A DNA stretch of 64,000 nucleotides from Rhizobium sp. CIAT894 (GTDB taxonomy: Bacteria > Pseudomonadota > Alphaproteobacteria > Rhizobiales > Rhizobiaceae), in NCBI RefSeq assembly GCF_000172795.2, contig NZ_CP020947.1, positions 2,669,001-2,733,000 on the forward strand. Direction: 5' to 3'. Both the position numbers and the translations under genes were made by a program. Positions 1 to 64,000 of this stretch are shown in pieces (within the stretch, counting starts at the first letter, position 1; the number at the start of each line of letters is the position of its first letter). Below the pieces are notes generated by a model. The model was not told the DNA's origin and made no database searches. It saw only the letters and a program-made list of their open reading frames with translations.

Positions 1-425
1 CCCACTACGTGCCGGAGCTTTCGAGAAGGGCGCGCGGCTTTGCCACCTGGGCGATGCTGAAACATCTCGGCCGCGAGGGTATAGCAGCCCTCATCGACCA
101 GTGCTGCGCCTCGGCGCGTGAGGTGGCCGATCTGCTCGCCGGTGAGCCGGGCATCGCCATTCTGAACGAGGTGACGCTGAACCAGCTGGTCATCCGCTTC
201 GGAACCGGCCTATCCGCCGAAGACGGCGACGCCCTGACCCGCAAGACCATCGAAAGGATCCAGGCGGACGGCACGATCTTTGCCGGCGGCGCCAAATGGC
301 GCGGCCGCGATGTCCTGCGCCTCTCCGTCACCAATTTCCAAACCACACCGGATCAGGCGCAACTGGCGGCGGAGAGCATCATCACTGCGTTCAGGAGCGT
401 CAGCACCCTCACCCGCCCGCGCTAA
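1..425 (+). CDS. PLP-dependent decarboxylase, C-terminal part (5' end outside window)
   Basis: The reading frame is open from the window edge (HYVPELSRRARGF onward) and ends with TAA at 423-425, giving about 140 C-terminal residues. The order ELSRRARG-F-xxWAML, a small helical segment (IDQCCASAREVADLL), a beta strand (LNEVTLNQLVIRF) and a final GGAxWRGRDVLRLSVTNF element is that of the small C-terminal domain of group II PLP decarboxylases (aromatic amino acid / glutamate decarboxylase-like). The PLP lysine lies upstream and cannot be checked, so the substrate is unknown. An internal GTG at position 9 is not the real start. Confidence 0.75.
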   Translation, partial: HYVPELSRRARGFATWAMLKHLGREGIAALIDQCCASAREVADLLAGEPGIAILNEVTLNQLVIRFGTGLSAEDGDALTRKTIERIQADGTIFAGGAKWRGRDVLRLSVTNFQTTPDQAQLAAESIITAFRSVSTLTRPR

Positions 426-487
426 TATTCAAAGGACCTCGAAGGACGATGCCGGCCACGGTCTTCGCGGCAGAGCGCGAACCGGCG

Positions 488-910
488 TCATCGTCGCACC
501 GCGACAACCGAACTGGCGCGATACCTGGACAGTTGCACCCGGTTGGATTGATTGCCACCGAACAGGTAGACGTACTGCCGGCGCTGGTCGATGTGATCGA
601 AAAGGCTCACATGAAAGCGCCTTCCGGTGCGGATCACCACAACATCCCCTCGCCTGGCGGCGCCGAAGAACACCGGCCTGCCGAACTTCTTCCAGGACAC
701 CGCCATGTTGGGATTGGGCGGCGGCTCCCGCGAAGATCGCTTGGCGACGAAAGCCAGGAACGCCCCGCACCACGATACCCTGCGGGGATTGATACTAAGG
801 AAGGAGATGGAGCGTTCGTGCATACTCTTGTACTTGGATGCCGTGCCCAGCATGTCTGCCTCACAGGGCACGGCAAGCGCCGTGAGGACGATGACGAGAA
901 TAACCTTCAT
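488..910 (-). CDS. Secreted TIGR02594-type (NlpC/P60-CHAP-like) protein
   Basis: 140 aa starting at ATG 908-910. A hydrophobic signal peptide (MKVILVIVLTALAVPCEA) is followed by a small cysteine-peptidase-like domain. The segment SWCGAFLAFVAKR carries the presumed catalytic Cys. PxxGDVVVIRTG and FHVSLFDH carry the presumed His, and the end VYLFGGNQSNRVQLSRY is the hallmark of the TIGR02594 family. Members are thought to cut peptidoglycan cross-peptides or be exported with phage-like or effector modules; the role here is not known. A longer frame to 1069 exists, but the signal peptide decides for the inner start. It is convergent with the decarboxylase fragment. Confidence 0.7.
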   Translation of the reverse strand: MKVILVIVLTALAVPCEADMLGTASKYKSMHERSISFLSINPRRVSWCGAFLAFVAKRSSREPPPNPNMAVSWKKFGRPVFFGAARRGDVVVIRTGRRFHVSLFDHIDQRRQYVYLFGGNQSNRVQLSRYRASSVVAVRR

Positions 911-1649
911 AGTTACCCACCATTGCTTGGTATAATGTTGAATTACAGAAATGTGGCCAAGAATAAAACAGGCGCGGCAACGTAAATGCCAATTATGGCG
1001 TGATTTAGAAACAACTGATACTGGCATTTTGGCGGCGGGAATTTGGCAAAAAGGAGACGCGGACGACATCAGGGGAGCTTCTCCTGCAGCCGGGAAAGAC
1101 CTATCTCAAAGCCCGCAAAAGACAGGTTTTGCAGGCACGAAAGGCTGAAGCTTCATAATCCGCACTAGGTTCGCTGAGAGGAGATGGACAGCGCCCGCAA
1201 GTGCTTGAGCAGCAAGCCCATTCGCCAGGCGGCGACGACAATGCGCAATCCCAGGCATCACCTGTACGAGCTATATTTCAGAAGCCTACTAATAATACTT
1301 AGGCGCAGCAGGAAATACACTGCGAGCGCCCCGTTCGCCAGCGACGAAGACGGGGATCGCCCCCTGTCGCCTGCGGACGTAACCGCAGGCAACACCCGCG
1401 ACGGCATCGCAACCGTATGGTTGCACCGGTTCGGCTGGCTTGTGACCGGGCATGATCAGCGGCACGCACCCTGCGACCGGAAGTGCTGGGGCGAAAACAG
1501 GAACCGTTGAGCGGCTCGTAACGCCATCCTCGCCCTGACCGCGCATGTCCTCCCCTCTCACAAAAAATTCGCGCCCGCATCAATTTACTTGCCGTTCTGC
1601 AATGCGGCATATGTTTGTGTTCATGGCCAAGTGGCATGAGCGGGGAACC
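911..1649. other. Long intergenic region, no convincing gene
   Basis: About 740 bp separate the secreted peptidase-like gene from kup. The one open frame with a possible Shine-Dalgarno (1184-1510, 108 codons) has no family resemblance and unusual composition. A perfect 8-bp hairpin with a 6-nt loop (GCCTGCGG/CCGCAGGC) sits at 1369-1390, without a T-run. Both neighbouring genes are transcribed outward, so promoters for both must lie here, but none stands out clearly. Confidence 0.5.
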
Positions 1650-3551
1650 ATGACGTCAAAACATGCGGACAACAGGGGTGAAGGTGCTGGCCGAAAGGGC
1701 TTTATCGGACTGGTCGTCGGCGCGATCGGCGTCGTCTACGGCGATATCGGCACCAGCCCGCTTTATGCCTTTCGCGAGGCGCTGAGGCCCTTTGCCGCCG
1801 ATGGCGTACACGAGGCCGAGGTCATCGGTCTCATTGCGCTGATGGTCTGGACGCTGACGATCATCGTGACCTTCAAATATGTGCTGTTCCTGCTGCGGGC
1901 AGACAATGACGGCGAAGGCGGCGCGCTTTCGCTCCTCGCCCTCCTGATGAAGAAGATGGGGCGAAATGTGCCGGTGCTGTTCTTCGCCGGCCTGATCGGC
2001 GCAGCCCTCTTCATCGGCGATGCGATGATCACGCCTGCCCTGTCCGTCATGTCGGCGCTCGAAGGCCTGAAATTGGTCACACCCGCCTTTGCCGAATATG
2101 TCCCGCTTGCGTCGGCGGCGATCATGATCGTTCTCTTTGCGGTCCAGTCGAGGGGAACTGCCGCCGTCTCGATGTTTTTCGGTCCGATCACGGTCTTGTG
2201 GTTTCTGGCCATGGCGGCGGGGGGGCTGATCCATATCGGCGATGACTGGAGAATTCTGGCCGCTCTCAATCCGATCAATGCATTCCTGTTCCTGACCCAT
2301 GCCGGCAGCGTCGGGCTCATCGTGCTCGGCGCCGTCTTTCTGACTGTCACCGGCTGCGAAGCACTCTATGCCGACCTCGGGCATTTCGGCCGCCGCCCGA
2401 TCCAGACGGCATGGTTCGTGCTCGTCTTTCCGGCGCTGCTGTTGAACTACCTTGGGCAAGGGGCGCTCGTTCTCGCCCATCCCGAAACGGCCGGCAACCC
2501 GTTCTTCCTGATGTATCCCGACTGGGCCCTGTTGCCGGTGGTTCTGCTGGCGACGATGGCAACGATCATCGCCAGCCAGGCAGTGATAACGGGCGCATTT
2601 TCGCTATCCCGCTCGGCAGTTCACCTCGGCTTCCTGCCGCGGCTCAGGATCAAGTTCACCTCGGAGACCAACACCGGCCAGATCTACGTGCCGGCCGTCA
2701 ATCTTCTCCTGCTGGTCGGCGTCTTGATGCTGATCTTTTCCTTCGGCGACTCCGAGTCGCTGGCGACGGCCTACGGCATCTCGGTGACCGGGACCATGGT
2801 CATCTCGACGATGCTGGTCTTCCAGTTTCTTCGGGTCGTCTGGGGTTACTCCCTGGTGCTCGCCGCCGCCTGGCTGTTGCCGCTCTTCACCATCGAAGTC
2901 ATGTTCCTGGCGGCCAATCTGCTGAAGATCTACGATGGCGGCTGGGTTCCGGTCGCCCTTGCGCTGGCGATCATGATGCTGATGTGGACGTGGACCCGAG
3001 GGCAGGCCTATCTGAAAAGGGTACGGGCCAACAATGAGATCCCGCTCGATTCTTTCATCAGGTCGATCGAACGAAAATCGGACCATTCACCGGTCACCGT
3101 TCCCGGAACGGCAGTCTTCCTGACGAGCGTCCCGGATCGGACGCCGAGTGTTCTGCTTCATAATCTCAAGCACAACCACGTGCTCCATGAACAGAACATC
3201 ATCCTGACTGTCTGGACCGAAGACGAACCCTATGTCCCCGACAGCCGCCGCATCAGGATCAGCCAGCTTTCGCCGCGCTTCGTGCGCCTTGATATCAGCT
3301 TCGGCTTCATGGACGACCCTGATGTCACCAGAGCTCTGGCTCTGTGCAGAGAGGGAGGCTTCAAGTTCGAGATTATGAGGACCTCCTTCTATCTCGGCCG
3401 CAGAAATCTCGTCAGGACGCCGAACACCGGGCTGCCCGGCTGGCAGGAGCGGATATTCATGGGGTTGGAGGGCCTTGCAATCGATCCTTCCGATTACTTC
3501 AACCTGCCGTCAAACCGCGTCGTCGAGCTTGGCGAACAGATTGCCATCTAA
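1650..3551 (+). CDS. kup: Kup (Trk-independent) potassium uptake transporter
   Basis: 633 aa, normal length for the KUP/HAK/KT family of K+:H+ symporters of the inner membrane. The N-terminal signature [19 protein letters not shown] is intact. It is followed by [29 protein letters not shown] and about twelve membrane segments, then a hydrophilic C-terminal domain from about residue 460 ([26 protein letters not shown], the usual Kup C-terminal motif). The start at ATG 1650 follows GGGGAACC at good spacing; the frame is open further upstream to 1545, but those residues are not Kup-like. It lies next to a convergent Na+/H+ antiporter, so the two form a small cation-homeostasis neighbourhood rather than an operon. 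Confidence 0.95.
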
Positions 3552-3613
3552 CGATTTGATGGGGAGCCTGCGGCCGAAGACGGGGTAGGACAAGTGAAGC
3601 CGGGAAAGAGGCG

Positions 3614-5194
3614 TCAGGCCTTGGCCGAGATCGCGCTCAATTCCTCGAGATCGAGGTCCCGTTCCAGTTCGTCTAAGGTCTCGTCGTCGATATCGCCGGC
3701 GCGGTGGAGACGAATGAGTTCCCGGCGCCCCGATGCGACCGCTTCGAGAACGACGTCGAAATGCGCATGCAGGATCGGCACATAGTGCTCGGTTCTCTCG
3801 GCATAGTCGACGATCGCTGTCGCCCTGCGCTGGTAGCGCTCCAGCAACTGCGGGTGGACGAGCTTTCCCTCTGCGTCATAGGCCAGGTTTTGGACGATCC
3901 CGAACTGCACCTGTGCCATGGCGGCTTCGGCCTGGCTCATGGTGAGGCGCGCCTTTTCCGTCTCCGGCGCCAGCCGCGCCCAGGCGATCACCCGCCCCAA
4001 TGTCGTGCCCTGCACCAGCACGGTTCCAAGAATGACGGCAAAGGAGGTGGCGAGGATGAAGTCACGGCCCGGGAATCCTTCGGGCAGGCTGAGTGCCAGC
4101 GCCAGCGTGACCACGCCGCGCACACCAGCCCAGCTGAGCACTGTCGCACCGCCGGCGCCGAGCGGCTGGGCGCGGGTGAACCCCAGGGCAGCACAGAAGC
4201 GGATGGCAAGATCGGAGGCGAAGACCCAGGCAAACCGCGCCACCACCAGCGTGATCAGGATCGCGAGCATCGGCATTCCCATGGTCGTGATCACGGTGGT
4301 AAGACCGCCGCCGCGTTCGACGACATCCCGGAGCGATAGCCCGATCAATGTGAAGACCGCCGCTTCCATCAGGAAGATCATCACCGTCCAGAACGACGTG
4401 CCTCGCATGCGTGTTGCGGCGGAAAATACGGTGTGCTGGTGCCAGGAGGCGATCAGGCCCGTGGTCACGGTGGCGATGACGCCGGAAACATGAAGCAGTT
4501 CGCCGAGCAGATAGGAAATCCAGCCGAGCAATACGGTGGCTGCGATGATGAGATAATCGTCGCCGAGATGCCGGACGAGTTTGACCCATGCCACTCCGAC
4601 GACGATACCGACGACGGCGCCGCCCAGCGCCAGCACGAAGAAGTTGCCGACCGCCTCCCCTGCACTGAAGGCGCCCGTTGCGGCGGCGGCAACGGCAAAA
4701 CGGAAGAGAACCAGGCCGCTCGCATCATTGAGCAGGCTTTCGCCTTCCAGCAGAATCTGAAGCCGTCGTGGCAGCCTGACGCGCTCCAGCACGGCACGCG
4801 CCGAAACCGCGTCCGGCGGCGCAACGATCGCGCCCAGTGCCGCGCAGGCGGCCCAGGGGAGTGACGGAAAGATAAGATGGGCGACAACGGCCACGACGGC
4901 GCAGGTGAACAACACCGCGCCGACGGCGAGCGAGGCGATGCCGACCATGTGGCGTCTCAACCGCGCCAGAGCGATAGACCAGGCGCCATCCATCAACAGC
5001 GGCGGCAGGAAGATAACCAGCACCAGCTCTGGATCGACTGCTATTGCCGGCAGCCCCGGCACAAACGCCAGCAAAACGCCACCGGTCAGCAGCGCGACGG
5101 ACGGCGGCAATCCGAGCCTGTGGGCGGCATAGTGCAGCGCAATGATCGCGAGAAACATCGCGATGACAAGCTCGAATAAATGGGTTGGTTCCAT
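3614..5194 (-). CDS. CPA1-family Na+/H+ antiporter
   Basis: 526 aa. About 12 hydrophobic segments occupy residues 1-400, followed by a charged cytoplasmic tail of roughly 120 residues. The core motifs of bacterial NhaP/Nhe-type exchangers are present: LPPLLMDGAWS early, GAIVAPPDAVSARAVL, then LLEGESLLNDASGLVLFRF containing the Asn-Asp pair used in cation/proton exchange, and WAGVRGVVTLALALSLP later. It exports Na+ (or K+) against inward protons. The gene is convergent with kup with about 60 bp between them. The cation specificity cannot be read from sequence. Confidence 0.92.
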   Translation of the reverse strand: MEPTHLFELVIAMFLAIIALHYAAHRLGLPPSVALLTGGVLLAFVPGLPAIAVDPELVLVIFLPPLLMDGAWSIALARLRRHMVGIASLAVGAVLFTCAVVAVVAHLIFPSLPWAACAALGAIVAPPDAVSARAVLERVRLPRRLQILLEGESLLNDASGLVLFRFAVAAAATGAFSAGEAVGNFFVLALGGAVVGIVVGVAWVKLVRHLGDDYLIIAATVLLGWISYLLGELLHVSGVIATVTTGLIASWHQHTVFSAATRMRGTSFWTVMIFLMEAAVFTLIGLSLRDVVERGGGLTTVITTMGMPMLAILITLVVARFAWVFASDLAIRFCAALGFTRAQPLGAGGATVLSWAGVRGVVTLALALSLPEGFPGRDFILATSFAVILGTVLVQGTTLGRVIAWARLAPETEKARLTMSQAEAAMAQVQFGIVQNLAYDAEGKLVHPQLLERYQRRATAIVDYAERTEHYVPILHAHFDVVLEAVASGRRELIRLHRAGDIDDETLDELERDLDLEELSAISAKA

Positions 5195-5402
5195 GTGCCC
5201 TGCCCCGGCTCAGCAAACGAATGTCGGACGCCTGCTGCAAAGAATTACAGCGAGCTTGCGCATCTGAAAAGACACGCCGCGCTTTGGGGTTCTCTCCGGG
5301 ATCGAAACCTCGGCTCTCGCTGCCATCGATCATTACCTGGATTTAATTGGAGTTTCCTGCGCATGCTCCTTAGATCAGGCGTCTTTAGGCAAAGGAAGAC
5401 CC

Positions 5403-6179
5403 ATGAAAAGGCGGACCCTGGTGCTTGGAGCTGCGACCATCGTCGCGTCGACCGTAGCTGCGGTGGCGATCTGGCCGCGGCGGCATATCACGGTAGCCGC
5501 CAGAACCTTCGACTGGAAGGGAACGGATTTCCTCAGCGGCGGCACAAAGTCGGTCGCCTTGGAAAAGCTGCCCGCACCGCTCTTTCGCAGCCGTCCGAAT
5601 TGCGTCGTGACATCTGCCCAGACCCTTGGCCCCTGCCATGTCAACAATATTCCGGTCCGTCAGGACGTCTCGGAAGGAAAAGCCGGGCTGCCCTTGCGGC
5701 TGGCCGTTCGCATCGTCCATGCAGCCGATTGCCGGCCGGTCGAACATGCCGACATCGAAATCTGGCATACAGATCATCGCGGCATCTATTCCGGCCGTGA
5801 GGCAGCGAACATGTGTACGCTCGGCGATGCCGAGGCAATCAGCGGGCTCGCCTTTCGCGGACGCCAGTTGACGGATGCAGAGGGGCAGGCAAGCTTCCTG
5901 ACGGCCTATCCCGGATGGTACAAGGGCCGCACGCCGCATGTTCACTGCCGCATCCTCGCCGGCGGCAAGGAGCTTCTCGTCAGCCAGATATATTTCGACG
6001 ATGCGCTGAGCGACATCATCTATGGCGGGCACCCGGACTATCTCGGACGCCCCGCCCGCGATACGCGCAATGACGGGGACGGCATCATCCCGGAGGATGC
6101 GGCCGACCACATCTTCGATTTCGAGAAGCTCGACGGCGGCGCGCTTTCCGCCACCATCACGATCGGCCTCTCTTCCTGA
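5403..6179 (+). CDS. Intradiol ring-cleavage dioxygenase-like protein, membrane-anchored or secreted
   Basis: 258 aa. The first 25 residues (MKRRTLVLGAATIVASTVAAVAIW) form a signal peptide or anchor. The fold that follows is that of protocatechuate/catechol intradiol dioxygenases: TLGPCHVN, then LRLAVRIVHAADCRPVEHADIEIWHTD, GIYSG, and YPGWYKGRTPHVHCRI. The Tyr of GIYSG, the Tyr of YPGWY and the two His of HVH fit the four non-haem Fe(III) ligands. Exported members of this family are known, but their substrates are mostly undefined; aromatic diols or related compounds in the periplasm are likely. There is no aromatic catabolic operon beside it. ATG at 5403 follows GGAAGACCC. Confidence 0.8.
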   Translation: MKRRTLVLGAATIVASTVAAVAIWPRRHITVAARTFDWKGTDFLSGGTKSVALEKLPAPLFRSRPNCVVTSAQTLGPCHVNNIPVRQDVSEGKAGLPLRLAVRIVHAADCRPVEHADIEIWHTDHRGIYSGREAANMCTLGDAEAISGLAFRGRQLTDAEGQASFLTAYPGWYKGRTPHVHCRILAGGKELLVSQIYFDDALSDIIYGGHPDYLGRPARDTRNDGDGIIPEDAADHIFDFEKLDGGALSATITIGLSS

Positions 6180-6302
6180 GCGAAAACGGCCGAGAAGGCC
6201 GACAATCGCCGGCAGCGCGCGCCAATCCTGCATCCGGCATGAAACCAGATGCCGCATTCCTGCGTACTACTCTCGGCGACAGACCCAAACAGCGAGGATG
6301 GT

Positions 6303-6584
6303 ATGGTCAGGAAAGAAGGCGTAGCACACATCCCCCGGCCGGCCGCCGAACAGGGAATGGCCAGGCTGATGATGAGGCTGCCTGCGACGAGGGCAACGAT
6401 CCGGGCGACCGCTGTGAGCCGGCCCCATCTTTACGAACTGTGCGGAGCCTATGGCGAGGCCTGCGCCGCCCTTGATCGCATGCGCAAGGATATGTCGGCC
6501 GATCCCGCGATCGTCACCGAATATGAGATCATCTGCGCCGAAATCGAAATCGACGTCATCAGAATCCTGTTCGACGAACGGTGA
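6303..6584 (+). CDS. Small conserved-looking hypothetical protein
   Basis: 93 aa from ATG 6303, which sits just after a GCGAGG ribosome-binding sequence; an in-frame ATG at 6249 lacks one. The protein has a basic N-terminal half (MARLMMRLPATRATIRATA) and an acidic, helical C-terminal half (EACAALDRMRKDMSADPAIVTEYEIICAEIEIDVIRILFDE). No domain is recognised. The balanced codon use and the amphipathic helices argue for a real gene, and the C-terminal half could form a helical hairpin or dimer. No function is proposed. Confidence 0.5.
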   Translation: MVRKEGVAHIPRPAAEQGMARLMMRLPATRATIRATAVSRPHLYELCGAYGEACAALDRMRKDMSADPAIVTEYEIICAEIEIDVIRILFDER

Positions 6585-6655
6585 CACATCTGCCCTCGCC
6601 TTCCCACCGCCGCGCCTCGAACGAGGCGAGACGCCGCTTGCTGTCGGAATCCCGC

Positions 6656-8137
6656 TCAGATCAGCACGTCATCCACGTGGATGGAGATGCTCAGCGTATC
6701 CGTGTCGAAATGATGCGCAGCCCCATCCGAGATCTTGTACTGGAAGGTCTCGCTCACATCACCGCTAAGCCCGGCGAGCTTCGCCGCGTCGACCGTGTAG
6801 CTATAGTCGCCGTGATCGTCGACATGGATGGTGCCGTATTGGCCGGTCAGGGTTAAGCCGTTCTTGCCGACCACCTCGTCTGCGAAGCGGCGAAGCAGCA
6901 GGATTCCATTGGCCGAACTGTCATTGTCGAGGAGATTGCCATGATGGGCCCCATCCGTGTCGCCGGAGATCTTCAGGCTGTCATGGACTGCGACGATCGT
7001 CGGGCCTGCGTCCACATGCGTATCTCCTGCAACGTGACTATCGAGGGTCGCAAGCTGGGCCTCGTCAAGCGTCGTATTGTTGCTGACGGGAAAGGTGTTT
7101 GCGGCGATGATTGCCGGGGATATGCTGTAGGGCGTGACATCGCTGGCGATGATATTGTCGTGAAAGGCCCCGGACGCAGGTCTGTCGACCTTCAGCGCTG
7201 CCTGCGTCAGGTCGTCGAAGACATTTTCGTGGATATCGATGTTTTCGCGAACGTAACTCGGGGTGCCGACAGCGCTGATCACGACGCCCCAGACACCATC
7301 ATGAATGTAATTGCCTGAGATATCGTAGTCGCGCGTATCGCCCTGGTCGCCGAGCCCGATGGCATAGGACCAGCTATAGCCGCCATAGCCCGAAATATCG
7401 TTGTCATGGATCGCGACGTTGGTGCCGGCTTGGGCGCCGATCCCGAAGCCGCCGCCGATAACCGTGTTGTCCTCGACCACGGCATCGACCGGCCGGACGA
7501 GCGCGATGACGCCCTTCGGCGTAGCGGCGCCCGTCTGATCGAGGTAATTGCCGCTGATCACGATATTGCTGCTGTCGTTCATCTGCACGGCATCTGCCGC
7601 GCTGCCGTGGGCGTTGGTGACGCTGTTGTTGAGAAAATTGACGCCGTTGACTTTTTCGATCCAGACACCGTCGCCGTTCACGTCGTTGATCGTGCTGTTT
7701 TCGATGGTGATGTTCGAGCCGGTGCGGAAGGTGACCGACCCCGCCTTGCCCGCCAACCCGGTGTGATCGACTTCGACATTGCGCACGGTCCAGTTCGAAA
7801 CACTGCCGGCATAGATGGCCGCCCCGCCGGTGTCGGATATCTTGATGTTCTCGATGACGATGTTCGATGCATAGAGGCTGTGGATGCCGTCGCCCGGGCT
7901 ATGAATGACAGGCGCATCGCCGACGCCATAACTGCCGATGGTGATCGGCGCAGCGACGGTGCCGGAATATTTCAGGTCGAGCTGATCGTTGTAGACGCTT
8001 CCCGCGGCCAGCAGCACGCTGTCGCCCGGCTGCAGCTTCAAGTTCTCCACCGCCCAGAAGGACGCAAAAGGTGCGCCCTCGCTGGTCCCGGCATTGCTGT
8101 TGGAGCCGGTCGCCGAATTCACATAATAGACTGTCAT
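6656..8137 (-). CDS. Right-handed parallel beta-helix protein with VCBS/cadherin-like C-terminus (copy 1)
   Basis: 493 aa. The N-terminus (MTVYYVNSATGSNSNAGTSE) is the usual opening of pectate-lyase-like beta-helix proteins. Residues about 30-330 are stacked coils rich in N-IVIEN / N-ITIENSTIND / N-IVISGNYLD patterns. The final ~110 residues (GNLLDNDSS ... LTLTGQYGTIHVDDHGDYSYTVDAAKL ... FQYKISDG) match a VCBS/cadherin-like module found in type I-secreted adhesins. There is no Sec signal, which suggests ABC (PrsDE-type) export; this is inference. Likely a polysaccharide-binding or -cleaving surface protein. Its paralogue lies immediately upstream in the same orientation. Confidence 0.8.
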   Translation of the reverse strand: MTVYYVNSATGSNSNAGTSEGAPFASFWAVENLKLQPGDSVLLAAGSVYNDQLDLKYSGTVAAPITIGSYGVGDAPVIHSPGDGIHSLYASNIVIENIKISDTGGAAIYAGSVSNWTVRNVEVDHTGLAGKAGSVTFRTGSNITIENSTINDVNGDGVWIEKVNGVNFLNNSVTNAHGSAADAVQMNDSSNIVISGNYLDQTGAATPKGVIALVRPVDAVVEDNTVIGGGFGIGAQAGTNVAIHDNDISGYGGYSWSYAIGLGDQGDTRDYDISGNYIHDGVWGVVISAVGTPSYVRENIDIHENVFDDLTQAALKVDRPASGAFHDNIIASDVTPYSISPAIIAANTFPVSNNTTLDEAQLATLDSHVAGDTHVDAGPTIVAVHDSLKISGDTDGAHHGNLLDNDSSANGILLLRRFADEVVGKNGLTLTGQYGTIHVDDHGDYSYTVDAAKLAGLSGDVSETFQYKISDGAAHHFDTDTLSISIHVDDVLI

Positions 8138-8439
8138 ATCGCCTGTTCTCGCATGGTCGCTGAGCCGTCTGGAACGGCTGCAACGCGTGGATCGGATGCG
8201 GTCGGGAGGTGAAGGCCATGCTCAGAATGGCGTTCGATGCCGTGACGGCGGTAAGGCAGGCCTATCGGCCTGCCATGCTCCCGAGAAGCCTGGCGGTGGC
8301 TGCATCCTCAACAATACAACCTATGGGAAAACAATCCAGAGAACAGCGACCGAAAGGTGAATAAACAGTAACCTATCGTGCTGTCGGGAATGGTCGGGCC
8401 TCATGGAGTGGCCGACTCTTTCCTTTACGGGCGCGCCAA

Positions 8440-8626
8440 GTGGCACCCCTCTGCCCTGCCGGGCATCTCCCCCACAAGGAGGGAGATCGGCTGGGCGAAA
8501 TGGCTTCCCCAACAACTAAAGCATTGTGATTGTCGCTGCTGTTCAAGAGGGAGCGATGGTCAAACTTCTTGCCAATCTTCCACCCTTGTGGGGGAGATGC
8601 CCGGCAGGGCAGAGGGGGGTGTCACA
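8440..8626. repeat. Mosaic intergenic repeat, copy A
   Basis: An inverted repeat: CTGCCCTGCCGGGCATCTCC with CCACAAGG at the left (8451 on), and its complement CCACCCTTGTGGGGGAGATG ... CAGGGCAGAGG at the right (8580-8615). Between them is a ~90-bp centre containing AGAGGGAGCGATGGTC. The same architecture recurs at 46722-46910 with near-identical arms and a diverged centre. It resembles the rhizobial intergenic mosaic elements (RIME/ABC type). It sits between the two beta-helix paralogues. Confidence 0.85.
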
Positions 8627-8696
8627 CGGCACACCCCAACCGCACCATACGGCAGCGTAGAAGAACGAGGGCGGGTGATCAGCCCGCCCCGCACTG

Positions 8697-10190
8697 TCAG
8701 CTCACCAAACCGTCCATATGGATGTACACGGTCAGCGTATCCGCATCGCTATGATGCGCGTTTCCGTCGTCGATGCCGTAGCTGAAAGACTCGCTCACAT
8801 GGCCGTCATGGCTGGGGAGCTTGGTTTCATCGAGCGTATAGGCATAGTTGCCTTCCCGGTCCACGTGGATGGAACCATAGTCGCCGGTCAGCGTCAGGCC
8901 GTGCTTGCCCACACTTTCGTCGCCGAAGCGGCGCAGCACCAGGGTGTCATTGTCGGAGCTGTCGTTTTCGAGAAGATTGCCGCGATGGGCCGCACCGTTA
9001 TCGGTGAAGATCTTCAGATTGTCGTGGGCGGCAACGACCGCCGGGTCCGCGTCAGCCTCCGTCGTCGTTGCGGAAGCAACCTTGGTATCGGCGCTCGCAA
9101 GCGTCGTCTCCACATTGGCGACCGTATGGTTGCCGCTGACGGTAAAGGTGTGCGCGTCGGCAATGGCAGGCGAGATGCTGGTGGCCGTGGTGCCGCTCTC
9201 GATGGTGTTGTTGGTGAAGGAGCCGGAGGCCGGCCTGTCGACCTTCAGCGCCGCCTGAGTGAGGTCGTCGAAGGTGTTGTCGTGCACCTTGATATTGGTG
9301 CGGGTATAGCTGGCGCCGATAGGGCCGCTGACTGCCACGCCCCACGCGCCGTCATGAATGTGGTTGCCCGATATGTCGTAGTCCCGGGCATTTCCCTGAT
9401 CGCCGAGGCCGACGGCGAAGGACCAGCTGTAACCGTGGAATCCGGATATGTCGTTGTCACGGATGGCGACGGTCTTGCCCGCCTGCGCGCTGATGCCGAA
9501 GCCGCCGCCGGTCAGCACATTGTCCTCGACCACGGCATTCGTCGGCCTGACGAGCGCGATCACGCCCTTCGGGCTGCTGGCATCGGTCTGATCGAGATGG
9601 TTGCCCTTGATCAGAATATTGCTGCTGTCGTTCATCTGTACGGCATCGGCCGTCGAGCCGTTCGCACTGGTGACGGTGTTGTTGAGAAGCTTGACGCCCG
9701 CAACCTTCTCGATCCAGAAGCCGTCGCCCTTGACGTCCGAGACCTTGCTGCTCTCGACCGTGACGTTCGTGCTGCTTCGGAAAGTGACTGCGCCGGCGCT
9801 TTCCGACAATCCGGTCTTGGCGATGTCGACATTGCGCACCGTCCAGTTCGTGACGCTGCCGCCATAAATGCCGGCGCCCCCGACGTTCGAGATCTTCAGG
9901 TTCTCGATGACGATGTTGGAGGCGTAGAGACTGTGAATGCCGTCGCCGTTGCTGTGGATGACCGGGGCCGAGCCCGTCCCGTAACTGCCGATCTTGATCG
10001 GTGCGCTCTCGGTGCCGGAATATTTGATATCGAACTGCTCGTTGAACACGCTCCCCTTGGCCAGCAGCACGCTGTCGCCCGGTTTCAGCTTGAGGGATTC
10101 CACTTTGGACAAAGTCGCAAAAGCCGATGTCTGGTTCGTTCCGTTGTTGCCGTCGGAACCAGTCGTTGAGTTCACATAGTAGATTGTCAT
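8697..10190 (-). CDS. Right-handed parallel beta-helix protein with VCBS/cadherin-like C-terminus (copy 2)
   Basis: 497 aa, collinear over its whole length with the gene at 6656-8137. Shared blocks include YYVNS-TGS, DGIHSLYASNIVIEN-KIS, ADAVQMNDSSNI, PKGVIALVRP, GYSWS-A-GLGDQG, FDDLTQAALKVDRPASG and the C-terminal LRRF-DE-VGK-GLTLTG-YG-IHVD. The same layout applies: beta-helix over residues ~30-335, a Thr/Ala-rich linker, and a final VCBS/cadherin-like domain, with no Sec signal. The linker (TTLASADTKVASATTTEADAD) is longer than in copy 1 and is the most diverged part. This is an old tandem duplication kept in frame in both copies, so both are probably functional, perhaps with different ligands. 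Confidence 0.8.
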   Translation of the reverse strand: MTIYYVNSTTGSDGNNGTNQTSAFATLSKVESLKLKPGDSVLLAKGSVFNEQFDIKYSGTESAPIKIGSYGTGSAPVIHSNGDGIHSLYASNIVIENLKISNVGGAGIYGGSVTNWTVRNVDIAKTGLSESAGAVTFRSSTNVTVESSKVSDVKGDGFWIEKVAGVKLLNNTVTSANGSTADAVQMNDSSNILIKGNHLDQTDASSPKGVIALVRPTNAVVEDNVLTGGGFGISAQAGKTVAIRDNDISGFHGYSWSFAVGLGDQGNARDYDISGNHIHDGAWGVAVSGPIGASYTRTNIKVHDNTFDDLTQAALKVDRPASGSFTNNTIESGTTATSISPAIADAHTFTVSGNHTVANVETTLASADTKVASATTTEADADPAVVAAHDNLKIFTDNGAAHRGNLLENDSSDNDTLVLRRFGDESVGKHGLTLTGDYGSIHVDREGNYAYTLDETKLPSHDGHVSESFSYGIDDGNAHHSDADTLTVYIHMDGLVS

Positions 10191-10549
10191 ATCGCCAATG
10201 TTGCCCTGTTCGTCGGATCGCTACATCGCCACTGGAATCGACCGGGACCGGCCGTCCGAATGCGGCGGGGGCAACCGTCCATGGCAAGAAGGCGACAAGA
10301 TGTTGTCAATGCGGCAGCGGGCCGGATTGCCGGTCTATTCCACAGGCACGGGAGCGAGGGTTCGCCAAGCATCCGGAAAGTTGCAACTTAAGCCGGAAAA
10401 ACAACGACATCGAGGCGAATAAATCGCAGGCCGCCGAGGTGGGGCGAGAAGATGGCCGGCATTGATTCGTTCGCTTGTGCTCACCGAAGCCAAGCAATGA
10501 AAGATGTGCCGCATGGCACCTCCTTTATTGCAATCTCCGAGGCGCACTC
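10191..10549. other. Intergenic region upstream of the beta-helix pair
   Basis: About 360 bp hold the promoter region of the minus-strand beta-helix gene at the left, and the 3' flank of the exporter cluster at the right. No open frame here has family similarity. No clear terminator hairpin with a T-run was seen. Confidence 0.4.
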
Positions 10550-11766
10550 CTACCCTCTCGCCCGCAAGGCCGCGGTCAGCGGCAGCCGCGCCGCCGCCAG
10601 CGCCGGCAACGCCCCACCGATCACGCCGACCGCCACCCCCAGCAGCCCCGCGGTCAAAATCACATCCGCCGCCACATCGAGCTGAAAGGCCATCTTCGTA
10701 TTGTTGGCTCCCATCGTACTCGCCTGCCAGCCATTGAAAGCAAGCCGGGAGCCGATCACACCGACGGCCGCCCCCGCCGCCGACAGCAGCACCGCCTCGA
10801 CCCAGGTGGCAGCCAAGGCCGGCAGCCGGGAAAAGCCGAGCAGGCGCAGCGTGGCGATCTCGATCGCACGGTCGGAAACCGAGCTCATCATCGTGTTCAA
10901 GGCACCCGCCGTCGCACCGATCGCCATCAGCAGCGCGATCGGCCAGCCGAACAGGCGGATCAGGCTTTCAGTACGCTCGGCCTGCGCGGCATAGAGATCG
11001 GCCTCGGAGACGGCGGTGAGCGGCGCCCCCGATATATCGGACAGACGCTGGCGCAGCACCGCCAGCCCTGTTGCGGGGTCGCCGCCGGCAAGCCGCACGC
11101 GCAGGCTCTGCACCTGCCCCTGGCGGTCGAAGGCCGATTGCACCGCGTCCAGATCCGCCCAGATCTCGGATTCGAAGGCGCTACCGCCCGCGGTGAAATG
11201 ACCGGCGACGGTCCAGTCGACCGCACCCAACCGCACCGTCTGGCCGACGGCAAAGCCGGGGAAAGCGTCCGCGATGCGGGCGCCGACGACGATCTCGCGG
11301 GCGCCTGATGCAAACATCCGCCCCTGCGAAAGCCGGGCGCGGCTGCGGAGATCGAGCCCGGCCGGGTCCATGCCCCTGAGCGACAGCGTCTGCTCGCCAC
11401 CATCGTTCCCCCTGACATCGATCGGCACGATGATCTCGCGCGACAGCACCGGCCCGCCCGCCCCGCCGGCACCATCGCGCGCAATTCCGCTATCAGTGCG
11501 GATTGCGGCAAGGCTGCGGATCGCATCGGCAGGGACATCAGAGCCTGTTTCCTGGTTGGTGCCGCCGCCGAGGATGACAGCGATACCGGGGAGCCGGCCC
11601 CGGCAAGGGCAGCCTCGAAGCCGCGCGCCATCGCCAGAAAACCTGAGAGCACCGCCACCACGAGGGCGACCGACAGCACCATCGACAGCGAGATTGCAAG
11701 CCGCCTGGGCAGGCTGCCGAGGTTGACTCTGATCATGAGAAAGGTCTGCTTGAGCGCTGATGACAT
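10550..11766 (-). pseudogene. FtsX-like ABC transporter permease (MacB type), single-base frameshift
   Basis: The N-terminal part (MSSALKQTFLMIRVNLGSLPRRLAISLSMVLSVALVVAVLSG) reads in one frame to about 11590. The remainder (from IAVILGGGTNQETG through GPVLSREIIVPIDV to LTAALRARG) reads in another frame to the stop at 10550. Restoring one base in the CCGGGG run near 11587-11590 gives a continuous 405-aa MacB-type permease: TM1, a periplasmic domain, then three C-terminal TM segments around residues 270-400. The partner permease starts 4 bp away in the same cluster. Either an assembly or sequencing error, or a real recent knockout; a protein from the intact allele would pump the same substrate as its partner. 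Confidence 0.8.
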
Positions 11767-11770
11767 TGAA

Positions 11771-12910
11771 TTATCTCGTTCTGAAGGCGTTGACGATGGG
11801 CAGGCGCATGGCGTTCACGGCCGGAAGCAGCCCGGTCAGCAGGCCAAGCCCTGCAATGATCGCGGCAGCCTTCAGCAGCACCTCGCCGCCGAAGACGAGA
11901 CCGAATTCCGGCCCGATCGAGAGCGTCGCGAGCTTGGCCAGAATGAGCCCGCCCGCGCCGCCGACGGCGAAGATGAACAGTGTCTCGCCGAGAATGAGCG
12001 CCACGATCCGCCCGCGGGAAAAACCGAGCACCTTCATCACACCGATCTCGAAGCGGCGCTCCCTGATGGCGAAGAGCATGGTGTTGACCGATATCATCAG
12101 GATCGTCACGAAGGCGGCACCGACGACGAGACCGACGATTAACCCGACATCGGCAAACTGCCGGAGAAAGGCTTCGAGGAACTGCTTTTCCGATTGCGTC
12201 CTGGTCTGCGCCGCCGAATTGGCAAAGAGCGCGTCGATGCGCCCCGCCAGCACCCCTGAGGCGACACCGTCGCGCGGGCGCACCACGAAGGCGTCGACCG
12301 TATCCTTGTCCCTTGCACGCGCTGAATTGACCATGTCGTAGCGGGCGAGCATGAAATAGGTGTCGGTGCTGGCATCGGCGCCATCGAAGATCCCCGATAT
12401 GGTGAAACTCCAGTTCCGGCTGCCATCGGCCTTCATGATCTGGCTGGTGATGCCGATGCGCTGGCCGATCGACCAGCCCTGCGCTTCGGCCAGCGCCCTG
12501 CCGACGAGCACCCGGTCGCCACCCTCTTCCAGCGCCGCGATCAGCTCCGGCGTCAGCCCGAGTTCGGCGCCGTTGGCAGCGGCAATCGCCCGCGGATCGA
12601 CCGCGCTGATGGCCACGACATTCTTCTCGACCTCGACGAAGCCCCGCATGCGCGCGGTATAGGCGACGGCCGCGACATCGCGCTGCCCCGCGATCCGGTT
12701 GAGGTAGGCAAGCGGCAGCGGCAGCCCCCGGCCCGATTTGTTGAACACGCCGAGCAGGTCGTCGCTACCGCCGGACGCCCCCTGGCTGCCGCTGACGAAA
12801 CTCGCCGTCAGCCCGTAGATCAGGAAGGCGGTGCCGACCGAACACATCAGCAAGACGGCCCGCAGCCGCTTGCGCCAGGCATTGCGCCGCATGAGCTCGA
12901 AGAAGGTCAT
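11771..12910 (-). CDS. FtsX-like ABC transporter permease (MacB type)
   Basis: 379 aa. One TM segment near the N-terminus (LRAVLLMCSVGTAFLIYGLTA) is followed by a ~220-residue periplasmic domain and three C-terminal TM segments (VGLIVGLVVGAAFVTILMISV; IVALILGETLFIFAVGGAGGL; AAAIIAGLGLLTGLLPAVNA). The segment RERRFEIGVMKVLGFSRGRI is the cytoplasmic coupling helix typical of the FtsX/MacB permease domain. Its start overlaps the ATPase stop by 4 bp (ATGA), so the two are translationally coupled. With the second permease, the ATPase and the fusion protein it forms a tripartite exporter of the MacAB type. The substrate is unknown. Confidence 0.88.
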   Translation of the reverse strand: MTFFELMRRNAWRKRLRAVLLMCSVGTAFLIYGLTASFVSGSQGASGGSDDLLGVFNKSGRGLPLPLAYLNRIAGQRDVAAVAYTARMRGFVEVEKNVVAISAVDPRAIAAANGAELGLTPELIAALEEGGDRVLVGRALAEAQGWSIGQRIGITSQIMKADGSRNWSFTISGIFDGADASTDTYFMLARYDMVNSARARDKDTVDAFVVRPRDGVASGVLAGRIDALFANSAAQTRTQSEKQFLEAFLRQFADVGLIVGLVVGAAFVTILMISVNTMLFAIRERRFEIGVMKVLGFSRGRIVALILGETLFIFAVGGAGGLILAKLATLSIGPEFGLVFGGEVLLKAAAIIAGLGLLTGLLPAVNAMRLPIVNAFRTR

Positions 12911-13605
12911 CGGCTTTCCCCCTCGACGAATTCACCCTTGTTGAGATGCAGCGTACGCCGTGCAAAGGCAGCGGCCTCGGGGTCATGCGTGACCATGACG
13001 ATGGTTTTCCGAAGCTCGCGATTGAGAAAATCAAGCATCTCCAGGACGTCATTGGCCGATTTCCGGTCGAGATCGCCGGTCGGCTCGTCGCAGAGAATGA
13101 GATCGGGATCGGCGACGATGGCACGGGCAATGCCGACGCGCTGCTGCTGGCCGCCCGACATGCTGGACGGAAACTGCCGTTGCCGCCCAGCCAGCCCGAC
13201 CAGCTCCATCACCGTATCGACGCGCGCCCGCCGCTCCTTGCGGCCGAGCGGCTTCAAGAGCAGCGGCAGCTCGATATTCTCTGCCGCATTCAGCATCGGC
13301 AGCAGATTGTAGAACTGGAAGACGATGCCCATGCTGTGCGCCCGCCAGGCAGCCCTGGCGCCTTCGCCCATCTGCTCGATATGGCTGCGTCCGATGCGGA
13401 TCTCGCCGGCATCCGGGCTGTCGATGCCGCCGAGCATATTCAGCAGCGTCGATTTCCCCGAACCCGACGGCCCCATGACCGCGACGAAATCGCCGCGCGG
13501 AATGGAAAGGTCGAGCCCTGAAAAGATCGGTATGGTCTCCGCCCCGATCCTGAATGCCTTCCGGACGCCGGCAAGCGCGATATAGGGATCTTGAGTGTCG
13601 GTCAT
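12907..13605 (-). CDS. ABC transporter ATP-binding protein (MacB/LolD type)
   Basis: 232 aa from ATG 13603-13605, preceded by CCAAGGAGCAAAGC. The Walker A motif GPSGSGKST, Q-loop VFQFYNLLPMLNAAENI, signature SGGQQQRVGIARAI, Walker B LILCDEPTGDLD and H-loop MVTHDPEAA are all intact. The spacing of the Q-loop and the sequence NLLPMLNA are typical of the MacB/LolD subfamily, which powers FtsX-like permeases without pumping across the membrane directly. The gene is the first of the ATPase-permease-permease run and lies behind the membrane fusion protein gene. Confidence 0.93.
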   Translation of the reverse strand: MTDTQDPYIALAGVRKAFRIGAETIPIFSGLDLSIPRGDFVAVMGPSGSGKSTLLNMLGGIDSPDAGEIRIGRSHIEQMGEGARAAWRAHSMGIVFQFYNLLPMLNAAENIELPLLLKPLGRKERRARVDTVMELVGLAGRQRQFPSSMSGGQQQRVGIARAIVADPDLILCDEPTGDLDRKSANDVLEMLDFLNRELRKTIVMVTHDPEAAAFARRTLHLNKGEFVEGESR

Positions 13606-13724
13606 TGCTTTGCTCCTTGGTGGTTTATTGATCGGAGTCGCGGCGCCGGAGGCGTGTCCCTTCTCCCCGCTGGGGAAAAGAGCCCTGTGGCGCGGCACAG
13701 TTTCCACAGGATCGCCTCAAGGGA

Positions 13725-14921
13725 TCATCCCGCACTGCCTGACCCGCGGGCCGGAGCCTCGAAGGACGGGGGCGGTTGATGGCCGCCGACGGCCTGCGGA
13801 TTGGAAGCAGCCTCCCCAACCACCAGCCGGACGCGCGCCGCCATGGCGGGCCGCATGCCCGAAGGTGGCCGGGAGATCGACAGACGAAGCGTCACCGTCC
13901 CCTTTTCCCGCGAAATGACGGGAGCGATCTTCGACACCTCGACCGCAAAAGGCTGGCTTGGAAAGCCGTCAAGCACCGCCTCGCCGGACAGGCCCGGCCG
14001 CATCAGTGCGATATTGGACTCGGCCACATCGGCATCGATGACCAGGCTTGCCGTATCGGCGATGACGAGCAGGCTTTCATTCTCCCGCACGCTGTCCTCG
14101 CGCGACAGCACCGTGTCGCCGATATGTGCGTCGATCCGGGTGACGGTGCCGGAGATCGGCGCGCGCACGGTCAGCGCCTCCACCTGTTCACGCGCCTTGT
14201 CGATCTCGAGTTCGGCTTTTTCGACATCGTGCCTTGCCTGCAAGGCGGCATTCTCGGCGCCGTCGGCAGCCGTTTTCGCCTCCTCCAGCGCCTGCGCCGA
14301 CATGGTATCGCGCCCGGCCAGCCGCTCGGTGCGCGCAAGCGATGACCGTGCCTGCGCAAGCTCGATGTTCTTTGCCGCCAACGCCAGCTCCGCCGATTGC
14401 CGGGCGATCTCCGCGCCCCGAAGCGAAAAACGCGCGCCGGCATCGTCGAGCCGCACCAGCACCTGCCCCGCCGCCACCCTATCGCCCGCCTCCACCTCGA
14501 CCCCGACGATCCGGCCCTCATATTTGGAAAAGACGGTGGCGATATCGGGTGCGACGACGTAGCCGGAGCCGGTGATTTCCCTGGGCGACGCAGCCGTGCT
14601 CTTCGCCCTGCCGTCGGCCGGGGTCTGCATTCCCTCGACGGCAGCACCGCCCTTGGCCGGCGCCTCCACTCGATGATCCGATATGGCAAGATCGCCGCCC
14701 GAAAACCCCGCAAGCGCGGTCTCGATGCGCTCCCTCGTCTCAGGCCGGTAGAAAAGTACTCCCGCCAGCGATACCGTCACAGCCAGGACAAGCATCGCGG
14801 CGGGGATCACGCGCCGCCGGGCATGAGGCTTCGGCGGTTCGGTCTTCAAGGCCGCAGGCTCGATCGAAAGCGATCTCAGCTTGGCGGCAAGGTCTCGGTC
14901 GTGTTCTGATGTCGTGTTCAT
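13725..14921 (-). CDS. HlyD/MacA-type periplasmic adaptor (membrane fusion protein)
   Basis: 398 aa. A cytoplasmic N-terminus is followed by one TM segment (residues ~38-57), then the split biotinyl-lipoyl domain (GSGYVVAPDIATVFSKYEGRI ... VEVEAGDRVAAGQVLVRLDD). A long alpha-helical hairpin (residues ~165-260) and a returning lipoyl half plus beta-barrel (TVRAPISGTVTRIDAHIGD) come next. It would bridge the ABC permeases to an outer membrane channel. It is the promoter-proximal gene of the exporter cluster. The last ~20 residues (GGHQPPPSFEAPARGSGSAG) are encoded by a fragment of the dispersed CCTCGAAGGACG repeat, so the original C-terminus has probably been overwritten. Confidence 0.88.
   Translation of the reverse strand: MNTTSEHDRDLAAKLRSLSIEPAALKTEPPKPHARRRVIPAAMLVLAVTVSLAGVLFYRPETRERIETALAGFSGGDLAISDHRVEAPAKGGAAVEGMQTPADGRAKSTAASPREITGSGYVVAPDIATVFSKYEGRIVGVEVEAGDRVAAGQVLVRLDDAGARFSLRGAEIARQSAELALAAKNIELAQARSSLARTERLAGRDTMSAQALEEAKTAADGAENAALQARHDVEKAELEIDKAREQVEALTVRAPISGTVTRIDAHIGDTVLSREDSVRENESLLVIADTASLVIDADVAESNIALMRPGLSGEAVLDGFPSQPFAVEVSKIAPVISREKGTVTLRLSISRPPSGMRPAMAARVRLVVGEAASNPQAVGGHQPPPSFEAPARGSGSAG
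13745..13785. repeat. Fragment of dispersed palindromic repeat inside the fusion-protein 3' end
   Basis: GGCCGGAGCCTCGAAGGACG followed by GGGGCGG. The same block occurs at 15172-15200, and its complement or relatives occur at 15249-15280, 28074-28115, 29630-29765, 38020-38060 and 60565-60605. Here it lies within coding sequence and supplies the C-terminal residues of the adaptor. Confidence 0.7.
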
Positions 14922-15376
14922 GCCGGCAGCATGGCCGCCGGCGCCAAAACCGCGACCTCGAACATGTTTCAGGCGGTACTCGATCGCGATCGAGGACTGG
15001 TGTAAGCCATATCAGAGCATGTCGCACAAAAGTGTGCAGCGGTTTTACGATAATCTTTTGATGCCCCCACAGAAACTGCACGAAGGGAAGTTGGGGCTTG
15101 GCTCGCTGCGTGCCTCGGCGGCACGGCACACCGATCAGCCCTCATCCTTGTACGTTGCGCAGGCCGGAGGCCGGAGCCTCGAAGGACGGGGGCGGGTGAT
15201 GAGCGCTGCGGCCCGCATCAATTGGCGGAGGAATACCAGTGGCCGGCCTCGTCCTTCGAGGCCCCTGCGGGGCACCTCAGCATGAGGGCGGAGAGAGGGC
15301 ACGAATTGCCTTACTATAGAGCGAGGCGGCGAAGTATTTTCCGAAACGCACAGCGACCGTTAAGATCGGACTGCCC
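14922..15376. other. Intergenic region with two kinds of dispersed repeat
   Basis: No gene is visible. At 15016-15062 is a degenerate relative (ATGTCG-CACAAAAGTGTGCAGCGG) of the nested palindrome found after ftsZ2 at 34140-34188. At 15160-15290 are two facing copies of the GGAGCCTCGAAGGACGGGGG / CGTCCTTCGAGGCCCC repeat, the second ending in CTCAGCATGAGGGCGG. The promoter of the minus-strand exporter gene must lie at the left end. Confidence 0.6.
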
Positions 15377-16390
15377 TCACCCCTCCGCCTTCCTCTGCCG
15401 CCATGCCAGCGGCGTCATATCCGTCACACGCCTGAACTCCCGGTTGAAATTCGACTTGGTCTGAAAGCCGACCTCGAACATCACCTCGGTGACCGGCTTC
15501 TCGGTATCGGCAAGCAGCCGGCATGCCTCGCCGATCCGGTAATCATTGACATATTGCGAGACGTTCTTGTCCATCGCCCGGTTGATCGCCGCCGAGATCT
15601 GGCGTGCGGGAATGCCGGCCTTGCGGGCCAGCCGGTCGAGATTGAGATTGGCGTCGCGATAGAGCTTCCTTGCTTGCATCAACGCATCGATCGCGGCGAT
15701 CGTCTCCTTGTCCTCGGTCGTCTCTGGCTTCGGGACCAACTCTGCCGTTTCAGCCGGCGCCCGGCTTCGGCTGGCGGCCGCCGCCGCGATACCGAGGATG
15801 ACGAGGACGGCGAGATTTCCAAGACTGATCAGCATCAGCGCCCGCGCACTATGGGCCGAGGTGAGGTCGAGGAAGACGAAGGTATCGATCGCGGCCGAGA
15901 GACACAGAGCAGCGGCCGTAAAGATGATTGCCCGGTAGGCCGGCACCGCCCCTTCGAAAGGCGCCAGCCGCAGCGCATCGGCGCCCGGGCGCATCAGAAG
16001 CAGGATGGCGAGGGCATAACCGACGAAGATCAGCACCAGAGCGATGTCGATCGCCTCCCGCCAGACAGCCATCAGCACCAGGATGAGGGCGGCGGGTACG
16101 GCATGCAGAGCGACCCGGGCCGGCAGCGGCCGTCGGCTGGTCCGCACCAGCCGGGAAACCCCCGCATAGGCAAGCGGCGGCACCATCGCCGCGATCACCG
16201 GCGCGACCAGCCCGATGGCCTGGACTCCATATCCCCAACGCAGGCCGGAGAGCACGGATTGCAGCGCGGCAAGCAGGATGAGCGCCAGAAACGGCCGGTT
16301 CGGCGCCGCCTCCTCGTCGCGCCTGAGGACAGTGACGAAGAGGACAAGCAGCAAAAGGGCAACGGCGAAGGGAAGCGGAATAAACAGCAT
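15377..16390 (-). CDS. Membrane-bound AraC-family transcriptional regulator
   Basis: 337 aa from ATG 16388-16390; an in-frame ATG at 16426 would add 12 residues and has no better ribosome site. Residues 1-210 contain seven hydrophobic segments (starting MLFIPLPFAVALLLLVLF). The last ~100 residues are an AraC DNA-binding domain: LARKAGIPARQISAAINRAM is the first helix-turn-helix and VTEVMFEVGFQTKSNFNREFRRVTDMTPLAWR the second, with the usual family signature. Such 7TM-AraC proteins sense signals at the membrane and regulate neighbouring genes; the target here is unclear. It is encoded on the same strand as the oxidase operon but separated from it by 122 bp. Confidence 0.88.
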   Translation of the reverse strand: MLFIPLPFAVALLLLVLFVTVLRRDEEAAPNRPFLALILLAALQSVLSGLRWGYGVQAIGLVAPVIAAMVPPLAYAGVSRLVRTSRRPLPARVALHAVPAALILVLMAVWREAIDIALVLIFVGYALAILLLMRPGADALRLAPFEGAVPAYRAIIFTAAALCLSAAIDTFVFLDLTSAHSARALMLISLGNLAVLVILGIAAAAASRSRAPAETAELVPKPETTEDKETIAAIDALMQARKLYRDANLNLDRLARKAGIPARQISAAINRAMDKNVSQYVNDYRIGEACRLLADTEKPVTEVMFEVGFQTKSNFNREFRRVTDMTPLAWRQRKAEG

Positions 16391-16512
16391 GGCCTGACAG
16401 GATCGTAGCGAGTAGGCGGCCATCATTGCCGAGATCGTCGCCGTGCGCGACCTCCATCACGTTTTAGGACGCGTTTTAGGTGGGGATTTTGTGGGGTCGG
16501 TGGCCGCCGGGA

Positions 16513-17094
16513 TCAGCAGCGATCCAGGAAGGCAAGCACGCGGGCAGTCAGCAGCGCGGTCGCATCCGCGTCATAGGACGGCAGCGAGCTGTCGGCGAAA
16601 TAGTGCTGATCGCCGGGATACAGGAAAAGCTCCGCATCCTCGACCGCCTCGACGATCTCACGGGCGGCATCGATGTCGCCCTCGCCTGCGAAAATCGGAT
16701 CCTTGTCCATACCGTGGATCTGAACCGGGACGCCATCCGGCCAGGGTCCGAAGGCCCATTCGCCACGGATCGGCAGGCAGGAGTAAAAAAGCAGAGCGCC
16801 ACGGGCTCCGGGCCGTGTCTGTGCCAGCTTCTGCGCCGGCATCACGCCGAACGAAAAGCCGGCATAGACGAGCTCCGCAGCAAGGTCGTCGGCGAGGCGA
16901 ACGCCGCGCTCCCTGATATCGTCGAATCCGATCCCGCCGATATAGGCAAGCCCCTCTTCGATGCTCTGAAACACCTGCCCCTCGAAGAGATCCGGCGTGT
17001 GCACGATGTGGCCGTTCGCCCGCACGGCGTCGGCGAAGGCGCGCACACCCGGGGTCAGCCCCTGAGCGTGGTGGAACAACAAGACCTCAGCCAT
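16513..17094 (-). CDS. Dienelactone hydrolase family protein
   Basis: 193 aa alpha/beta hydrolase. The opening MAEVLLFHHAQGLTPG is typical of the family. The nucleophile elbow reads AGFSFGVMPA, so the nucleophile is Ser rather than the Cys of classical dienelactone hydrolase. The acid is in GMDKDPIF and the base in GDQHYFADS. It lies 27 bp after the last oxidase gene on the same strand and is probably co-transcribed, although no link between a hydrolase and oxidase assembly is known. The substrate is undetermined. Confidence 0.85.
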   Translation of the reverse strand: MAEVLLFHHAQGLTPGVRAFADAVRANGHIVHTPDLFEGQVFQSIEEGLAYIGGIGFDDIRERGVRLADDLAAELVYAGFSFGVMPAQKLAQTRPGARGALLFYSCLPIRGEWAFGPWPDGVPVQIHGMDKDPIFAGEGDIDAAREIVEAVEDAELFLYPGDQHYFADSSLPSYDADATALLTARVLAFLDRC

Positions 17095-17121
17095 ACGAAA
17101 CCTTATCCCGATGATCGCTGT

Positions 17122-17487
17122 CTACGGCGCAGTACCAAAGAAGGCGAGCCGGGTGAAGATCGTATAGTCCGCTTCCGATACCATCAGCGCCACGAAGACC
17201 AGCACCAGCACCGGCGGCAGCAGGATGGCGTAGACGAGCGCCAGCCTTTCCCAGGCCATATGCATGAAGACGGCAACGATCAGCCCGGCCTTCAGCATCA
17301 TGAACAGCAGGATCAGCGTCCACCTCAGATAGCTCTGAACGCCGAGATAATCGACCATATAGGACGCCGCGCTGAGCACGAAGAGCAGCCCCCAGACGAG
17401 GAGATAGAGCCGGATCGGGTGCTGCTGTCCGGTGTGTGCCTGTGCGTGCACCGCTTGGCTTTGGGCATGCGCCGTTGTCTCGCTCAT
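17122..17487 (-). CDS. Cytochrome c oxidase subunit IV family protein (CtaF/CyoD-like)
   Basis: 121 aa. A His/Gln-rich N-terminus is followed by three TM segments: LYLLVWGLLFVLSAASYMVDYLG, TLILLFMMLKAGLIVAVFMHM and ALVYAILLPPVLVLVFVALMV. The core KAGLIVAVFMHM is the signature of the small prokaryotic subunit IV family, which packs against subunits I/III and helps assembly. The gene starts 7 bp after the subunit III stop, in the oxidase operon. Confidence 0.9.
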   Translation of the reverse strand: MSETTAHAQSQAVHAQAHTGQQHPIRLYLLVWGLLFVLSAASYMVDYLGVQSYLRWTLILLFMMLKAGLIVAVFMHMAWERLALVYAILLPPVLVLVFVALMVSEADYTIFTRLAFFGTAP

Positions 17488-17494
17488 GACGACC

Positions 17495-18214
17495 TCACCA
17501 CAGATAAAAGAACGCGAAGATGAAGACCCAGACCAGGTCGACGAAGTGCCAGTAGAGGCCCATGATCTCGACGGCCTCGTAGCGGCCTTTCCGGCTGGTG
17601 AAGAAGCCGCGCCGTTCCACGTCGAAATCGCCCCGCCAGACCTTGCGCGCGACGATGAGGAGGAAGATGACGCCGATCGTCACATGGGTGCCGTGGAAGC
17701 CGGTGATCATGAAGAAGGTCGATCCGAACTGGGCTGCCCCCCATGGGTTCTCCCAGGGGCGCACGCCTTCGGTGATCAGCTTCGTCCATTCGAAAGCCTG
17801 CATGCTGACGAAGGTTGCGCCGAGAAGTGCCGTCAGCAGCATCAGTATCGCGGTCACGCGGCGGTCGCGGCGATAGCCGAAATTGACCGCCATCGCCATG
17901 GTGCCGCTGCTGGAGATCAGCACGAAGGTCATGATCGCGATCAGGATCAGCGGCACATCCTGGCCGCCGATATGAAGCGCGAAGACCTCGCTCGGATTTG
18001 GCCAGGCAACGGGCGTCGACATGCGGGCGGTCATGTAGGCGATCAGGAAACAGCCGAAGACGAAGGTGTCGCTGAGCAGAAAGATCCACATCATCGCCTT
18101 GCCCCAGGAGGCGGTCTTGAAGGCGCGCTGATCCGAACTGAAATCGGCCGCGACTCCGCGAAGGCCCGCGGGCCTGAGGTCCGCCTCGCCGTGTGTCTGG
18201 ACAGAATGTGCCAT
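17495..18214 (-). CDS. Cytochrome c oxidase subunit III
   Basis: 239 aa from ATG 18212-18214, with GGGGATTTGCAG just upstream. It has a soluble N-terminus, then five TM segments. WIFLLSDTFVFGCFLIAY, MQAFEWTKLITEG, GSTFFMITGFHGTHVTIGVIF and GLYWHFVDLVWVFIFAFFYLW are the defining blocks of subunit III (the conserved Glu in FEW and the HxxH of FHGTH). Subunit III stabilises proton uptake and turnover in the aa3-type complex. It follows the subunit III-like gene by 11 bp. Confidence 0.93.
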   Translation of the reverse strand: MAHSVQTHGEADLRPAGLRGVAADFSSDQRAFKTASWGKAMMWIFLLSDTFVFGCFLIAYMTARMSTPVAWPNPSEVFALHIGGQDVPLILIAIMTFVLISSSGTMAMAVNFGYRRDRRVTAILMLLTALLGATFVSMQAFEWTKLITEGVRPWENPWGAAQFGSTFFMITGFHGTHVTIGVIFLLIVARKVWRGDFDVERRGFFTSRKGRYEAVEIMGLYWHFVDLVWVFIFAFFYLW

Positions 18215-18225
18215 CTGCAAATCCC

Positions 18226-18939
18226 CTAGCTTATCAACGTGCGGCAAAGATCGACGAAATCGTTCGCCCAGCCGGCAAAGAGCGCGAAGAGCAAAAGCCA
18301 GACGGCGAGCATGAAATGCGAATAGATGGCCGATAGGTCGACGCTGAGCCGCAGTCTCTCCGGCGCGACATCGGCTGCGAACGCCTTGACCGTCGTATGC
18401 GCAAGGACGGCAAGCCCGCCCAAAATATGCAGCCCGTGCAGGCCGGTGAGCATGTAGAAGAAGCTGTTGGCGGGATTATCGGCCAGGACGTAGCCGGCCG
18501 CCGTCAGTTCCCGCCATGCCTGGATCTGCCCGGCGAGAAAGAAGACGGCAAGTGCCAGTCCTGTCGCAAGCGCCGGCCGCAGGCTTTCCATGCGGCCGTG
18601 CTGTGCTTCACGTTTGGCCCATTGCAGCGCGGCGCTGCTCAAGGCCAGTGCCGCGGTGTTCACCCAGAGCAGCCGCGGTACCGGCATCCCCCACCAGTCC
18701 GCCGATGCCGCACGCATGAAATAGGCGCTGACGGCAAGGCTGAAGACGGCGCCGACGACGCCGAGAAACACGAAGAGGCCGATCTTCACCGCCGGCACAG
18801 GCGCCCGCTCGGTGCCATGATGATCCGGCAGTTGCACCGAGCCGGTTTCCAGCCAGGGCTTCGAGGTCAGCCGCTGCCCGGCCAGCCACCAGATCATGAC
18901 GGCGGCGATGGCGGCGAGGAAGATCAGCACGACGCTCAT
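18226..18939 (-). CDS. Second subunit III-like haem-copper oxidase protein (CoxO/CoxP-like)
   Basis: 237 aa with about six TM segments. The segments FFYMLTGLHGLHILGGLAVLA and LSAIYSHFMLAVWLLLFALF align with the last helices of subunit III (compare FHGTHVTIG and YWHFVDLVW), but with SHF in place of WHF and without the FEW glutamate. The N-terminal half (MSVVLIFLAAIAAVMIWWLAG) is distinct. The ATG overlaps the ctaD stop by 4 bp, so it is translationally coupled. Two subunit III-type genes in a row after subunits II and I is the arrangement described for coxMNOP of Bradyrhizobium. Confidence 0.8.
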   Translation of the reverse strand: MSVVLIFLAAIAAVMIWWLAGQRLTSKPWLETGSVQLPDHHGTERAPVPAVKIGLFVFLGVVGAVFSLAVSAYFMRAASADWWGMPVPRLLWVNTAALALSSAALQWAKREAQHGRMESLRPALATGLALAVFFLAGQIQAWRELTAAGYVLADNPANSFFYMLTGLHGLHILGGLAVLAHTTVKAFAADVAPERLRLSVDLSAIYSHFMLAVWLLLFALFAGWANDFVDLCRTLIS

Positions 18940-20705
18940 GTGGGAATCTCGCGAGTGACGCCATCGCTTGCCGGCACATTCTGCGGAATGAAATCTTCGG
19001 CCGCACCCGGCACGCTGTAGTCATAGGCCCAGCGGTAGACGACCGGCAGATCCCTGCCCCAGTTGCCGTGTGCGGGCGGTGTCTGCGGCGTCTGCCATTC
19101 GAGCGTCGTCGCCCGCCAGGGATTGCCGCCGGCCTCCCTGCCCCGCAAAAGGCTCCAGACCAGATTGAACAGGAAGACCATCTGCCCGGCCCCGACCACA
19201 AGCGCCATGATGGTGATGAAGATATTCAGCGTGTGGGCTGAGGGCGGAACGAAGGCCGTTTCTCCCATCTCGAAGTAACGGCGCGGCACTCCGAGCAGGC
19301 CGAGATAATGCATCGGAAAGAAGATCGCATATGTGCCGAGGAAGGTGATCCAGAAGTGGATATGGCCGAGTGTCTCGTCCAGCATGCGTCCCGTCACCTT
19401 CGGATACCAATGATAGATCGCTCCGAAGATGACGAGGATCGGCGCGACCCCCATGACCATGTGGAAATGCGCAACGACGAACATCGTATCCGACAGCGGC
19501 ACGTCGACGACGACATTGCCGAGGAAGAGGCCGGTCAGACCGCCATTGACGAAGGTGACGATGAAGGCGAGCGCAAAGAGCATCGGCAGCGTCAGGTGGA
19601 TGTCGCCGCGCCACAGCGTCAGCACCCAGTTGTAGACCTTGATCGCCGTCGGAATGGCAATGATCAGCGTCGTGGTGGCGAAGAAAAAGCCGAAGGCCGG
19701 GTGCATGCCGCTGACATACATATGGTGCGCCCAAACGACGAAGCTCAAGCCCCCGATGATGACGATCGCCCAGACCATCATCCGATAGCCGAAGATGTTC
19801 TTGCGCGCATGCGTGCTGATCAGGTCGGAAACGATGCCGAAAGCCGGCAGCGCGACGATATAGACCTCCGGATGCCCGAAGAACCAGAACAGATGCTGGA
19901 ACAGGATCGGGCTGCCGCCGCCATGTTTGAGTTGCTCGCCCATTTCGACGATGGCTGGCATGAAGAAGCTGGTGCCCAGCACGCGGTCGAAGAGCATCAT
20001 GACGCAGGCGACGAAGAGTGCCGGAAAGGCAAGCAGCGCCATCACGGTCGCGGTGAAGATGCCCCAGACGGTGAGCGGCATCCGCATCAGCGTCATCCCC
20101 CGCGCGCGGCCTTGCAGCACGGTCACCACATAGTTCAGCCCGCCCATGGTGAAGCCGATGATGAAGACTATCAGCGAGATGAGCATCAGCAGGATGCCCC
20201 AGTCCTTGCCGCCTGGTGTGCCGGAGAGAACGGATTGCGGCGGATAGAGCGTCCAGCCGGCCCCCGTCGGGCCGCCGGGTGCGAAAAAGCCGGCGACGAG
20301 GATCAGCACAGCAAGCAGGTAGATCCAGTAGCTCAGCATGTTCGCGTAAGGAAACACCATGTCGCGGGCGCCGACCATCAGCGGAATGAGGTAATTGCCG
20401 AAGCCGCCGAGGAAAAGTGCGGTCAGGAGATAGATCACCATGATCATGCCGTGCATGGTGATGAACTGGTAATAGTGATCGGCATCGATGAAGGCGAGAC
20501 TGCCGGGAAAGGCGAGCTGAATCCGCATCAGCCAGGAGAGCACCAGCGCCACCAGGCCGATCGAGATCGCGGTCACCGAATATTGCACGGCAATGATCTT
20601 GGCATCCTGGCTGAACACATATTTCGTCCACCAGCTGTGCGGATGATAAAGCTCGACATCCTCGACTTCTGCGGAGGGGATGCTGCCGGATGGAATCTCG
20701 ACCAT
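18936..20705 (-). CDS. ctaD: Cytochrome c oxidase subunit I
   Basis: 589 aa from ATG 20703-20705, preceded by GAAGGGAAGAG; the frame is open upstream, but those residues are not family-like. Catalytic residues are in place: the low-spin haem His in FITMHGMIMVIYLL; the Cu-B His and cross-linked Tyr in WFFGHPEVYIVALP; two Cu-B His in VWAHHMYVSGM; and the high-spin and low-spin haem His pair in VVAHFHMVMG. It is the proton-pumping core of an inner-membrane terminal oxidase (A-type haem-copper oxidase). It is the second gene of the operon, about 100 bp after the subunit II gene. Confidence 0.96.
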   Translation of the reverse strand: MVEIPSGSIPSAEVEDVELYHPHSWWTKYVFSQDAKIIAVQYSVTAISIGLVALVLSWLMRIQLAFPGSLAFIDADHYYQFITMHGMIMVIYLLTALFLGGFGNYLIPLMVGARDMVFPYANMLSYWIYLLAVLILVAGFFAPGGPTGAGWTLYPPQSVLSGTPGGKDWGILLMLISLIVFIIGFTMGGLNYVVTVLQGRARGMTLMRMPLTVWGIFTATVMALLAFPALFVACVMMLFDRVLGTSFFMPAIVEMGEQLKHGGGSPILFQHLFWFFGHPEVYIVALPAFGIVSDLISTHARKNIFGYRMMVWAIVIIGGLSFVVWAHHMYVSGMHPAFGFFFATTTLIIAIPTAIKVYNWVLTLWRGDIHLTLPMLFALAFIVTFVNGGLTGLFLGNVVVDVPLSDTMFVVAHFHMVMGVAPILVIFGAIYHWYPKVTGRMLDETLGHIHFWITFLGTYAIFFPMHYLGLLGVPRRYFEMGETAFVPPSAHTLNIFITIMALVVGAGQMVFLFNLVWSLLRGREAGGNPWRATTLEWQTPQTPPAHGNWGRDLPVVYRWAYDYSVPGAAEDFIPQNVPASDGVTREIPT

Positions 20706-20805
20706 GATCTCTCTTCCCTTCCCGCCGGTTTCTTGAGCCGGCATGCGGTCTGTGACCGCTGGGGTTCCCTGAACCGGTAAACGGCTTTCCGGCCGTTGCA
20801 CCGCG

Positions 20806-21624
20806 TCAATTTGCCGGCAGCGGCTCTCCCGATGACGCCGTCAGCTGGGTGAATGTCTGCTGCTGCCCGAGCCAGGTCTGGTAGTCGGCATCGTTATCAA
20901 CCACGACGCTGCCGCGCATTTGCGGATGGCCGACGCCGCAGAGTTCGGCGCAGAGAATCTCGAAATTGCCCGTCCGCGTCGGCGTGAACCAAAAATAGGT
21001 GACCATGCCGGGGATCATGTCCATCTTGGCGCGGAATTCCGGCACGTAGAAATCATGCAGCACATCGATGGAGCGCAGCAATATATGCACCGGCTTGCCG
21101 ATCGGCAGATGCAGTTCGCCGCCCTCGATGATGACGTCGTCGAGGCCGTTTGCGTCGTTCTTATCAAGCCCGAGCGGGTTTTCGGCAGTGACGTCGCGCG
21201 TCTGCGCACGGCCGAGCTTTCCGTCCGCCCCCGGGAGGCGGAAACTCCACAGCCATTGCTGGCTGACGACTTCGACCGATGCGGCATCGGCAGGCACCGT
21301 GATGAACTGGTTCCAGACGATGAGGCCGGGCGCCAGCATCGCCGCGACGCCGACGGCCGTTCCCCCCGCCAGCATCAATTCCAGCCGGCGGTTTTCGGGC
21401 TCATAATGCGCCCGGTTGCCGGGCCTGTGCCGGAAGCGGAAGACGCAATAGGCCATGAACGAAACCACCGCCACGAAGACGATGCCGGTGATCCAGAAAG
21501 TGATGACGAGGGTACTGTCGATATAGGTCCAGTTGGACGCGATCGGCGTCCACCACCAAGGGCTCAGCACATGAAACAGCACGGAGCCGACGACAATCAG
21601 GACGAGGATCAGCACGACAGCCAT
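20806..21624 (-). CDS. coxB: Cytochrome c oxidase subunit II
   Basis: 272 aa. Two TM segments (residues ~2-20 and ~40-62; the first may remain as an anchor) precede a periplasmic cupredoxin domain. WLWSFRLPG is the electron-entry tryptophan region. The Cu-A ligands are seen in DVLHDFYVPEF (His) and CAELCGVGHPQMRG (two Cys, Glu, His, Met). It accepts electrons from cytochrome c and passes them to subunit I. It heads the five-gene operon; the promoter should lie in 21625-21793. No clear FNR/FixK palindrome was found there. Confidence 0.95.
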   Translation of the reverse strand: MAVVLILVLIVVGSVLFHVLSPWWWTPIASNWTYIDSTLVITFWITGIVFVAVVSFMAYCVFRFRHRPGNRAHYEPENRRLELMLAGGTAVGVAAMLAPGLIVWNQFITVPADAASVEVVSQQWLWSFRLPGADGKLGRAQTRDVTAENPLGLDKNDANGLDDVIIEGGELHLPIGKPVHILLRSIDVLHDFYVPEFRAKMDMIPGMVTYFWFTPTRTGNFEILCAELCGVGHPQMRGSVVVDNDADYQTWLGQQQTFTQLTASSGEPLPAN

Positions 21625-21793
21625 TTCCGCTCCTCCTCGAGCAGGTTGACCCGTGAAACCGCATTCCGCAAAAAGTCCCTGTTTATTATCGCACAGATAG
21701 AAAATATCGGCAATTACGGCGATTTAGGCAGGCGCCGCATAGTCCGCGACCCGCCATTCGGAGTATCTTGCCCATCGTTTGGAATATCGCCCG

Positions 21794-22183
21794 TCATTTC
21801 GAATATTGCTTGAGATAGGCGATGAGATTGGTGATCTCCTGATCGTCCTTCAGGCCGACAAAGGCCATTTTCGTGCCCTTCACCTTCACTCTCGGATTGT
21901 GGAGATAGTCACGCAGCGTCGCCTCGTCCCAGACGAGACCGCCGTCGCCGGCAGCCTTCATCGAGGCCGAATAGGCGAAATCGGGATGCGTCCCGGCCTT
22001 GCGGCCGAGCACCCCGTTCAGCGACGGACCGACCTTGTTCGTATCGGAATCGGCGATATGACAAGTCGCGCATTTCTTGAAAACTTCAGCACCCGCCGTC
22101 GCGTCGCCCTCCTGCGCCCCGGCGTTAGCGGGGAAAAGGGCAGTCACAACTGCAGCAATCAGCAGAACGACACGATAATCCAT
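21794..22183 (-). CDS. Class I cytochrome c (c2/c550-like), exported
   Basis: 129 aa from ATG 22181-22183, spaced 6 nt from ATGAGG; an in-frame ATG 12 nt upstream abuts the GAGGAGG and is too close to it. A signal peptide (MDYRVVLLIAAVVTALFPANAGA) is followed by GAEVFKKCATCHIAD with the CxxCH haem site, VGPSLNGVLGR, and GTKMAFVGL with the axial Met. It is a periplasmic electron carrier, plausibly the donor for the neighbouring cytochrome c oxidase, whose operon runs on the same strand 170 bp away. Confidence 0.92.
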   Translation of the reverse strand: MDYRVVLLIAAVVTALFPANAGAQEGDATAGAEVFKKCATCHIADSDTNKVGPSLNGVLGRKAGTHPDFAYSASMKAAGDGGLVWDEATLRDYLHNPRVKVKGTKMAFVGLKDDQEITNLIAYLKQYSK

Positions 22184-22267
22184 GGCAAACCTCATCCTCC
22201 TCAAGGTCGCCAGCCACTCACACCGTCCACTATCTCTCGCGTGTGGGTGGTGGTTGTTATGGCCCAA

Positions 22268-22295
22268 AGCTTAGTCCTTCGCGGATGCAAGTCAA
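22268..22295 (-). promoter_or_regulatory. Possible promoter of the cytochrome c gene
   Basis: On the minus strand TTGACT, a 16-bp spacer and TAAGCT lie about 85 bp upstream of the cytochrome c start. This fits a housekeeping-type promoter, but the spacer is one base short. Confidence 0.35.
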
Positions 22296-22360
22296 TCGCT
22301 TCCCGGTTGGGGCCACCTCAACGCATTTGATATCGGCTGGACCAGACGCGGATAGCGCCA

Positions 22361-23284
22361 TTACACGCCGGTCGAAAGCGCCTCCTCGACCGCCAACTCG
22401 GCCATTGCAAGTGCTGCCTCGCGGGTCTTGGCGGCAGCGATGAAACGGCCGTTGTGGCAGAAGCTCGCGCCCTCGACGCCGCAAACCGCCTCAAGCTCTC
22501 CATTGGCAAGACCGGCCCAGGCTGCCGGCAGATCGGCCCTGAGCTCGAAGCCCTCCTCGGCGCGGCGGATACCGGTCACGCACCAATCCTTTTCGCGCGG
22601 GTGGACGACGAACAGCAGGTGATCGGCGCCCGCCTTGACGATGGCGGGACGGAAGGGCATTCCCCGCGGCAACTCCAGAACACGCCCCTGCCCCGCAGCC
22701 TCGATTGCCCGATGCACCATCGCTTCGGCCCGCAATTTTGCGGCACTCTGGGCGATCTTTGCCTCGACAAAACTGCGGGCAATGGCAAGTGCTGCGTGGA
22801 AGGCGCGATCGTCGGCCCCGGGTTCCGTTGCGTCGAAAACCGGTTTCAGGGTCTCCAGCAGCACCGGCAGTGTCAAGCCCGCCAACGGCCCCGAGGGGCT
22901 GAGCGCACCGTTGTCGGTCAGATCGATCGGCAGCACGAAGCTCGCATCGAAAGAGCTGTGCATCACCTCGACATGTGCCTCGGGAAGGCCGGAGGCCGCG
23001 AGATAATCACGGCCGTAATGCTTCCAGATCAAGCCGAACGAGCTGTAGGGCTGGCCATCGTCGCGCATCGGCGCGCCCCGCTGATGGTGATCGAATATGC
23101 CGCGAACAGGGTCATAGGCGCCGCCGACATCGTAGATGATCCGGTCTTGGCCTGGCGTGATCCATTCCGGCGCCCGGCTGCGAACGATGCGCGCCTGCGG
23201 GAAAAGCCGGGTCAGGATAACGCTCGACAGCAATTCATCGGCATGGAAGCCACCGGAATGGGTGACGAGGAAATCAGGGATCAT
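22361..23284 (-). CDS. MYG1 family protein (DHH-like metal-dependent hydrolase)
   Basis: 307 aa, full length for the MYG1/UPF0160 family. The N-terminal HSGGFHADELLSSVIL and the later DVGGAYDPVRGIFDHHQRG carry the metal-binding His/Asp set of DHH-type phosphoesterases. LPIDLTDNGAL is also characteristic. The eukaryotic homologue is a 3'-5' RNA exonuclease of nucleus and mitochondria; bacterial members probably also act on RNA or nucleotides, but this is inferred. Transcribed towards the cytochrome c gene. Confidence 0.9.
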   Translation of the reverse strand: MIPDFLVTHSGGFHADELLSSVILTRLFPQARIVRSRAPEWITPGQDRIIYDVGGAYDPVRGIFDHHQRGAPMRDDGQPYSSFGLIWKHYGRDYLAASGLPEAHVEVMHSSFDASFVLPIDLTDNGALSPSGPLAGLTLPVLLETLKPVFDATEPGADDRAFHAALAIARSFVEAKIAQSAAKLRAEAMVHRAIEAAGQGRVLELPRGMPFRPAIVKAGADHLLFVVHPREKDWCVTGIRRAEEGFELRADLPAAWAGLANGELEAVCGVEGASFCHNGRFIAAAKTREAALAMAELAVEEALSTGV

Positions 23285-23523
23285 GGGAGCTGTACGCCTT
23301 GTCGTTCGCGGAGGGTCCGCTTGCAGGTCGGAACCAGATAGCCGTTGCCGGCGACGATCTCAACCCATGCATGGCGCATTTCACTTCCGCGCCTTGCCGC
23401 TCGCCACCCATACGTGCTCGTTGGGCTTGCGAGCAAGCACCGCGAAGCCGAGAGCGAGTCGGGGTCGATCTCCCGGATCGCCGTTGCAGCCCTCGCAGAA
23501 GGGCTTATTCTCCGGCATCAAAA

Positions 23524-23996
23524 TGTTCATTTGCGAAAGCGAAAGAGGCGGCGCTTGCAGATTCCCCAGCACTTTCATGTCGCCGAGACCGCGGGATGGC
23601 TTGTGAACCACCGTGTGAACTCAGCCCTTCCCGGCTATCTCATGATCGGCTCCAAGATCGACACGACCGATCTCTCGGATTTGTCCGAAAAGGCGTTGAG
23701 CGAATTCGGCCCTTTGCTCGCAAGGGCTCAGAGCGCGCTGAAACGAGACTTGAACGCTCAGCGCGTCTATATCGGCCGATACGGGCACACGCCCGGTTAT
23801 CTGGAAGGACAGCCGATATCGCCTGCTTGGGAATTTTGCAGAAGGACCGGGAGACACCGCAACGGACGGCGCGGAACTGACGCTGTTCGTCTGGCGCGAA
23901 TTTTGTGAACGCGCAGTGCCGCCATCGGTCAGAGGGCCGTCAGTCTCAGAGGTCATTGCGTTGTTGCGGGAGGTGATGCGGTTTCCGGCGCCTTAG
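23524..23996 (+). pseudogene. HIT-family (histidine triad) protein remnant, catalytic segment deleted
   Basis: Three reading frames supply consecutive parts of one HIT-like protein. They are a possible start MFICESERGG (frame 1), then LQIPQHFHVAETAGWLVNHR ... ALPGYLMIG ... RVYIGRYGHTPGY (frame 2), then WKDSRYRLLGNFAEGPGDT ... LTLFVWREFCERAVP ... MRFPAP-stop (frame 3). The first shift needs one extra base in GCGCTTGCAG near 23560. At about 23800 the sequence jumps from HTPGY straight to WKDSRY, so the HFHVIP-type triad and its flanks (about 15 residues) are missing. Even with the frames repaired the product could not be an active nucleotide hydrolase. The N-terminal boundary is uncertain. Confidence 0.7.
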
Positions 23997-24006
23997 GTCT
24001 TTGTGC

Positions 24007-24570
24007 CTAAGGCAGCGCCGGTCCCGGCTGTCTTGCAACGAACGCACGGCCGGCCGCCGCGCCGGCGTGAAGGCAGACCAGGCCGATCGCGGCCAGAGAA
24101 TTGATCAGCAGGACATTCACCACGACCGACGCCGAAAATGCGCCCTCGCCTGACGGAAGCACCGCCGTTACGGCAAAGAGCACGCCTTCATAGGCAACGA
24201 AGCCGGCCAGGAAGGCGCCGGCCGCGGTGACGGTCAGGCCGGCCGCAAGACGAAGCACGCCGAGCGCTGCCGCCAGGGAGGCGAATGCGGCAATACCGAT
24301 CGCCAGACCCCAGGCATAGCTGTCCCAAGTCTGGGGATAGCCGAGCACGAGATATCCGACCATCTGGTTGGCGAGCCAGGCCAGCAGAACCGCCGTCACC
24401 GCCATCCGCCGGGGAAGAATGACCGCCGATACCGCCGCCAAGGCCACGAAGGGCGTGACGCAGGCAAAAATCAGGCTGAGAGCGACGCTCGCGCCTGAAA
24501 TGATGGCGACCCAGGCGACAGCGAAGCCGGGGACGACGGGGCGCAGGGGAAACTGATTTCGTTCAAGCAT
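24007..24570 (-). CDS. Unknown integral membrane protein linked to the B12-type importer
   Basis: 187 aa from ATG 24568-24570 (CGGAG, 7-nt spacing); the frame extends to 24645 without a ribosome site. There are five to six hydrophobic segments, for example VAWVAIISGASVALSLIFACVT, MAVTAVLLAWLANQMVGYLVLG and VVNVLLINSLAAIGLVCL. No family is recognised. It follows the ATPase of the riboswitch-controlled importer by 71 bp on the same strand and is probably in its operon. It may be an accessory membrane component for cobalamin or cobalt, which is inference from position only. Confidence 0.65.
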   Translation of the reverse strand: MLERNQFPLRPVVPGFAVAWVAIISGASVALSLIFACVTPFVALAAVSAVILPRRMAVTAVLLAWLANQMVGYLVLGYPQTWDSYAWGLAIGIAAFASLAAALGVLRLAAGLTVTAAGAFLAGFVAYEGVLFAVTAVLPSGEGAFSASVVVNVLLINSLAAIGLVCLHAGAAAGRAFVARQPGPALP

Positions 24571-24641
24571 CTCGAAACTCCGTTCGACCGGGCGCAAGCG
24601 CCCTCGGAAATCATACGCCAGTCCGGGAAAAAGGCCATTCC

Positions 24642-25406
24642 TCAATCCAGGACGTATTGGATGTGGTGCCGTCCATGCACGGCCGATTTCTGGACATGGG
24701 CGCGAACGCCGAAAACCTGGCCGATCAGATCCTCCGTCAGCACATTCTCCGGCGCGCCCGAGGCGACGACCTCGCCCTTCTGAAGCACCGCCAGGCTGTC
24801 GCAGAACATTGCCGCCAGGTTGAGATCGTGCAGCGCGACGATGCAGGTGATGCCGAGCTTCGAGATCAACCGGAGGATGTCGAGCTGGTGCTGGATATCG
24901 AGATGATTGGTCGGCTCGTCGAGCAGCAGTTCACCCGGCGCCTGCGCCAGCGAGCGCGCGATATGGACACGTTGGCGCTCGCCGCCCGACAGCGTCTGCC
25001 AGAGCTGACCCGCCCGCTCCCGCATGTCGACCCGCAACAAGGCCTCGTCGACCGCGGCATCGTCCTGCTCGCCCCAGGGCGAGAGCAGTCCGCGATGGGG
25101 CGTGCGGCCGAGCCGCACCACGTCGCGCACCGTCAGCTGCGTCTCGGTCGTCGATTGCTGCTCCACGAAGGCGATGCGCCGCGCAAGGGCTGCGCGCGAC
25201 AGCGAAGCGATATCGTCTTCGCCCAGCCGGATGACGCCGCTGCGGACCTTGCGCAGGCGGCAGATCAGCCGCAGCAGGCTCGATTTGCCGGAGCCGTTCG
25301 GCCCGAGCAGGCCGAGCACCCTGCCCTTTGCCACCGTCAGGCTGACGCCATTGACGATGACCGTGTCGCCGGCGGCAAAACTCACCGCGTCGATCGTAAT
25401 GCTCAT
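24642..25406 (-). CDS. ABC transporter ATP-binding protein (FecE/BtuD-like)
   Basis: 254 aa from ATG 25404-25406. Walker A GPNGSGKSS, Q-loop FVEQQSTTETQLTVRDVV, signature LSGGERQRVHIARSL, Walker B ELLLDEPTNHLD and H-loop VALHDLNLAA are intact. RLGRTPHRGLLSPWG after the Q-loop is typical of the iron-siderophore/cobalamin importer ATPases. The start overlaps the permease stop by 4 bp. A long out-of-frame ORF to 26414 covers it but is not the gene. Acts at the inner membrane with the FecCD-like permease. Confidence 0.93.
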   Translation of the reverse strand: MSITIDAVSFAAGDTVIVNGVSLTVAKGRVLGLLGPNGSGKSSLLRLICRLRKVRSGVIRLGEDDIASLSRAALARRIAFVEQQSTTETQLTVRDVVRLGRTPHRGLLSPWGEQDDAAVDEALLRVDMRERAGQLWQTLSGGERQRVHIARSLAQAPGELLLDEPTNHLDIQHQLDILRLISKLGITCIVALHDLNLAAMFCDSLAVLQKGEVVASGAPENVLTEDLIGQVFGVRAHVQKSAVHGRHHIQYVLD

Positions 25407-26434
25407 GCGCTCCTCCGCACGCGATAGAGGATGACGGCGAAGGCCGGCGCGCCGAAGAGCGCGGTGACGACGCCGATCGGCAGCACCTGCTGCGGGATGA
25501 TGATGCGAGAGACGATATCGGCGCCGACCATATAGATCGCGCCGCCGAGCGCCGTTGCCGGCAGCAGCCGCCGATGCCCCGGTCCGACGAGGAAGCGGGC
25601 GGCATGCGGAATGACCAGGCCGACGAACCCGATCGAGCCGACCATGCTGACGACGCTTGCCGTCATCGCCGCCGTCAGGCCGAACAGCAGGATCTGGACG
25701 CGGCGCACGGCAATGCCGAGCGAGGCGGCGGCATCCGTGCCGAAGGCGAAGGCGTCGAGCGCCCGGACATGCGCCATGCAAATGAGGAAACCGGCAAGCG
25801 CGATCGGCACCGAGAGATAGACATCCGGCCAGCGCACGCCGCTGAGCGAACCCAGAAGCCAGAACAGTATGCCGCGCGCCTGCTCGGCATTCGCCGATGT
25901 CGTGACGATATAAGAGGTCAGCGCATTGAAGAGCTGCGAGCCGGCGACGCCGCACAGGATGATGCGCTCGCCGGTTCCCCCAACCCCCGTCGCCAGGAAG
26001 CCGACCAGCAAAAAGGCGACGACTGCACCGATGAAGGCGCCGCTCGACAGGCCGAGAACACCGTAGCCGAAGCCGAGGATCATCACGCAGACAGCCCCCG
26101 TCGAGGCGCCGGCGGAGATGCCGAGCACATAGGGTTCGGCCAGCGGATTGCGTAGCAGCGCCTGCAGCACGGCGCCGCAGAGCGAGAGCGACGCGCCGGC
26201 GCTGGCAGCAACCAGTGCCCGGCTCAGCCGATAATCCCAAACGATGCCCTGGTGAATACGGCTGAGTTCGAATTGCGTGCCGAACAGCCGGTTGGAGACC
26301 GCCTCCGCTGTGGTCGCCAGCGGGATCGCGATCTCGCCGATCGAAACGGCAAGGCTGATCATCAGCCCGAGAAGAAGGAAGGCAGCAATGGTGAGCGCGC
26401 CGAGCGCCCACCATCCCTGCTGCCTGACCGACAT
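25403..26434 (-). CDS. FecCD/BtuC-family ABC transporter permease
   Basis: 343 aa from ATG 26432-26434. It has about ten TM segments. Diagnostic blocks: RLSRALVAASAGASLSLCGAVLQALLRNPLAEPYVLGISAGA near residue 70, the coupling region SLGIAVRRVQILLFGLTAAMTA, and GSIGFVGLVIPHAARFLVGPGHRRLLPATALGGA. This family imports iron-siderophores, haem or cobalamin; the upstream cobalamin riboswitch points to a corrinoid or its precursor. Starts 5 bp after the binding-protein stop and overlaps the ATPase start. Confidence 0.94.
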   Translation of the reverse strand: MSVRQQGWWALGALTIAAFLLLGLMISLAVSIGEIAIPLATTAEAVSNRLFGTQFELSRIHQGIVWDYRLSRALVAASAGASLSLCGAVLQALLRNPLAEPYVLGISAGASTGAVCVMILGFGYGVLGLSSGAFIGAVVAFLLVGFLATGVGGTGERIILCGVAGSQLFNALTSYIVTTSANAEQARGILFWLLGSLSGVRWPDVYLSVPIALAGFLICMAHVRALDAFAFGTDAAASLGIAVRRVQILLFGLTAAMTASVVSMVGSIGFVGLVIPHAARFLVGPGHRRLLPATALGGAIYMVGADIVSRIIIPQQVLPIGVVTALFGAPAFAVILYRVRRSA

Positions 26435-26439
26435 TGCCG

Positions 26440-27456
26440 TCACTGCGACAGGCCGAAGGACTTGATGCCCTCCGCCAATGTCTCGATGCCGTCGATCGTG
26501 CGGATCGTCGGGTTCATCGATTGCGCGTCCATCATCACGAAGTGCTTGTTCTTGACCGCATCCAGTTCCTTGACGACAGGATCGTTCTGGAGGAAATCGA
26601 TCTTCACCTTGGGATCGTCGGCGGCGTAGCGGCGCCGGTCCATGGTGGCGAGCACGATGACGGCGGGGTTCGCCTCGGAAATGGTTTCCCAGCCGACCAG
26701 CGGCCATTCCTCCTCGGTCGTGACGACATTCCTGGCGCCGATCGTCTTCAGGATATAGGCAGGCGCGCTGTTCTTGCCAGCAATGAAGGCGTCGCCATTG
26801 ACCTCCTTGCTGGAGAACCAGAAGACGACCGGCAGGTTCTTGCCCGCTGCGCCCGATATCGAAGCCACAGCATCGGCCTCGCGCTTCTTCAGCTCGGAGA
26901 TCAGCGCATCGCCGCGCTCCTTCACGTCGAAAATTTCAGAGAGTTCGGCGATTTCACGATAGATCAGCTCCATCGTGAACAGCTCCTTGCGCACGCCGTC
27001 GCCGCCATCGGTGTTGACCTTGGCGACGCAATCAGCCGGCGAAAGATAGGTGTTGATGCCGAGATCCTCGAACTGCTCGCGCTTGCCGACCGAGCCCTGC
27101 GCGCCGACATGCCATTCGAACTCGGCCGCCACCAGGTCGGGCTCTTGCCCGACGACGGATTCGAAGCTCGGATCATTGTCGGCAAGACGCTTTATCTTGC
27201 TGTTGGCGTCGGCATATTGCGGCAGCACCGGACCGACCCAGACGGCCGTGCCTGTGATTTTCTCGGCAAGGCCAAGCGAGAAGAGAATTTCGGTCATGCC
27301 CTGGCCGATCGAAACGATCTTCGACGGCGCCTTCTGGAACGTTACTTGTTGACCGCAATTGGTGATGGTCAAAGGATATTGGGTGGCGGCAAGGCTCGGT
27401 GCCGCAAGGCCGATCAGCCCGAAGGCAAATGTCATGGTGGCGAGAATCTGGCGCAT
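26440..27456 (-). CDS. Periplasmic substrate-binding protein of the B12-regulated ABC importer
   Basis: 338 aa from ATG 27454-27456 (GAGG, 6-nt spacing). A signal peptide (MRQILATMTFAFGLIGLAAPSLA) precedes a two-lobed FecB/BtuF-type fold: KIVSIGQGMTEILFSLGLAEKITGTAVWV opens lobe 1, EPDLVAAEFEW follows, and lobe 2 contains WFSSKEVNGDAFIAGKNSAPAYILKTIGA and NPAVIVLATMDRR. It is the first structural gene after the riboswitch, so binding of cobalamin, cobinamide or another corrinoid is the best guess. Iron chelates remain possible because the family overlaps. Confidence 0.88.
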   Translation of the reverse strand: MRQILATMTFAFGLIGLAAPSLAATQYPLTITNCGQQVTFQKAPSKIVSIGQGMTEILFSLGLAEKITGTAVWVGPVLPQYADANSKIKRLADNDPSFESVVGQEPDLVAAEFEWHVGAQGSVGKREQFEDLGINTYLSPADCVAKVNTDGGDGVRKELFTMELIYREIAELSEIFDVKERGDALISELKKREADAVASISGAAGKNLPVVFWFSSKEVNGDAFIAGKNSAPAYILKTIGARNVVTTEEEWPLVGWETISEANPAVIVLATMDRRRYAADDPKVKIDFLQNDPVVKELDAVKNKHFVMMDAQSMNPTIRTIDGIETLAEGIKSFGLSQ

Positions 27457-27640
27457 GAAAAACCTCGATTGAAGGGAAAAAGTACGGTTATGCCGCACAT
27501 GCGGCCGAAGGCACGCTGAGACGTGCGCTAACCGCAGGAGGCCCAATCGAGACGGATGCATGCCGGAATTCGGCGAAGGTTCAGAAGGTCAATCATGTCT
27601 GCTCCTTGTCCGGGCATCCCCGCCCGGTTGATTGGATCGT

Positions 27641-27882
27641 GATTGACGGCAGGTCTCCTGGCTTGCGGATATCCGTCGTTTCATCCGCCTTCCCGCGATA
27701 TATCGCAGTGGCGGGGCTATCAGCCCTTCAGAGATGGCCGGTCGCTGGCCACAGCTGAGATGATCGACAATCCGCTTACAGTTGCGGGGGCAGCCACGGT
27801 CTCGGTCCCTACTGGGTCGTCCTCACCGTGTTCCCTATTAATCCCCTTGGAGTCATCTTCAGGGAACCGTCACACCCAGTTA
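27641..27882 (-). promoter_or_regulatory. Cobalamin (AdoCbl) riboswitch
   Basis: On the minus strand, reading 27882 to 27641, the order of conserved elements is complete. GGTTCCCTGAA comes first, followed by GGGAACACGGTG, CCCAGTAGGGACCGAGACCG, the B12 box GCTGCCCCCGCAACTGTAAG with CGG, and finally AAGCCAGGAGACCTGCCGTC. It ends about 185 nt upstream of the substrate-binding protein start. Binding of adenosylcobalamin is expected to turn the importer operon off. Confidence 0.95.
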
Positions 27883-28069
27883 CGTCGCCGGCCTGGGCGA
27901 CGTCAATGATTATTGCGGGGATAGGGTTGGGGTGGGTGAGAAATGGCGACGGAACGGGGAGCGCTGTTGGCCGGTGCAATGCCAGCATCCTCGCCTCCTC
28001 AGGATACGGCGTTCGTAAGCGTTAGCGCCGCCTTCTCAGTTCCAGCTATCGCGGGCGCGGCATCCGCCA

Positions 28070-28147
28070 ACGCCCCTCATGCTGAGGTGCGCAGCCCGCA
28101 AGGGCGAAGCCTCGAAGCACGCGCCGCAGCGCTGCTCCCCCGCGTTC
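28070..28147. repeat. Dispersed palindromic repeat next to blh
   Basis: CCTCATGCTGAGGTGCGCAG, then GGGCGAAGCCTCGAAGCACG. This is a fuller copy of the repeat seen in fragments at 13745, 15172, 29630, 38020 and 60565. It lies directly beyond the blh stop codon and could act as a 3' end structure. The 27886-28069 stretch to its left holds no visible gene. Confidence 0.65.
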
Positions 28148-29428
28148 CTACAACGCATCCAGCGGGATCTTCAGATACCGCCGGCCGTTCTCCTCCGGCT
28201 CCGGCAATCTGCCTCCCCGAATATTCACCTGCAGCGCGTGCAGCATCAGCTTCGGTTTCGGCAGCGTACGGTCTCGCGCCTGGCGCAACGCCACGAAGCC
28301 GGCCTCGTCGATGCCTGATATATGCGGATTGGCGCGCTTCTGGGCGGCTATCGTGCTTTCCCAGCGCGGGTGGCGGCCGCCAGGCTGATAGTCGTGGCCG
28401 GAAAAGAGCCGGGTCTCCTCGGGCAGCGACAGGATGGCCTGGATCGAGCGCCAGAGGGCGCTGGCGCTGCCGCCGGGAAAATCGGTGCGCGCCGTGCCGG
28501 AATCCGGTGTGAATACAGTGTCGTGCACGAAGGCGGCGTCGCCGATGACATAGGTCACCGAGGCAAGCGTATGGCCGGGCGAGAACATCACGTGGGCTTT
28601 AAGCCCGCCGATCTCGAAAGTGTCGCCATCGGCAAACAGCCGGTCCCATTGCGAGCCGTCGGTTTCGAGTGCCGGCCAGTTGTAGATTTCCTTCCAGAGC
28701 ACCTGGACGTCGGTGACATGGGCGCCGATCGCCGTCGGTGCGCCGGTCTTTCCTTTGAGGTAGTGCGCGGCGGAGAAATGATCGGCATGCGGATGCGTGT
28801 CGAGAATCCACTCGACCGCCAGTTCCTCGCTTTCGATATAAGCGAGGATGGCATCGGCGTTGGAAGTTCCCGTCGCCCCCGACATCTCGTCGAAATCGAG
28901 CACCGGGTCGATGATGGCGCAGCCTTTCGTCGCGGGATCGGAAACGACATATTGCACGCTGCATGTGTGAGGTTCGAAGAAGGCCTTCACCGCGGGCGCC
29001 TGCCCTGCCCGCTTCTCCAGCCAGCGGCGTGCGCCGGCAAGATCGAAGCCGAGGTTTTGACCGAAGGCTTGAACATCCCCGGCCTTCATGCGCCCATCCA
29101 GCACCTCGCCCAGCGCGTAGAGCGTCAGCGCCCGTGTGCCGCTCTTGCAATGGGCGACGACCGGTCCCTTCGCCTCGGCCATCGCCGCCTGGAAGGCGCG
29201 GATATCGGCCTCGGTGATTTCGGCCCCCTTCACCGGCACGAAGCTGTAGGCGAGCCCGGCGGCGGCGGCGGAAGCCTTCTCCGCGGCATTGCCGGGTTGC
29301 CCCGGCTCCTCGCCATCCGGCCGGTCATTGATGACGGCGGTAAAGCCGTCTGCTGCAAAAGCGGCAAAACCGGCGGCATCGGGCTGCCCCGCGACCGATA
29401 TCAGCTCATTGACCCTCACGGATGTCAT
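28148..29428 (-). CDS. blh: Bifunctional sulfurtransferase/persulfide dioxygenase Blh
   Basis: 426 aa from ATG 29426-29428. Residues ~1-110 are the DUF442/dual-specificity-phosphatase-like domain with rhodanese-type active loop AHCKSGTRALTLYAL. Residues ~140-370 are an ETHE1-type metallo-beta-lactamase fold: THPHADHFSAAHYLKG, FSPGHTLASVTYV, DTVFTPDSGTARTDFPGGSA and FSGHDYQ carry the iron ligands. The protein oxidises glutathione persulfide, detoxifying H2S, as shown for Blh of Agrobacterium and Xylella. There it is in an operon with the repressor bigR; no bigR is next to it here. An AT-rich stretch with two ATATAC half-sites (29463-29497) lies where an operator would be expected. Confidence 0.9.
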   Translation of the reverse strand: MTSVRVNELISVAGQPDAAGFAAFAADGFTAVINDRPDGEEPGQPGNAAEKASAAAAGLAYSFVPVKGAEITEADIRAFQAAMAEAKGPVVAHCKSGTRALTLYALGEVLDGRMKAGDVQAFGQNLGFDLAGARRWLEKRAGQAPAVKAFFEPHTCSVQYVVSDPATKGCAIIDPVLDFDEMSGATGTSNADAILAYIESEELAVEWILDTHPHADHFSAAHYLKGKTGAPTAIGAHVTDVQVLWKEIYNWPALETDGSQWDRLFADGDTFEIGGLKAHVMFSPGHTLASVTYVIGDAAFVHDTVFTPDSGTARTDFPGGSASALWRSIQAILSLPEETRLFSGHDYQPGGRHPRWESTIAAQKRANPHISGIDEAGFVALRQARDRTLPKPKLMLHALQVNIRGGRLPEPEENGRRYLKIPLDAL

Positions 29429-29846
29429 CGAAGCCCCCGCGCTGCCTTGGTCAGGCATTATCGCATGTATATCGTCACAATCTCACAAGTATATTGCCGA
29501 GCGCAAGAATAGAACGCTTGGCATGCCCGCGCTTACCGACCGCTGGGCAAGCCAGATCGTGCCGGCGAGAGACGCTTCCCAAACTCCCGCCCGGCCTGGC
29601 TCCCCGGTCAACACGACAGCGTCGCGGCACCCCTCCGTCCTTCGAAGCTTCGGCCTTTGAGTCGGGTCGTTGGCACACCGCAGAATCTGCCGGTGACACA
29701 AGCCGCGCCCTCTCCGCCCTCATCTTGAGGTGCCTCGGAGGGGCCTCGAAGAACGAGGGTGGCCCCGATTGAGGATTCGGTTTCGCACCCTGATTGACTC
29801 CTCAGAAAAATCCAATATTCATTCAAGCAAAAGTTGAGGATTTATA
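29429..29846. other. Intergenic region with a dispersed repeat and the lipoprotein promoter region
   Basis: No gene is visible. 29628-29660 (CGTCCTTCGAAGC) and 29715-29760 (CCTCATCTTGAGGTGCCTCG ... CCTCGAAGAACGAGG) belong to the dispersed repeat. From about 29770 the DNA becomes AT-rich and leads to TTGAGGATTTATA before the GTG start of the lipoprotein gene. Confidence 0.5.
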
Positions 29847-30260
29847 GTGAAAAGCATTTTTTCATACTTGCTATTGGCAACCGCAGCAATTTCTCTTTCG
29901 AACTGCACCACAACCTCCGACAGCTTCAGGCAAAAGTCCAAATCGATAACAGCGCTCAGTGGTGAAAAGACAAAAATAGGCCAGACCTGGCATATCAATG
30001 ACGATTGCAGCCACGCCGATTATCCGGCGACGCATATCTTGGAACAGCCCAAGCATGGCCGTCTCCAGATTGTCCACGAACCGGTATTTCCCGGCGCAAC
30101 CGGAAAGCTGGCGAAATGCCGGACGGTTAAGGTTGGAGGCGTGGTTGGATATTATACACCGGAGCCAGGCTACATCGGCAGTGACAGGTTCGTTCTGAGA
30201 TCGCCCTACGGGTACGGGAAGATCCAGGAGACCGTGATGAACGTAAACGTCATCAAATAG
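29847..30260 (+). CDS. Small putative lipoprotein
   Basis: 137 aa, GTG start with TTGAGGA 7 nt upstream. A hydrophobic leader (MKSIFSYLLLATAAISLSNC) ends in a Cys at residue 20, a plausible but imperfect lipobox because Asn precedes Cys. The mature part (QTWHINDDCSHADYPATHIL ... GRLQIVHEPVFPG ... GVVGYYTPEPGYIGSDRFVLRSPYG) resembles small beta-sandwich, cadherin/Ig-like repeats with a YxPxPGYxGxDxF signature. A truncated paralogue exists at 34493-34669. Function unknown; probably an envelope protein. Confidence 0.65.
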   Translation: MKSIFSYLLLATAAISLSNCTTTSDSFRQKSKSITALSGEKTKIGQTWHINDDCSHADYPATHILEQPKHGRLQIVHEPVFPGATGKLAKCRTVKVGGVVGYYTPEPGYIGSDRFVLRSPYGYGKIQETVMNVNVIK

Positions 30261-30444
30261 CCGGACCGAGCGCTGAAAACCTCTCCCTAAAGCCGGAGGC
30301 CTGATGGCTCGATGTCAGTCGCAGAATCCACTACTGCGACTGACATTTCAAACCGTGCTCCAAAGTCGCTAGACGCGACTCTCTCCGCCAACATCGGCTG
30401 ACGCGGCAACCAGCGCGTCGCCAACCTCGCCGGGCAGCAACATA

Positions 30445-32118
30445 TTATGATACGCCCTGCCCGCCCCGATCGTCGGCAGGCGCGGCGAGTTCTGCGACGC
30501 GGCAGTCGAACAGAACAGGCAGATCCACCTCGATCATCTCCAGGATCGCATCGTCGAGTTCGGCGGGTTTCTCGCAGCGAATCCCGTGTCCGCCATAGGC
30601 TTCGGCAAGCTTCACGAAATCCGGGTTTCCATGCTGCCGCTGCCCCGCTCCCGGATAGCCGCTGTTGAGAATGAAGATCTTGATCGGCGCCTTGTGCTGC
30701 ACGGCGGCCGACATTTCCTTCATCGTCGCCTGCACCGAGTCATCGCCCGCTATGTCGATGACGAGGCTGTCGGGATTGGCGATCTGCACGCCGAGAGCGG
30801 CGGGCAACCCGTATCCCATGGTCCCGAGGCCCCCCGATGTCATCCAGCGGTTCGGCTGCTCGAAGTCGTAATATTGCGCCGCCCAGCAATGCTGACCGAC
30901 CTCGGTTGTGATGTAAGTATCCCGATCCTTGGTCAGTTCATAAAGCCGCTCGATGGCATATTGCGGCATGATGACGTCGTCACGCATCGCGTAGGTAAAC
31001 GATCGCCGTGCCCGCCAGCCCGCAATCGTGTTCCGCCACTCGGTCAGTCTCGCCCGGTCCGGCGCCTGCGGCAGCCCCCGCCACAGACGAACGAGGTCGG
31101 CAAGCACATTGGCGGCGTCGCCCCGGATGGCGATATCGGCGCGCACGGTCTTGTTGAGCGAGGAAGCATCGATATCGATATGAATCCTCCGGGAATTCGG
31201 TGAGAAACCATCGACGCTGGAGGTGAGCCCGCCGTGGAAGCGCGCCCCGATGCAGAGCATGAGGTCGCAGTCGTGCATCGCCATATTCGCCTCATAGGAG
31301 CCGTGAAGCCCGGTCATCTTCAGCCAGTTCGGGCTGGAAGCCGGATAGGCGCCGAGCCCCATCAGCGTCGACGTGACGGGAAAGCCCGTGAGATCGACCA
31401 GCTCGCGCAGCAGCTTTACCGCTTCAGGGCCGGAATTGATGACGCCGCCGCCGACGCAAATGATCGGCCGGCGCGCTGTCGCCATCAGAGCGACGGCAGC
31501 CTCGATCTCCCCGATGCCGCCGCGACGGTCGGGCTGATCGCTCGTTCTCGAGGCGACGGCCTCCGGCGGCGTGTAGGTGCCGCTCGCAAACAGCACGTCC
31601 TTGGGCATGTCGACCAGAACGGGGCCGGGCCGCCCGGATCTGGCAATGCGAAAGGCCTCGTGGATGGTGGCTGCAAGGTCATTGACGTCGCCGACCAACC
31701 GATTGTGTTTCGTGCAGGCTCGGGTGATGCCGACGGTATCGCATTCCTGAAAAGCATCGGAGCCGATCAACGCCGTCGGCACCTGGCCGGACAGGCAGAC
31801 CAGCGGGATGGAATCCATCAAGGCATCCTGAAGCGGCGTGATCGCGTTGGTGACGCCGGGACCCGAGGTGACCAGCATGACGCCGACCTTGCCCGTCGAG
31901 CGGGCATAACCCTCAGCGGCATGGCCGGCGCCCTGCTCGTGGCGAACCAGAATGTGCCTGATGGCTTCCTGCTGGAAAAGCTCGTCGTAAATCGGCAGAA
32001 CGGCAGCGCCGGGATAGCCGAAAATATGCTGGACGCCGTTGTCTCTCAGCGCCTGAAGAACGATTTCCGCGCCGGTCATCTGCGCGCGCGGGGTGTCGAT
32101 GGAATGACGGGATCTCAT
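30445..32118 (-). CDS. Acetolactate synthase large-subunit paralogue, atypical
   Basis: 557 aa from ATG 32116-32118 (AAGGAACGG upstream). The N-terminal domain is well conserved (TGAEIVLQALRDNGVQHIFG, catalytic Glu in LVRHEQGAGHAAEGYARSTG). The C-terminal ThDP domain is unusual. The motif reads IDIAGDDSVQ instead of GDG/GDA-S. LNSGY replaces LNN-Y, and the segment equivalent to GMVRQWQQLLHGNR plus about 12 further residues is shortened to GAGQRQHGNPDF. The C-terminus stops about 30 residues early. There is no small subunit gene (ilvH) beside it. ThDP binding or the reaction may be altered or lost; it may still be a carboligase with another role. Confidence 0.8.
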   Translation of the reverse strand: MRSRHSIDTPRAQMTGAEIVLQALRDNGVQHIFGYPGAAVLPIYDELFQQEAIRHILVRHEQGAGHAAEGYARSTGKVGVMLVTSGPGVTNAITPLQDALMDSIPLVCLSGQVPTALIGSDAFQECDTVGITRACTKHNRLVGDVNDLAATIHEAFRIARSGRPGPVLVDMPKDVLFASGTYTPPEAVASRTSDQPDRRGGIGEIEAAVALMATARRPIICVGGGVINSGPEAVKLLRELVDLTGFPVTSTLMGLGAYPASSPNWLKMTGLHGSYEANMAMHDCDLMLCIGARFHGGLTSSVDGFSPNSRRIHIDIDASSLNKTVRADIAIRGDAANVLADLVRLWRGLPQAPDRARLTEWRNTIAGWRARRSFTYAMRDDVIMPQYAIERLYELTKDRDTYITTEVGQHCWAAQYYDFEQPNRWMTSGGLGTMGYGLPAALGVQIANPDSLVIDIAGDDSVQATMKEMSAAVQHKAPIKIFILNSGYPGAGQRQHGNPDFVKLAEAYGGHGIRCEKPAELDDAILEMIEVDLPVLFDCRVAELAAPADDRGGQGVS

Positions 32119-32187
32119 GGTTCCGTTCCTTGATCGGTGTGATGATGTGGGGAAAGTCCGACGAGGCGTCGCCCGGATGCAGGGCAT

Positions 32188-32211
32188 AAAAAAAGGCCCC
32201 GTCGGGAGCCT
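32188..32211 (-). terminator. Attenuator terminator ahead of the acetolactate synthase gene
   Basis: Minus strand AGGCTCCCGACGGGGCCT followed by TTTTTTT: a GC-rich hairpin with a run of seven T, about 70 nt upstream of the ATG. It follows a leader peptide ORF and an alternative hairpin (GCGCATGGG at 32257-32265 pairing with CCCATGCGC at 32219-32227), the standard parts of a transcription attenuator. Confidence 0.85.
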
Positions 32212-32243
32212 GCTTACCGCGCATGGGTGCCTTCGCCGGATGG

Positions 32244-32288
32244 TTACACCACCCTGCCCATGCGCCCTATCACCACTGCCAGAACCAT
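32244..32288 (-). CDS. Branched-chain amino acid leader peptide
   Basis: A 14-codon ORF encodes MVLAVVIGRMGRVV and then TAA: five Val, one Leu and one Ile. An in-frame ATG 12 nt upstream (32298-32300) would add MKIA. The stop codon lies in the loop of a hairpin formed by 32219-32227 and 32257-32265, and the terminator follows at 32188-32211. Ribosome stalling at the Val/Leu/Ile codons when these amino acids are scarce would favour read-through into the acetolactate synthase gene. This is the ilvB/ilvG type of control, assigned here from sequence layout alone. Confidence 0.8.
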   Translation of the reverse strand: MVLAVVIGRMGRVV

Positions 32289-32307
32289 TGCGATTTTCAT
32301 GGCAGCA

Positions 32308-32336
32308 TAGCTAAATGCAAACAGGGCCGCCGTCAA
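32308..32336 (-). promoter_or_regulatory. Promoter of the leader and acetolactate synthase transcript
   Basis: Minus strand TTGACG, exactly 17 bp, then TAGCTA, about 20 bp upstream of the leader peptide start. It matches the rhizobial housekeeping consensus (CTTGAC-N17-CTATAT) well in the -35 and partly in the -10. Confidence 0.6.
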
Positions 32337-32449
32337 TACTCGCTAATAAATTGCATCAATTGAATATCACAAGCAAGTGCGAAGCCTGAACCCCGGGTCG
32401 CGGTGACTGCATCGTCGCCGGCACTCGCTTCACCCTGGCATAGGCAAGG

Positions 32450-32866
32450 TTAGTCCTGGCCCTGCAAGCGGTCCATCACCTGCAGCAGCAGATCGGCGCA
32501 GGCCTTCATCGGCTCGTCCTCGGCGCATTGCAGATCGATCCGGGTGTTGCCGTCCTCGATTCGGAAATGGGCTGCCTTGGATAGCGGCGGTGGCGGTCGG
32601 TGACCTCGGAAACCACGATAGCCCCTATCGTCACGGAAACCCATGTCGCCTCTCGATCCATGCCAGCGGTCATCGGGACGTTCTCTCGGCGGCGCGTCCT
32701 GCCCGCCCCGCATCGCCCCCTCATCGCTGGGTGCAGGCGGAGGTGGTGCACTTGGCTCCGCGGCTACGGGCGGTGTCCCGGCAGATGGCGGGGCCGGAGA
32801 CTGCTGGGCGAAGGCGTTGCCGGCAAGCGCCGCAAGGGCAAGGCCCGATAGAAGAAGTTTTTGCAT
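32450..32866 (-). CDS. Secreted proline-rich hypothetical protein
   Basis: 138 aa. The signal peptide MQKLLLSGLALAALAGNAFA is followed by a Pro/Ala-rich low-complexity linker (residues 22-55) and an Arg/Gly/Asp-rich stretch (RGDMGFRDDRGYRGFRGHR). A compact C-terminal segment ends it (AHFRIEDGNTRIDLQCAEDEPMKACADLLLQVMDRL) with two Cys that could form a disulfide. The C-terminal part looks like the conserved region; no function is known. It is transcribed away from ftsZ2, with which it shares a 230-bp upstream region. Confidence 0.7.
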   Translation of the reverse strand: MQKLLLSGLALAALAGNAFAQQSPAPPSAGTPPVAAEPSAPPPPAPSDEGAMRGGQDAPPRERPDDRWHGSRGDMGFRDDRGYRGFRGHRPPPPLSKAAHFRIEDGNTRIDLQCAEDEPMKACADLLLQVMDRLQGQD

Positions 32867-33098
32867 GGGAACCGTTCCTTTCGGAGAGATGTGGTATGTC
32901 TGTAAACACCGCGGCGCGGCTTTGGTTCACGCGCCGGAGGGGCTTTTGTCGAAATCCGCGATTTGGCTGGGCAGCAGGCCTTCGCCACGGCCGGGATTTC
33001 TTTCGCCTCGCCTCTGCCTTGTTGGGCGGCTATCCTAAGCGACGATTCGCTGGCCACGACGAGGGCGTGGCGTGAACGAAGCATCAAAGGAGAGCGCG

Positions 33099-34121
33099 AT
33101 GACGGACGCCAAGAGCGGCATTTCGGGACTGCGGCCGCATATTACTGTGATCGGCGTCGGCGGTGGTGGTGGCAATGCGATCAACAATATGATCGCGGAA
33201 AAACTGGCAGGCGTTGAATTCATCGCCGCAAACACGGACGCCCAGGTTCTCGCCACATCAAAGGCGACCAGACGCATTCAACTTGGCGCGAATGTGACCG
33301 AGGGTCTCGGCGCCGGTTCGCTGCCTGAGATCGGCCATGCGGCTGCCGAGGAATCGATCGATGAGATCATGGATCACCTGGCAGGATCGCACATGTGCTT
33401 CGTCACCGCCGGCATGGGCGGCGGGACGGGCACGGGTGCTGCCCCTGTCATCGCGCGCGCCGCGCGTGCCGCCGGCATCCTGACGGTCGGCGTCGTCACC
33501 AAGCCGTTCACCTTCGAGGGCAATCGCCGCATGCGGACGGCGGAAGTCGGCATCGAGGCGCTTCGCCAGGCGGCCGATACCGTCATCGTCATTCCCAATC
33601 AGAACCTCTTCCGCATCGCCGATGCGAAAACGACTTTCGCCGATGCGTTCATGACGGCCGACCGTGTGCTCTATGCCGGCGTCGGCTGCATTACCGACCT
33701 CATCGTCAAGGAAGGCCTGATCAACCTCGATTTTGCCGACGTGAAGTCGGTGATGCAGGGCATGGGCCGGGCCATGATGGGGACTGGCGAAGCCTCCGGC
33801 GAGAGCCGCGCGATGAAGGCGGCGGAAGCGGCAATCGCCAACCCGCTTCTCGACGATATCTCGATGAGAGGCGCCAAAGGCGTGCTGATCTCGATCTCAG
33901 GCGGCTCGGATATGACGCTGTTCGAAGTGGACGAAGCGGCAAGCCGCATTCGCGACGAGGTGCAGGATGACGCCGATATCGTCGTCGGCGCCATCTTCGA
34001 CCGCAGCCTCGACGGCAAGTTCCGCGTCTCCGTCGTGGCCACCGGCCTGGAAGGCAGCTCCCTGCCCGCATCCGCTTCACACGCCCCCGCCGAGCAGATC
34101 CAAACTCGTACGCTGCAGTAA
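33099..34121 (+). CDS. ftsZ2: FtsZ2-type short FtsZ paralogue
   Basis: 340 aa from ATG 33099, with AAAGGAGAGCG just upstream. The tubulin/FtsZ GTPase core is complete: [22 protein letters not shown], the tubulin signature [23 protein letters not shown], and the T7-loop region [11 protein letters not shown] with its Asp. It ends soon after the core ([14 protein letters not shown]), lacking the long linker and the C-terminal peptide that binds FtsA/ZipA. The same design is known for FtsZ2 of Sinorhizobium meliloti, which is dispensable. It is monocistronic and far from any division gene cluster, so it is not the main cell-division FtsZ. Confidence 0.92.
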
Positions 34122-34139
34122 CGCCGCCGCTGATGACTA

Positions 34140-34188
34140 ATGCATGTCGCCGGGAAGTGTGCAGCGGTTCCCGGATAACGACATGCAT
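34140..34188. repeat. Nested palindrome after ftsZ2
   Basis: Outer arms ATGCATGTCG / CGACATGCAT and inner arms CCGGGAA / TTCCCGG around GTGTGCAGCGG form a two-tier cruciform. A diverged relative sits at 15016-15062 (ATGTCG ... AGTGTGCAGCGG). It is a dispersed rhizobial repeat rather than a terminator. Confidence 0.7.
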
Positions 34189-34204
34189 AAAAACAAAGAG
34201 CTGA

Positions 34205-34240
34205 AGCGCGTCGCATGAATCAAGTTACATGCGACGCGCT
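34205..34240. terminator. Strong symmetrical hairpin, possible bidirectional transcript end
   Basis: A perfect 13-bp stem (AGCGCGTCGCATG / CATGCGACGCGCT) with a 10-nt loop, about 85 bp after ftsZ2 and preceding the gene remnants on the other strand. No real T-run follows (TTGG), so it may also be a dispersed repeat. Confidence 0.5.
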
Positions 34241-34295
34241 TTGGCCGTCGCCCGGTACTGCGACGCCCTGGGCGACGTCATGCGGTTAACGCCCG

Positions 34296-34497
34296 TCAGA
34301 CGAACAATATGTCCGAGATGTTGTGCACCACGGAGGTTTCGTCGGTCTGAGAGTTGGTGATGTAGATCGAATCCGCCGCCGCGTCATAGGCCACGTTGGT
34401 GGTGGAATCGTCCCCCGATATGGCGATGTTGACATCGATTGCCGTCTTGACCCCGGTTTCGAAATTGAATGCCGTGCCGATATGCTCACTGCCGAAG
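34296..34497 (-). pseudogene. C-terminal fragment of a large repeat-type surface protein
   Basis: On the minus strand the frame ending with TGA at 34298-34296 reads AFGSEHIGTAFNFETGVKTA, continues IDVNIAISGDDSTTNVAYDAAADSIYI and ends HNISDILFV. The composition (Asp, Thr, Asn and beta-strand pattern) is that of secreted repeat or adhesin-like proteins. It has no start: upstream, at about 34497, the sequence changes abruptly into a lipoprotein fragment on the other strand. It is the 3' end of a gene whose body was lost. Confidence 0.5.
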
Positions 34498-34669
34498 GCC
34501 CAAGCTCGACCGAAAAGTGTCGAAATGCGAAACGCTCAAGGTCAACGGCGTCGTTGGCTACTACACATCCGATCCCGGCTACACCGGCACCGACCGGCTC
34601 GTCATCCGCTCGCCCTATGAAGAAGGAAAGACGGATGAAGGCGTGCTGAGCGTGAAGGTGCTGAGATAA
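34493..34669 (+). pseudogene. Truncated paralogue of the lipoprotein at 29847-30260
   Basis: The frame reads KVSKCETLKVNGVVGYYTSD, then PGYTGTDRLVIRSPYEEGKT and ends LSVKVLR with TAA at 34667-34669. It aligns with the last ~50 residues of the intact lipoprotein (KLAKCRTVKVGGVVGYYTPE PGYIGSDRFVLRSPYG...). The signal peptide and first ~85 residues are absent; the sequence is cut at the junction with the opposite-strand fragment at about 34497. Non-functional remnant. Confidence 0.7.
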
Positions 34670-34717
34670 CTGCCGGTTACGGGTCTGCGTGGAGCACGGC
34701 AATTTCGGTCAGCGCGC

Positions 34718-35176
34718 CTACTCTTGGCCGTCCTTCGGACCCTTCGCGTATTCACAGATCGACGTAGAATAGAATGTCTGGCCGGCAAATTCGTGCTTTG
34801 ACAAGCCGAATTCGAACACGCCGAATTTCTTGTCACGATAATAAAACGCTGACGTCAGGAATTCGCTCAACCGTCCGCAGTCCCCCATGCCGGCGCCGGT
34901 ATAGACCGATAGAGTTTTGCCCTTGAAGGTCCCCTTCACCACCTTGTCGACCTCAAAGTCGCCGCGCGTCACCCGTAGCGGCTCGCGGTCGGATGGAGAA
35001 TCCGGTAGCTCGACGCCAAAGGTCACGAGCTTCATGCGGCCTTTCACGATCAAATCCGCTTCCGCAAACTTCTCCTTCGCAGACGATCGTCCGCAACTGC
35101 AGGCAGATGCTGCCGAAGCCGACAACACCATGAAAACCGAAGCGGCGACCAAGGCCGCGGCACGATATGACCTCAT
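34718..35176 (-). CDS. Secreted TIMP/netrin-like cysteine protein
   Basis: 152 aa. A signal peptide (MRSYRAAALVAASVFMVLSASAASA) is followed at once by CSCG, as in the CxC start of TIMP/NTR-like folds, then EKFAEADLIVKGRMKLVTFG, VDKVVKGTFKGKTLSVYTG, DCGRLSEF and a final Cys in STSICEY. The order of strands (V-KG-F-G-L-V-TG-----CG) fits small bacterial OB-fold proteins of this type. Four Cys could give two disulfides. The function of the bacterial members is not established. Confidence 0.7.
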   Translation of the reverse strand: MRSYRAAALVAASVFMVLSASAASACSCGRSSAKEKFAEADLIVKGRMKLVTFGVELPDSPSDREPLRVTRGDFEVDKVVKGTFKGKTLSVYTGAGMGDCGRLSEFLTSAFYYRDKKFGVFEFGLSKHEFAGQTFYSTSICEYAKGPKDGQE

Positions 35177-35349
35177 TCAATCCCTCACCCGCGCGGCTCA
35201 AATCCTTGCGCGCGTCGATCCACAGCATGACGGCAGATTTGTCCGGATTGAGGCGATAGGATCGCTTGGTACAGCTAGTAGCTGAAAAATTCCCGGCCGC
35301 GATAGCCATGAACAGATTCAAGCAAGCAGACAAAGAACCGAATAGATTC

Positions 35350-36174
35350 TCACCCCAACACCCGCCTGATCTTCTCCGCATCCTCCGCCGTTGCCGGGTT
35401 ATACACCACCATGCTGAGATCCGGCCGGCCATCCACCTGAAATGCCGAATATTCGAAGGAGAGCAGCCCGAGCACCGGGTGCCTGATGTGTTTGGCGCCC
35501 TCGCCGTGCGTGCGCACGTCGTTGTCGCGCCACATGGCCAGAAATTCGGGGCTTTTGCGGCAGAGTTCGTCGACCAGGGGCTCGACCTCGACGGCGGCAC
35601 CCGCGCGAGCCGCATCCACCCGGAAGGCGGCGACAACGAAGCGGGCGACATTTTCCCAGTCATATTGGGCGGCGCGCACGCGCGGATCGAGGAAGATGAA
35701 GCGCAGCACGTTGCGCTCTTCCGGCGGCAGCGCGCTGTAATCGGTGAGCAGCACTGTCGCCGCCCGGTTCCAGGCGAGCACGTCCCAGATGGCGTTGCGG
35801 ATCAGGGCCGGGCTCGGATCCAGCGCATCGAGCACGCCCTGCAGCCTGGGCGTCACCCCCTCTTGCCTGCGGTAGCGCACCTCGGGCGGCCGGCCGAGGC
35901 CGATCAGGAACAGATGCTCGCGCTCGACATCGGTCAGCATCAGCGCCCGCGCGATCCGGTCGAGCACATCTGATGACGGCGCCCCGCCGCGCCCCTGCTC
36001 CAGCCAGGTGTACCAGGTCGGGCTGATATTGGCGCGGCCCGCCACCTCCTCGCGGCGCAGCCCGGGGGTGCGGCGGCGTTCGCCGGCAAAGCCGAGGGCG
36101 GCCGGGTCGAGCTTGGCGCGGCGGCCCTTGAGATAGGCGCCCAGCCGGTTTTCGGAGGTGACGAATTCGCTCAT
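35350..36174 (-). CDS. XRE-type regulator with MmyB-like ligand-binding domain
   Basis: 274 aa from ATG 36172-36174; an upstream ATG at 36186 would add 4 residues. Residues ~8-80 form a helix-turn-helix (RRTPGLRREEVAGRANISPTWYTWLEQGRG). The remainder is the MmyB-like PAS-related domain (ALDPSPALIRNAIWDVLAWNRAA, then NVLRFIFLDPRVRAAQYDWE, and HPVLGLLSFEYSAFQVDGRPDLSMVVYNPA). Such regulators bind a small ligand and usually control an adjacent oxidoreductase. Here an SDR gene starts divergently 91 bp away, with a direct repeat between the two. Confidence 0.92.
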   Translation of the reverse strand: MSEFVTSENRLGAYLKGRRAKLDPAALGFAGERRRTPGLRREEVAGRANISPTWYTWLEQGRGGAPSSDVLDRIARALMLTDVEREHLFLIGLGRPPEVRYRRQEGVTPRLQGVLDALDPSPALIRNAIWDVLAWNRAATVLLTDYSALPPEERNVLRFIFLDPRVRAAQYDWENVARFVVAAFRVDAARAGAAVEVEPLVDELCRKSPEFLAMWRDNDVRTHGEGAKHIRHPVLGLLSFEYSAFQVDGRPDLSMVVYNPATAEDAEKIRRVLG

Positions 36175-36188
36175 CCTGTTAGCCATTA

Positions 36189-36221
36189 TACCATGATAAG
36201 ATCACTACTTTACCATGATAA
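36189..36221. promoter_or_regulatory. Direct repeat TACCATGATAA, likely operator
   Basis: TACCATGATAA occurs at 36189-36199 and again at 36211-36221, 22 bp start to start, which is two helical turns. It lies 15 bp in front of the regulator start codon and 45 bp in front of the SDR gene. Two regulator dimers could bind the same face of the DNA and control both genes. Confidence 0.55.
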
Positions 36222-36265
36222 CGCCCTGCCCGATATCTGTCTCCAACTAAAACGGAGATATCGAC

Positions 36266-37156
36266 ATGCGCGTATTCGTCACCGGAGCCACCGGCTGGGT
36301 CGGCTCGGCCGTCGTCAACGAATTGATCGCCGCCGGCCATCAGGTGCTCGGCCTCACCCGCTCGGACAAGGGCGCTGAAGAGCTGACGGCCGCCGGCGCT
36401 GTCGTCCATCGCGGTTCGCTCGAGGATCTGGAAAGCTTGAAGCGCGGCGCGGCCGAGGCCGATGGCGTCATCCATACCGGCTTCAACCATGACTTCTCGA
36501 AATTCGTCAAGAACTGCGCCCTCGACCGGCGCGCCATCGAGGCGCTCGGCGAAGCCCTTCAGGGTTCCAGCCGTCCGCTGCTGGTCACGTCAGGCCTCGG
36601 CCATGCCCCGGGCCGCATCGGCACCGAGAAGGACCCGCCCATGCCGACCTCTGAGACCTATCCCCGCGCTTCCGAAATCACCGCGATATCGCTTGTCGCG
36701 CGAGACGTGGGCGCCTCCACCGTCCGGCTCCCGCCGTCGGTGCATGGCCATGGCGATCACGGCTTTGTGCCGATCCTGATCGATTTCGCCCGACGAACGG
36801 GTGTGTCGGCCTATATCGGCGAAGGGCAGAACCGCTGGCCGGCCGTACATCGGCTCGATGCTGCCCGCCTCTACCGCCTGGCGCTGGAACGCGGCGCCGT
36901 GGGCGGCCCTTTCCTGGCGGTCGCCGAAGAGGGCGTACCGTTCCGGGAGATCGCCGAGGTGATCGGGCGGCGGCTCGATGTTCCGGTGGTCTCGAAGTCG
37001 CGCGAAGAGGCGGCAGAGCATTTCGGCTGGTTCGCCATGTTCGCGAGCTTCGACGTGCCAACGTCAAGCGAGCGCACCCGCGCACTGCTCGGCTGGCAGC
37101 CAGTTCAGCCCGACCTCCTCGCCGATATCGACCATCCGGCCTATTTCGGCGGATAA
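36266..37156 (+). CDS. NAD(P)-dependent SDR-family oxidoreductase (extended SDR)
   Basis: 296 aa. [27 protein letters not shown] is the Rossmann glycine-rich start; [14 protein letters not shown] and [13 protein letters not shown] follow. [10 protein letters not shown] ... [20 protein letters not shown] places the usual Ser/Tyr/Lys region, but no clean YxxxK is visible, so catalysis may be atypical, as in other NAD(P)-binding atypical SDRs. [25 protein letters not shown] is the conserved C-terminal block. It is divergent from, and probably controlled by, the MmyB-type regulator. Confidence 0.88.
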
Positions 37157-37228
37157 GACTCCAAGGCCGGCGCCCGTGGTTGACTAATGCAAGGAGCAGG
37201 ACTGGAGAACGCCTCTGGCGACTTCGAT

Positions 37229-37438
37229 CTACCGCATTCGGCCTTCATTCATATCGGCGGGATCGTAGTTGACGTCCCAATCCTTCTCCAGCTTCTTCTT
37301 GCCGGGCAGGCCTTTGTTCACCGTTGTATCCTCCGAGCCGGTGATGACGGTCGGTTTTGCACTGGCAACGCCGGTACTTTTCCTGTCGGCCCGGGATTTG
37401 GCGAACTGGCCGGCGGCGTCTTTTTCCGGGTTGGCCAT
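37229..37438 (-). CDS. Small hydrophilic protein (69 aa)
   Basis: 69 aa, highly charged and without hydrophobic core: EKDAAGQFAKSRADRK ... GKKKLEKDWDVNYDPADMNEG. AAGGG-type spacing (AAGGGCG before ATG) is acceptable. Stops 2 bp from its neighbour's coordinates; the 37440-37640 gene is immediately upstream on the same strand, so the two form a tiny operon. Composition suggests an intrinsically disordered, stress- or stationary-phase-type protein. No family identified. Confidence 0.6.
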   Translation of the reverse strand: MANPEKDAAGQFAKSRADRKSTGVASAKPTVITGSEDTTVNKGLPGKKKLEKDWDVNYDPADMNEGRMR

Positions 37439-37439
37439 C

Positions 37440-37640
37440 TCATTCGCCCTTCTGCTTCATTGCGTCACTGATATTCTTCGTTTCGGGATTGCGGTTGTTT
37501 TCGCCGTGCGCGTCGCGGTTCTTGTCCGGATCGTCCTTGGCTTTCAGGTAACCGCGCGGTGTATTTCCTTTCGGCCCTTCCCAGCGGGGAGATTGGTCGG
37601 TGGTGCCGGGGGGGCCATCCTTGGGGGTCGTCATGCCCAT
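37440..37640 (-). CDS. Small disordered protein (66 aa)
   Basis: 66 aa from ATG 37638-37640, preceded by AAGGAGAAACGACG. Sequence rich in Pro, Gly, Lys, Asp and Asn (MGMTTPKDGPPGTTDQSPRW ... KDDPDKNRDAHGENNRNPET), with no hydrophobic segment. The frame is open to 37724, but the strong ribosome site decides the start. First gene of a two-gene unit with 37229-37438. Function unknown; the composition recalls hydrophilin-like desiccation or osmotic-stress proteins, which is inference. Confidence 0.6.
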   Translation of the reverse strand: MGMTTPKDGPPGTTDQSPRWEGPKGNTPRGYLKAKDDPDKNRDAHGENNRNPETKNISDAMKQKGE

Positions 37641-37763
37641 CGTCGTTTCTCCTTGGTTGAGTTGGAAAAACCGGAAAAGGCAGCAAGTGTTCCCGCAAAA
37701 ATATGGAACAGCATCGTCCCCCATCGGTTGTTCCGAGGCCCAACCTCAAACAGGGAGCCGAAA

Positions 37764-37937
37764 ATGAGCAAGACCAACGTCCATGAAATTCAAAAACGCG
37801 CCGAACAGCAGGTCAGAAATACCAGCGCCGGCGGCCACCTCGGCGGCACCTATTTCGGTCAGCAGCCCGACGGCAAAACCGCATCGGACAGCAGCAACGA
37901 CAGCGCCAAGGCCAGGCCCAACGACGGGAGCAATTAA
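37764..37937 (+). CDS. Small disordered protein (57 aa)
   Basis: 57 aa: MSKTNVHEIQKRAEQQVRNT, then a Gly/Ser/Asn/Asp-rich tail ending KARPNDGSN. CAGGGAG precedes the ATG by 6 nt. It has a short amphipathic helix at the N-terminus, and the rest is probably unstructured. It is divergent from the two-gene unit at 37229-37640 with 120 bp between, so all three may share regulation. No family recognised. Confidence 0.55.
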   Translation: MSKTNVHEIQKRAEQQVRNTSAGGHLGGTYFGQQPDGKTASDSSNDSAKARPNDGSN

Positions 37938-38009
37938 GCGGCGTATTATCATGGTCGGGGCATCCCCATAGACCTGTTGGAGGCCCCACCTCCCTCCTTC
38001 ATTGGATGG

Positions 38010-38065
38010 CCGCGCACCCGCCCCGCCCTTCGGGGCCCCTTTTGCGGGGGGCCTCGGGTGAGGCT
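38010..38065. repeat. Degenerate GC-rich repeat
   Basis: CGCCCCGCCCTTCGGGGCCC followed by CTTTTGCGGGGGGCCTCGGG: a hairpin-forming stretch related to the dispersed CTTCG-GGCC repeat. It lies at the 3' side of the SRPBCC gene and could end its transcript. Confidence 0.4.
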
Positions 38066-38087
38066 CTGTTGGGTGGCGGCGCCAGCC

Positions 38088-38531
38088 CTATTCCCGGATA
38101 TCTGGCTCAACCACCCTGGCGAGGTTTTTCAGCGATTCCTGCCAGCCGAGATAACAAGCCTCGGGCGGGATGACATCAGGCACGCCAGCCTGAGTGATAT
38201 CCACCTCGGTGCCGACCGAAACCTTCTTCAGCGTCACGGTGACTTCCATTTCGCCCGGCAGGTTGGGGTCGTCGAACTTGTCGGTGTAGCGAACGCGTTC
38301 ACCAGGGACGAGTTCGAGAAATTCGCCGCCGAAGGCATGGCTGTTGCCTGTCGTGAAGTTGCGGAACGACATTTTGAAGGTGCCGCCGACGGCCGGCTCC
38401 AGATGATGCACGGTGCAGAGGAAGCCGTTCGGCGGAAGCCATTTGGCAAGCGCATCGGCCTCGATGAATGCGCGATAGACCTTGTCGGGGCTGGTCGCGA
38501 AAACACGATGCAGGCGTATAGTGTTCGGCAT
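38088..38531 (-). CDS. SRPBCC/AHSA1-domain protein
   Basis: 147 aa. The fold is the START-like AHSA1 type: MPNTIRLHRVFATSPDKVYRAFIEADALAKWLPP is the classic opening, FKMSFRNFTTGNSHAFGGEF and ERVRYTDKFDDP the central strands, and GWQESLKNLARVVEP the long C-terminal helix. Members bind hydrophobic ligands or act as Hsp90-ATPase-activator-like proteins; many are found beside regulators of the ArsR type, which is not so here. The ligand is unknown. Confidence 0.88.
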   Translation of the reverse strand: MPNTIRLHRVFATSPDKVYRAFIEADALAKWLPPNGFLCTVHHLEPAVGGTFKMSFRNFTTGNSHAFGGEFLELVPGERVRYTDKFDDPNLPGEMEVTVTLKKVSVGTEVDITQAGVPDVIPPEACYLGWQESLKNLARVVEPDIRE

Positions 38532-38761
38532 GGTCGTAATCCCTTTGAATGGACGGAATGGACGAACCTAGGACGGGCGTGGTTTGACCGATCCGACACC
38601 GGATCGAACTTTTCTTCAAGAAAAATCGCTTGGGCTCACGGTCGCTGGACTGCGCAGCCTGACCAGGAACGGATGTCGGGCGCGCTTTAGCCTCTGTGAG
38701 ATTTGACGCTAAGGTGTATGAAGAGACGACGTCGCGTAAGCCCATTCGAGGGACCTGGAAA

Positions 38762-39763
38762 GTGAGCAAACCGAATTACCGGGACATCGCCCGCCATGCC
38801 GGTGTGGGAACTGCGACGGTCGAACGGGTCTTGAACGGGCGTGGGGGTGTTCGCCCCGAACTGGTCGAGAAAGTCGTCTCCGCGGCACGTCGCCTGGATT
38901 ACCCGCGCAAGCTTCCCGAGACCCATCGCGGCCTCCTCAGGATAGAAGTGCTGATGGTTCGTCCGGAAACGAGTTTCTACCGTCGCCTTTCGCATGCTTT
39001 CGAAAGAATTGCCGCCACCCTCGACCCTTTGGTCGTCGTGCACCGCAGCTTTACCGACGAACTGAATCCGGAGGCGATTGCGCGTCGCATCCTGTCGACC
39101 GATCTTTCACGGTCCGGCCTGATCCTTGCGGTGCCGAGCAGCCCGGTGATCAGCGCCGCGGTGGAAAAGGTAAATGCGCAAGGTCTGCCGGTCGTGCACG
39201 TCGTGACCCGCGCCTCCGAGCGCGTCGGCGAATTTATCGGCATCGACAACAATGCCGCCGGCCGAACGGCCGCGCTCTACATCAGCCGAATGGCTGCGCG
39301 GACCGGGCCCGTCATTGCCATCTGCCACCCCATCTATCAGGTGCATCGCGATCGGATCCGCGGCTTCTCAGCCTATTTTCAAGACTATCCCGGCGCCTCC
39401 AGCTTCGAATGGCTGGGATTTGGCGGCGATGAGGAGCGCGCCAGCGCCGATCGCCTGTGGTCGGCGCTGGAGATGTATCCCGACCTTGCCGGTCTCTACA
39501 ATGCCGGCGGCGCCAACTCCGCCCTGATCGAGGTGCTGCGCCGGCATCCGCGCGGCCGTGATGTCTTTTTCGTCGGGCACGAATTGACCGAATATACGCG
39601 CGCGGCTTTGCAGGACGGCATCATGGATGTGGTGCTGGACCAGGCGCCGGAGGCGCAGGCGCGCCGCGCGCTCGATCTCGTTCTGAACAGAATCGGCTTG
39701 ACCGACATCAAACCGGACCAGGCACCGATCCGTTTCATTACCATCACCAAGGAAGGGCTTTGA
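38762..39763 (+). CDS. LacI-family transcriptional regulator
   Basis: 333 aa from GTG 38762; the frame continues upstream to 38696, but the HTH begins here. The N-terminal HTH (NYRDIARHAGVGTATVERVLNGRGGV) has the expected LacI form with T-V-E-R-V-L-N in place of TVSRVLN. It is followed by a periplasmic-binding-protein-like effector domain (SGLILAVPSS, VVHVVTRASERVGEFIGIDNNAAGR, GLYNAGGANSALIEVL, FVGHELTEYTRAAL). The fit is closest to regulators of the type-2 sugar-binding class. No sugar transport or catabolic genes are adjacent, so the regulon is unknown. Confidence 0.88.
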   Translation: MSKPNYRDIARHAGVGTATVERVLNGRGGVRPELVEKVVSAARRLDYPRKLPETHRGLLRIEVLMVRPETSFYRRLSHAFERIAATLDPLVVVHRSFTDELNPEAIARRILSTDLSRSGLILAVPSSPVISAAVEKVNAQGLPVVHVVTRASERVGEFIGIDNNAAGRTAALYISRMAARTGPVIAICHPIYQVHRDRIRGFSAYFQDYPGASSFEWLGFGGDEERASADRLWSALEMYPDLAGLYNAGGANSALIEVLRRHPRGRDVFFVGHELTEYTRAALQDGIMDVVLDQAPEAQARRALDLVLNRIGLTDIKPDQAPIRFITITKEGL

Positions 39764-39976
39764 CCCGCCCCCTCGCCCCGAATTCCGGCAGTCGCTCCCG
39801 ATGGCGGCAATCCACCTGTCGGATCGGTGCGGTGCGTCCGCAGGGCGTGAGCGCGTTCGGCAGAGGTTTGGGATTGTTAATCAGAAATGCCTAATGTAAA
39901 TCTTGACGTGCACAAGTTGTGAGGCAGTTGATTTGCTACAATAACTGATTAGGATTCGACCAGGAGAGCTTCGGAC

Positions 39977-41629
39977 ATGCGGAAAATTCGTGCGGCCCGC
40001 TCGGCCCTCGGAAAAACGGAGGCAAAAGCTTTGAGCTCGATCGACCGGCTTTTGTTCTTCGACCGCGATTTCAATCCCGTCGAGAATTTGCTGGGCAATG
40101 AGCTGCCTGCATCCGTCAAACCAGCCGCGTCGTTTTGGGAGCATTTTGCAGGATTGGACAAATCGGCGCTGACGCTGGCTTTCTCTTCCATGGGCGAGAG
40201 TGCCCAGCCTTTGCGGATATTTGCCGATCCCGGCAGGCCCGGGTCGCGCGGACTGACGATTTATCGGATCGGAGATCTCTATGCGGTGGTTCGCTCCGAG
40301 GAACCCATCGACGATGAGCGGGCAACCCTTTTGCATCTCGCCACCCACGATCCGCTGACCGGACTGCCGAACCGACGCCAGTTCAGCGACGACCTCACCG
40401 ACCTTTTGCGGGAGACCGCAGGCACCAACGAGACCCTGTCTCTGATGCAGCTCGATCTTGACGATTTCAAACCGGTGAACGACACGCTCGGGCATGCGGC
40501 TGGAGACAAGCTTCTTCAATTCGCGGCAAGGCGTATTCAGGGCTGCCTTGCCGCTGACGACAGAGCCTACCGACTGGCGGGTGATGAATTCACCGTCATT
40601 TCCATGGGTTCGGGGCATCCGGCCAAGGCCCACCGTTTGGCGGAAGCTTTGGTTGCCGCGTTCAAAAAGCCCTTCACGATCGATGGCATCACGGTCTTTG
40701 TCGGCACCAGCATTGGCATATCGACCGCTCCCCCGGACGGGACAAGCCCGGAGCAGCTCATGAAAGCCTCCGACCTCGCGCTCTACGCCGCGAAGAAAGA
40801 GGGGCGCGGCCGGGCAAGCGCGTTTGATGCCTCCATGCTTGAATTGCTGGAGCAGCGTGAACTGCTGCGCCGCAGCCTTCGCATGGCCCTGGTCCAGCAG
40901 GAATTCTTCGTCGAGTACCAGCCCATCGCCGAGGGCGGCTGCATCGTCGGCTTCGAGGCATTGCTGAGGTGGCACCACCCTCTGCTGGGAAATATCCCTC
41001 CCGTGACATTCATTCCGATGGCCGAGGCCGATGGAATGATGCCCGATATAGGTGCGTGGGTTCTGGAGCAGGCATGCCGCGAGGCAATGAAGTGGCCTGA
41101 GAATTACATCGTTGCGGTCAATGTGTCGGCGGCCGAATTCCTGACGAGCGGCCTCACGGATCGGATATCCCAGACCCTGGACCTGGTCGGCTTGCCGCCC
41201 GATCGTCTGGAACTGGAGATCACCGAAAGCGTGCTGCTGGAGCGGACCGTCAATAACATCGATACGCTGAATACGCTCAACGTGCTGGGGATACGCATCT
41301 CGCTCGATGATTTCGGGACCGAATATTCTTCCCTGAGCTATCTGAAGACATTCCCTTTCGACACGATCAAAATCGACAAATACTTCATCACCGATCTCGA
41401 AAGCGATCCGAAAAGTCAGACGATCGTCCGCTGCATCGTCAACCTCGCACATGGTCTCGACATGCAGGTGACGGCCGAAGGTGTTGAAACGCCGGCTCAA
41501 GCGGAATGGCTGCGCAATGTGGGCTGCGACAGGCTTCAAGGTTATCTGGTGAGCAGGCCGCTTCCGGTCGAGGCAATCGGCGAGTTCATCTCCCGGGCGG
41601 AAACATCTGTGCGGCACGCTCTGTCATAG
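39977..41629 (+). CDS. GGDEF-EAL protein, first gene of the partner-switching locus
   Basis: 550 aa. Residues ~1-115 are an unassigned sensory segment (FDRDFNPVENLLGNELPASV...). The GGDEF domain (~120-290) has the variant active site AYRLAGDEFTVI with Ala for the first Gly. The EAL domain (~300-545) carries FEALLRW, the metal Asn in AVNVSAAEF, ELEITES, the catalytic DD in SLDDFGTEYSS, IKIDKYF and AEGVETPAQ, so phosphodiesterase residues are complete; loop 6 has Glu where Gly is usual. It is probably a c-di-GMP phosphodiesterase with a reduced or regulatory GGDEF. It is followed after 67 bp by the HATPase gene. Confidence 0.9.
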   Translation: MRKIRAARSALGKTEAKALSSIDRLLFFDRDFNPVENLLGNELPASVKPAASFWEHFAGLDKSALTLAFSSMGESAQPLRIFADPGRPGSRGLTIYRIGDLYAVVRSEEPIDDERATLLHLATHDPLTGLPNRRQFSDDLTDLLRETAGTNETLSLMQLDLDDFKPVNDTLGHAAGDKLLQFAARRIQGCLAADDRAYRLAGDEFTVISMGSGHPAKAHRLAEALVAAFKKPFTIDGITVFVGTSIGISTAPPDGTSPEQLMKASDLALYAAKKEGRGRASAFDASMLELLEQRELLRRSLRMALVQQEFFVEYQPIAEGGCIVGFEALLRWHHPLLGNIPPVTFIPMAEADGMMPDIGAWVLEQACREAMKWPENYIVAVNVSAAEFLTSGLTDRISQTLDLVGLPPDRLELEITESVLLERTVNNIDTLNTLNVLGIRISLDDFGTEYSSLSYLKTFPFDTIKIDKYFITDLESDPKSQTIVRCIVNLAHGLDMQVTAEGVETPAQAEWLRNVGCDRLQGYLVSRPLPVEAIGEFISRAETSVRHALS

Positions 41630-41696
41630 CGAACAACCGATTTTTCGCCGTGCCTTTGGCTATCGCAAGCATCAGCCTGAGGCCCGGGGGCAACTG

Positions 41697-42188
41697 ATGG
41701 AGGGTGGATTGGAAGAGAAGGCTTCTGGCTTCGACGACCATGCATTCGTGCCGATGGTCTCGCTCGAAATGAACCTTGCGATGTTCAAATCCCGGTGGCA
41801 GCTTTGCGACGGGATTACGGAATATCTCTCCGAAATCCTGGGCCAAAGCCACAGCGATCCCGCTCGATACACCAATTTTCTTTCCGTCGCGGCAAACGAG
41901 CTCGTCGAACTCGCATTCCGTTCGACCAGAGCGCCCGGAAGGATACATTTCGGCCTCTATCGGAGCGAAACAGTCAATCGGCTGAGAATTGCCTTCCCGT
42001 GCGAGGACACATTCGACCGCCGGCCGGTGGCCGTCGCCCGGTCTGGAGACCCGGTCATGAAGCCCGAAGAAACAGTCCTGCTCCGAGATTTGGCGACCAT
42101 ATTCCGCGCCGCGATCCGAATTGAAGAGGACGAGACGCACGGAATGCAAATCATCGCGGATTTCCCCGCCAGGGAGGATTTCCAATGA
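41697..42188 (+). CDS. Degenerate HATPase (anti-sigma-like) protein
   Basis: 163 aa. The pattern ARYTNFLSVAANELVELAFR corresponds to the N-box helix of GHKL/anti-sigma kinases. The metal-binding Asn of ELxENA is Leu here (residue ~72, NELVELA), so ATP binding or kinase activity may be lost. A strand-rich middle (GRIHFGLYRSETVNRLRIAF) and a C-terminal GMQIIADF complete the small alpha/beta fold. It overlaps the next gene by 4 bp (ATGA), so the two are coupled. By position it is the antagonist partner of the STAS-methyltransferase. Assignment rests on pattern and context. Confidence 0.6.
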   Translation: MEGGLEEKASGFDDHAFVPMVSLEMNLAMFKSRWQLCDGITEYLSEILGQSHSDPARYTNFLSVAANELVELAFRSTRAPGRIHFGLYRSETVNRLRIAFPCEDTFDRRPVAVARSGDPVMKPEETVLLRDLATIFRAAIRIEEDETHGMQIIADFPAREDFQ

Positions 42189-43357
42189 ACATGCTTTCCC
42201 TGCCCTTTTCCGTGCATTTCGATCCGACCAATCAGGAACTCTTGCTATCGGGCAAGATGCGGCCCGAGAGCGCCGGCGAGATTGCCGATGTATTGAAGCT
42301 GGTGCGGCAAAGTTTGGAAAAATACAGCGGCGTCGTTTATCTCAATGTCAAACGCCTGACGCACATCAACATGACCGCCTTCGCCGCCTTGTCCGATGTC
42401 CTGGCGGCAAGCTGCCGGGCCAGGCCGGATCGCAGGATCGTCATCATCACCTCGAGCGTGGTGGCATGGTCGACCTCGCTGTTCGAGACCCTGGTCGCCG
42501 CACAGCCAAACCTGTCGGTCGAAGTCTACGATTCGGCATTTTATCCGGGCCAGAGCTTCGTCGAGGATGAGAGTTTCATTCCCATCCTGCGCACCCAGAC
42601 GAAAATGACATGGCGGCACGAACGCGAACTGCTGCCTCTCCACGGCCTGCGCAACGGCCTTGCCATTGCCGACATCTGCTGCGGAATTGGCGACTTCGCC
42701 GCCCTCGTCCAGCGGGAATTCAAACCGTCGCGGCTTGTCGCGCTGGATCATTCCGTGCGCAGCCTCGACTATGCGCGCAAGGTCGCTGCCGATTTCGATC
42801 TGCAGGGGATCGAATACACCTATGGCGACGCCTCGCAAATGCTGCTTCGAGACAACCAGTTCGACTTTGTCACCTGCCGGCATTCGCTGCAGATTTTCGA
42901 CCGTCCTGAGATGCTGCTCCGGGAGCTTTACCGCATCTGCAAACCAGGCGGCCGTGTCTACATCACCAACGAGAAAAATTCGCATTGCCTGGGCGAGCCG
43001 CACGCCGAAACGATAAAATGGACTTACGAGGAGGTCGCAAAACTGTTCAGCCACTTCCACATGGATGTCGAGATGGGGCCGAAAAGCCGGCATCTGCTCG
43101 CCGATGCCGGCTTCGACGCCATCAAGGTCGACTGCTTCATGGTGACCAACCTGGACGGGGATCCGCAGGACTTCGCAGACATCATCGAAGCCTGGGAAAA
43201 TGTCTACGCCGGTGAGATGGCCGTCCGGCGGGGCGACTCCGTGGAATTCATTCGCAGGTTCCGGCAGGGCTTCAGGGATCACATCTTTGCCGCTCTTCAC
43301 CCCAAGGGTTATGCGGGCTGGCCGATCTGGGCCGCGTCCGGACGAAAGCCGCTGTAA
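42185..43357 (+). CDS. STAS domain-methyltransferase fusion
   Basis: 390 aa. Residues ~1-110 form a STAS-like domain (LLLSGKMRPESAGEIADVLK, then VVYLNVKRLTHINMTAFAAL). Where anti-sigma antagonists carry the phosphorylated DSSG, this protein has INMTAF, with Thr64 the only hydroxyl residue. Residues ~150-350 are a class I SAM methyltransferase: motif I IADICCGIGDFAALV, acidic VALDHSVRSLDYARK, then GDASQMLLRDNQFDFVTCRH, LQIFDRPEMLLRELYRICKPGG as in UbiE-type enzymes. The last base of its TAA is the first base of the next start codon. It may be a methyltransferase whose activity is switched by binding the neighbouring HATPase; substrate unknown. Confidence 0.85.
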   Translation: MNMLSLPFSVHFDPTNQELLLSGKMRPESAGEIADVLKLVRQSLEKYSGVVYLNVKRLTHINMTAFAALSDVLAASCRARPDRRIVIITSSVVAWSTSLFETLVAAQPNLSVEVYDSAFYPGQSFVEDESFIPILRTQTKMTWRHERELLPLHGLRNGLAIADICCGIGDFAALVQREFKPSRLVALDHSVRSLDYARKVAADFDLQGIEYTYGDASQMLLRDNQFDFVTCRHSLQIFDRPEMLLRELYRICKPGGRVYITNEKNSHCLGEPHAETIKWTYEEVAKLFSHFHMDVEMGPKSRHLLADAGFDAIKVDCFMVTNLDGDPQDFADIIEAWENVYAGEMAVRRGDSVEFIRRFRQGFRDHIFAALHPKGYAGWPIWAASGRKPL

Positions 43358-45714
43358 TGGATGCACGATCATCGAAAAGACCAGCTAGACTGGGCTCGTT
43401 TCGGGCAAAGTTCATCCTGGTCGTCGGTGGGGCCGTCCTCTTCGACTTGCTGGTCAGCGGCGGACTGGCGCTTTGGAACGTTCAGAGGCTATCGCGCGAC
43501 GCAACGCTCGAGGTCGGCCAGGGTCTTGAAGCGGCAAGCCAGGAATATATCCGCACCTATGCAGATTCGACCGCAGCTCAGGTGGGTTTGCTCCTGCGGC
43601 AGGTTCATAACGACGTCGACACGCTGGCCGGTGTGCTGCAGGCGCAGATCGACGATCCCGAACGCAACGCCGACGTCGGGGCCGCAATCGCCCGCACATC
43701 TCCCGGCAGCGTCAGCCTTTCCTACGATCAGAATGGGAGATGGGCTCAGAATGCTCAGGGCTCCGCCTCGGTCGTCAGCGTCTGGGGGTATCTGCTCGGA
43801 CCGGACCACAAGCCGACAGCCGACGTCGAGAGCGATATCCGGACGAGCGCGGTTCTGGATCTCGTTGCGCCGAGCCTGATGCAGCACGGTGCTTCAAAGC
43901 TGCAGATGTATTATATCGGCTCGAAAGAACGACCGATCTTCAGGACAGCACCCTACACCGACCAGGCCCAGACCTTCGACCGGCTTTATCCCGGTCACAA
44001 CGACGCCAATTTCTGGGACTTCTTCTTTCCCGGCCTTTATGAGTCCTGGCAGGGCTGGGCCAAAGACATGAAAACGCGACCGGTCGCCGACGATATCACC
44101 CAGACCGCTCCCTATACCGATGCCATTACCGGCAAGCTGATCGTCAGTTTCTTTCATCCATTGTGGACCGCCGACAGGAAGGATGTCGCCGGGACGGCCG
44201 GCGCCGACATTACGCTCGACCAGCTCGCGCAGACGGTTGAAAATGTCAAAGTGGCCCAGTCCGGTTTCGGATTTCTGGTGATGTCCGACGGCAACGTCGT
44301 CGCGATCAACAGCACGGGCGAAAAAACCCTCGGTCTGCGCTCTGCAAGCGATGCGAGCGGAACCGGAGTGACCGGCCTGGAGCGTTCCCTCAAGGGAAGC
44401 TCTCAGCCGGCGATCGCCAAGCTGGCCCTCGACCGCGAACAGGGTATTCAACATTTGCTGCTGCAGCAGGACGGCAGCGAGGTCCCCTATATCGCGATCG
44501 TGAAGAAACTGCCTGCGACCAATCTCTGGTCCAGCGGCCCGGTCCGCCAGGAAGCGATGTCGCTTGGCGTGGTCGTGCCTGAACGGGAGATCGAAGCCTC
44601 GCTCTATGCGGCCCAGGCCAAGATTTCCGAGGCGACGAACAGGATCGTGCTCTACCAGATTCTGGCGATCCTGATGTCATTGCTGATCGTAACAATCGCG
44701 GTATTTGCCGCCTCGAAACGAATAACCAGCGGAATCAGCGCATTGGCGGGTGCAGCCAAACGCATTCAGGCGAAGGATTATTCGGTCAGGGTGGCCATAA
44801 CAAGCAAGGATGAGGTCGGCGAGGCTGGCGAAGCCTTCAACCGGATGGCCGAAGAGATCAGCTATCACACGGAAAATCTCGAGCAGCTCGTCGAGGAGCG
44901 AACCGCGCAAATCGAGGATGCCAAGGAAGAGATTTCGACGCTGAACGCCCAGCTCCAGCGGGAAAACCGGCGTCTTGGAACGGAGCTCGCCGTCGCCGAG
45001 AGAATCCAGCTGATGGTGCTGCCGCTGGATCAGGAGCTCGAGGCGTTCCAGGCACTCGAGATAGCCGCCTATATGAGACCCGCCGAAGAGGTCGGCGGCG
45101 ATTATTACGACGTCTTGAAGAACGGTAGCCGGCTGAAGATCGGCATCGGCGACGTCACCGGGCACGGGCTCGAAAGCGGCGTGTTGATGTTGATGGTTCA
45201 GTCCGTCGCCCGCGCCCTGCAGGAAGCCGGAAATACCGATGCGGTGAAATTTCTCACAGATCTGAACAGCGCCCTGTTTAAAAATATCGTCAGGACGAAA
45301 ATCGACAAACACCTCACTCTGGCATTTCTTGACTACGACGGAAAAGAGATGATCCTGTCGGGACAACACGAGGAAGTTGTCATCGTGCGGGCAAACGGCA
45401 AGGTCGAGCGCATCAACACCATGGATCTGGGCATTCCGATCGGGCTGGAAGCCGATATCTCAGCCTTCATCAAAACCCGCAAGATCGCATTCGAAAAAGG
45501 GGACCTCATACTTCTGCATACGGATGGCGTCACGGAAGCCGAAAACGACGCCGGAGAGCTGTTCGGCATGGAACGGCTGTGCCGTGAAGCCGTTCGCTTG
45601 AAGGATCTGAGCGCTGAGAAAGTCGTTTCCGAAATTGTCGCGACACTCATGCTCTTTATCGGATCGCAGAAAATCTACGACGACATTACGCTTCTGGCAG
45701 TACGGCATAGGTGA
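43357..45714 (+). CDS. Cache-HAMP-SpoIIE (PP2C) sensor phosphatase
   Basis: 785 aa. TM1 is at residues ~17-40. A large periplasmic double-Cache-type sensor spans ~41-427 (YTDAITGKLIVSFFHPLW, GTAGADITLDQLAQTVENVK are typical). TM2 is at ~430-452, HAMP at ~453-505, a coiled coil at ~505-545 and PP2C from ~545. The metal Asps are in EEVGGDYYDV, IGDVTGHGLESG, LLHTDGVTEAEND and YDDITLLAV. It would dephosphorylate the STAS proteins encoded next to it in response to an extracellular signal, as RsbU/SiaA-type phosphatases do. It overlaps the previous gene by one base and is followed after 3 bp by the next. Confidence 0.93.
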   Translation: MDARSSKRPARLGSFRAKFILVVGGAVLFDLLVSGGLALWNVQRLSRDATLEVGQGLEAASQEYIRTYADSTAAQVGLLLRQVHNDVDTLAGVLQAQIDDPERNADVGAAIARTSPGSVSLSYDQNGRWAQNAQGSASVVSVWGYLLGPDHKPTADVESDIRTSAVLDLVAPSLMQHGASKLQMYYIGSKERPIFRTAPYTDQAQTFDRLYPGHNDANFWDFFFPGLYESWQGWAKDMKTRPVADDITQTAPYTDAITGKLIVSFFHPLWTADRKDVAGTAGADITLDQLAQTVENVKVAQSGFGFLVMSDGNVVAINSTGEKTLGLRSASDASGTGVTGLERSLKGSSQPAIAKLALDREQGIQHLLLQQDGSEVPYIAIVKKLPATNLWSSGPVRQEAMSLGVVVPEREIEASLYAAQAKISEATNRIVLYQILAILMSLLIVTIAVFAASKRITSGISALAGAAKRIQAKDYSVRVAITSKDEVGEAGEAFNRMAEEISYHTENLEQLVEERTAQIEDAKEEISTLNAQLQRENRRLGTELAVAERIQLMVLPLDQELEAFQALEIAAYMRPAEEVGGDYYDVLKNGSRLKIGIGDVTGHGLESGVLMLMVQSVARALQEAGNTDAVKFLTDLNSALFKNIVRTKIDKHLTLAFLDYDGKEMILSGQHEEVVIVRANGKVERINTMDLGIPIGLEADISAFIKTRKIAFEKGDLILLHTDGVTEAENDAGELFGMERLCREAVRLKDLSAEKVVSEIVATLMLFIGSQKIYDDITLLAVRHR

Positions 45715-45717
45715 GAC

Positions 45718-46278
45718 ATGACCCCAACGGTCTACGGCATTGAATCTCTGACCGACATAAGCCTGGATTCCGGCACGCGCCTGACCTTGACGGACGGCCC
45801 GCTTCAACTGGGATGGAAGCACTCGGGAATGACGGCTGACTTTATAGCGCAGGTCATGGCGCTGCAGTATTCGCGTTCGAAGAAAGACTACGTGCAGGCG
45901 CATCATGACATCGGATACCTCAGCAACGAGCTGATCGAAAACGCCGTGAAGTTTCGACAGCCTGGCGAGATCCTCATTGAAGCCAGCATTTTCCAGGAAA
46001 GCTTTATGATTAGGGTGAAAAACACCATCGATGGCGTGACATCCTCTCGCTTTCAGCAATTGCTGCATCGCTTTCAATCGAGGGACCCCGGCGAACTTCT
46101 TCTTGAGCAAATCGAAACCAACGCGATATCGCCGGCAAGCGGTTCGGGCTTGGGATTGCTCACGCTTCTCAGCGACTACGACGCGAAAATGGCCTGGGCA
46201 TTCGAAGGGAGTGATGACCAGCCTGTCATACTGACGACGACTGCAGCCGTGGCGATGCCGCCCTCCTCCAATCCGTGA
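45718..46278 (+). CDS. slr1658-like HATPase regulator
   Basis: 186 aa. The N-box is intact (HHDIGYLSNELIENAVKFRQPG, with Glu71 and Asn75), followed by strand ILIEASIFQESFMIRVKNT and a G-rich block SGSGLGLLTLLSDYDAKMAWAFE, close to the cyanobacterial slr1658 type of anti-sigma kinase. It likely phosphorylates the partner STAS protein or sequesters a target in the cytoplasm. It starts 3 bp after the phosphatase gene and precedes the STAS gene by 7 bp, completing a phosphatase-kinase-antagonist triad. The kinase role is by homology pattern, not shown. Confidence 0.8.
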   Translation: MTPTVYGIESLTDISLDSGTRLTLTDGPLQLGWKHSGMTADFIAQVMALQYSRSKKDYVQAHHDIGYLSNELIENAVKFRQPGEILIEASIFQESFMIRVKNTIDGVTSSRFQQLLHRFQSRDPGELLLEQIETNAISPASGSGLGLLTLLSDYDAKMAWAFEGSDDQPVILTTTAAVAMPPSSNP

Positions 46279-46285
46279 GCGAAGA

Positions 46286-46624
46286 ATGGAAATCAGCGAC
46301 GAAAATTTCCGCGTATGGGCGGAACAAAACGAAGTGTATTTCGACGGCGTCTTCCGGCTGGCCGGACCGGACGCCTATGCACCCATTTATTCATTGATAA
46401 CAGCCCTGCTTCATGAGGGGCACAAACAGGTGATATTCAATCTCACCGGCCTCGAGTTCCTCAATTCCTCGGGCATCAATCTGCTCGCCAAGTTGACGAT
46501 CGAAGCCAGAAAGATGGGCGACCTTCTGCTTGTCGTCAAAGGCACCAATCAATATCCCTGGCAAGCCAAGTCGCTGCCGAACCTCAAGAAGCTGCACCCG
46601 CTTCTCGATTTGCGTTTGGCGTGA
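46286..46624 (+). CDS. slr1659-like STAS (anti-anti-sigma) protein
   Basis: 112 aa. MEISDENFRVWAEQNEVYFD opens the domain; FDGVFRLAGPDAYAPIYSLI and VIFNLTGLEFLNSSGINLLAKLTIEAR are the STAS strand-helix core. The expected phosphoacceptor Ser is in NSSGI (Ser61 or Ser62). The end (QYPWQAKSLPNLKKLHPLLDLRLA) resembles slr1659-type proteins. It is the last gene of the locus; the partner-switching output (diguanylate cyclase, sigma factor or other target) is not evident from the window apart from the GGDEF-EAL gene at the 5' end. Confidence 0.85.
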   Translation: MEISDENFRVWAEQNEVYFDGVFRLAGPDAYAPIYSLITALLHEGHKQVIFNLTGLEFLNSSGINLLAKLTIEARKMGDLLLVVKGTNQYPWQAKSLPNLKKLHPLLDLRLA

Positions 46625-47143
46625 GTGGGAGCAAGGCAGGTGATGGGTTGGCCCCGCGACGCCGGTGGGCGCCGTGGGGATGCTCGGCTCAAGGCCATCG
46701 CTGTCCGGTTCGGACCGCCGTGTGGGGCACCCCCCTCTGCCCTGCCGGGCATCTCCCCCACAAGGAGGGAGATCGGCTGGGCGCGATGGCTTCCCCAAAC
46801 AACCAAAAAAGTGATTGTCGATGTCGTCAGAGAGGGAGCGATGGTCCACCCCCCAGCCGATCTCCACCCTTGTGGGGGAGATGCCCGGCAGGGCAGAGGG
46901 GGGTGCCACACGGCACCTTCTCCACCCTCATTCCTATGCTCGTCATAAGGGAGACGTAAGCGATATCGCCTCGCCGCCGCCCGGATGGCATGTGGATTTG
47001 TTAAGTATTTCAAGTTGTTTAGGACCATAGTCCGACCGACATCGGACCTCGGGCCGATGTGGAAGACGCAAACAAGGTCTAACCTCCGACATCTCCACAC
47101 GCGATGCACCCACATCGCGCTTGATGATCCGACCCGGAGGAAG
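46625..47143. other. Intergenic region dominated by a mosaic repeat
   Basis: It holds mosaic repeat copy B (46722-46910) and AT-richer DNA from about 46990 (TTGTTAAGTATTTCAAGTTG), which is probably the promoter region of the Gly/Asn-rich gene. Several open frames cross the repeat in all directions, but they are by-products of its GC-rich arms. Confidence 0.6.
46722..46910. repeat. Mosaic intergenic repeat, copy B
   Basis: Same arms as copy A at 8440-8626: CTGCCCTGCCGGGCATCTCC at 46739 on and GGGGGAGATGCCCGGCAGGG at 46873 on. The centre shares GATGGCTTCCCCAA and AGAGGGAGCGATGGTC but differs between them. Here the right arm is preceded by CAGCCGATCTCCACC, making its inverted symmetry with GGAGGGAGATCGGCTGG better than in copy A, so copy B is closer to an ancestral element. 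Confidence 0.85.
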
Positions 47144-47788
47144 ATGATGCGAATAGTAACCTTGGCGTCCTTGGCCGCGCTGTCGCTGGCCCTTGCAGCA
47201 AGCCCGGCAACCATTGCAGGCTTCGACATGTCAGCACTGGCGAAGGACGGTGGTAACGGTGGTGGAAATGGCGGCGGCAACGGCGGCGGCAATGGAAACA
47301 GCGGTCACGACAGCGGTAACCACGGCAGCAGCAACCAGGGCAGCGGTTCAACCCACGGCAAATCCTCAGGCGTGAAAGGCAAATCCACCGAGGCAGGCGG
47401 CAAGTCCAAGTCTGCCAGGGATGACGGCACAAAAACCGCCACAAAAGAGAAGAACCTCTCGGCGCAGATGGCCGGCCTGAACTCTCTGAAGCGGAATTAC
47501 AGGGCGTTGATGCATACGTCGGATCCACGCGTGACCGCCATCTCGGCCTATGCCATGGCCTATGCCCAGTACGAACTCGACAATGGAACCGAGCCTGCCG
47601 CCGATGATCCTCTGTTGGGGGACGCGGCACTGGAGGAGGCATTGGCTTCCGCAACGAAAACCGGTCAGGTCAGCCCGGCTGTTCTGGACGAAGCCAAGAC
47701 CATCCTTGGAGTTGGCGACGCGAATGGAAAGATTGATCAAATCCGCACCTCGCTGGAAAACGTCCCCCGGCAAACGTCAGACGAATAG
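47144..47788 (+). CDS. Exported Gly/Asn-rich protein
   Basis: 214 aa; ATG at 47144 or 47147 after CCCGGAGGAAG. A signal peptide (MMRIVTLASLAALSLALAASPATIA) is followed by a low-complexity tract of GGN/GNSG units (residues ~36-65) and a Lys/Ser-rich stretch. A structured-looking C-terminal ~95 residues follows: LSAQMAGLNSLKRNYRALMH ... DPRVTAISAYAMAYAQYELDNG ... LDEAKTILGVGD. The C-terminal part is found in many rhizobial exported proteins, but no function is known. The frame is open upstream to 46985 without a credible start. A terminator follows at 47850. Confidence 0.7.
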   Translation: MMRIVTLASLAALSLALAASPATIAGFDMSALAKDGGNGGGNGGGNGGGNGNSGHDSGNHGSSNQGSGSTHGKSSGVKGKSTEAGGKSKSARDDGTKTATKEKNLSAQMAGLNSLKRNYRALMHTSDPRVTAISAYAMAYAQYELDNGTEPAADDPLLGDAALEEALASATKTGQVSPAVLDEAKTILGVGDANGKIDQIRTSLENVPRQTSDE

Positions 47789-47849
47789 CCGCGAGTGAGG
47801 TGCAGGCGGTGCGAAGCGCCCAGTGGTATCCGCTCCGCACTAAATTAAG

Positions 47850-47894
47850 AGAGCATTTCCGTCTTTGTTAGAGTGGCGGAAGTGCTCTTTTTTT
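47850..47894 (+). terminator. Rho-independent terminator
   Basis: AGAGCATTTCCG pairs with CGGAAGTGCTCT (12 positions with one mismatch) across a 15-nt loop and is followed by TTTTTT. It lies 60 bp after the Gly/Asn-rich gene stop. Confidence 0.8.
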
Positions 47895-48266
47895 GCGTAA
47901 TTTCGAGCACAAAGCTGCTGTCGGAGATCGATGAGGGCAGCCCCCCATGCGCCTGCCGGCACCTTTCCGCTTTGACGGGGAGAAGGGGATATACCGCAAC
48001 CTCTCCGTTCCCTCGCAGGGTAAACCCCCTCGCCCCGTCTGCCGGGACAGCAGTATCCCGGCCACATCTTGACCAAGAAGCGTCGGGCGTTTCGAAGATG
48101 CCGTCATTGGCGGGACGGCTGCTTTGCGCCGGATGCGCCTATTGGCCGAGGAGACAATCGGCTCGGCAAACCGGTATAGTCGATCCCGGACCGACCCTGG
48201 ATGGCCCTCACGGCACTCGGGAATCGCTCACCATTGGCAGACGTGCAGTCAACGACGGAGAGCCCG
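47895..48266. other. Intergenic region upstream of the GST gene
   Basis: About 370 bp. It contains short GC-rich repeats (for example GGGGAGAAGGGGATATACCG) like those near 13665, but no gene. An in-frame extension of the GST to 48201 exists without a start signal. Confidence 0.4.
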
Positions 48267-48943
48267 ATGTACATTCTTTTTGGTGGTGACTTCACCCGTG
48301 CAACGCTCGTTCAATGGGTTCTCGAAGAAGGCAAGATCGAATACGAGCTTAGAAAAATCGACATTATCAATGGCGAGCACCGTTCCGCCGAATTCCTCGC
48401 CATAAACCCTGCCGGTTTGGTCCCGGTGCTGATTACCCCGGAAGGCGACGCACTCTATGAGGTCGCTGCACTGATGTTGTACCTGGCTGACCGGCACCAG
48501 CTCACGGAACTGGCTCCCACATCGACCGACCCGGACAGGGGGCATTTTCTCTCCGCGATATTCCATATCGCCGGAGACATACAATCCGAGATGAAGCGCT
48601 TCCATTTCCCGCACCGCTTTTCCCTGAGAAGCAAAGACAACGGCGGAATTCAGAATTTGGCAAAGTCGCTCGTCATGAGCCGATTGCGCGTGATGAACAC
48701 CAGACTGGCGCAACGAGGTCCCTACGTACTGGGAACTCGATTTTCCCTTGCGGATTTCTATCTGTGTTTTGGGTCGCATACCTCGACCGCAAAGCCGTAT
48801 GCACGCAGCTTCCGTCGATTGCCAGGCTTTACGATTTGGTTCGCGCTCGCCCGATCGCAATTCCGTATCTCGAAGAGACCGAGAGGATGGCAGACGCCTA
48901 TGCGGAGATGATGAAACAGAATCCGAGCGGCGTCATTTCCTGA
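48267..48943 (+). pseudogene. Glutathione S-transferase-like gene with a C-terminal frameshift
   Basis: It starts at ATG 48267 (CGGAGAGCCCG upstream). The N-terminal thioredoxin-like part reads MYILFGGDFTRATLVQWVLEEG, then NPAGLVPVLITPEGDALYEVAALMLYLADRH, a normal GST. At ADFYLCF (48741-48762) the frame shifts: one missing T in the run GTTTTGGG gives a wrong tail ending at 48911. Adding one T restores WVAYLDRKAVCTQLPSIARL ... YLEETERMADAYAEMM and a stop at 48941-48943, total about 226 aa. The break is near the C-terminal helices, so some activity might survive. A sequencing error in a homopolymer is equally likely. Confidence 0.8.
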
Positions 48944-49022
48944 CCGGATCCGGCGCTTTTGCCCTGCTGGAATCGCAAGCCGCGTTTGGGCTTCCCGTTC
49001 CCGGAGTTGGCCGACAGACGCC

Positions 49023-51806
49023 TCAAGCCGCCTTTTCAACCACCGGCTCGCGCATCGCCTGCGGCTTTCCGAGCAGATAACCTTGGGCCTCGTCGCACTG
49101 TTCTTCCAGAAGCGTGTCAAGTTGTGCCTGGGTTTCCACGCCTTCCGCCAGAACCGGCACCTCCAGGCTGCGGCCCAGCGCCAGGATGGCGCGGACGATC
49201 GCCTTGGATTGGGCATTGCTTTCGACCTCGGCCATGAAGCTTTTGTCGAGTTTGATCTTGTCGAAGGGGAAGGAGCGCAGCGTTTCCAGCGAGGAATAGC
49301 CGGTGCCGAAATCGTCGATGGCGATCGAGACGCCGAGCGCCTTCATCTCGCGCATGGTGCTGAGCGCCTTGTCCTTGTCGATGATGATGGAGCTTTCGGT
49401 GATCTCGATTTCGAGGCGGCGTGGGTCGAGGCCGGTTTCGGCAAGGATGCCAGCGATCACGGCCGCCATGTCGGCATGGCCGAGCTGGACGGGCGAGAGG
49501 TTGACGGCAATCTTGTGGCCGTTGCTCCAGCTCGCCGCCTCCCGGCAGGCTTCGCGCAGCACCCATTCGCCGATCGGCAGGATGGCGCCGCATTCCTCGG
49601 CAAGACCGATGAAATCCATCGGCGGGATATTGCCGCGCTCGTGATGGCGCCAGCGCAGCAGAACCTCGTAGCCGGTGATCTCTCCCGTCCGCACCGATTT
49701 CTGCACCTGATAATGCAGATGCAGTTCGTTGCGGTCGATGCAGGCCCAGAGATCGTTGGCGAGCGCGCGGCGGCGGCGCGCGGTCTCGTCCATGGCAGCC
49801 TCGTAGAAGCAGACCTTCTGCAGCAGGGATTGTTTGGCGCGGTACATCGCAAGGTCGGCATTGGCGAGAAGCCCGTCGACGCTCTCGGCATCGCTCGGAT
49901 AGATCGCCACCCCAAGGCTGGCGCCGGTCTTGATCTCGAAGCCGTCGACGGAGATCATGCCGACCAGGGCGCCTTCCAGGCGCGCGATGAAATCATGCAA
50001 CGCGCTCAAATCGTCGAAGCGCCTGGTCGCGGCGAACTCGTCTCCGCCGAAGCGGGCGATGAACTCGCCCTCCTGCAGCGCCTCGCCGAGACGGCGCGTC
50101 AGCTCGACCAGCACCATATCGCCGGTGCCGTGCCCGTGCTGGTCGTTGACTTCCTTGAACTTGTCGAGATCGATGCCGATCACCGCAACCTTGCCCCTCA
50201 CCCGGTCGGCGACCATCATCTCCTCGGCGACGCGCTCGCCGAACTGCAGCCGGTTCGGCAGGCCCGTCAGCGCATCGTGCTTGGCGAGGAAAGCAACCTG
50301 CTCCTCGGATTTCACGCGATCGGAAATATCCTCGAAAGTGACGACCCAGCCGCCATTCGGCAGGATGTTGACATGCTGCTGGATGGAGATGCCGCTCGGA
50401 TATTTGTGAACCGCGCTGCCGGCCTCGCCCCTGATCAGCGCCATGTTCCTGATATAATGGGCCTCGGCCCGGGCCGCCGCTTCCGCCGCGTCCTCAGTGT
50501 TGGCGGCATAGCCGATTTCGACAATCTGCCTGTAGTGCATGCCGGGACGCACCGATCCTTCGGGAAATTTGAAGATTTCGAGATAACGCTTGTTGCACAG
50601 CACCAGACGCTCGTCCCCATCGAACATGCAGATGCCCTGCCCCATGTTTTCGAGCGCGACATCGAGATTGCGGGTGACCTCCTCGATCCGGTCGGCATCC
50701 GCCTTCTGCTTGCTGTTATCCTTGGTAATCTTGGCATAGCCGATCAGCGCGCCGGTTTCGTCATAGATCGGGTCGATGACGACATAGGCCCAGAAGGAGG
50801 AGCCGTCCTTGCGGTAACGCCAGCCCTGGGCTTCGAACTTGCCCTCGGTGCGGGCCGTCTGAAGCGCCCGCTGCGGCAGGCCATTGCGGCGATCTTCCTC
50901 AGAATAGAACAGCGAGAAATCCTTGCCGACGATCTCATCGGCGCTATAACCCTTGGCGCGCTCGGCGCCGGCATTCCAGTTGCTGACCTTGCCATCCGGA
51001 TCGAGCATGTAGATCGCGTAGTCGGTCACGCCTTGGACCAGGAGCTTGAAATTGCGCTCCGCCCCGGCGGTCTTGGCCTCCGAGCGCACGGCGAAGATGG
51101 CGGCGGCAAAACCGGCCGCCAGCAGCGAAAAGGTGACGGCGGCAATCGTCACCACCATGACACCAGGCGAAAGCAGCGTCGCGGGATCGAGCGATACCAC
51201 GCCCGGCGTGACGGTAACGCCCGCCATCGCGGTGAAATGCAGTGCGACGACCCCTGATGTCAACAGAAGTGTGGGCGCAAGCCCGCGCAAGATCGGCCGC
51301 TCGCCCCTGCCCGCAAAGCGAAAGGCGGCGACCGAAAAGGCGATACCGAGAACGATCGACGCCGTCACGAACTGCGCGTCCCAGGAAATCTCTCCCGGGA
51401 ATTCGATGGCCAGCATGCCGGTAAAATGCATCGACGCGATGCCGGCGCCGAAGAGCACGCCGGCCAGAATATTCGCCATCCACCTGTCATAGCCGATTTT
51501 CGCCGCAACCGCGCCCGTCGTCGCCACGATCGCTACCAGCAGCGAGACCAGCGTCAGCCCGGCATGATAGCCGACGACGACACCGGGATCATAAGCCAGC
51601 ATGGCGACGAAATGCGTCGCCCAGATCCCGAATCCACCCGCCGCCCCCGCCGTCAGCAGCCATACCCACCGCGCAGCACCCGCGGACGACGTCGCCCGAT
51701 CGAGCAGAACCATCGCGCAATGGCTGGCGAGAAAGCAGATCAAACCCGCAAGCCCGACCAGCGCGAGATCATGCTGCTCGGTGATGCATGTCAGAACGGT
51801 GAACAT
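49023..51806 (-). CDS. MHYT-PAS-GGDEF-EAL sensor
   Basis: 927 aa. Residues ~1-240 hold seven TM segments with the MHYT repeats ATHFVAM, SMHFTGM and LHFTAM, an integral-membrane sensor thought to bind metal or a gas. PAS domains follow (~255-370, DYAIYMLDPDGKVSNWNAGA; ~385-500, LENMGQGICMFDGDERLVLCN). GGDEF (~510-670) has the intact ARFGGDEF. EAL (~680-920) reads YEVLLRW (EVL in place of EAL), with AVNLSPVQL, EIEITES, AIDDFGTGYSS, KLDKSF and AEGVETQAQ all present. It is probably a bifunctional c-di-GMP enzyme or phosphodiesterase. It is the last core-type gene before the accessory region. Confidence 0.93.
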   Translation of the reverse strand: MFTVLTCITEQHDLALVGLAGLICFLASHCAMVLLDRATSSAGAARWVWLLTAGAAGGFGIWATHFVAMLAYDPGVVVGYHAGLTLVSLLVAIVATTGAVAAKIGYDRWMANILAGVLFGAGIASMHFTGMLAIEFPGEISWDAQFVTASIVLGIAFSVAAFRFAGRGERPILRGLAPTLLLTSGVVALHFTAMAGVTVTPGVVSLDPATLLSPGVMVVTIAAVTFSLLAAGFAAAIFAVRSEAKTAGAERNFKLLVQGVTDYAIYMLDPDGKVSNWNAGAERAKGYSADEIVGKDFSLFYSEEDRRNGLPQRALQTARTEGKFEAQGWRYRKDGSSFWAYVVIDPIYDETGALIGYAKITKDNSKQKADADRIEEVTRNLDVALENMGQGICMFDGDERLVLCNKRYLEIFKFPEGSVRPGMHYRQIVEIGYAANTEDAAEAAARAEAHYIRNMALIRGEAGSAVHKYPSGISIQQHVNILPNGGWVVTFEDISDRVKSEEQVAFLAKHDALTGLPNRLQFGERVAEEMMVADRVRGKVAVIGIDLDKFKEVNDQHGHGTGDMVLVELTRRLGEALQEGEFIARFGGDEFAATRRFDDLSALHDFIARLEGALVGMISVDGFEIKTGASLGVAIYPSDAESVDGLLANADLAMYRAKQSLLQKVCFYEAAMDETARRRRALANDLWACIDRNELHLHYQVQKSVRTGEITGYEVLLRWRHHERGNIPPMDFIGLAEECGAILPIGEWVLREACREAASWSNGHKIAVNLSPVQLGHADMAAVIAGILAETGLDPRRLEIEITESSIIIDKDKALSTMREMKALGVSIAIDDFGTGYSSLETLRSFPFDKIKLDKSFMAEVESNAQSKAIVRAILALGRSLEVPVLAEGVETQAQLDTLLEEQCDEAQGYLLGKPQAMREPVVEKAA

Positions 51807-51859
51807 GGAACGAGACCCTCGATTTGCGGGTCACGCTATGGGGCGGGCGCTTAAGGAAG

Positions 51860-51990
51860 GTTGAAGTGGTTAGGGCGGCTGGTTGGGATATCGCGCCAAA
51901 TTGGGCTGTTTTGGCGGGTTGTTTGGTGGGTTGTGGGATTAGGGTTTATGGTGGGTGTGTTGGTATGGTGAATGGATTTGTTTGGTAGGG
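51860..51990. other. G/T-rich strand-asymmetric tract
   Basis: Between the MHYT-PAS-GGDEF-EAL gene and the accessory genes the plus strand is almost free of C from about 51905 to 51985. It has five G3 runs at 51916-18, 51928-30, 51935-37, 51942-44 and 51953-55 with loops of 9, 4, 4 and 8 nt. Such a run pattern can fold as a G-quadruplex on the plus strand. It marks the edge of the lower-GC block. Confidence 0.6.
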
Positions 51991-51996
51991 ACAAGC

Positions 51997-53082
51997 TCAG
52001 ACAGCTTCTACGAACTCGCGCCCAGCATGTCTTTTTACCGCCATTTCATCATCGGTAAGCTCAAGCGTGAACTCTTCATGCGCTGGCAATAATCCAAAGG
52101 GTATCGAATTTCTTGCATGCGGATTGTGGACAACAGCCATCGGCTGCAGCGTGTGCAATGTTGAGCCGTAGCCGATATCAACTGCCCACACGGCGCTAAT
52201 TGGCCCAAAGTTTGGATCGTGGAATGTGTCGGCCGGAACATCCGCCCCTTTTGGTCTCTTCAATCTTGGGCGATGAGAAAGCCCTGCCGAAACCTTCTCA
52301 AGCGTCTCTCTGTTAATCGTGATCGAATACGGCCCAACTGCATACGTCGCTTCGACCGCAAGGGGAAACTGTGATATTCCTTCCAATTGGGGGAATCCAT
52401 CGCCTCTGCCGAAGCCGCCGCCGCGTAGTAGCAAGCCGTTCACGGCAATAACGTAGGCATCGTCTGCATGCACAATTCCAGAGCCTAGATAGCCTAGCTT
52501 TCCCAACGCCGAGTTTCCGCGAAGCTTCTCGGCCTTCTCCTTGATCGCCGCAGTCCAACGAAGAAGCATGGCCTCTCCCGGAAAATAGACAGCATTGCCC
52601 GGCTCGTGTTGTAGCCACTCGGCAGGAATACCCGTTGGCAGAGGCGTGACAACCTCAACCCATATAGTCTTACCGACGTGATCGAGGCGGAAGTCCGGTC
52701 CAGGTTCCTGGTGAGTTGGCTGCAACCCAGCATAAAGCAGCCTGTCAGCCAGAAGAATTTCCGACATAGCGCCCCAATAAAGCCCATCGTCCGTGCCGCA
52801 AAGACGGGATAAGGCGCCCTTATCCATCAGTCCCGCATCGAGAGCCTTTTCGCAAGCAGCGAGGACAGCAGACCGCCACTTTTCTGCGGTCGGATGTTTG
52901 CCGGGGATACGCCTGTCGATGGCATCTTTGAGGCTTGGGAGAAATGGCGCCAAAGCGGAAGTCCTTCGAAGTTGGAACAGCCATGTGGTTAGCGTGCGCC
53001 CATCAAGGAGCAAGCTACGATCGCCGCCGCTGCAGCACGGCACGCTGCCGCTGAGAAAACCGCGCGCATCGACAGGACGCAA
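51997..53082 (-). CDS. Unknown protein with PD-(D/E)xK-like motif
   Basis: 361 aa, TTG start at 53080-53082 after CGAGGCG; a downstream start is possible. The middle has MSEILLADRLLYAGLQPTHQ EPGPDFRLDHVGKTIWVEVV: Glu in a helix, then PDF, a hairpin, and E-x-V. This is the spacing of the PD-(D/E)xK nuclease core, although the final Lys is Val here, so it may be inactive or a variant. The C-terminal half (LPAHEEFTLELTDDEM) is unassigned. It is the last gene of the three-gene minus-strand block, 24 bp after the HEPN gene. Nuclease assignment is tentative. Confidence 0.5.
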   Translation of the reverse strand: MRPVDARGFLSGSVPCCSGGDRSLLLDGRTLTTWLFQLRRTSALAPFLPSLKDAIDRRIPGKHPTAEKWRSAVLAACEKALDAGLMDKGALSRLCGTDDGLYWGAMSEILLADRLLYAGLQPTHQEPGPDFRLDHVGKTIWVEVVTPLPTGIPAEWLQHEPGNAVYFPGEAMLLRWTAAIKEKAEKLRGNSALGKLGYLGSGIVHADDAYVIAVNGLLLRGGGFGRGDGFPQLEGISQFPLAVEATYAVGPYSITINRETLEKVSAGLSHRPRLKRPKGADVPADTFHDPNFGPISAVWAVDIGYGSTLHTLQPMAVVHNPHARNSIPFGLLPAHEEFTLELTDDEMAVKRHAGREFVEAV

Positions 53083-53106
53083 CGCCTCGAAAATATGATA
53101 CCCAAA

Positions 53107-54582
53107 TTATCCGGAAACCGATCCCGCGGCTTCGCCTCCAAGCAATAAGTCCTCGTCTATTTTTGATGGAGACTGGTATTCTGGATGCGTTAGAAGCGTA
53201 TTAAGCACAAACCGCAGAAGTTCGGAGGCGACGAGGCGCTCGTTTTCATAACGCGTATCCGCCGGTTCCGATGCCTTCCGAGAGCCCTTTTTGCGCTTTC
53301 CGTGCACAATTGCAGACCGCCGATCGTAGACGTTCTTAACTAGGGCTGCTACGTCCCGAGCGGATCGCTCTTTCCCACCATAACGGGCAGCAAGCGCCCC
53401 CGCCCGCAGACGCAACTTATAAGAAAGCGACTGATTTTGGTCGTCACCTAGAAGAAGCTCAAGACCAATTGTCCCATCAAGGATAGCATCGGCAGGATCT
53501 GAACGAGTCAAGCAACCGTTCAAACGCTTCAGCGCGAGACGTACGGCCTCGCTATTGTTGTCTACTACGGCACGATAGATGCGCCGAACATCTTGGAGTG
53601 CGGACGTATTTACTCTAGCACCTTCGCGCACCCATCCGTAATCATCAAACTCATCCGGATATTGCCGAAGCGCTGTCCCGTACACCGGAGGTAGATCGCA
53701 AAAGTAAGTCAGCGCCCATTTTCGAGGAAGCCATACGATCTGCGAGTAGCCCGTCCGGACACCTGTTGCGATCCGCAGTGCTCCGAAAAAGCTGTCCGCC
53801 GCATCCCTGACACCCTCAGATGCGCTGCCCAAAGAGCGTTCGACGCCGCCAACGCTATCGACCCCTAATGCCCACCCGTTTTGCACAAATGCATGGGTGG
53901 CCGCTCCCATAACACTCGCCTCCGCACCTGACCCGATAGTGTTCATGCGAGCCCTTGCCAATTGAAGCCGCTTTGGTAACCGCATGATATAAGAAGTGGG
54001 TGTTAGGCGAAAATTTCGAACATTAAATTGCGTCATCGCAATCGGAACAATGAGCGTGAGGTCAAATGATCGGTTGATGGTGCCGCCTATCAAACCTGAG
54101 ATAAGCAGATCTCTACGATTGGCGGATATTTCGGCATCTAAGCCATAGAGATGAAAGTAACGCTCTACTGCTTCTGCAACTAGACGTTCCGCCCGCCAAG
54201 TGATTAGGTCGTCCTCGGCGGTATAAGCCCCATGGCGCAAGCGATCGCCGATCGCATGTTTCTTGAGGAAATCCGCAAATTCTGATCCGTGTGTAAGACC
54301 TTCCTTCGGCCGCTTGGAGCCCATCAACGCTAAGGCAATAGTGTTGGGGAGCAAAGCACCGACATAATTACGCGGGCTTTTTTCATCGAAGCCTCCTGCC
54401 TCTCGAAACGATGGAAAGCCGCTTTGCAGTTGCGACATGACCGGATAGTCATAGTGCGGCGTCAAATAAGTATCCGGCTTGCGCACCCTTTCGATCACAG
54501 CGCGATGCAGTTCATCGAAGGCCGCCACAAAGAGCGCCTTATACCGCTGTATCTCCTCCAATCGAACTTCGGCATCGTTCAT
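53107..54582 (-). CDS. HEPN-domain protein (ApeA-like) with R-x4-H motif
   Basis: 491 aa, ATG at 54580-54582. Residues ~1-340 are unassigned (many aromatic and Arg residues; NFRLTPTSYIMRLPKRLQLA). The C-terminal ~120 residues are HEPN-like: ILDGTIGLELLLGDDQNQSL SYKLRLRAGALAARYGG, then ALVKNVYDRRSAIVHGKRK. The RSAIVH segment is the R-x4-H RNase motif of Apea-type HEPN domains. ENERLVASELLRFVLNTLL follows as the last helix. Such proteins are abundant in phage-defence and toxin-antitoxin contexts. It lies between the GGCT fusion (124 bp upstream) and the nuclease-like gene (24 bp). Confidence 0.7.
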   Translation of the reverse strand: MNDAEVRLEEIQRYKALFVAAFDELHRAVIERVRKPDTYLTPHYDYPVMSQLQSGFPSFREAGGFDEKSPRNYVGALLPNTIALALMGSKRPKEGLTHGSEFADFLKKHAIGDRLRHGAYTAEDDLITWRAERLVAEAVERYFHLYGLDAEISANRRDLLISGLIGGTINRSFDLTLIVPIAMTQFNVRNFRLTPTSYIMRLPKRLQLARARMNTIGSGAEASVMGAATHAFVQNGWALGVDSVGGVERSLGSASEGVRDAADSFFGALRIATGVRTGYSQIVWLPRKWALTYFCDLPPVYGTALRQYPDEFDDYGWVREGARVNTSALQDVRRIYRAVVDNNSEAVRLALKRLNGCLTRSDPADAILDGTIGLELLLGDDQNQSLSYKLRLRAGALAARYGGKERSARDVAALVKNVYDRRSAIVHGKRKKGSRKASEPADTRYENERLVASELLRFVLNTLLTHPEYQSPSKIDEDLLLGGEAAGSVSG

Positions 54583-54706
54583 CGAATCAACGGCCTTATA
54601 AATTTTCGGCGAGCCAGCCCTAACACAACGCTCTTGACTTTGCCTAATGCCTATAGCGTAGGGCTGCGGATCTCAGGACAGAGCAAAATCGAACCGACAC
54701 CGTAGT

Positions 54707-56200
54707 TTATTGCCCGAAATTTCCGAGCACGGCCCGCTGCTTTTTGTCCCGTATCTTATCGGGATCTTCAGTTGTCTCAACCGACAGGATATTTCTAGCG
54801 ATATATTCCTCCGGCAAGCCGTGCTCCCTAGCACCTGCCGAGACAAAGTCTTTGTACCACCCATAGGGCTGGAGGCTATCGTCAATGTAGTCGGGGGTGG
54901 CGACGTAGGTAAGGACTTTTCGTCTACGGCCTTTGTCGTTGACAACCGTCACGATCTTATGTTCGTAACCGTTACCGACACCTTCGGCTTTGTACAATGC
55001 AGCGCGCTCGGTAGGATCGATACTGAATAGGACTCCGATTACGTTATCTTCGTCACCGCTGGCAAATGCGTTACACTTCCCGGATCCATCTACGCTGCGC
55101 TTATGGAAGCGAAGCGCAAAACCCGACAGGTTAGCGATGCCCAGCGGCTTGCAACTCGGCATGCGCTCGCGCAGCCGGACTGTTGACATGTTGGACCCGT
55201 AGGCAAAATAGACGTCAGGCTCTGGAGGCCCGATCTCAGTATCCTTCAACGGCTTGATCGGCGGATCACCCGGCTTGAGAATGCTGCGCAGCGGAACCGT
55301 CATGATGCTATGCTCGTCGGACTCTCCGCCTTCGCGAGTGATAATGGACTGCCCATCCTCCATGTCGATGATCGGAATCGCTCTCCCGGCCCATCCGCAG
55401 TCTGTGCAGTATGGCCTCTCCCAGAGTACGCCGTGTGCCGCGGTATTCTCGCCATGCTGGGGTTCGAGACGCGGGGAGCCACATTTCGGGCATTCCTCCG
55501 GGACACCTCTCAATTCGCGAACGATCAACGAGGTTGCCATGCCAATAGCATGCTGCATTAACGACGCTGCCATTTCAGCATCAAGCCAGGTCGCCGACTT
55601 GGAATGCGTCAGCCAGTTGGAAAACGTCCAAGCGGACTCAAGCGCCCCCTTAAGGGCTCCGCGACGCTCCTTGTTGGTGTCGCTTGGCAGGAGATCGTTG
55701 CAGATGATTTCTGTCCAAGCGCGGAAGTTGGCACGCTGCGGCGATGCGTCAGCCTTCCACACCGCCGCGTCCTGTGCAACGCTGATCAGTTCGAGCAGCG
55801 CCTCGCGGCAACGGACACCGACGGCTTGATAGTCCGAGAGTTTGTGGGCCTGTGTTACGGCGGTGCCGGCTTCTTCGATCTTCTCTAACACAGGACCGAA
55901 CGGAAGGACGCGAATGTCGTTTTCCTGTTGTTCTACCGTGCGCGGGATGCGCAACATCAAACCGATATGGAAGGTCAGAGCAAGGTCCATATTTGGGAAC
56001 TGCTCCTGAGAGTAGAGGTTTGTACCCCCCGTGATGACCCACCAGCGATCCTTGTTGGTATGTATGTCCCATACGTCGTGGCGCGTGTTGATGACCATCT
56101 CCGAGTAGACTTTCTGCATGAAAGTCACTTCGAGGTCCGGCGCCTGCCATTCAAAGTATTCACGGACACTCTCAATTTCATATTCAGTAGATTTCAACAT
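54707..56200 (-). CDS. Novel domain-zinc ribbon-gamma-glutamylcyclotransferase fusion
   Basis: 497 aa from ATG 56198-56200 (GGAG, 6 nt upstream). Residues ~1-235 are an unrecognised, mostly helical domain (VREYFEWQAPDLEVTFMQKV; NWLTHSKSATWLDAEMAASL). Residues ~237-285 contain CPKCG ... YCTDCGW, a four-Cys zinc ribbon. Residues ~335-480 are a GGCT-fold: VYFAYGSNMSTVRLRERMPS as phosphate-loop region and ALYKAEGVGNGYEH with the catalytic-type Glu. GGCT-fold enzymes cleave gamma-glutamyl or isopeptide-like amines. The fusion to a zinc ribbon is unusual. Promoter-proximal gene of the three-gene block, with the IS element 280 bp upstream. Confidence 0.7.
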   Translation of the reverse strand: MLKSTEYEIESVREYFEWQAPDLEVTFMQKVYSEMVINTRHDVWDIHTNKDRWWVITGGTNLYSQEQFPNMDLALTFHIGLMLRIPRTVEQQENDIRVLPFGPVLEKIEEAGTAVTQAHKLSDYQAVGVRCREALLELISVAQDAAVWKADASPQRANFRAWTEIICNDLLPSDTNKERRGALKGALESAWTFSNWLTHSKSATWLDAEMAASLMQHAIGMATSLIVRELRGVPEECPKCGSPRLEPQHGENTAAHGVLWERPYCTDCGWAGRAIPIIDMEDGQSIITREGGESDEHSIMTVPLRSILKPGDPPIKPLKDTEIGPPEPDVYFAYGSNMSTVRLRERMPSCKPLGIANLSGFALRFHKRSVDGSGKCNAFASGDEDNVIGVLFSIDPTERAALYKAEGVGNGYEHKIVTVVNDKGRRRKVLTYVATPDYIDDSLQPYGWYKDFVSAGAREHGLPEEYIARNILSVETTEDPDKIRDKKQRAVLGNFGQ

Positions 56201-56483
56201 GATATACTCCAAAAACGGCAGCGAATCCGGTCTGCAACAAATTTGTGAAGCCTCATCAATAGAACAACATCGCTTGAATTTCAAAATCCGACGCGGCACC
56301 ATGGGATATCGGCTTAGCGCCGACAGCGGCCGTCGGCCGGGTCGACGACGTCCTCATCTCAAAAATGCTTATCTGTTCTTGGGATACTGTTTGGCGAGTG
56401 CAAGAAGCGACGTCGAGGCGCAGCCCCGTGGGCTGCGCAGCCGTAGGCCGCGGCTTGCTTATGTTTCTTTCTCGCGTGCCTTA
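56201..56483. other. Region between the accessory block and the IS element
   Basis: It probably contains the promoter of the GGCT-fusion gene (AT-rich near 56205-56290). At 56418-56455 there are two adjacent hairpins (GCGCAGCCC / GGGCTGCGC, 9 bp with a 3-nt loop; then AGCCG / CGGCT), possibly the 3' structure of a lost gene. No ORF of note. Confidence 0.4.
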
Positions 56484-57336
56484 GGGTGTGTCGTCAGTTC
56501 CCTGCCTTGCTGGGCAAGATTCCCAAATCGGATTTTATGTGATTCATAGCAGACCGGCCATTGGAGGGCTGGTTATGACACGTCGTTATGGATTGCGAGA
56601 CGATCAATGGGATCGGATCAAGGACCTTCTGCCCGGGCGGGAAGGTCATGTTGGCGGCACGGCGGCCGATAATCGCCTGTTCGTGGAAGCTGTGCTTTAC
56701 AGATACCGCGCCGGAATACCCTGGCGCGATCTTCCTGAGCGGTTCGGAGACTGGAAGATCGTCCACAAGCGGATGCGCCGATGGTGCGAAGGCGGCGTCT
56801 TCGAGCGTATATTCAAACACTTGGCCGCCGATCACGACAATGAATATATGATGCTGGATTCCACCGTCGTGCGCGCCCACCAGCATAGTGCTGGCGCGCA
56901 AAAAGGGGGGACCAGGCGATCGGCCGATCCCGTGGGGGGCTGACGACGAAGATCCATGTGATCGCCGATGCGCTCGGAAATCCGGTTGCGATCTCACTGA
57001 CACCGGGCCAGGCATCGGATCTGGCGCAGGCCCAACCTCTTCTTGAGGAAGTTGATCCTCAGGCGTTCCTGGCTGACAAAGCTTATGATGCCGACGCGCT
57101 CATCGACCATCTCAAAGCACGTCACATTACTCCGGTGATTCCGCCAAAAGCCAATCGTACGACGCCCAGACCAACAGACTTCGCGCTTTATTGCGAGCGC
57201 AATCTCATCGAACGTTTCTTTAATAATCTCAAACAGTTCAGAGCTATAGCCACGCGATACGACAAGCTCGCCGCCACCTTTCTCGGAGCAGTTCAGCTCG
57301 TCGCCGCTTTCATTTCGCTCAACTGACGACAGGCCC
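56484..57336 (+). mobile_element. IS5-family (IS427-group-like) insertion sequence, complete
   Basis: 853 bp. Terminal inverted repeats: left GGGTGTGTCGTCAGTT (56484-56499), right the complement of GGGCCTGTCGTCAGTT (57321-57336), differing at two positions. TA flanks both sides (56482-83 and 57337-38), consistent with a short TA target duplication. It carries one transposase in two overlapping frames. Confidence 0.9.
56575..57326 (+). CDS. IS5-family transposase, produced by programmed -1 frameshift
   Basis: The first frame starts at ATG 56575 (GGAGGGCTGGTT upstream) with MTRRYGLRDDQWDRIKDLLP ... YRYRAGIPWRDLPERFGDW and reaches stop 56943. The second frame, with the rest of the DDE domain (LTTKIHVIADALGNPV, FLADKAYDADALIDHL, RNLIERFFNNLKQFRAIATRYDK), ends at 57326. 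At 56898-56908 the sequence is CAAAAAGGGGGG. A -1 slip there joins AQK to RGDQAIGRSRGGLTTK, the usual protein of this family. The DDE residues lie in LDSTVV, ADKAYD and ERFFNNLK. Intact and potentially active. Confidence 0.88.
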
Positions 57337-57339
57337 TAG

Positions 57340-57660
57340 AATATCTGCGCGTTCTTTTCTTCACAGCAGATCCGCGGCCCGGCAGGAGCTGATCGATAGT
57401 CGCCATCGGCTGGCCTTCGGCGTAGCGGTTGGACCAACCGGGGGCGATGGTGAGGTTTCGTTGAAATGGTCGCGGCCATTTCGCGGTTGCCGATCTTGAA
57501 GCGGCGGACGCGGCGGTTGATTTCGGCCGGTTTGTTCGGAGGATGACCAAGCCGCCGGAGCGCTCCATCACGTCGATCAGGCCAAGTTCGATCAGGCTGT
57601 GGGCGAGTTCCGGGCCGGCGACTTCGATCTCCCCAATTTCACCCAAGGACGGTGGTAGCG
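57340..57660 (-). pseudogene. Gene debris right of the IS, with a RibD/DHFR-like fragment
   Basis: On the minus strand 57650-57575 reads GEIEVAGPELAHSLIELGLI, as in the dihydrofolate-reductase-family (RibD C-terminal) proteins that continue with a VHPVVLGGG-like strand. Here the sequence instead changes to VMERSGGLVILRTNRPKS and then to unrelated frames up to the IS. Nothing else is recognised. This is probably remains of one or two genes broken before or by IS activity. Confidence 0.35.
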
Positions 57661-57682
57661 GACTTGGATGAGGGAATCTGGG

Positions 57683-58285
57683 ATGTCGATCTTGCTAAGA
57701 AATCTGTCGCTACTGGTTGGAATAACATTGGCGGTGCCGGCCTTCGGTAATTGCGTAACCGCCAATGAGACCAAACAGGGCGTGCTGCTGACCAGAGAAA
57801 CGCCTTTCTATTCCGTATTCTACAAGCCCGACGGCCCGGGTCTCACCGAACAACGGCTGATGGAGCGCGACGGCTCACTGCAGCCGGTGTCGGCTGTCTA
57901 TGTGCACCCCTTGCTCGTCGAAAAGAGAGTGAGTGCCAGCGGAACGCATGAGCTGAAATACGCGAATGCGATTGCGTTGGACGATCTACCACAGAAGAAG
58001 AACTGGAAATCAGACACCACGCTTTTCATCAATGGCAAAAAATCCGTTTCGGGCACGACTTTTATCAGGTTCGACGGCTTGGGAGAGGAAACGATTGCAT
58101 CTTGTTCCTACAAAGTCTGGGCCATCAACAGCCGCCTGGAACTAACGGAATTGCCGCCGATCATTTTCGAACAATACTATTCCCCCGAGCTTCATCTCGT
58201 TCTTCGTTCGGTACGGCTGAGCACCGCCAACCGGCCGTTGAGCGAAATTCGATTTGATCGGTTCCAAATTGGCTGGGGCAACTGA
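57683..58285 (+). CDS. Exported protein of unknown function
   Basis: 200 aa from ATG 57683 (GAGGG, 8 nt). A signal peptide (MSILLRNLSLLVGITLAVPAFG) is followed by a beta-rich region: GVLLTRETPFYSVFYKPDGP, LQPVSAVYVHPLLVEKRVSAS, TTLFINGKKSVSGTTFIRFD, SRLELTELPPIIFEQYYSPELHLVLRS. No domain identified. It is the first of three plus-strand genes between the IS and the LysR gene. It has lower GC than the core genes, like the rest of the accessory block. Confidence 0.6.
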   Translation: MSILLRNLSLLVGITLAVPAFGNCVTANETKQGVLLTRETPFYSVFYKPDGPGLTEQRLMERDGSLQPVSAVYVHPLLVEKRVSASGTHELKYANAIALDDLPQKKNWKSDTTLFINGKKSVSGTTFIRFDGLGEETIASCSYKVWAINSRLELTELPPIIFEQYYSPELHLVLRSVRLSTANRPLSEIRFDRFQIGWGN

Positions 58286-58507
58286 TTGATCAGGGCTGAC
58301 ACTCCTTTCGTCATGCTCGGGCTTGTGCCCCAAGCACCCCATGAAACCCAGCCTGGCGGGCGCGTGATCTGACGCGAAATAGACTTTCGGTCGCCCTCGG
58401 CCGAACGCAGGCGCCGACGCCCCCTTCGTAAGTCCGAAATCCTTGGTTTCAGTCCCATCATTTCAGCTATAAGGTGGGAGACATCGCCCAAAGGGGATTC
58501 AAGGCCG

Positions 58508-59215
58508 ATGCCCCCAGAGAAGAAGGACCGTTCGCCTGTTGCGCTGGAACAGCGCGACATAAGCGGCGACCAGCGCATGTTCTCACCTTCCGCTGCGCGA
58601 AATTCGGCGGCTATCCTCGCGGTCCTAAAACGTGTCCTTCCAACACGTGGCGCCGTGCTGGAGATTGGATGCGGGACCGGCGAGCACGCCGTGTGTTTTG
58701 CGGGAGCAATGCCCAACCTCACCTGGCAGCCGAGCGATCCGGATGCCGACGCCCGCACCAGCACGTCTAGCTGGATCAAATTCGCAGGGCTGAAGAATGT
58801 GCTGCCACCGCGGGATATTGATGTGTGCTCAGGACAATGGGGCGTCGAACAAACCGGGCATTTTGACGCCATCGTGTCGATCAATATGATCCATATCGCG
58901 CCATGGGCGGCAAGCTTAGGATTGTTCGCAGGAGCTGGCCGTTTGCTTCACGCTGACGGGCTTCTTCTTCTCTACGGCCCATTCATGCGCGACGGGGCAC
59001 ACAACGCCCCCTCGAACGCTGCTTTCGACGCGGCTCTAAAGGAACGCAACCCATCCTGGGGTGTGCGTGATATCGCTGATCTTGAGCAAGCGGGCGAGGC
59101 CGCTGGACTTAATCTCCGCGAGACGATCGAGATGCCCACCAACAATATGTTGCTGGTCTTCTCCGGCAGTAGTGCCCGAACGACAAGCGCGCGCGAAAGA
59201 GACGTGGGCCTATAG
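58508..59215 (+). CDS. DUF938 (class I SAM methyltransferase-like) protein
   Basis: 235 aa. RMFSPSAARNSAAILAVLKRVLP is the family opening. VLEIGCGTGEHAVCFAGAMP is SAM motif I, then TWQPSDPDADARTSTSSWI, and FDAIVSINMIHIAPWAASLGLFAGAGRLLHADGLLLLYGPFMRDG is the DUF938 signature. The end GLNLRETIEMPTNNMLLVF is also typical. The methyl acceptor is unknown. The final ~12 residues (SARTTSARERDVGL) may be a new tail after a changed 3' end. It is encoded 173 bp before the sulfite-oxidase-like gene. Confidence 0.88.
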   Translation: MPPEKKDRSPVALEQRDISGDQRMFSPSAARNSAAILAVLKRVLPTRGAVLEIGCGTGEHAVCFAGAMPNLTWQPSDPDADARTSTSSWIKFAGLKNVLPPRDIDVCSGQWGVEQTGHFDAIVSINMIHIAPWAASLGLFAGAGRLLHADGLLLLYGPFMRDGAHNAPSNAAFDAALKERNPSWGVRDIADLEQAGEAAGLNLRETIEMPTNNMLLVFSGSSARTTSARERDVGL

Positions 59216-59388
59216 CAGCATTCGGGCCCTTTGCCGCCGTTCGAGGTGGATCCGAGGAACGTGCGGCATGTGCTAGGATGGGGCCGAAGACGGAACGCGA
59301 CAGACGCACTGCGAGGGGCGGTGTGATCGAACCGGAATTCGCGCGACCGAGTGCCAACATTGTGCTCTTGGAAGGGGAGACAAGGACG

Positions 59389-60498
59389 ATGCCGACACCA
59401 GAGCAACCCAGTCTAATAGTTCGACAGAAATCCCCACCAAACATCGAGTTTCCGTTTGCGTCACTTTCCGACTGGCTGATCCCAACCGAGCTGTTCTTCG
59501 TGCGAAACCATTTCCCGTCGCCGAACCTCGATGCGCGAGACTGGAAATTGCGCGTTGGCGGGGCGGTGGAGCGGCCGATCGAACTTGACCTCGACAGCAT
59601 CAAGGCGATGCGGAGCACGACTCTCACCGCCGTCGTCGAGTGCGCAGGCAACGGGCGCGTCTACTATGAGCCCCCGAGGGAGGGGTTGCAGTGGCAGAAC
59701 GGAGCCGTCGGCAATGCCGCCTGGACAGGTGTTCTTCTGCGCGAGATTCTGGAGATGGCGGGCGTCAAGCAAACCGCATGTGAGGTTCTGCTCACAGGCG
59801 CCGACAGCGGCATCGTCGACGCGAACAAGAAAACGGCCTCCCCCGGCCCTATCGCGTTTGCACGCAGCTTGCCGCTTGAGAAGGCCATCGCCGACAGCAC
59901 GATCCTTGCCTATTCGATGAACGAACATCCGCTGACGCGCGATCACGGCTATCCGCTGCGCGCGGTCGTGGGTGGCTGGTTCGGCATGGCTTGGGTCAAG
60001 TGGATCACTGATATCACGGTTGTGGAGCGACCGTTCCTTGGCTACTGGCAGGCGCGCGACTATTTCCGTTGGGAGCGCGGCCTCGGGGAACCCACGCTGG
60101 TCCCCCTTGCGCAGATGGAGGTCAAAGCGCAGATCGCGCGTCCCGTGCAGGGCGCGCGTCTCGTCGTCGGCCAACCGTACCGGATTTTCGGAGCCGCCTG
60201 GAGCGGAGAGGCTCCTATCCCGCAGGTGCAGGTCTGCACGGGAGATGGCAGGGGCTGGCGCGATGGAAGGCTCCTCGAAACAGAACGTCCCTTTGCATGG
60301 CGCTTGTGGGAGTACATCTGGACCCCTGAAGAAGTGGGCCGATATACACTGCGATGTCGCGCGATCGATGCGGCGGGGCGCGTGCAGCCCGACCTCCAGC
60401 GTTCCGACTGCGAGAGCTACGCGGCCAATTGGATCGTTCCGGTGGAGGTTACGGTCGTTCCCGAGCCACAGACATACGAGGAGGAATTCGTGATCTAA
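59389..60498 (+). CDS. Sulfite oxidase-like molybdopterin enzyme, no signal peptide
   Basis: 369 aa from ATG 59389 (AAGGGGAGACAAGGACG upstream); an in-frame ATG at 59278 has no such site. The molybdopterin-binding sulfite-oxidase fold is complete: TELFFVRNHFPSPNLDARDW at the start, TAVVECAGNGRVYYEPP with the Mo-ligand Cys, HPLTRDHGYPLRAVVGGWFGMAWVKWITDI, and the C-terminal Mo-co dimerisation domain (VVGQPYRIFGAAWSGEAPIPQVQVCTGDG). No Tat signal and no haem domain, so it would be cytoplasmic and need another electron acceptor. Sulfite is the default substrate guess; others are possible. Confidence 0.88.
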   Translation: MPTPEQPSLIVRQKSPPNIEFPFASLSDWLIPTELFFVRNHFPSPNLDARDWKLRVGGAVERPIELDLDSIKAMRSTTLTAVVECAGNGRVYYEPPREGLQWQNGAVGNAAWTGVLLREILEMAGVKQTACEVLLTGADSGIVDANKKTASPGPIAFARSLPLEKAIADSTILAYSMNEHPLTRDHGYPLRAVVGGWFGMAWVKWITDITVVERPFLGYWQARDYFRWERGLGEPTLVPLAQMEVKAQIARPVQGARLVVGQPYRIFGAAWSGEAPIPQVQVCTGDGRGWRDGRLLETERPFAWRLWEYIWTPEEVGRYTLRCRAIDAAGRVQPDLQRSDCESYAANWIVPVEVTVVPEPQTYEEEFVI

Positions 60499-60647
60499 TC
60501 ACCCGTATGGGGCGGAATGGCGGCTTTTGGTGCAACTGCGAGCCGCGCTGTCACTGCGTCAGGTCCGGCTCCGCCCTTCGGGCTGCGCGCCTCAGCATGA
60601 GGGACCGTGGAGGATGCCGCGTCCAATAAGGCGGCGAGTGCTCGGCG
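60499..60647. repeat. Intergenic spacer with a dispersed repeat fragment
   Basis: CTCCGCCCTTCGGGCTGCGC followed by GCCTCAGCATGAGGGACCGT (60570-60610) is the CTCAGCATGAGG arm of the dispersed repeat, lying between two convergent genes. It could serve as a shared 3' end. Confidence 0.55.
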
Positions 60648-61544
60648 TCAGAGGTTTCTCTCTCGGAGCGCTTCCATGATGACTGAGAAGGCCGGGAGGT
60701 TCTGGCGCCGGCTGGGGTAATAGAGGTAATAGCCGGCGAATTTGGGGGTCCAGTCTTCGAGGATCAGGGTGAGGCGCCGTTCGGCAAGATGCGTTGCGAC
60801 GTAGCTTTCAGGGACGAAGGCGATGCCATAGCCTTGGAGGGCTGCGCCGACCATCTCGCGATCGGTGTTGAAGGTGAGCTGGCCTTCCACCCTCACCCTG
60901 ACCTCCTCATCGTTCTTTTCGAATTCCCAGGCGTAGAGCCCGCCAATCCTGTCGAGACGCCTGTTGATGCAGTTGTGCTGCATCAGCTCTTGCGGCGTCG
61001 TCGGCACGGGTCTTGAGTTGAAATAATCGGGGGAAGCGACCACTACCAGCCGCCAGTCCGGCCCGATCCGCACCGCCACCATGTCCTTCTCCAGGCTCTC
61101 GCCGAGACGCACGCCGGCATCGAAGCCGTCTTCGACGATGTTGCGGAAACTGTTGTCGACGCTGAGTTCCAGCTTGATATCGGGGTATTCGCCGAGGATG
61201 GGGGCGAGCTTCGGCCACACCACGCTTTCCATCGCGTGGTTCGACAGGGTGATCCTGACGGTGCCGGCCGGTTTGTCGCGATAGGCCATCAACGCCTCGA
61301 TATCGGCCTCGATTTCGGAAATGCGCGGCGCCAGCGATTGCCTGAGACGCTCGCCGGCCTCCGTGGTCGCCACGCTGCGTGTCGTGCGCGTAAGGAGCCG
61401 CAACCCCATGCGCGCTTCGAGCTCCTTGACGGCATAGCTCAGCGTCGATTGCGCGACGCCCAGTTTCGCGGCGGCTCTGGTGAAGCTGCGCTCCTCGGCG
61501 ACCGCCAGGAAGAGAAGCAGTTCGTTGAAGTTTTCGCGCGCCAT
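60648..61544 (-). CDS. LysR-family transcriptional regulator
   Basis: 298 aa from ATG 61542-61544 (GGAG, 8 nt). The wHTH FNELLLFLAVAEERSFTRAAAKLGVAQSTLSYAVKELE is at residues ~5-43, followed by GLRLLTRTTRSVATTEAGERL and a substrate-binding-type effector domain (AMESVVWPKLAPILGEYPDIKLEL; VRLGESLEKDMVAVRIGPDW). It is divergent from an alcohol dehydrogenase-MFS pair with 150 bp between; LysR regulators in this arrangement usually activate the divergent genes. The inducer is unknown. Confidence 0.93.
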   Translation of the reverse strand: MARENFNELLLFLAVAEERSFTRAAAKLGVAQSTLSYAVKELEARMGLRLLTRTTRSVATTEAGERLRQSLAPRISEIEADIEALMAYRDKPAGTVRITLSNHAMESVVWPKLAPILGEYPDIKLELSVDNSFRNIVEDGFDAGVRLGESLEKDMVAVRIGPDWRLVVVASPDYFNSRPVPTTPQELMQHNCINRRLDRIGGLYAWEFEKNDEEVRVRVEGQLTFNTDREMVGAALQGYGIAFVPESYVATHLAERRLTLILEDWTPKFAGYYLYYPSRRQNLPAFSVIMEALRERNL

Positions 61545-61694
61545 AGTGGATATCTCCAGCCATTCCGATCCAGCGCCATTAATAGCCGATTTCGATAAGT
61601 CCATGCAAATTGCGACGACTAATCCGGGCTATCGAAGGGTGCTATCTCTCTCCGGGAAAAAGAGACGGGCATTCCGCCCGGACAGGAGATGACC

Positions 61695-62711
61695 ATGCTC
61701 GGCACCGTCCTTCGCGCCCCCGGCGATATCCGCTGCGAGGAAGTCGCGGAACCGAAGATCCAGAAACCCACCGACGCGATCATCAAGCTGTCGGCGTCCT
61801 GCGTCTGCGGCTCCGACCTCTGGCCCTACCGCGGCCTTCAACCGGTCAATGGCCCGCAGCACATGGGCCACGAATATTGCGGTGTCGTCGTCGAAGTCGG
61901 CAGCGAAGTGAAGAATATCAGGCCCGGCGAGTTCGTCGTCGGCTCGTTCTGCCTCTCCGACAACACCTGCCCGCATTGCCGCTACGGCTTCCAGTCCTCC
62001 TGCGAGCATCGCGAATTCATGTCGGGGGCGCAGGCGCCCTATGCCCGGATCGCCATGGCAGACGGCACGCTTGTGGCGACCGACACCATGCCATCAGACG
62101 ACCTGATCCCGAGCCTGCTCGCGGCCTCGGATGTGCTCGGCACCGGCTGGTATGCGGCCGACGCCGCGCGGGTGACGCCGGGATGCACGGCTGTCGTCGT
62201 CGGCGACGGCGCGGTCGGCCTGATGGGCGTGCTCTCGGCCAAGCAGCTCGGCGCCGGCCGCATCATTGCCATGAGCCGCCACAAGCAGCGCCAGGACCTG
62301 GCACTCGAATATGGCGCGACCGATATCGTCACCGAGCGCGGCGACGAAGGTGTGGCGAGGATCAGGGAATTGACCGGTGGCGTCGGCGCGGACTCGGTGC
62401 TCGAATGCGTCGGCACCGAGCAATCGATGATGCAGGCGATCAATGCCTGTCGCCCCGGCGGCTCGATCGGCTATGTCGGCGTTCCCCATGGCGTCAGCCT
62501 CGACGGACAGATGCTGTTTTTCGCACAGAAGAACCTGCTGGGCGGCCCGGCTCCGGTGCGCCGCTTCCTGCCGCACCTGATCGACCTCATCCTGTCGCGC
62601 AAGATCAACCCCGGAAAGGTCTTCGATCTGGAAGTGCCGCTCGCCGATGTCGCAAAGGGTTACAAGGCGATGGACGAACGCTCGGCGATCAAGACGCTGC
62701 TGCGGATGTGA
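61695..62711 (+). CDS. Zinc-dependent alcohol dehydrogenase family protein
   Basis: 338 aa from ATG 61695; CAGGAG lies 6 nt upstream, while an ATG at 61689 abuts it. MDR-type oxidoreductase. The catalytic zinc site is in CVCGSDLWPYRG and GHEYCGVVVEVGS. The structural zinc set is partial: CLSDNTCPHCRYGFQSSCEH, with four Cys. The coenzyme fold is AVVVGDGAVGLMGVLSAKQLGAGRI. The substrate is not readable from sequence. Followed after 149 bp by an MFS transporter on the same strand and divergent from LysR, so probably a small detoxification or catabolic unit. Confidence 0.92.
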   Translation: MLGTVLRAPGDIRCEEVAEPKIQKPTDAIIKLSASCVCGSDLWPYRGLQPVNGPQHMGHEYCGVVVEVGSEVKNIRPGEFVVGSFCLSDNTCPHCRYGFQSSCEHREFMSGAQAPYARIAMADGTLVATDTMPSDDLIPSLLAASDVLGTGWYAADAARVTPGCTAVVVGDGAVGLMGVLSAKQLGAGRIIAMSRHKQRQDLALEYGATDIVTERGDEGVARIRELTGGVGADSVLECVGTEQSMMQAINACRPGGSIGYVGVPHGVSLDGQMLFFAQKNLLGGPAPVRRFLPHLIDLILSRKINPGKVFDLEVPLADVAKGYKAMDERSAIKTLLRM

Positions 62712-62860
62712 GATCCGCATTCCGGATCACCGAGGGAACCCTCGGGAACTCGACCCTGCGAGATTTCGAAATCGACGGCACCGGCGTGATCCCGGTCGCC
62801 GGCAGGGCGACACGCGGCCGTCGCCCGTTTCCATGAACAGCCTTTTGAGGTGAAAGCCCG

Positions 62861-64000
62861 ATGGACACCATCCACGATATGAGACTGGCAACCAAGACGA
62901 CGCCGTGGAGCACCGTCACCTGCATGATGCTGACCTCCTTCGTGCTCGTCGCGTCGGAATTCATGCCGGTGAGCCTGCTGACGCCGATCGCCGACGACCT
63001 CGCGAGCACCGCAGGCCAGGCGGGTCAGGCGATCTCGATCTCGGGCTTCTTCGCCGTCATCACCGCCTTGTTCAGCAATGTGCTGTTCGCGCGCTTCGAC
63101 CGGCGCCGGGTGATCCTCTCCTATACCGTCGTGCTGGTGGCGTCGGGTCTGGCGGTCACCTTTGCCCCCAACTACCTCGTGTTCATGGCCGGCCGCGCCC
63201 TCATCGGCGTGTCGATCGGCGGCTACTGGTCGCTCGCGACAGCGATCATCGCCCGGCTCGCCGCCGGTCCCGACGTGCCGAAGGCCCTTGCCATGCTGCA
63301 AGGCGGCAGCGCGCTCGCCGCCGTGATCGCCGCACCGCTCGGCAGTTTTCTGGGGGGCCTTGTGGGATGGCGCGGCGCGTTCTTCGTCGTCGTGCCGATC
63401 GGCATTGCCGCCTTCATCTGGCAGGCCATCGCCCTGCCCCGGATGCCGGGCGGCAGGAGCGCGTCGCTCGGCAGGACCTTCAGCCTGATGGGCAACCGCA
63501 CCTTCGCCCTCGGCATGACGGCGATGATCCTGTTCTTCGTGGGGCAGTTCGCGCTCTCGACCTATCTCAGGCCGTTTCTCGAAGACATCACCCATCTCGG
63601 CGTCAACACGCTGTCGCTGATGCTGCTCGGCATCGGCCTTGCCGGCCTCGCCGGAACCTCGCTGATCCCCTCGGTCCTGCGCTCACATATGGCGCACGTG
63701 CTGATCGGCTTTCCGGCGATGCTGGTGACCGTGGCCCTGGCGCTCGTCGGCCTCGGCCCGTTGGCGCTGGCAACCACCGGCCTGCTGCTTCTCTGGGGCC
63801 TGTTGACGACGCCGGTGCCGGCGGCATGGACGACCTGGATGACCCGGACGATCCCGCATCATCTGGAGGAAGGCGGCGCCTGGTTCGTCGCGCTCATTCA
63901 ATTTGCGATCACTTCAGGCGCATTCGCCGGCGGGTTGTTGTTCGATCATGTCGGCTGGTGGAGCCCGTTCGTGTTGAGCGCTGCGGCGATGGCGGGTTCG
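62861..64000 (+). CDS. MFS transporter (DHA1/AraJ-NepI type), 3' end outside window
   Basis: 380 residues are visible from ATG 62861 (GAGGTGA, 7-8 nt); no stop before the window ends. The first TM segment is WSTVTCMMLTSFVLVASEFMPVSLLTPIA. The loop 2-3 motif is FARFDRRRVILSYTVVLVAS, followed by GRALIGVSIGGYWSLATAI. About eleven of twelve TM segments are present. The EFMP motif after TM1 is typical of the AraJ/YdhP purine-nucleoside, sugar and drug exporters. It is probably an efflux pump under control of the LysR protein. Confidence 0.9.
   Translation, partial: MDTIHDMRLATKTTPWSTVTCMMLTSFVLVASEFMPVSLLTPIADDLASTAGQAGQAISISGFFAVITALFSNVLFARFDRRRVILSYTVVLVASGLAVTFAPNYLVFMAGRALIGVSIGGYWSLATAIIARLAAGPDVPKALAMLQGGSALAAVIAAPLGSFLGGLVGWRGAFFVVVPIGIAAFIWQAIALPRMPGGRSASLGRTFSLMGNRTFALGMTAMILFFVGQFALSTYLRPFLEDITHLGVNTLSLMLLGIGLAGLAGTSLIPSVLRSHMAHVLIGFPAMLVTVALALVGLGPLALATTGLLLLWGLLTTPVPAAWTTWMTRTIPHHLEEGGAWFVALIQFAITSGAFAGGLLFDHVGWWSPFVLSAAAMAGS

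Follow-up and report, generated by a model that had tools for sequence, protein, structure and literature searches.

A Rhizobium partner-switching locus that looks like the bgrRSTUWV operon, with a constant pseudokinase and STAS-methyltransferase pair beside an optional c-di-GMP gene

The window analyzed here is the whole 64,000-nt stretch of Rhizobium DNA, whose positions serve as coordinates throughout. Our ORF check revealed six genes on the + strand between 39977 and 46624, exactly where the first-pass annotation had placed them; we call them A to F in their order on that strand. Gene A (39977..41629, 550 aa) encodes a GGDEF-EAL protein (E 1.5e-43 for GGDEF, 1.1e-71 for EAL), B (41697..42188, 163 aa) a degenerate slr1658-type HATPase, i.e. 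a pseudokinase, and C (42185..43357, 390 aa) a fusion of a slr1659-type STAS domain (approximately residues 8-115) with a class I SAM methyltransferase. They are followed by D (43357..45714, 785 aa), a sensor phosphatase of the dCache-HAMP-PP2C (SpoIIE) type, E (45718..46278, 186 aa), an intact slr1658-type HATPase that is likely a kinase, and F (46286..46624, 112 aa), a slr1659-type STAS protein with the phospho-Ser motif NSSG. The A-B junction is a gap of 67 bp; B and C overlap by 4 bp and C and D by 1 bp, and gaps of 3 bp and 7 bp separate D from E and E from F, so that the description of the genes as mostly overlapping or lying within 8 bp of each other is true for four of the five junctions.

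Genes D, E and F would form a phosphorylation switch, their motifs being intact across the main set. Motif counts in this work refer to that set of 80-81 sequences per gene and to 18 further loci (L142-L149 stand outside the counts); rows with a stop (8 in all) were omitted from the joint alignments of the 18 further loci and kept in the main-set counts, where the motif precedes the stop, and alignments A4 and A5 comprise 43 of 50 and 24 of 25 chosen sequences, respectively. E scores above the NCBIfam cut-off of NF047703, the slr1658 superfamily (166.8 bits, E 3e-49, cut-off 100), and has the N-box Asn in 80/80 and 18/18 further loci and the SGLG box in 80/80; the G box is altered in one of the 18 further loci, L132. 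F scores above the cut-off of NF047705, the slr1659 superfamily (122.3 bits, E 1e-35, cut-off 100), and its acceptor motif LNSSG is kept in 80/80 and in 18/18 further loci. The earlier assignment of E as an intact HATPase accompanied by a STAS protein is confirmed. In D, Pfam detects SpoIIE (E 6.8e-37) and HAMP (E 9.5e-12), the dCache_1 match (E 9.8e-8, 32 bits) lies below the Pfam cut-off of 45, and GGDYYD is present in 80/80. Against the models of the Sia system, D reaches 112.4 bits with SiaA (cut-off 700) and E 19.1 bits with SiaB (cut-off 85). According to passages of PMC7647112 and PMC8457831, SiaC is phosphorylated at T68 (peptide LLYLNTSSIK), the residue right after the Asn that F shares, and this phosphorylation blocks the binding of SiaC to SiaD.

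The plasmid pSymB of S. meliloti 1021 (L082) carries homologues of all six genes in the same order, and judging from gene roles and letter order, this locus looks like bgr. Baena et al. 2019 (Environ Microbiol 21:3379) reportedly described a hexacistronic operon that many rhizobia share and that begins with bgrR, presumably SMb20447, and reportedly proposed unphosphorylated BgrV as an inhibitor of BgrR; the operon has reportedly been observed also in species without mixed-linkage glucan production. The window genes A, B, C, D, E and F accordingly look like R, S, T, U, W and V, since the letter order fits, with the phosphatase fourth, the kinase fifth and the STAS protein sixth. Passages of two papers bear on these roles: PMC8457831 (eLife 2021), citing Baena et al., has the BgrSTUWV partner-switching system modulate the S. 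meliloti cyclase BgrR, and PMC7647112 (PLoS One 2020) describes how BgrV phosphorylation, controlled by BgrU/BgrW, acts on BgrR and mixed-linkage glucan synthesis, BgrU being the phosphatase, BgrW the kinase, BgrV the STAS protein and BgrR the diguanylate cyclase. The first-pass annotation knew of no description of the combined layout; as the passages of these papers indicate, the S. meliloti system is in print, the same gene set has been characterized there, and the layout looks like the Rhizobium version of the bgrRSTUWV operon. In the passages covered by our literature search neither bgrS nor bgrT is assigned a role; the STAS review PMC8256260 contains none of the five terms sought, and the passages covered of two papers on S. 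fredii and R. etli (PMC8546604, PMC9495663) do not describe the operon. Taken as a whole, the explanation that we consider probable is that the locus is a bgr orthologue, in which D, E and F would form the switch acting on A, while B and C would respond by partner exchange.

The putative cyclase gene A contains AGDEF in 80/80 and EAL in 79/80 sequences, and in loop 6 of its EAL domain the Gly that follows DFGT in the consensus is replaced in 80/80; this loss would fit a mainly cyclase role. A SiaD-like stalk was not recognized in A, which we count against the explanation that we prefer. As to the output of the cyclase, the S. meliloti glycosyltransferase that we took to be BgsA and used as a query has a best match of only 34% identity in the window's own genome, so that the glucan output via BgsA, as described for the Bgr system, was not recovered there and mixed-linkage glucan is an unlikely product. 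In the family sample of 101 genomes, BgsA orthologues (78-86%) occur in 3, all among the 10 that possess C, and in one of them (G981) the orthologue sits 1.9 kb from gene A; in eight further genomes of this sample the matches reach just 37-42%. The operon of S. meliloti RCAM1750 lies ~52 kb from a glycosyltransferase/HlyD pair that we assume to be bgsAB. The system probably serves another output too.

With gene C as a query in a one-genome-per-species collection, we took the best 80 of 213 loci for comparison. In 79 of these 80 Rhizobiaceae loci all six genes share one order and one strand, a figure that leans to near relatives because only the best 80 of 213 were taken; in the exception, L040, E and F lie past the contig end. 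Among the same best 80 of 213, the B-C overlap is found in 79/80 and the C-D overlap in 79/79 loci (with start codons chosen by a script), and the ORFs that flank the unit in five reference loci are present in at most 21/80. Five comparisons of the six genes gave dN/dS of 0.03-0.29. The common order, the variable flanks and the low dN/dS argue that the unit is more than a chance arrangement. Gene C was also found on plasmids in Sinorhizobium, Aminobacter and others (120 records), and the 3 inspected all carry A-F. Synteny is therefore retained in close relatives. It links the six genes and supports the reading of this part of the window as a partner-switching locus: two pairs of HATPase and STAS proteins alongside a c-di-GMP enzyme, with one STAS domain fused to a methyltransferase.

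Samples of whole genomes at the level of phylum, class, order and family are less biased than the best-80-of-213 set. In the order sample of 297 genomes, C (E to 1e-25) and F (E to 1e-8) are each present in 12, and these are the same 12 genomes; in the class sample of 385 genomes each occurs in the same 4. These counts follow kinship and do not represent independent events. In the order of genome G362, C was found in 7/28 genomes, all of one genus. The slr1659 type itself is rare (7/299 phylum genomes), with the F and C pair in 6, the seventh being the genome of L102. Twenty-six whole-genome loci, 18 (with L102 omitted) plus 8, could be compared, of which 4 repeat contigs of the best 80 (L133=L036, L134=L047, L135=L019, L142=L074). 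B, C and D occur in all 26 and E and F in 25 (L149 stops inside D), whereas A occurs in 11. The 15 loci devoid of A include all those of f134 (7), f6 (2) and f8 (3), plus 3 of f1. Thus, B-C-D-E-F is a constant core, and this is what is new here: with A missing in 15/26 and C and F always together, the c-di-GMP branch is optional and the pseudokinase/methyltransferase pair constant. The idea of c-di-GMP turnover as a constant branch of the pathway is not supported, with A missing from 15/26 loci and B and C from none.

Upstream of the unit and divergent from it, 13 of the 15 A-less loci have a second PP2C gene, which D matches weakly in tblastn (22-30% identity); none was found in A-less L126 and L127, nor in the 11 A-bearing whole-genome loci. 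At least 10 of the 13 (L103, L104, L105, L122, L123, L125, L128, L129, L131, L147) encode a segment like DDLxLLYEATIEHGEAVEDQL which, compared by eye, resembles the stretch DDLELALQTAIDHGDAIEEQL of the SiaD-like cyclase in L102. This last locus, from another class of the phylum, comprises one slr1658/slr1659 pair, a PP2C gene and a cyclase that scores 147.7 bits with the SiaD model (cut-off 290); B and C were sought in this Sia-like set and not found.

The absence of A from 15/26 loci, the fact that C and F are never apart in the samples of 297 and 385 genomes, and the high conservation of C, which ranks among the top two proteins in this respect in the best 80 of 213 loci, would all agree with a different arrangement, in which B-C is a structural or allosteric subunit of D-E-F (a scaffold or a timer), methyl transfer is the sole output and A is a bystander in the operon. 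We regard this as unlikely, because passages of PMC8457831 and PMC7647112 put BgrR under BgrV in S. meliloti, and A stands directly upstream in 80/80 loci (best 80 of 213).

The role that the preferred bgr-like explanation assigns to B and C depends on what these proteins have retained. B has no Pfam domain and matches the slr1658 superfamily weakly (E 9e-4, 18.7 bits, cut-off 100), its profile comparison with E (hhalign) gives a probability of 91 and E 1.1e-6, and its predicted model folds like UsfX, RsbW and SpoIIAB, i.e. anti-sigma kinases. The N-box Asn that binds Mg/ATP in active HATPases is present in 0/81 and 0/18 further loci, in agreement with the original reading of B as degenerate. 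The Foldseek ranking of the B model lists the histidine kinase CpxA (E 1.4e-4) above RsbW (3.8e-4) and UsfX (4.5e-4), an order that we enter as a point against our explanation. The STAS domain of C matches NF047705 with E 5e-10 and 39.6 bits, below the cut-off of 100, and relatives score 31-51 bits; B and this domain are slr1658/slr1659 homologues by profile and fold, not members by cut-off. Fusion of this STAS domain to an enzyme is corroborated by Methyltransf_11 (E 1.7e-18) and by the SAM motif CCG[IV]GD in 81/81. For the methyltransferase part, the nearest solved structures by sequence are 3mgg, BH2331 and phosphoethanolamine methyltransferases, and the nearest models are of the UbiE type; our guess from this would be a small-molecule acceptor.

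At the phospho-acceptor position of C, Ser is found in 6/81 sequences and Met, Asn, Ala or another residue in 75/81; Ser also occurs in one of the 18 further loci, which shares its contig with L047. The next position is Thr in 80/81, and in the 18 further loci Thr in 4 and Val, Ile, Leu or Ala in 14. Phosphorylation of C may thus be possible in some members, a further point against our explanation. On these grounds (B without Asn, C mostly without Ser, the SAM motif kept) B-C appears in most members to be a pair without phosphorylation chemistry whose enzyme is conserved, and not a second copy of the switch. The proposal that one phosphatase feeds two phosphorylated branches therefore finds partial support, with E/F retaining their Asn and phospho-Ser and with B lacking the Asn in 81/81 and C the Ser in 75/81. 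In its full form, with D dephosphorylating both STAS proteins and two parallel switches splitting one signal into c-di-GMP turnover and methyl transfer, it could draw on the common family of the two pairs, their location in one operon, the acceptor Ser in 6/81 and the adjacent Thr in 80/81; given the loss of that Ser in 75/81, of the Asn of B in 81/81 and 18/18, and of the Thr in 14/18 further loci, we consider it very unlikely. That B and C are functionless, decaying duplicates of E and F is hardly credible and already disfavored by sequence: of the six genes B evolves fastest (64-71% identity versus 90-92% for C in four of five comparisons) and both proteins lack catalytic residues, but dN/dS is 0.15-0.29 for B and 0.05-0.09 for C, no broken B or C was seen among the best 80 of 213 loci, the SAM motif is conserved and C is never apart from F. 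Where two B translations among the 18 further loci contain stops, the alignment had run beyond the true stop.

The bgr-like partner-exchange explanation can be outlined as follows. A periplasmic signal at D would set the activity of its PP2C domain; D would remove and E would add the phosphate on the Ser of F, as their intact motifs suggest. Such control of STAS phosphorylation by a phosphatase and a kinase is established, according to passages of PMC7647112 and PMC8457831, for BgrU/BgrW/BgrV and SiaA/SiaB/SiaC. The phosphorylation state of F would then select its binding partner, and in Rhizobiaceae one partner would be A, by extension from the published BgrV/BgrR case. B-C would be a second pair, unphosphorylated in most members, in which B keeps the anti-sigma-kinase fold without the ATP residues and the STAS domain of C mostly lacks the phospho-Ser. 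Most likely, C would be held by B, for which F would compete in one of its phosphorylation states, thereby releasing or activating methyl transfer by C, which would itself stay unphosphorylated. We favor this scenario because gene content and order equal those of S. meliloti pSymB, the order is the same in 79/80 loci (best 80 of 213), E and F are intact at the residues where B and C are degenerate throughout the set, B-C and C-D overlap, B folds like UsfX, RsbW and SpoIIAB, C and F share the same 12/297 and 4/385 genomes, and SiaC phosphorylation after the same Asn blocks SiaD binding in the published passages.

It is tempting to go further and to suggest, tentatively and with more doubt than confidence, that methyl transfer rather than c-di-GMP is the constant and perhaps ancestral output, in which the ATP-less B and the phosphorylation-blind C read F by partner exchange, with another slot being exchangeable (GGDEF-EAL in 11/26 loci, the second PP2C in 13 of the other 15). 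As the layout is that of a described operon, the finding as first worded is not new. However, none of the loci examined lacks the genes in the bgrS and bgrT positions, the c-di-GMP gene is often absent, and the constant pseudokinase with its phospho-blind STAS-methyltransferase is the part worth experiment. It opens a test of whether partner switching can use protein exchange to control an enzyme whose STAS domain stays unphosphorylated, and the constancy of B-C points to a putative methylation product in nitrogen-fixing symbionts.

Among known systems, Bgr has the same six genes in one order, with phosphatase, kinase, STAS protein and cyclase at equal positions; it differs in that no orthologue of its glucan synthase BgsA was found in the window's genome (best match 34%). 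SiaABCD of Pseudomonas aeruginosa likewise combines a sensor PP2C, a HATPase kinase, a STAS-like phosphoprotein with the acceptor after the same Asn, and a GGDEF enzyme, but it has one kinase and one STAS-like protein, which belongs to DUF1987 and not to slr1659, and no methyltransferase, and D and E fall far below the SiaA and SiaB cut-offs. With the slr1658/slr1659 superfamily (NF047703, NF047705) the locus shares E and F, both above the curated cut-offs, whereas the L102 set joins a SiaD-like cyclase and a PP2C to a single such pair, B and C not being found there. Finally, the HptB-HsbR-HsbA-HsbD pathway of P. aeruginosa, likened here by its description in passages of PMC7647112 and PMC8457831, resembles our locus in that a STAS protein controls a diguanylate cyclase.

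In the genome that carries L142, a locus of the same bgr type, the operon is directly linked with the glucan synthase, as judged by gene adjacency: an orthologue of BgsA (86%), the mixed-linkage glucan synthase of S. meliloti, lies 1.9 kb from gene A, the GGDEF-EAL gene, in divergent orientation (L142 8266-13731). Within the window, gene A starts 213 bp past the end of a LacI-family regulator gene on the same strand (38696-39763, plus strand; ORF and domain match), and a further c-di-GMP gene near the operon, encoding a 927-aa protein of MHYT-PAS-PAS-GGDEF-EAL composition, occupies 49023-51806 on the minus strand. Loci L133 and L135 likewise have a GGDEF-EAL match downstream of the operon, on the opposite strand.

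Among the 15 whole-genome loci without gene A, 13 (L103, L104, L105, L122, L123, L125, L128-L131, L147-L149) possess a second PP2C gene, located upstream and divergently oriented, e.g. at 3613-4578 of L103 (minus strand). In at least 10 of these 13, the N-terminus of its product contains a segment like DDLxLLYEATIEHGEAVEDQL. Inspection by eye revealed an RsbW-like HATPase ORF near this gene in L122, L123 and L125, accompanied in L125 by a STAS-like ORF.

Gene B, the degenerate HATPase, is publicly labeled "ubiquinone biosynthesis methyltransferase UbiE" (S. meliloti CP050512.1 HB773_18260; Aminobacter Amn_RS29760), an identity that its sequence does not support.

In L102, from another class of the phylum, a single-pair slr1658/slr1659 set (4485-9140, minus strand) also comprises a SiaD-like cyclase, a gene resembling those of periplasmic binding proteins, and a dCache-like PP2C, and its kinase scores 253 bits against the cyanobacterial slr1658 model, above the cut-off of 200.
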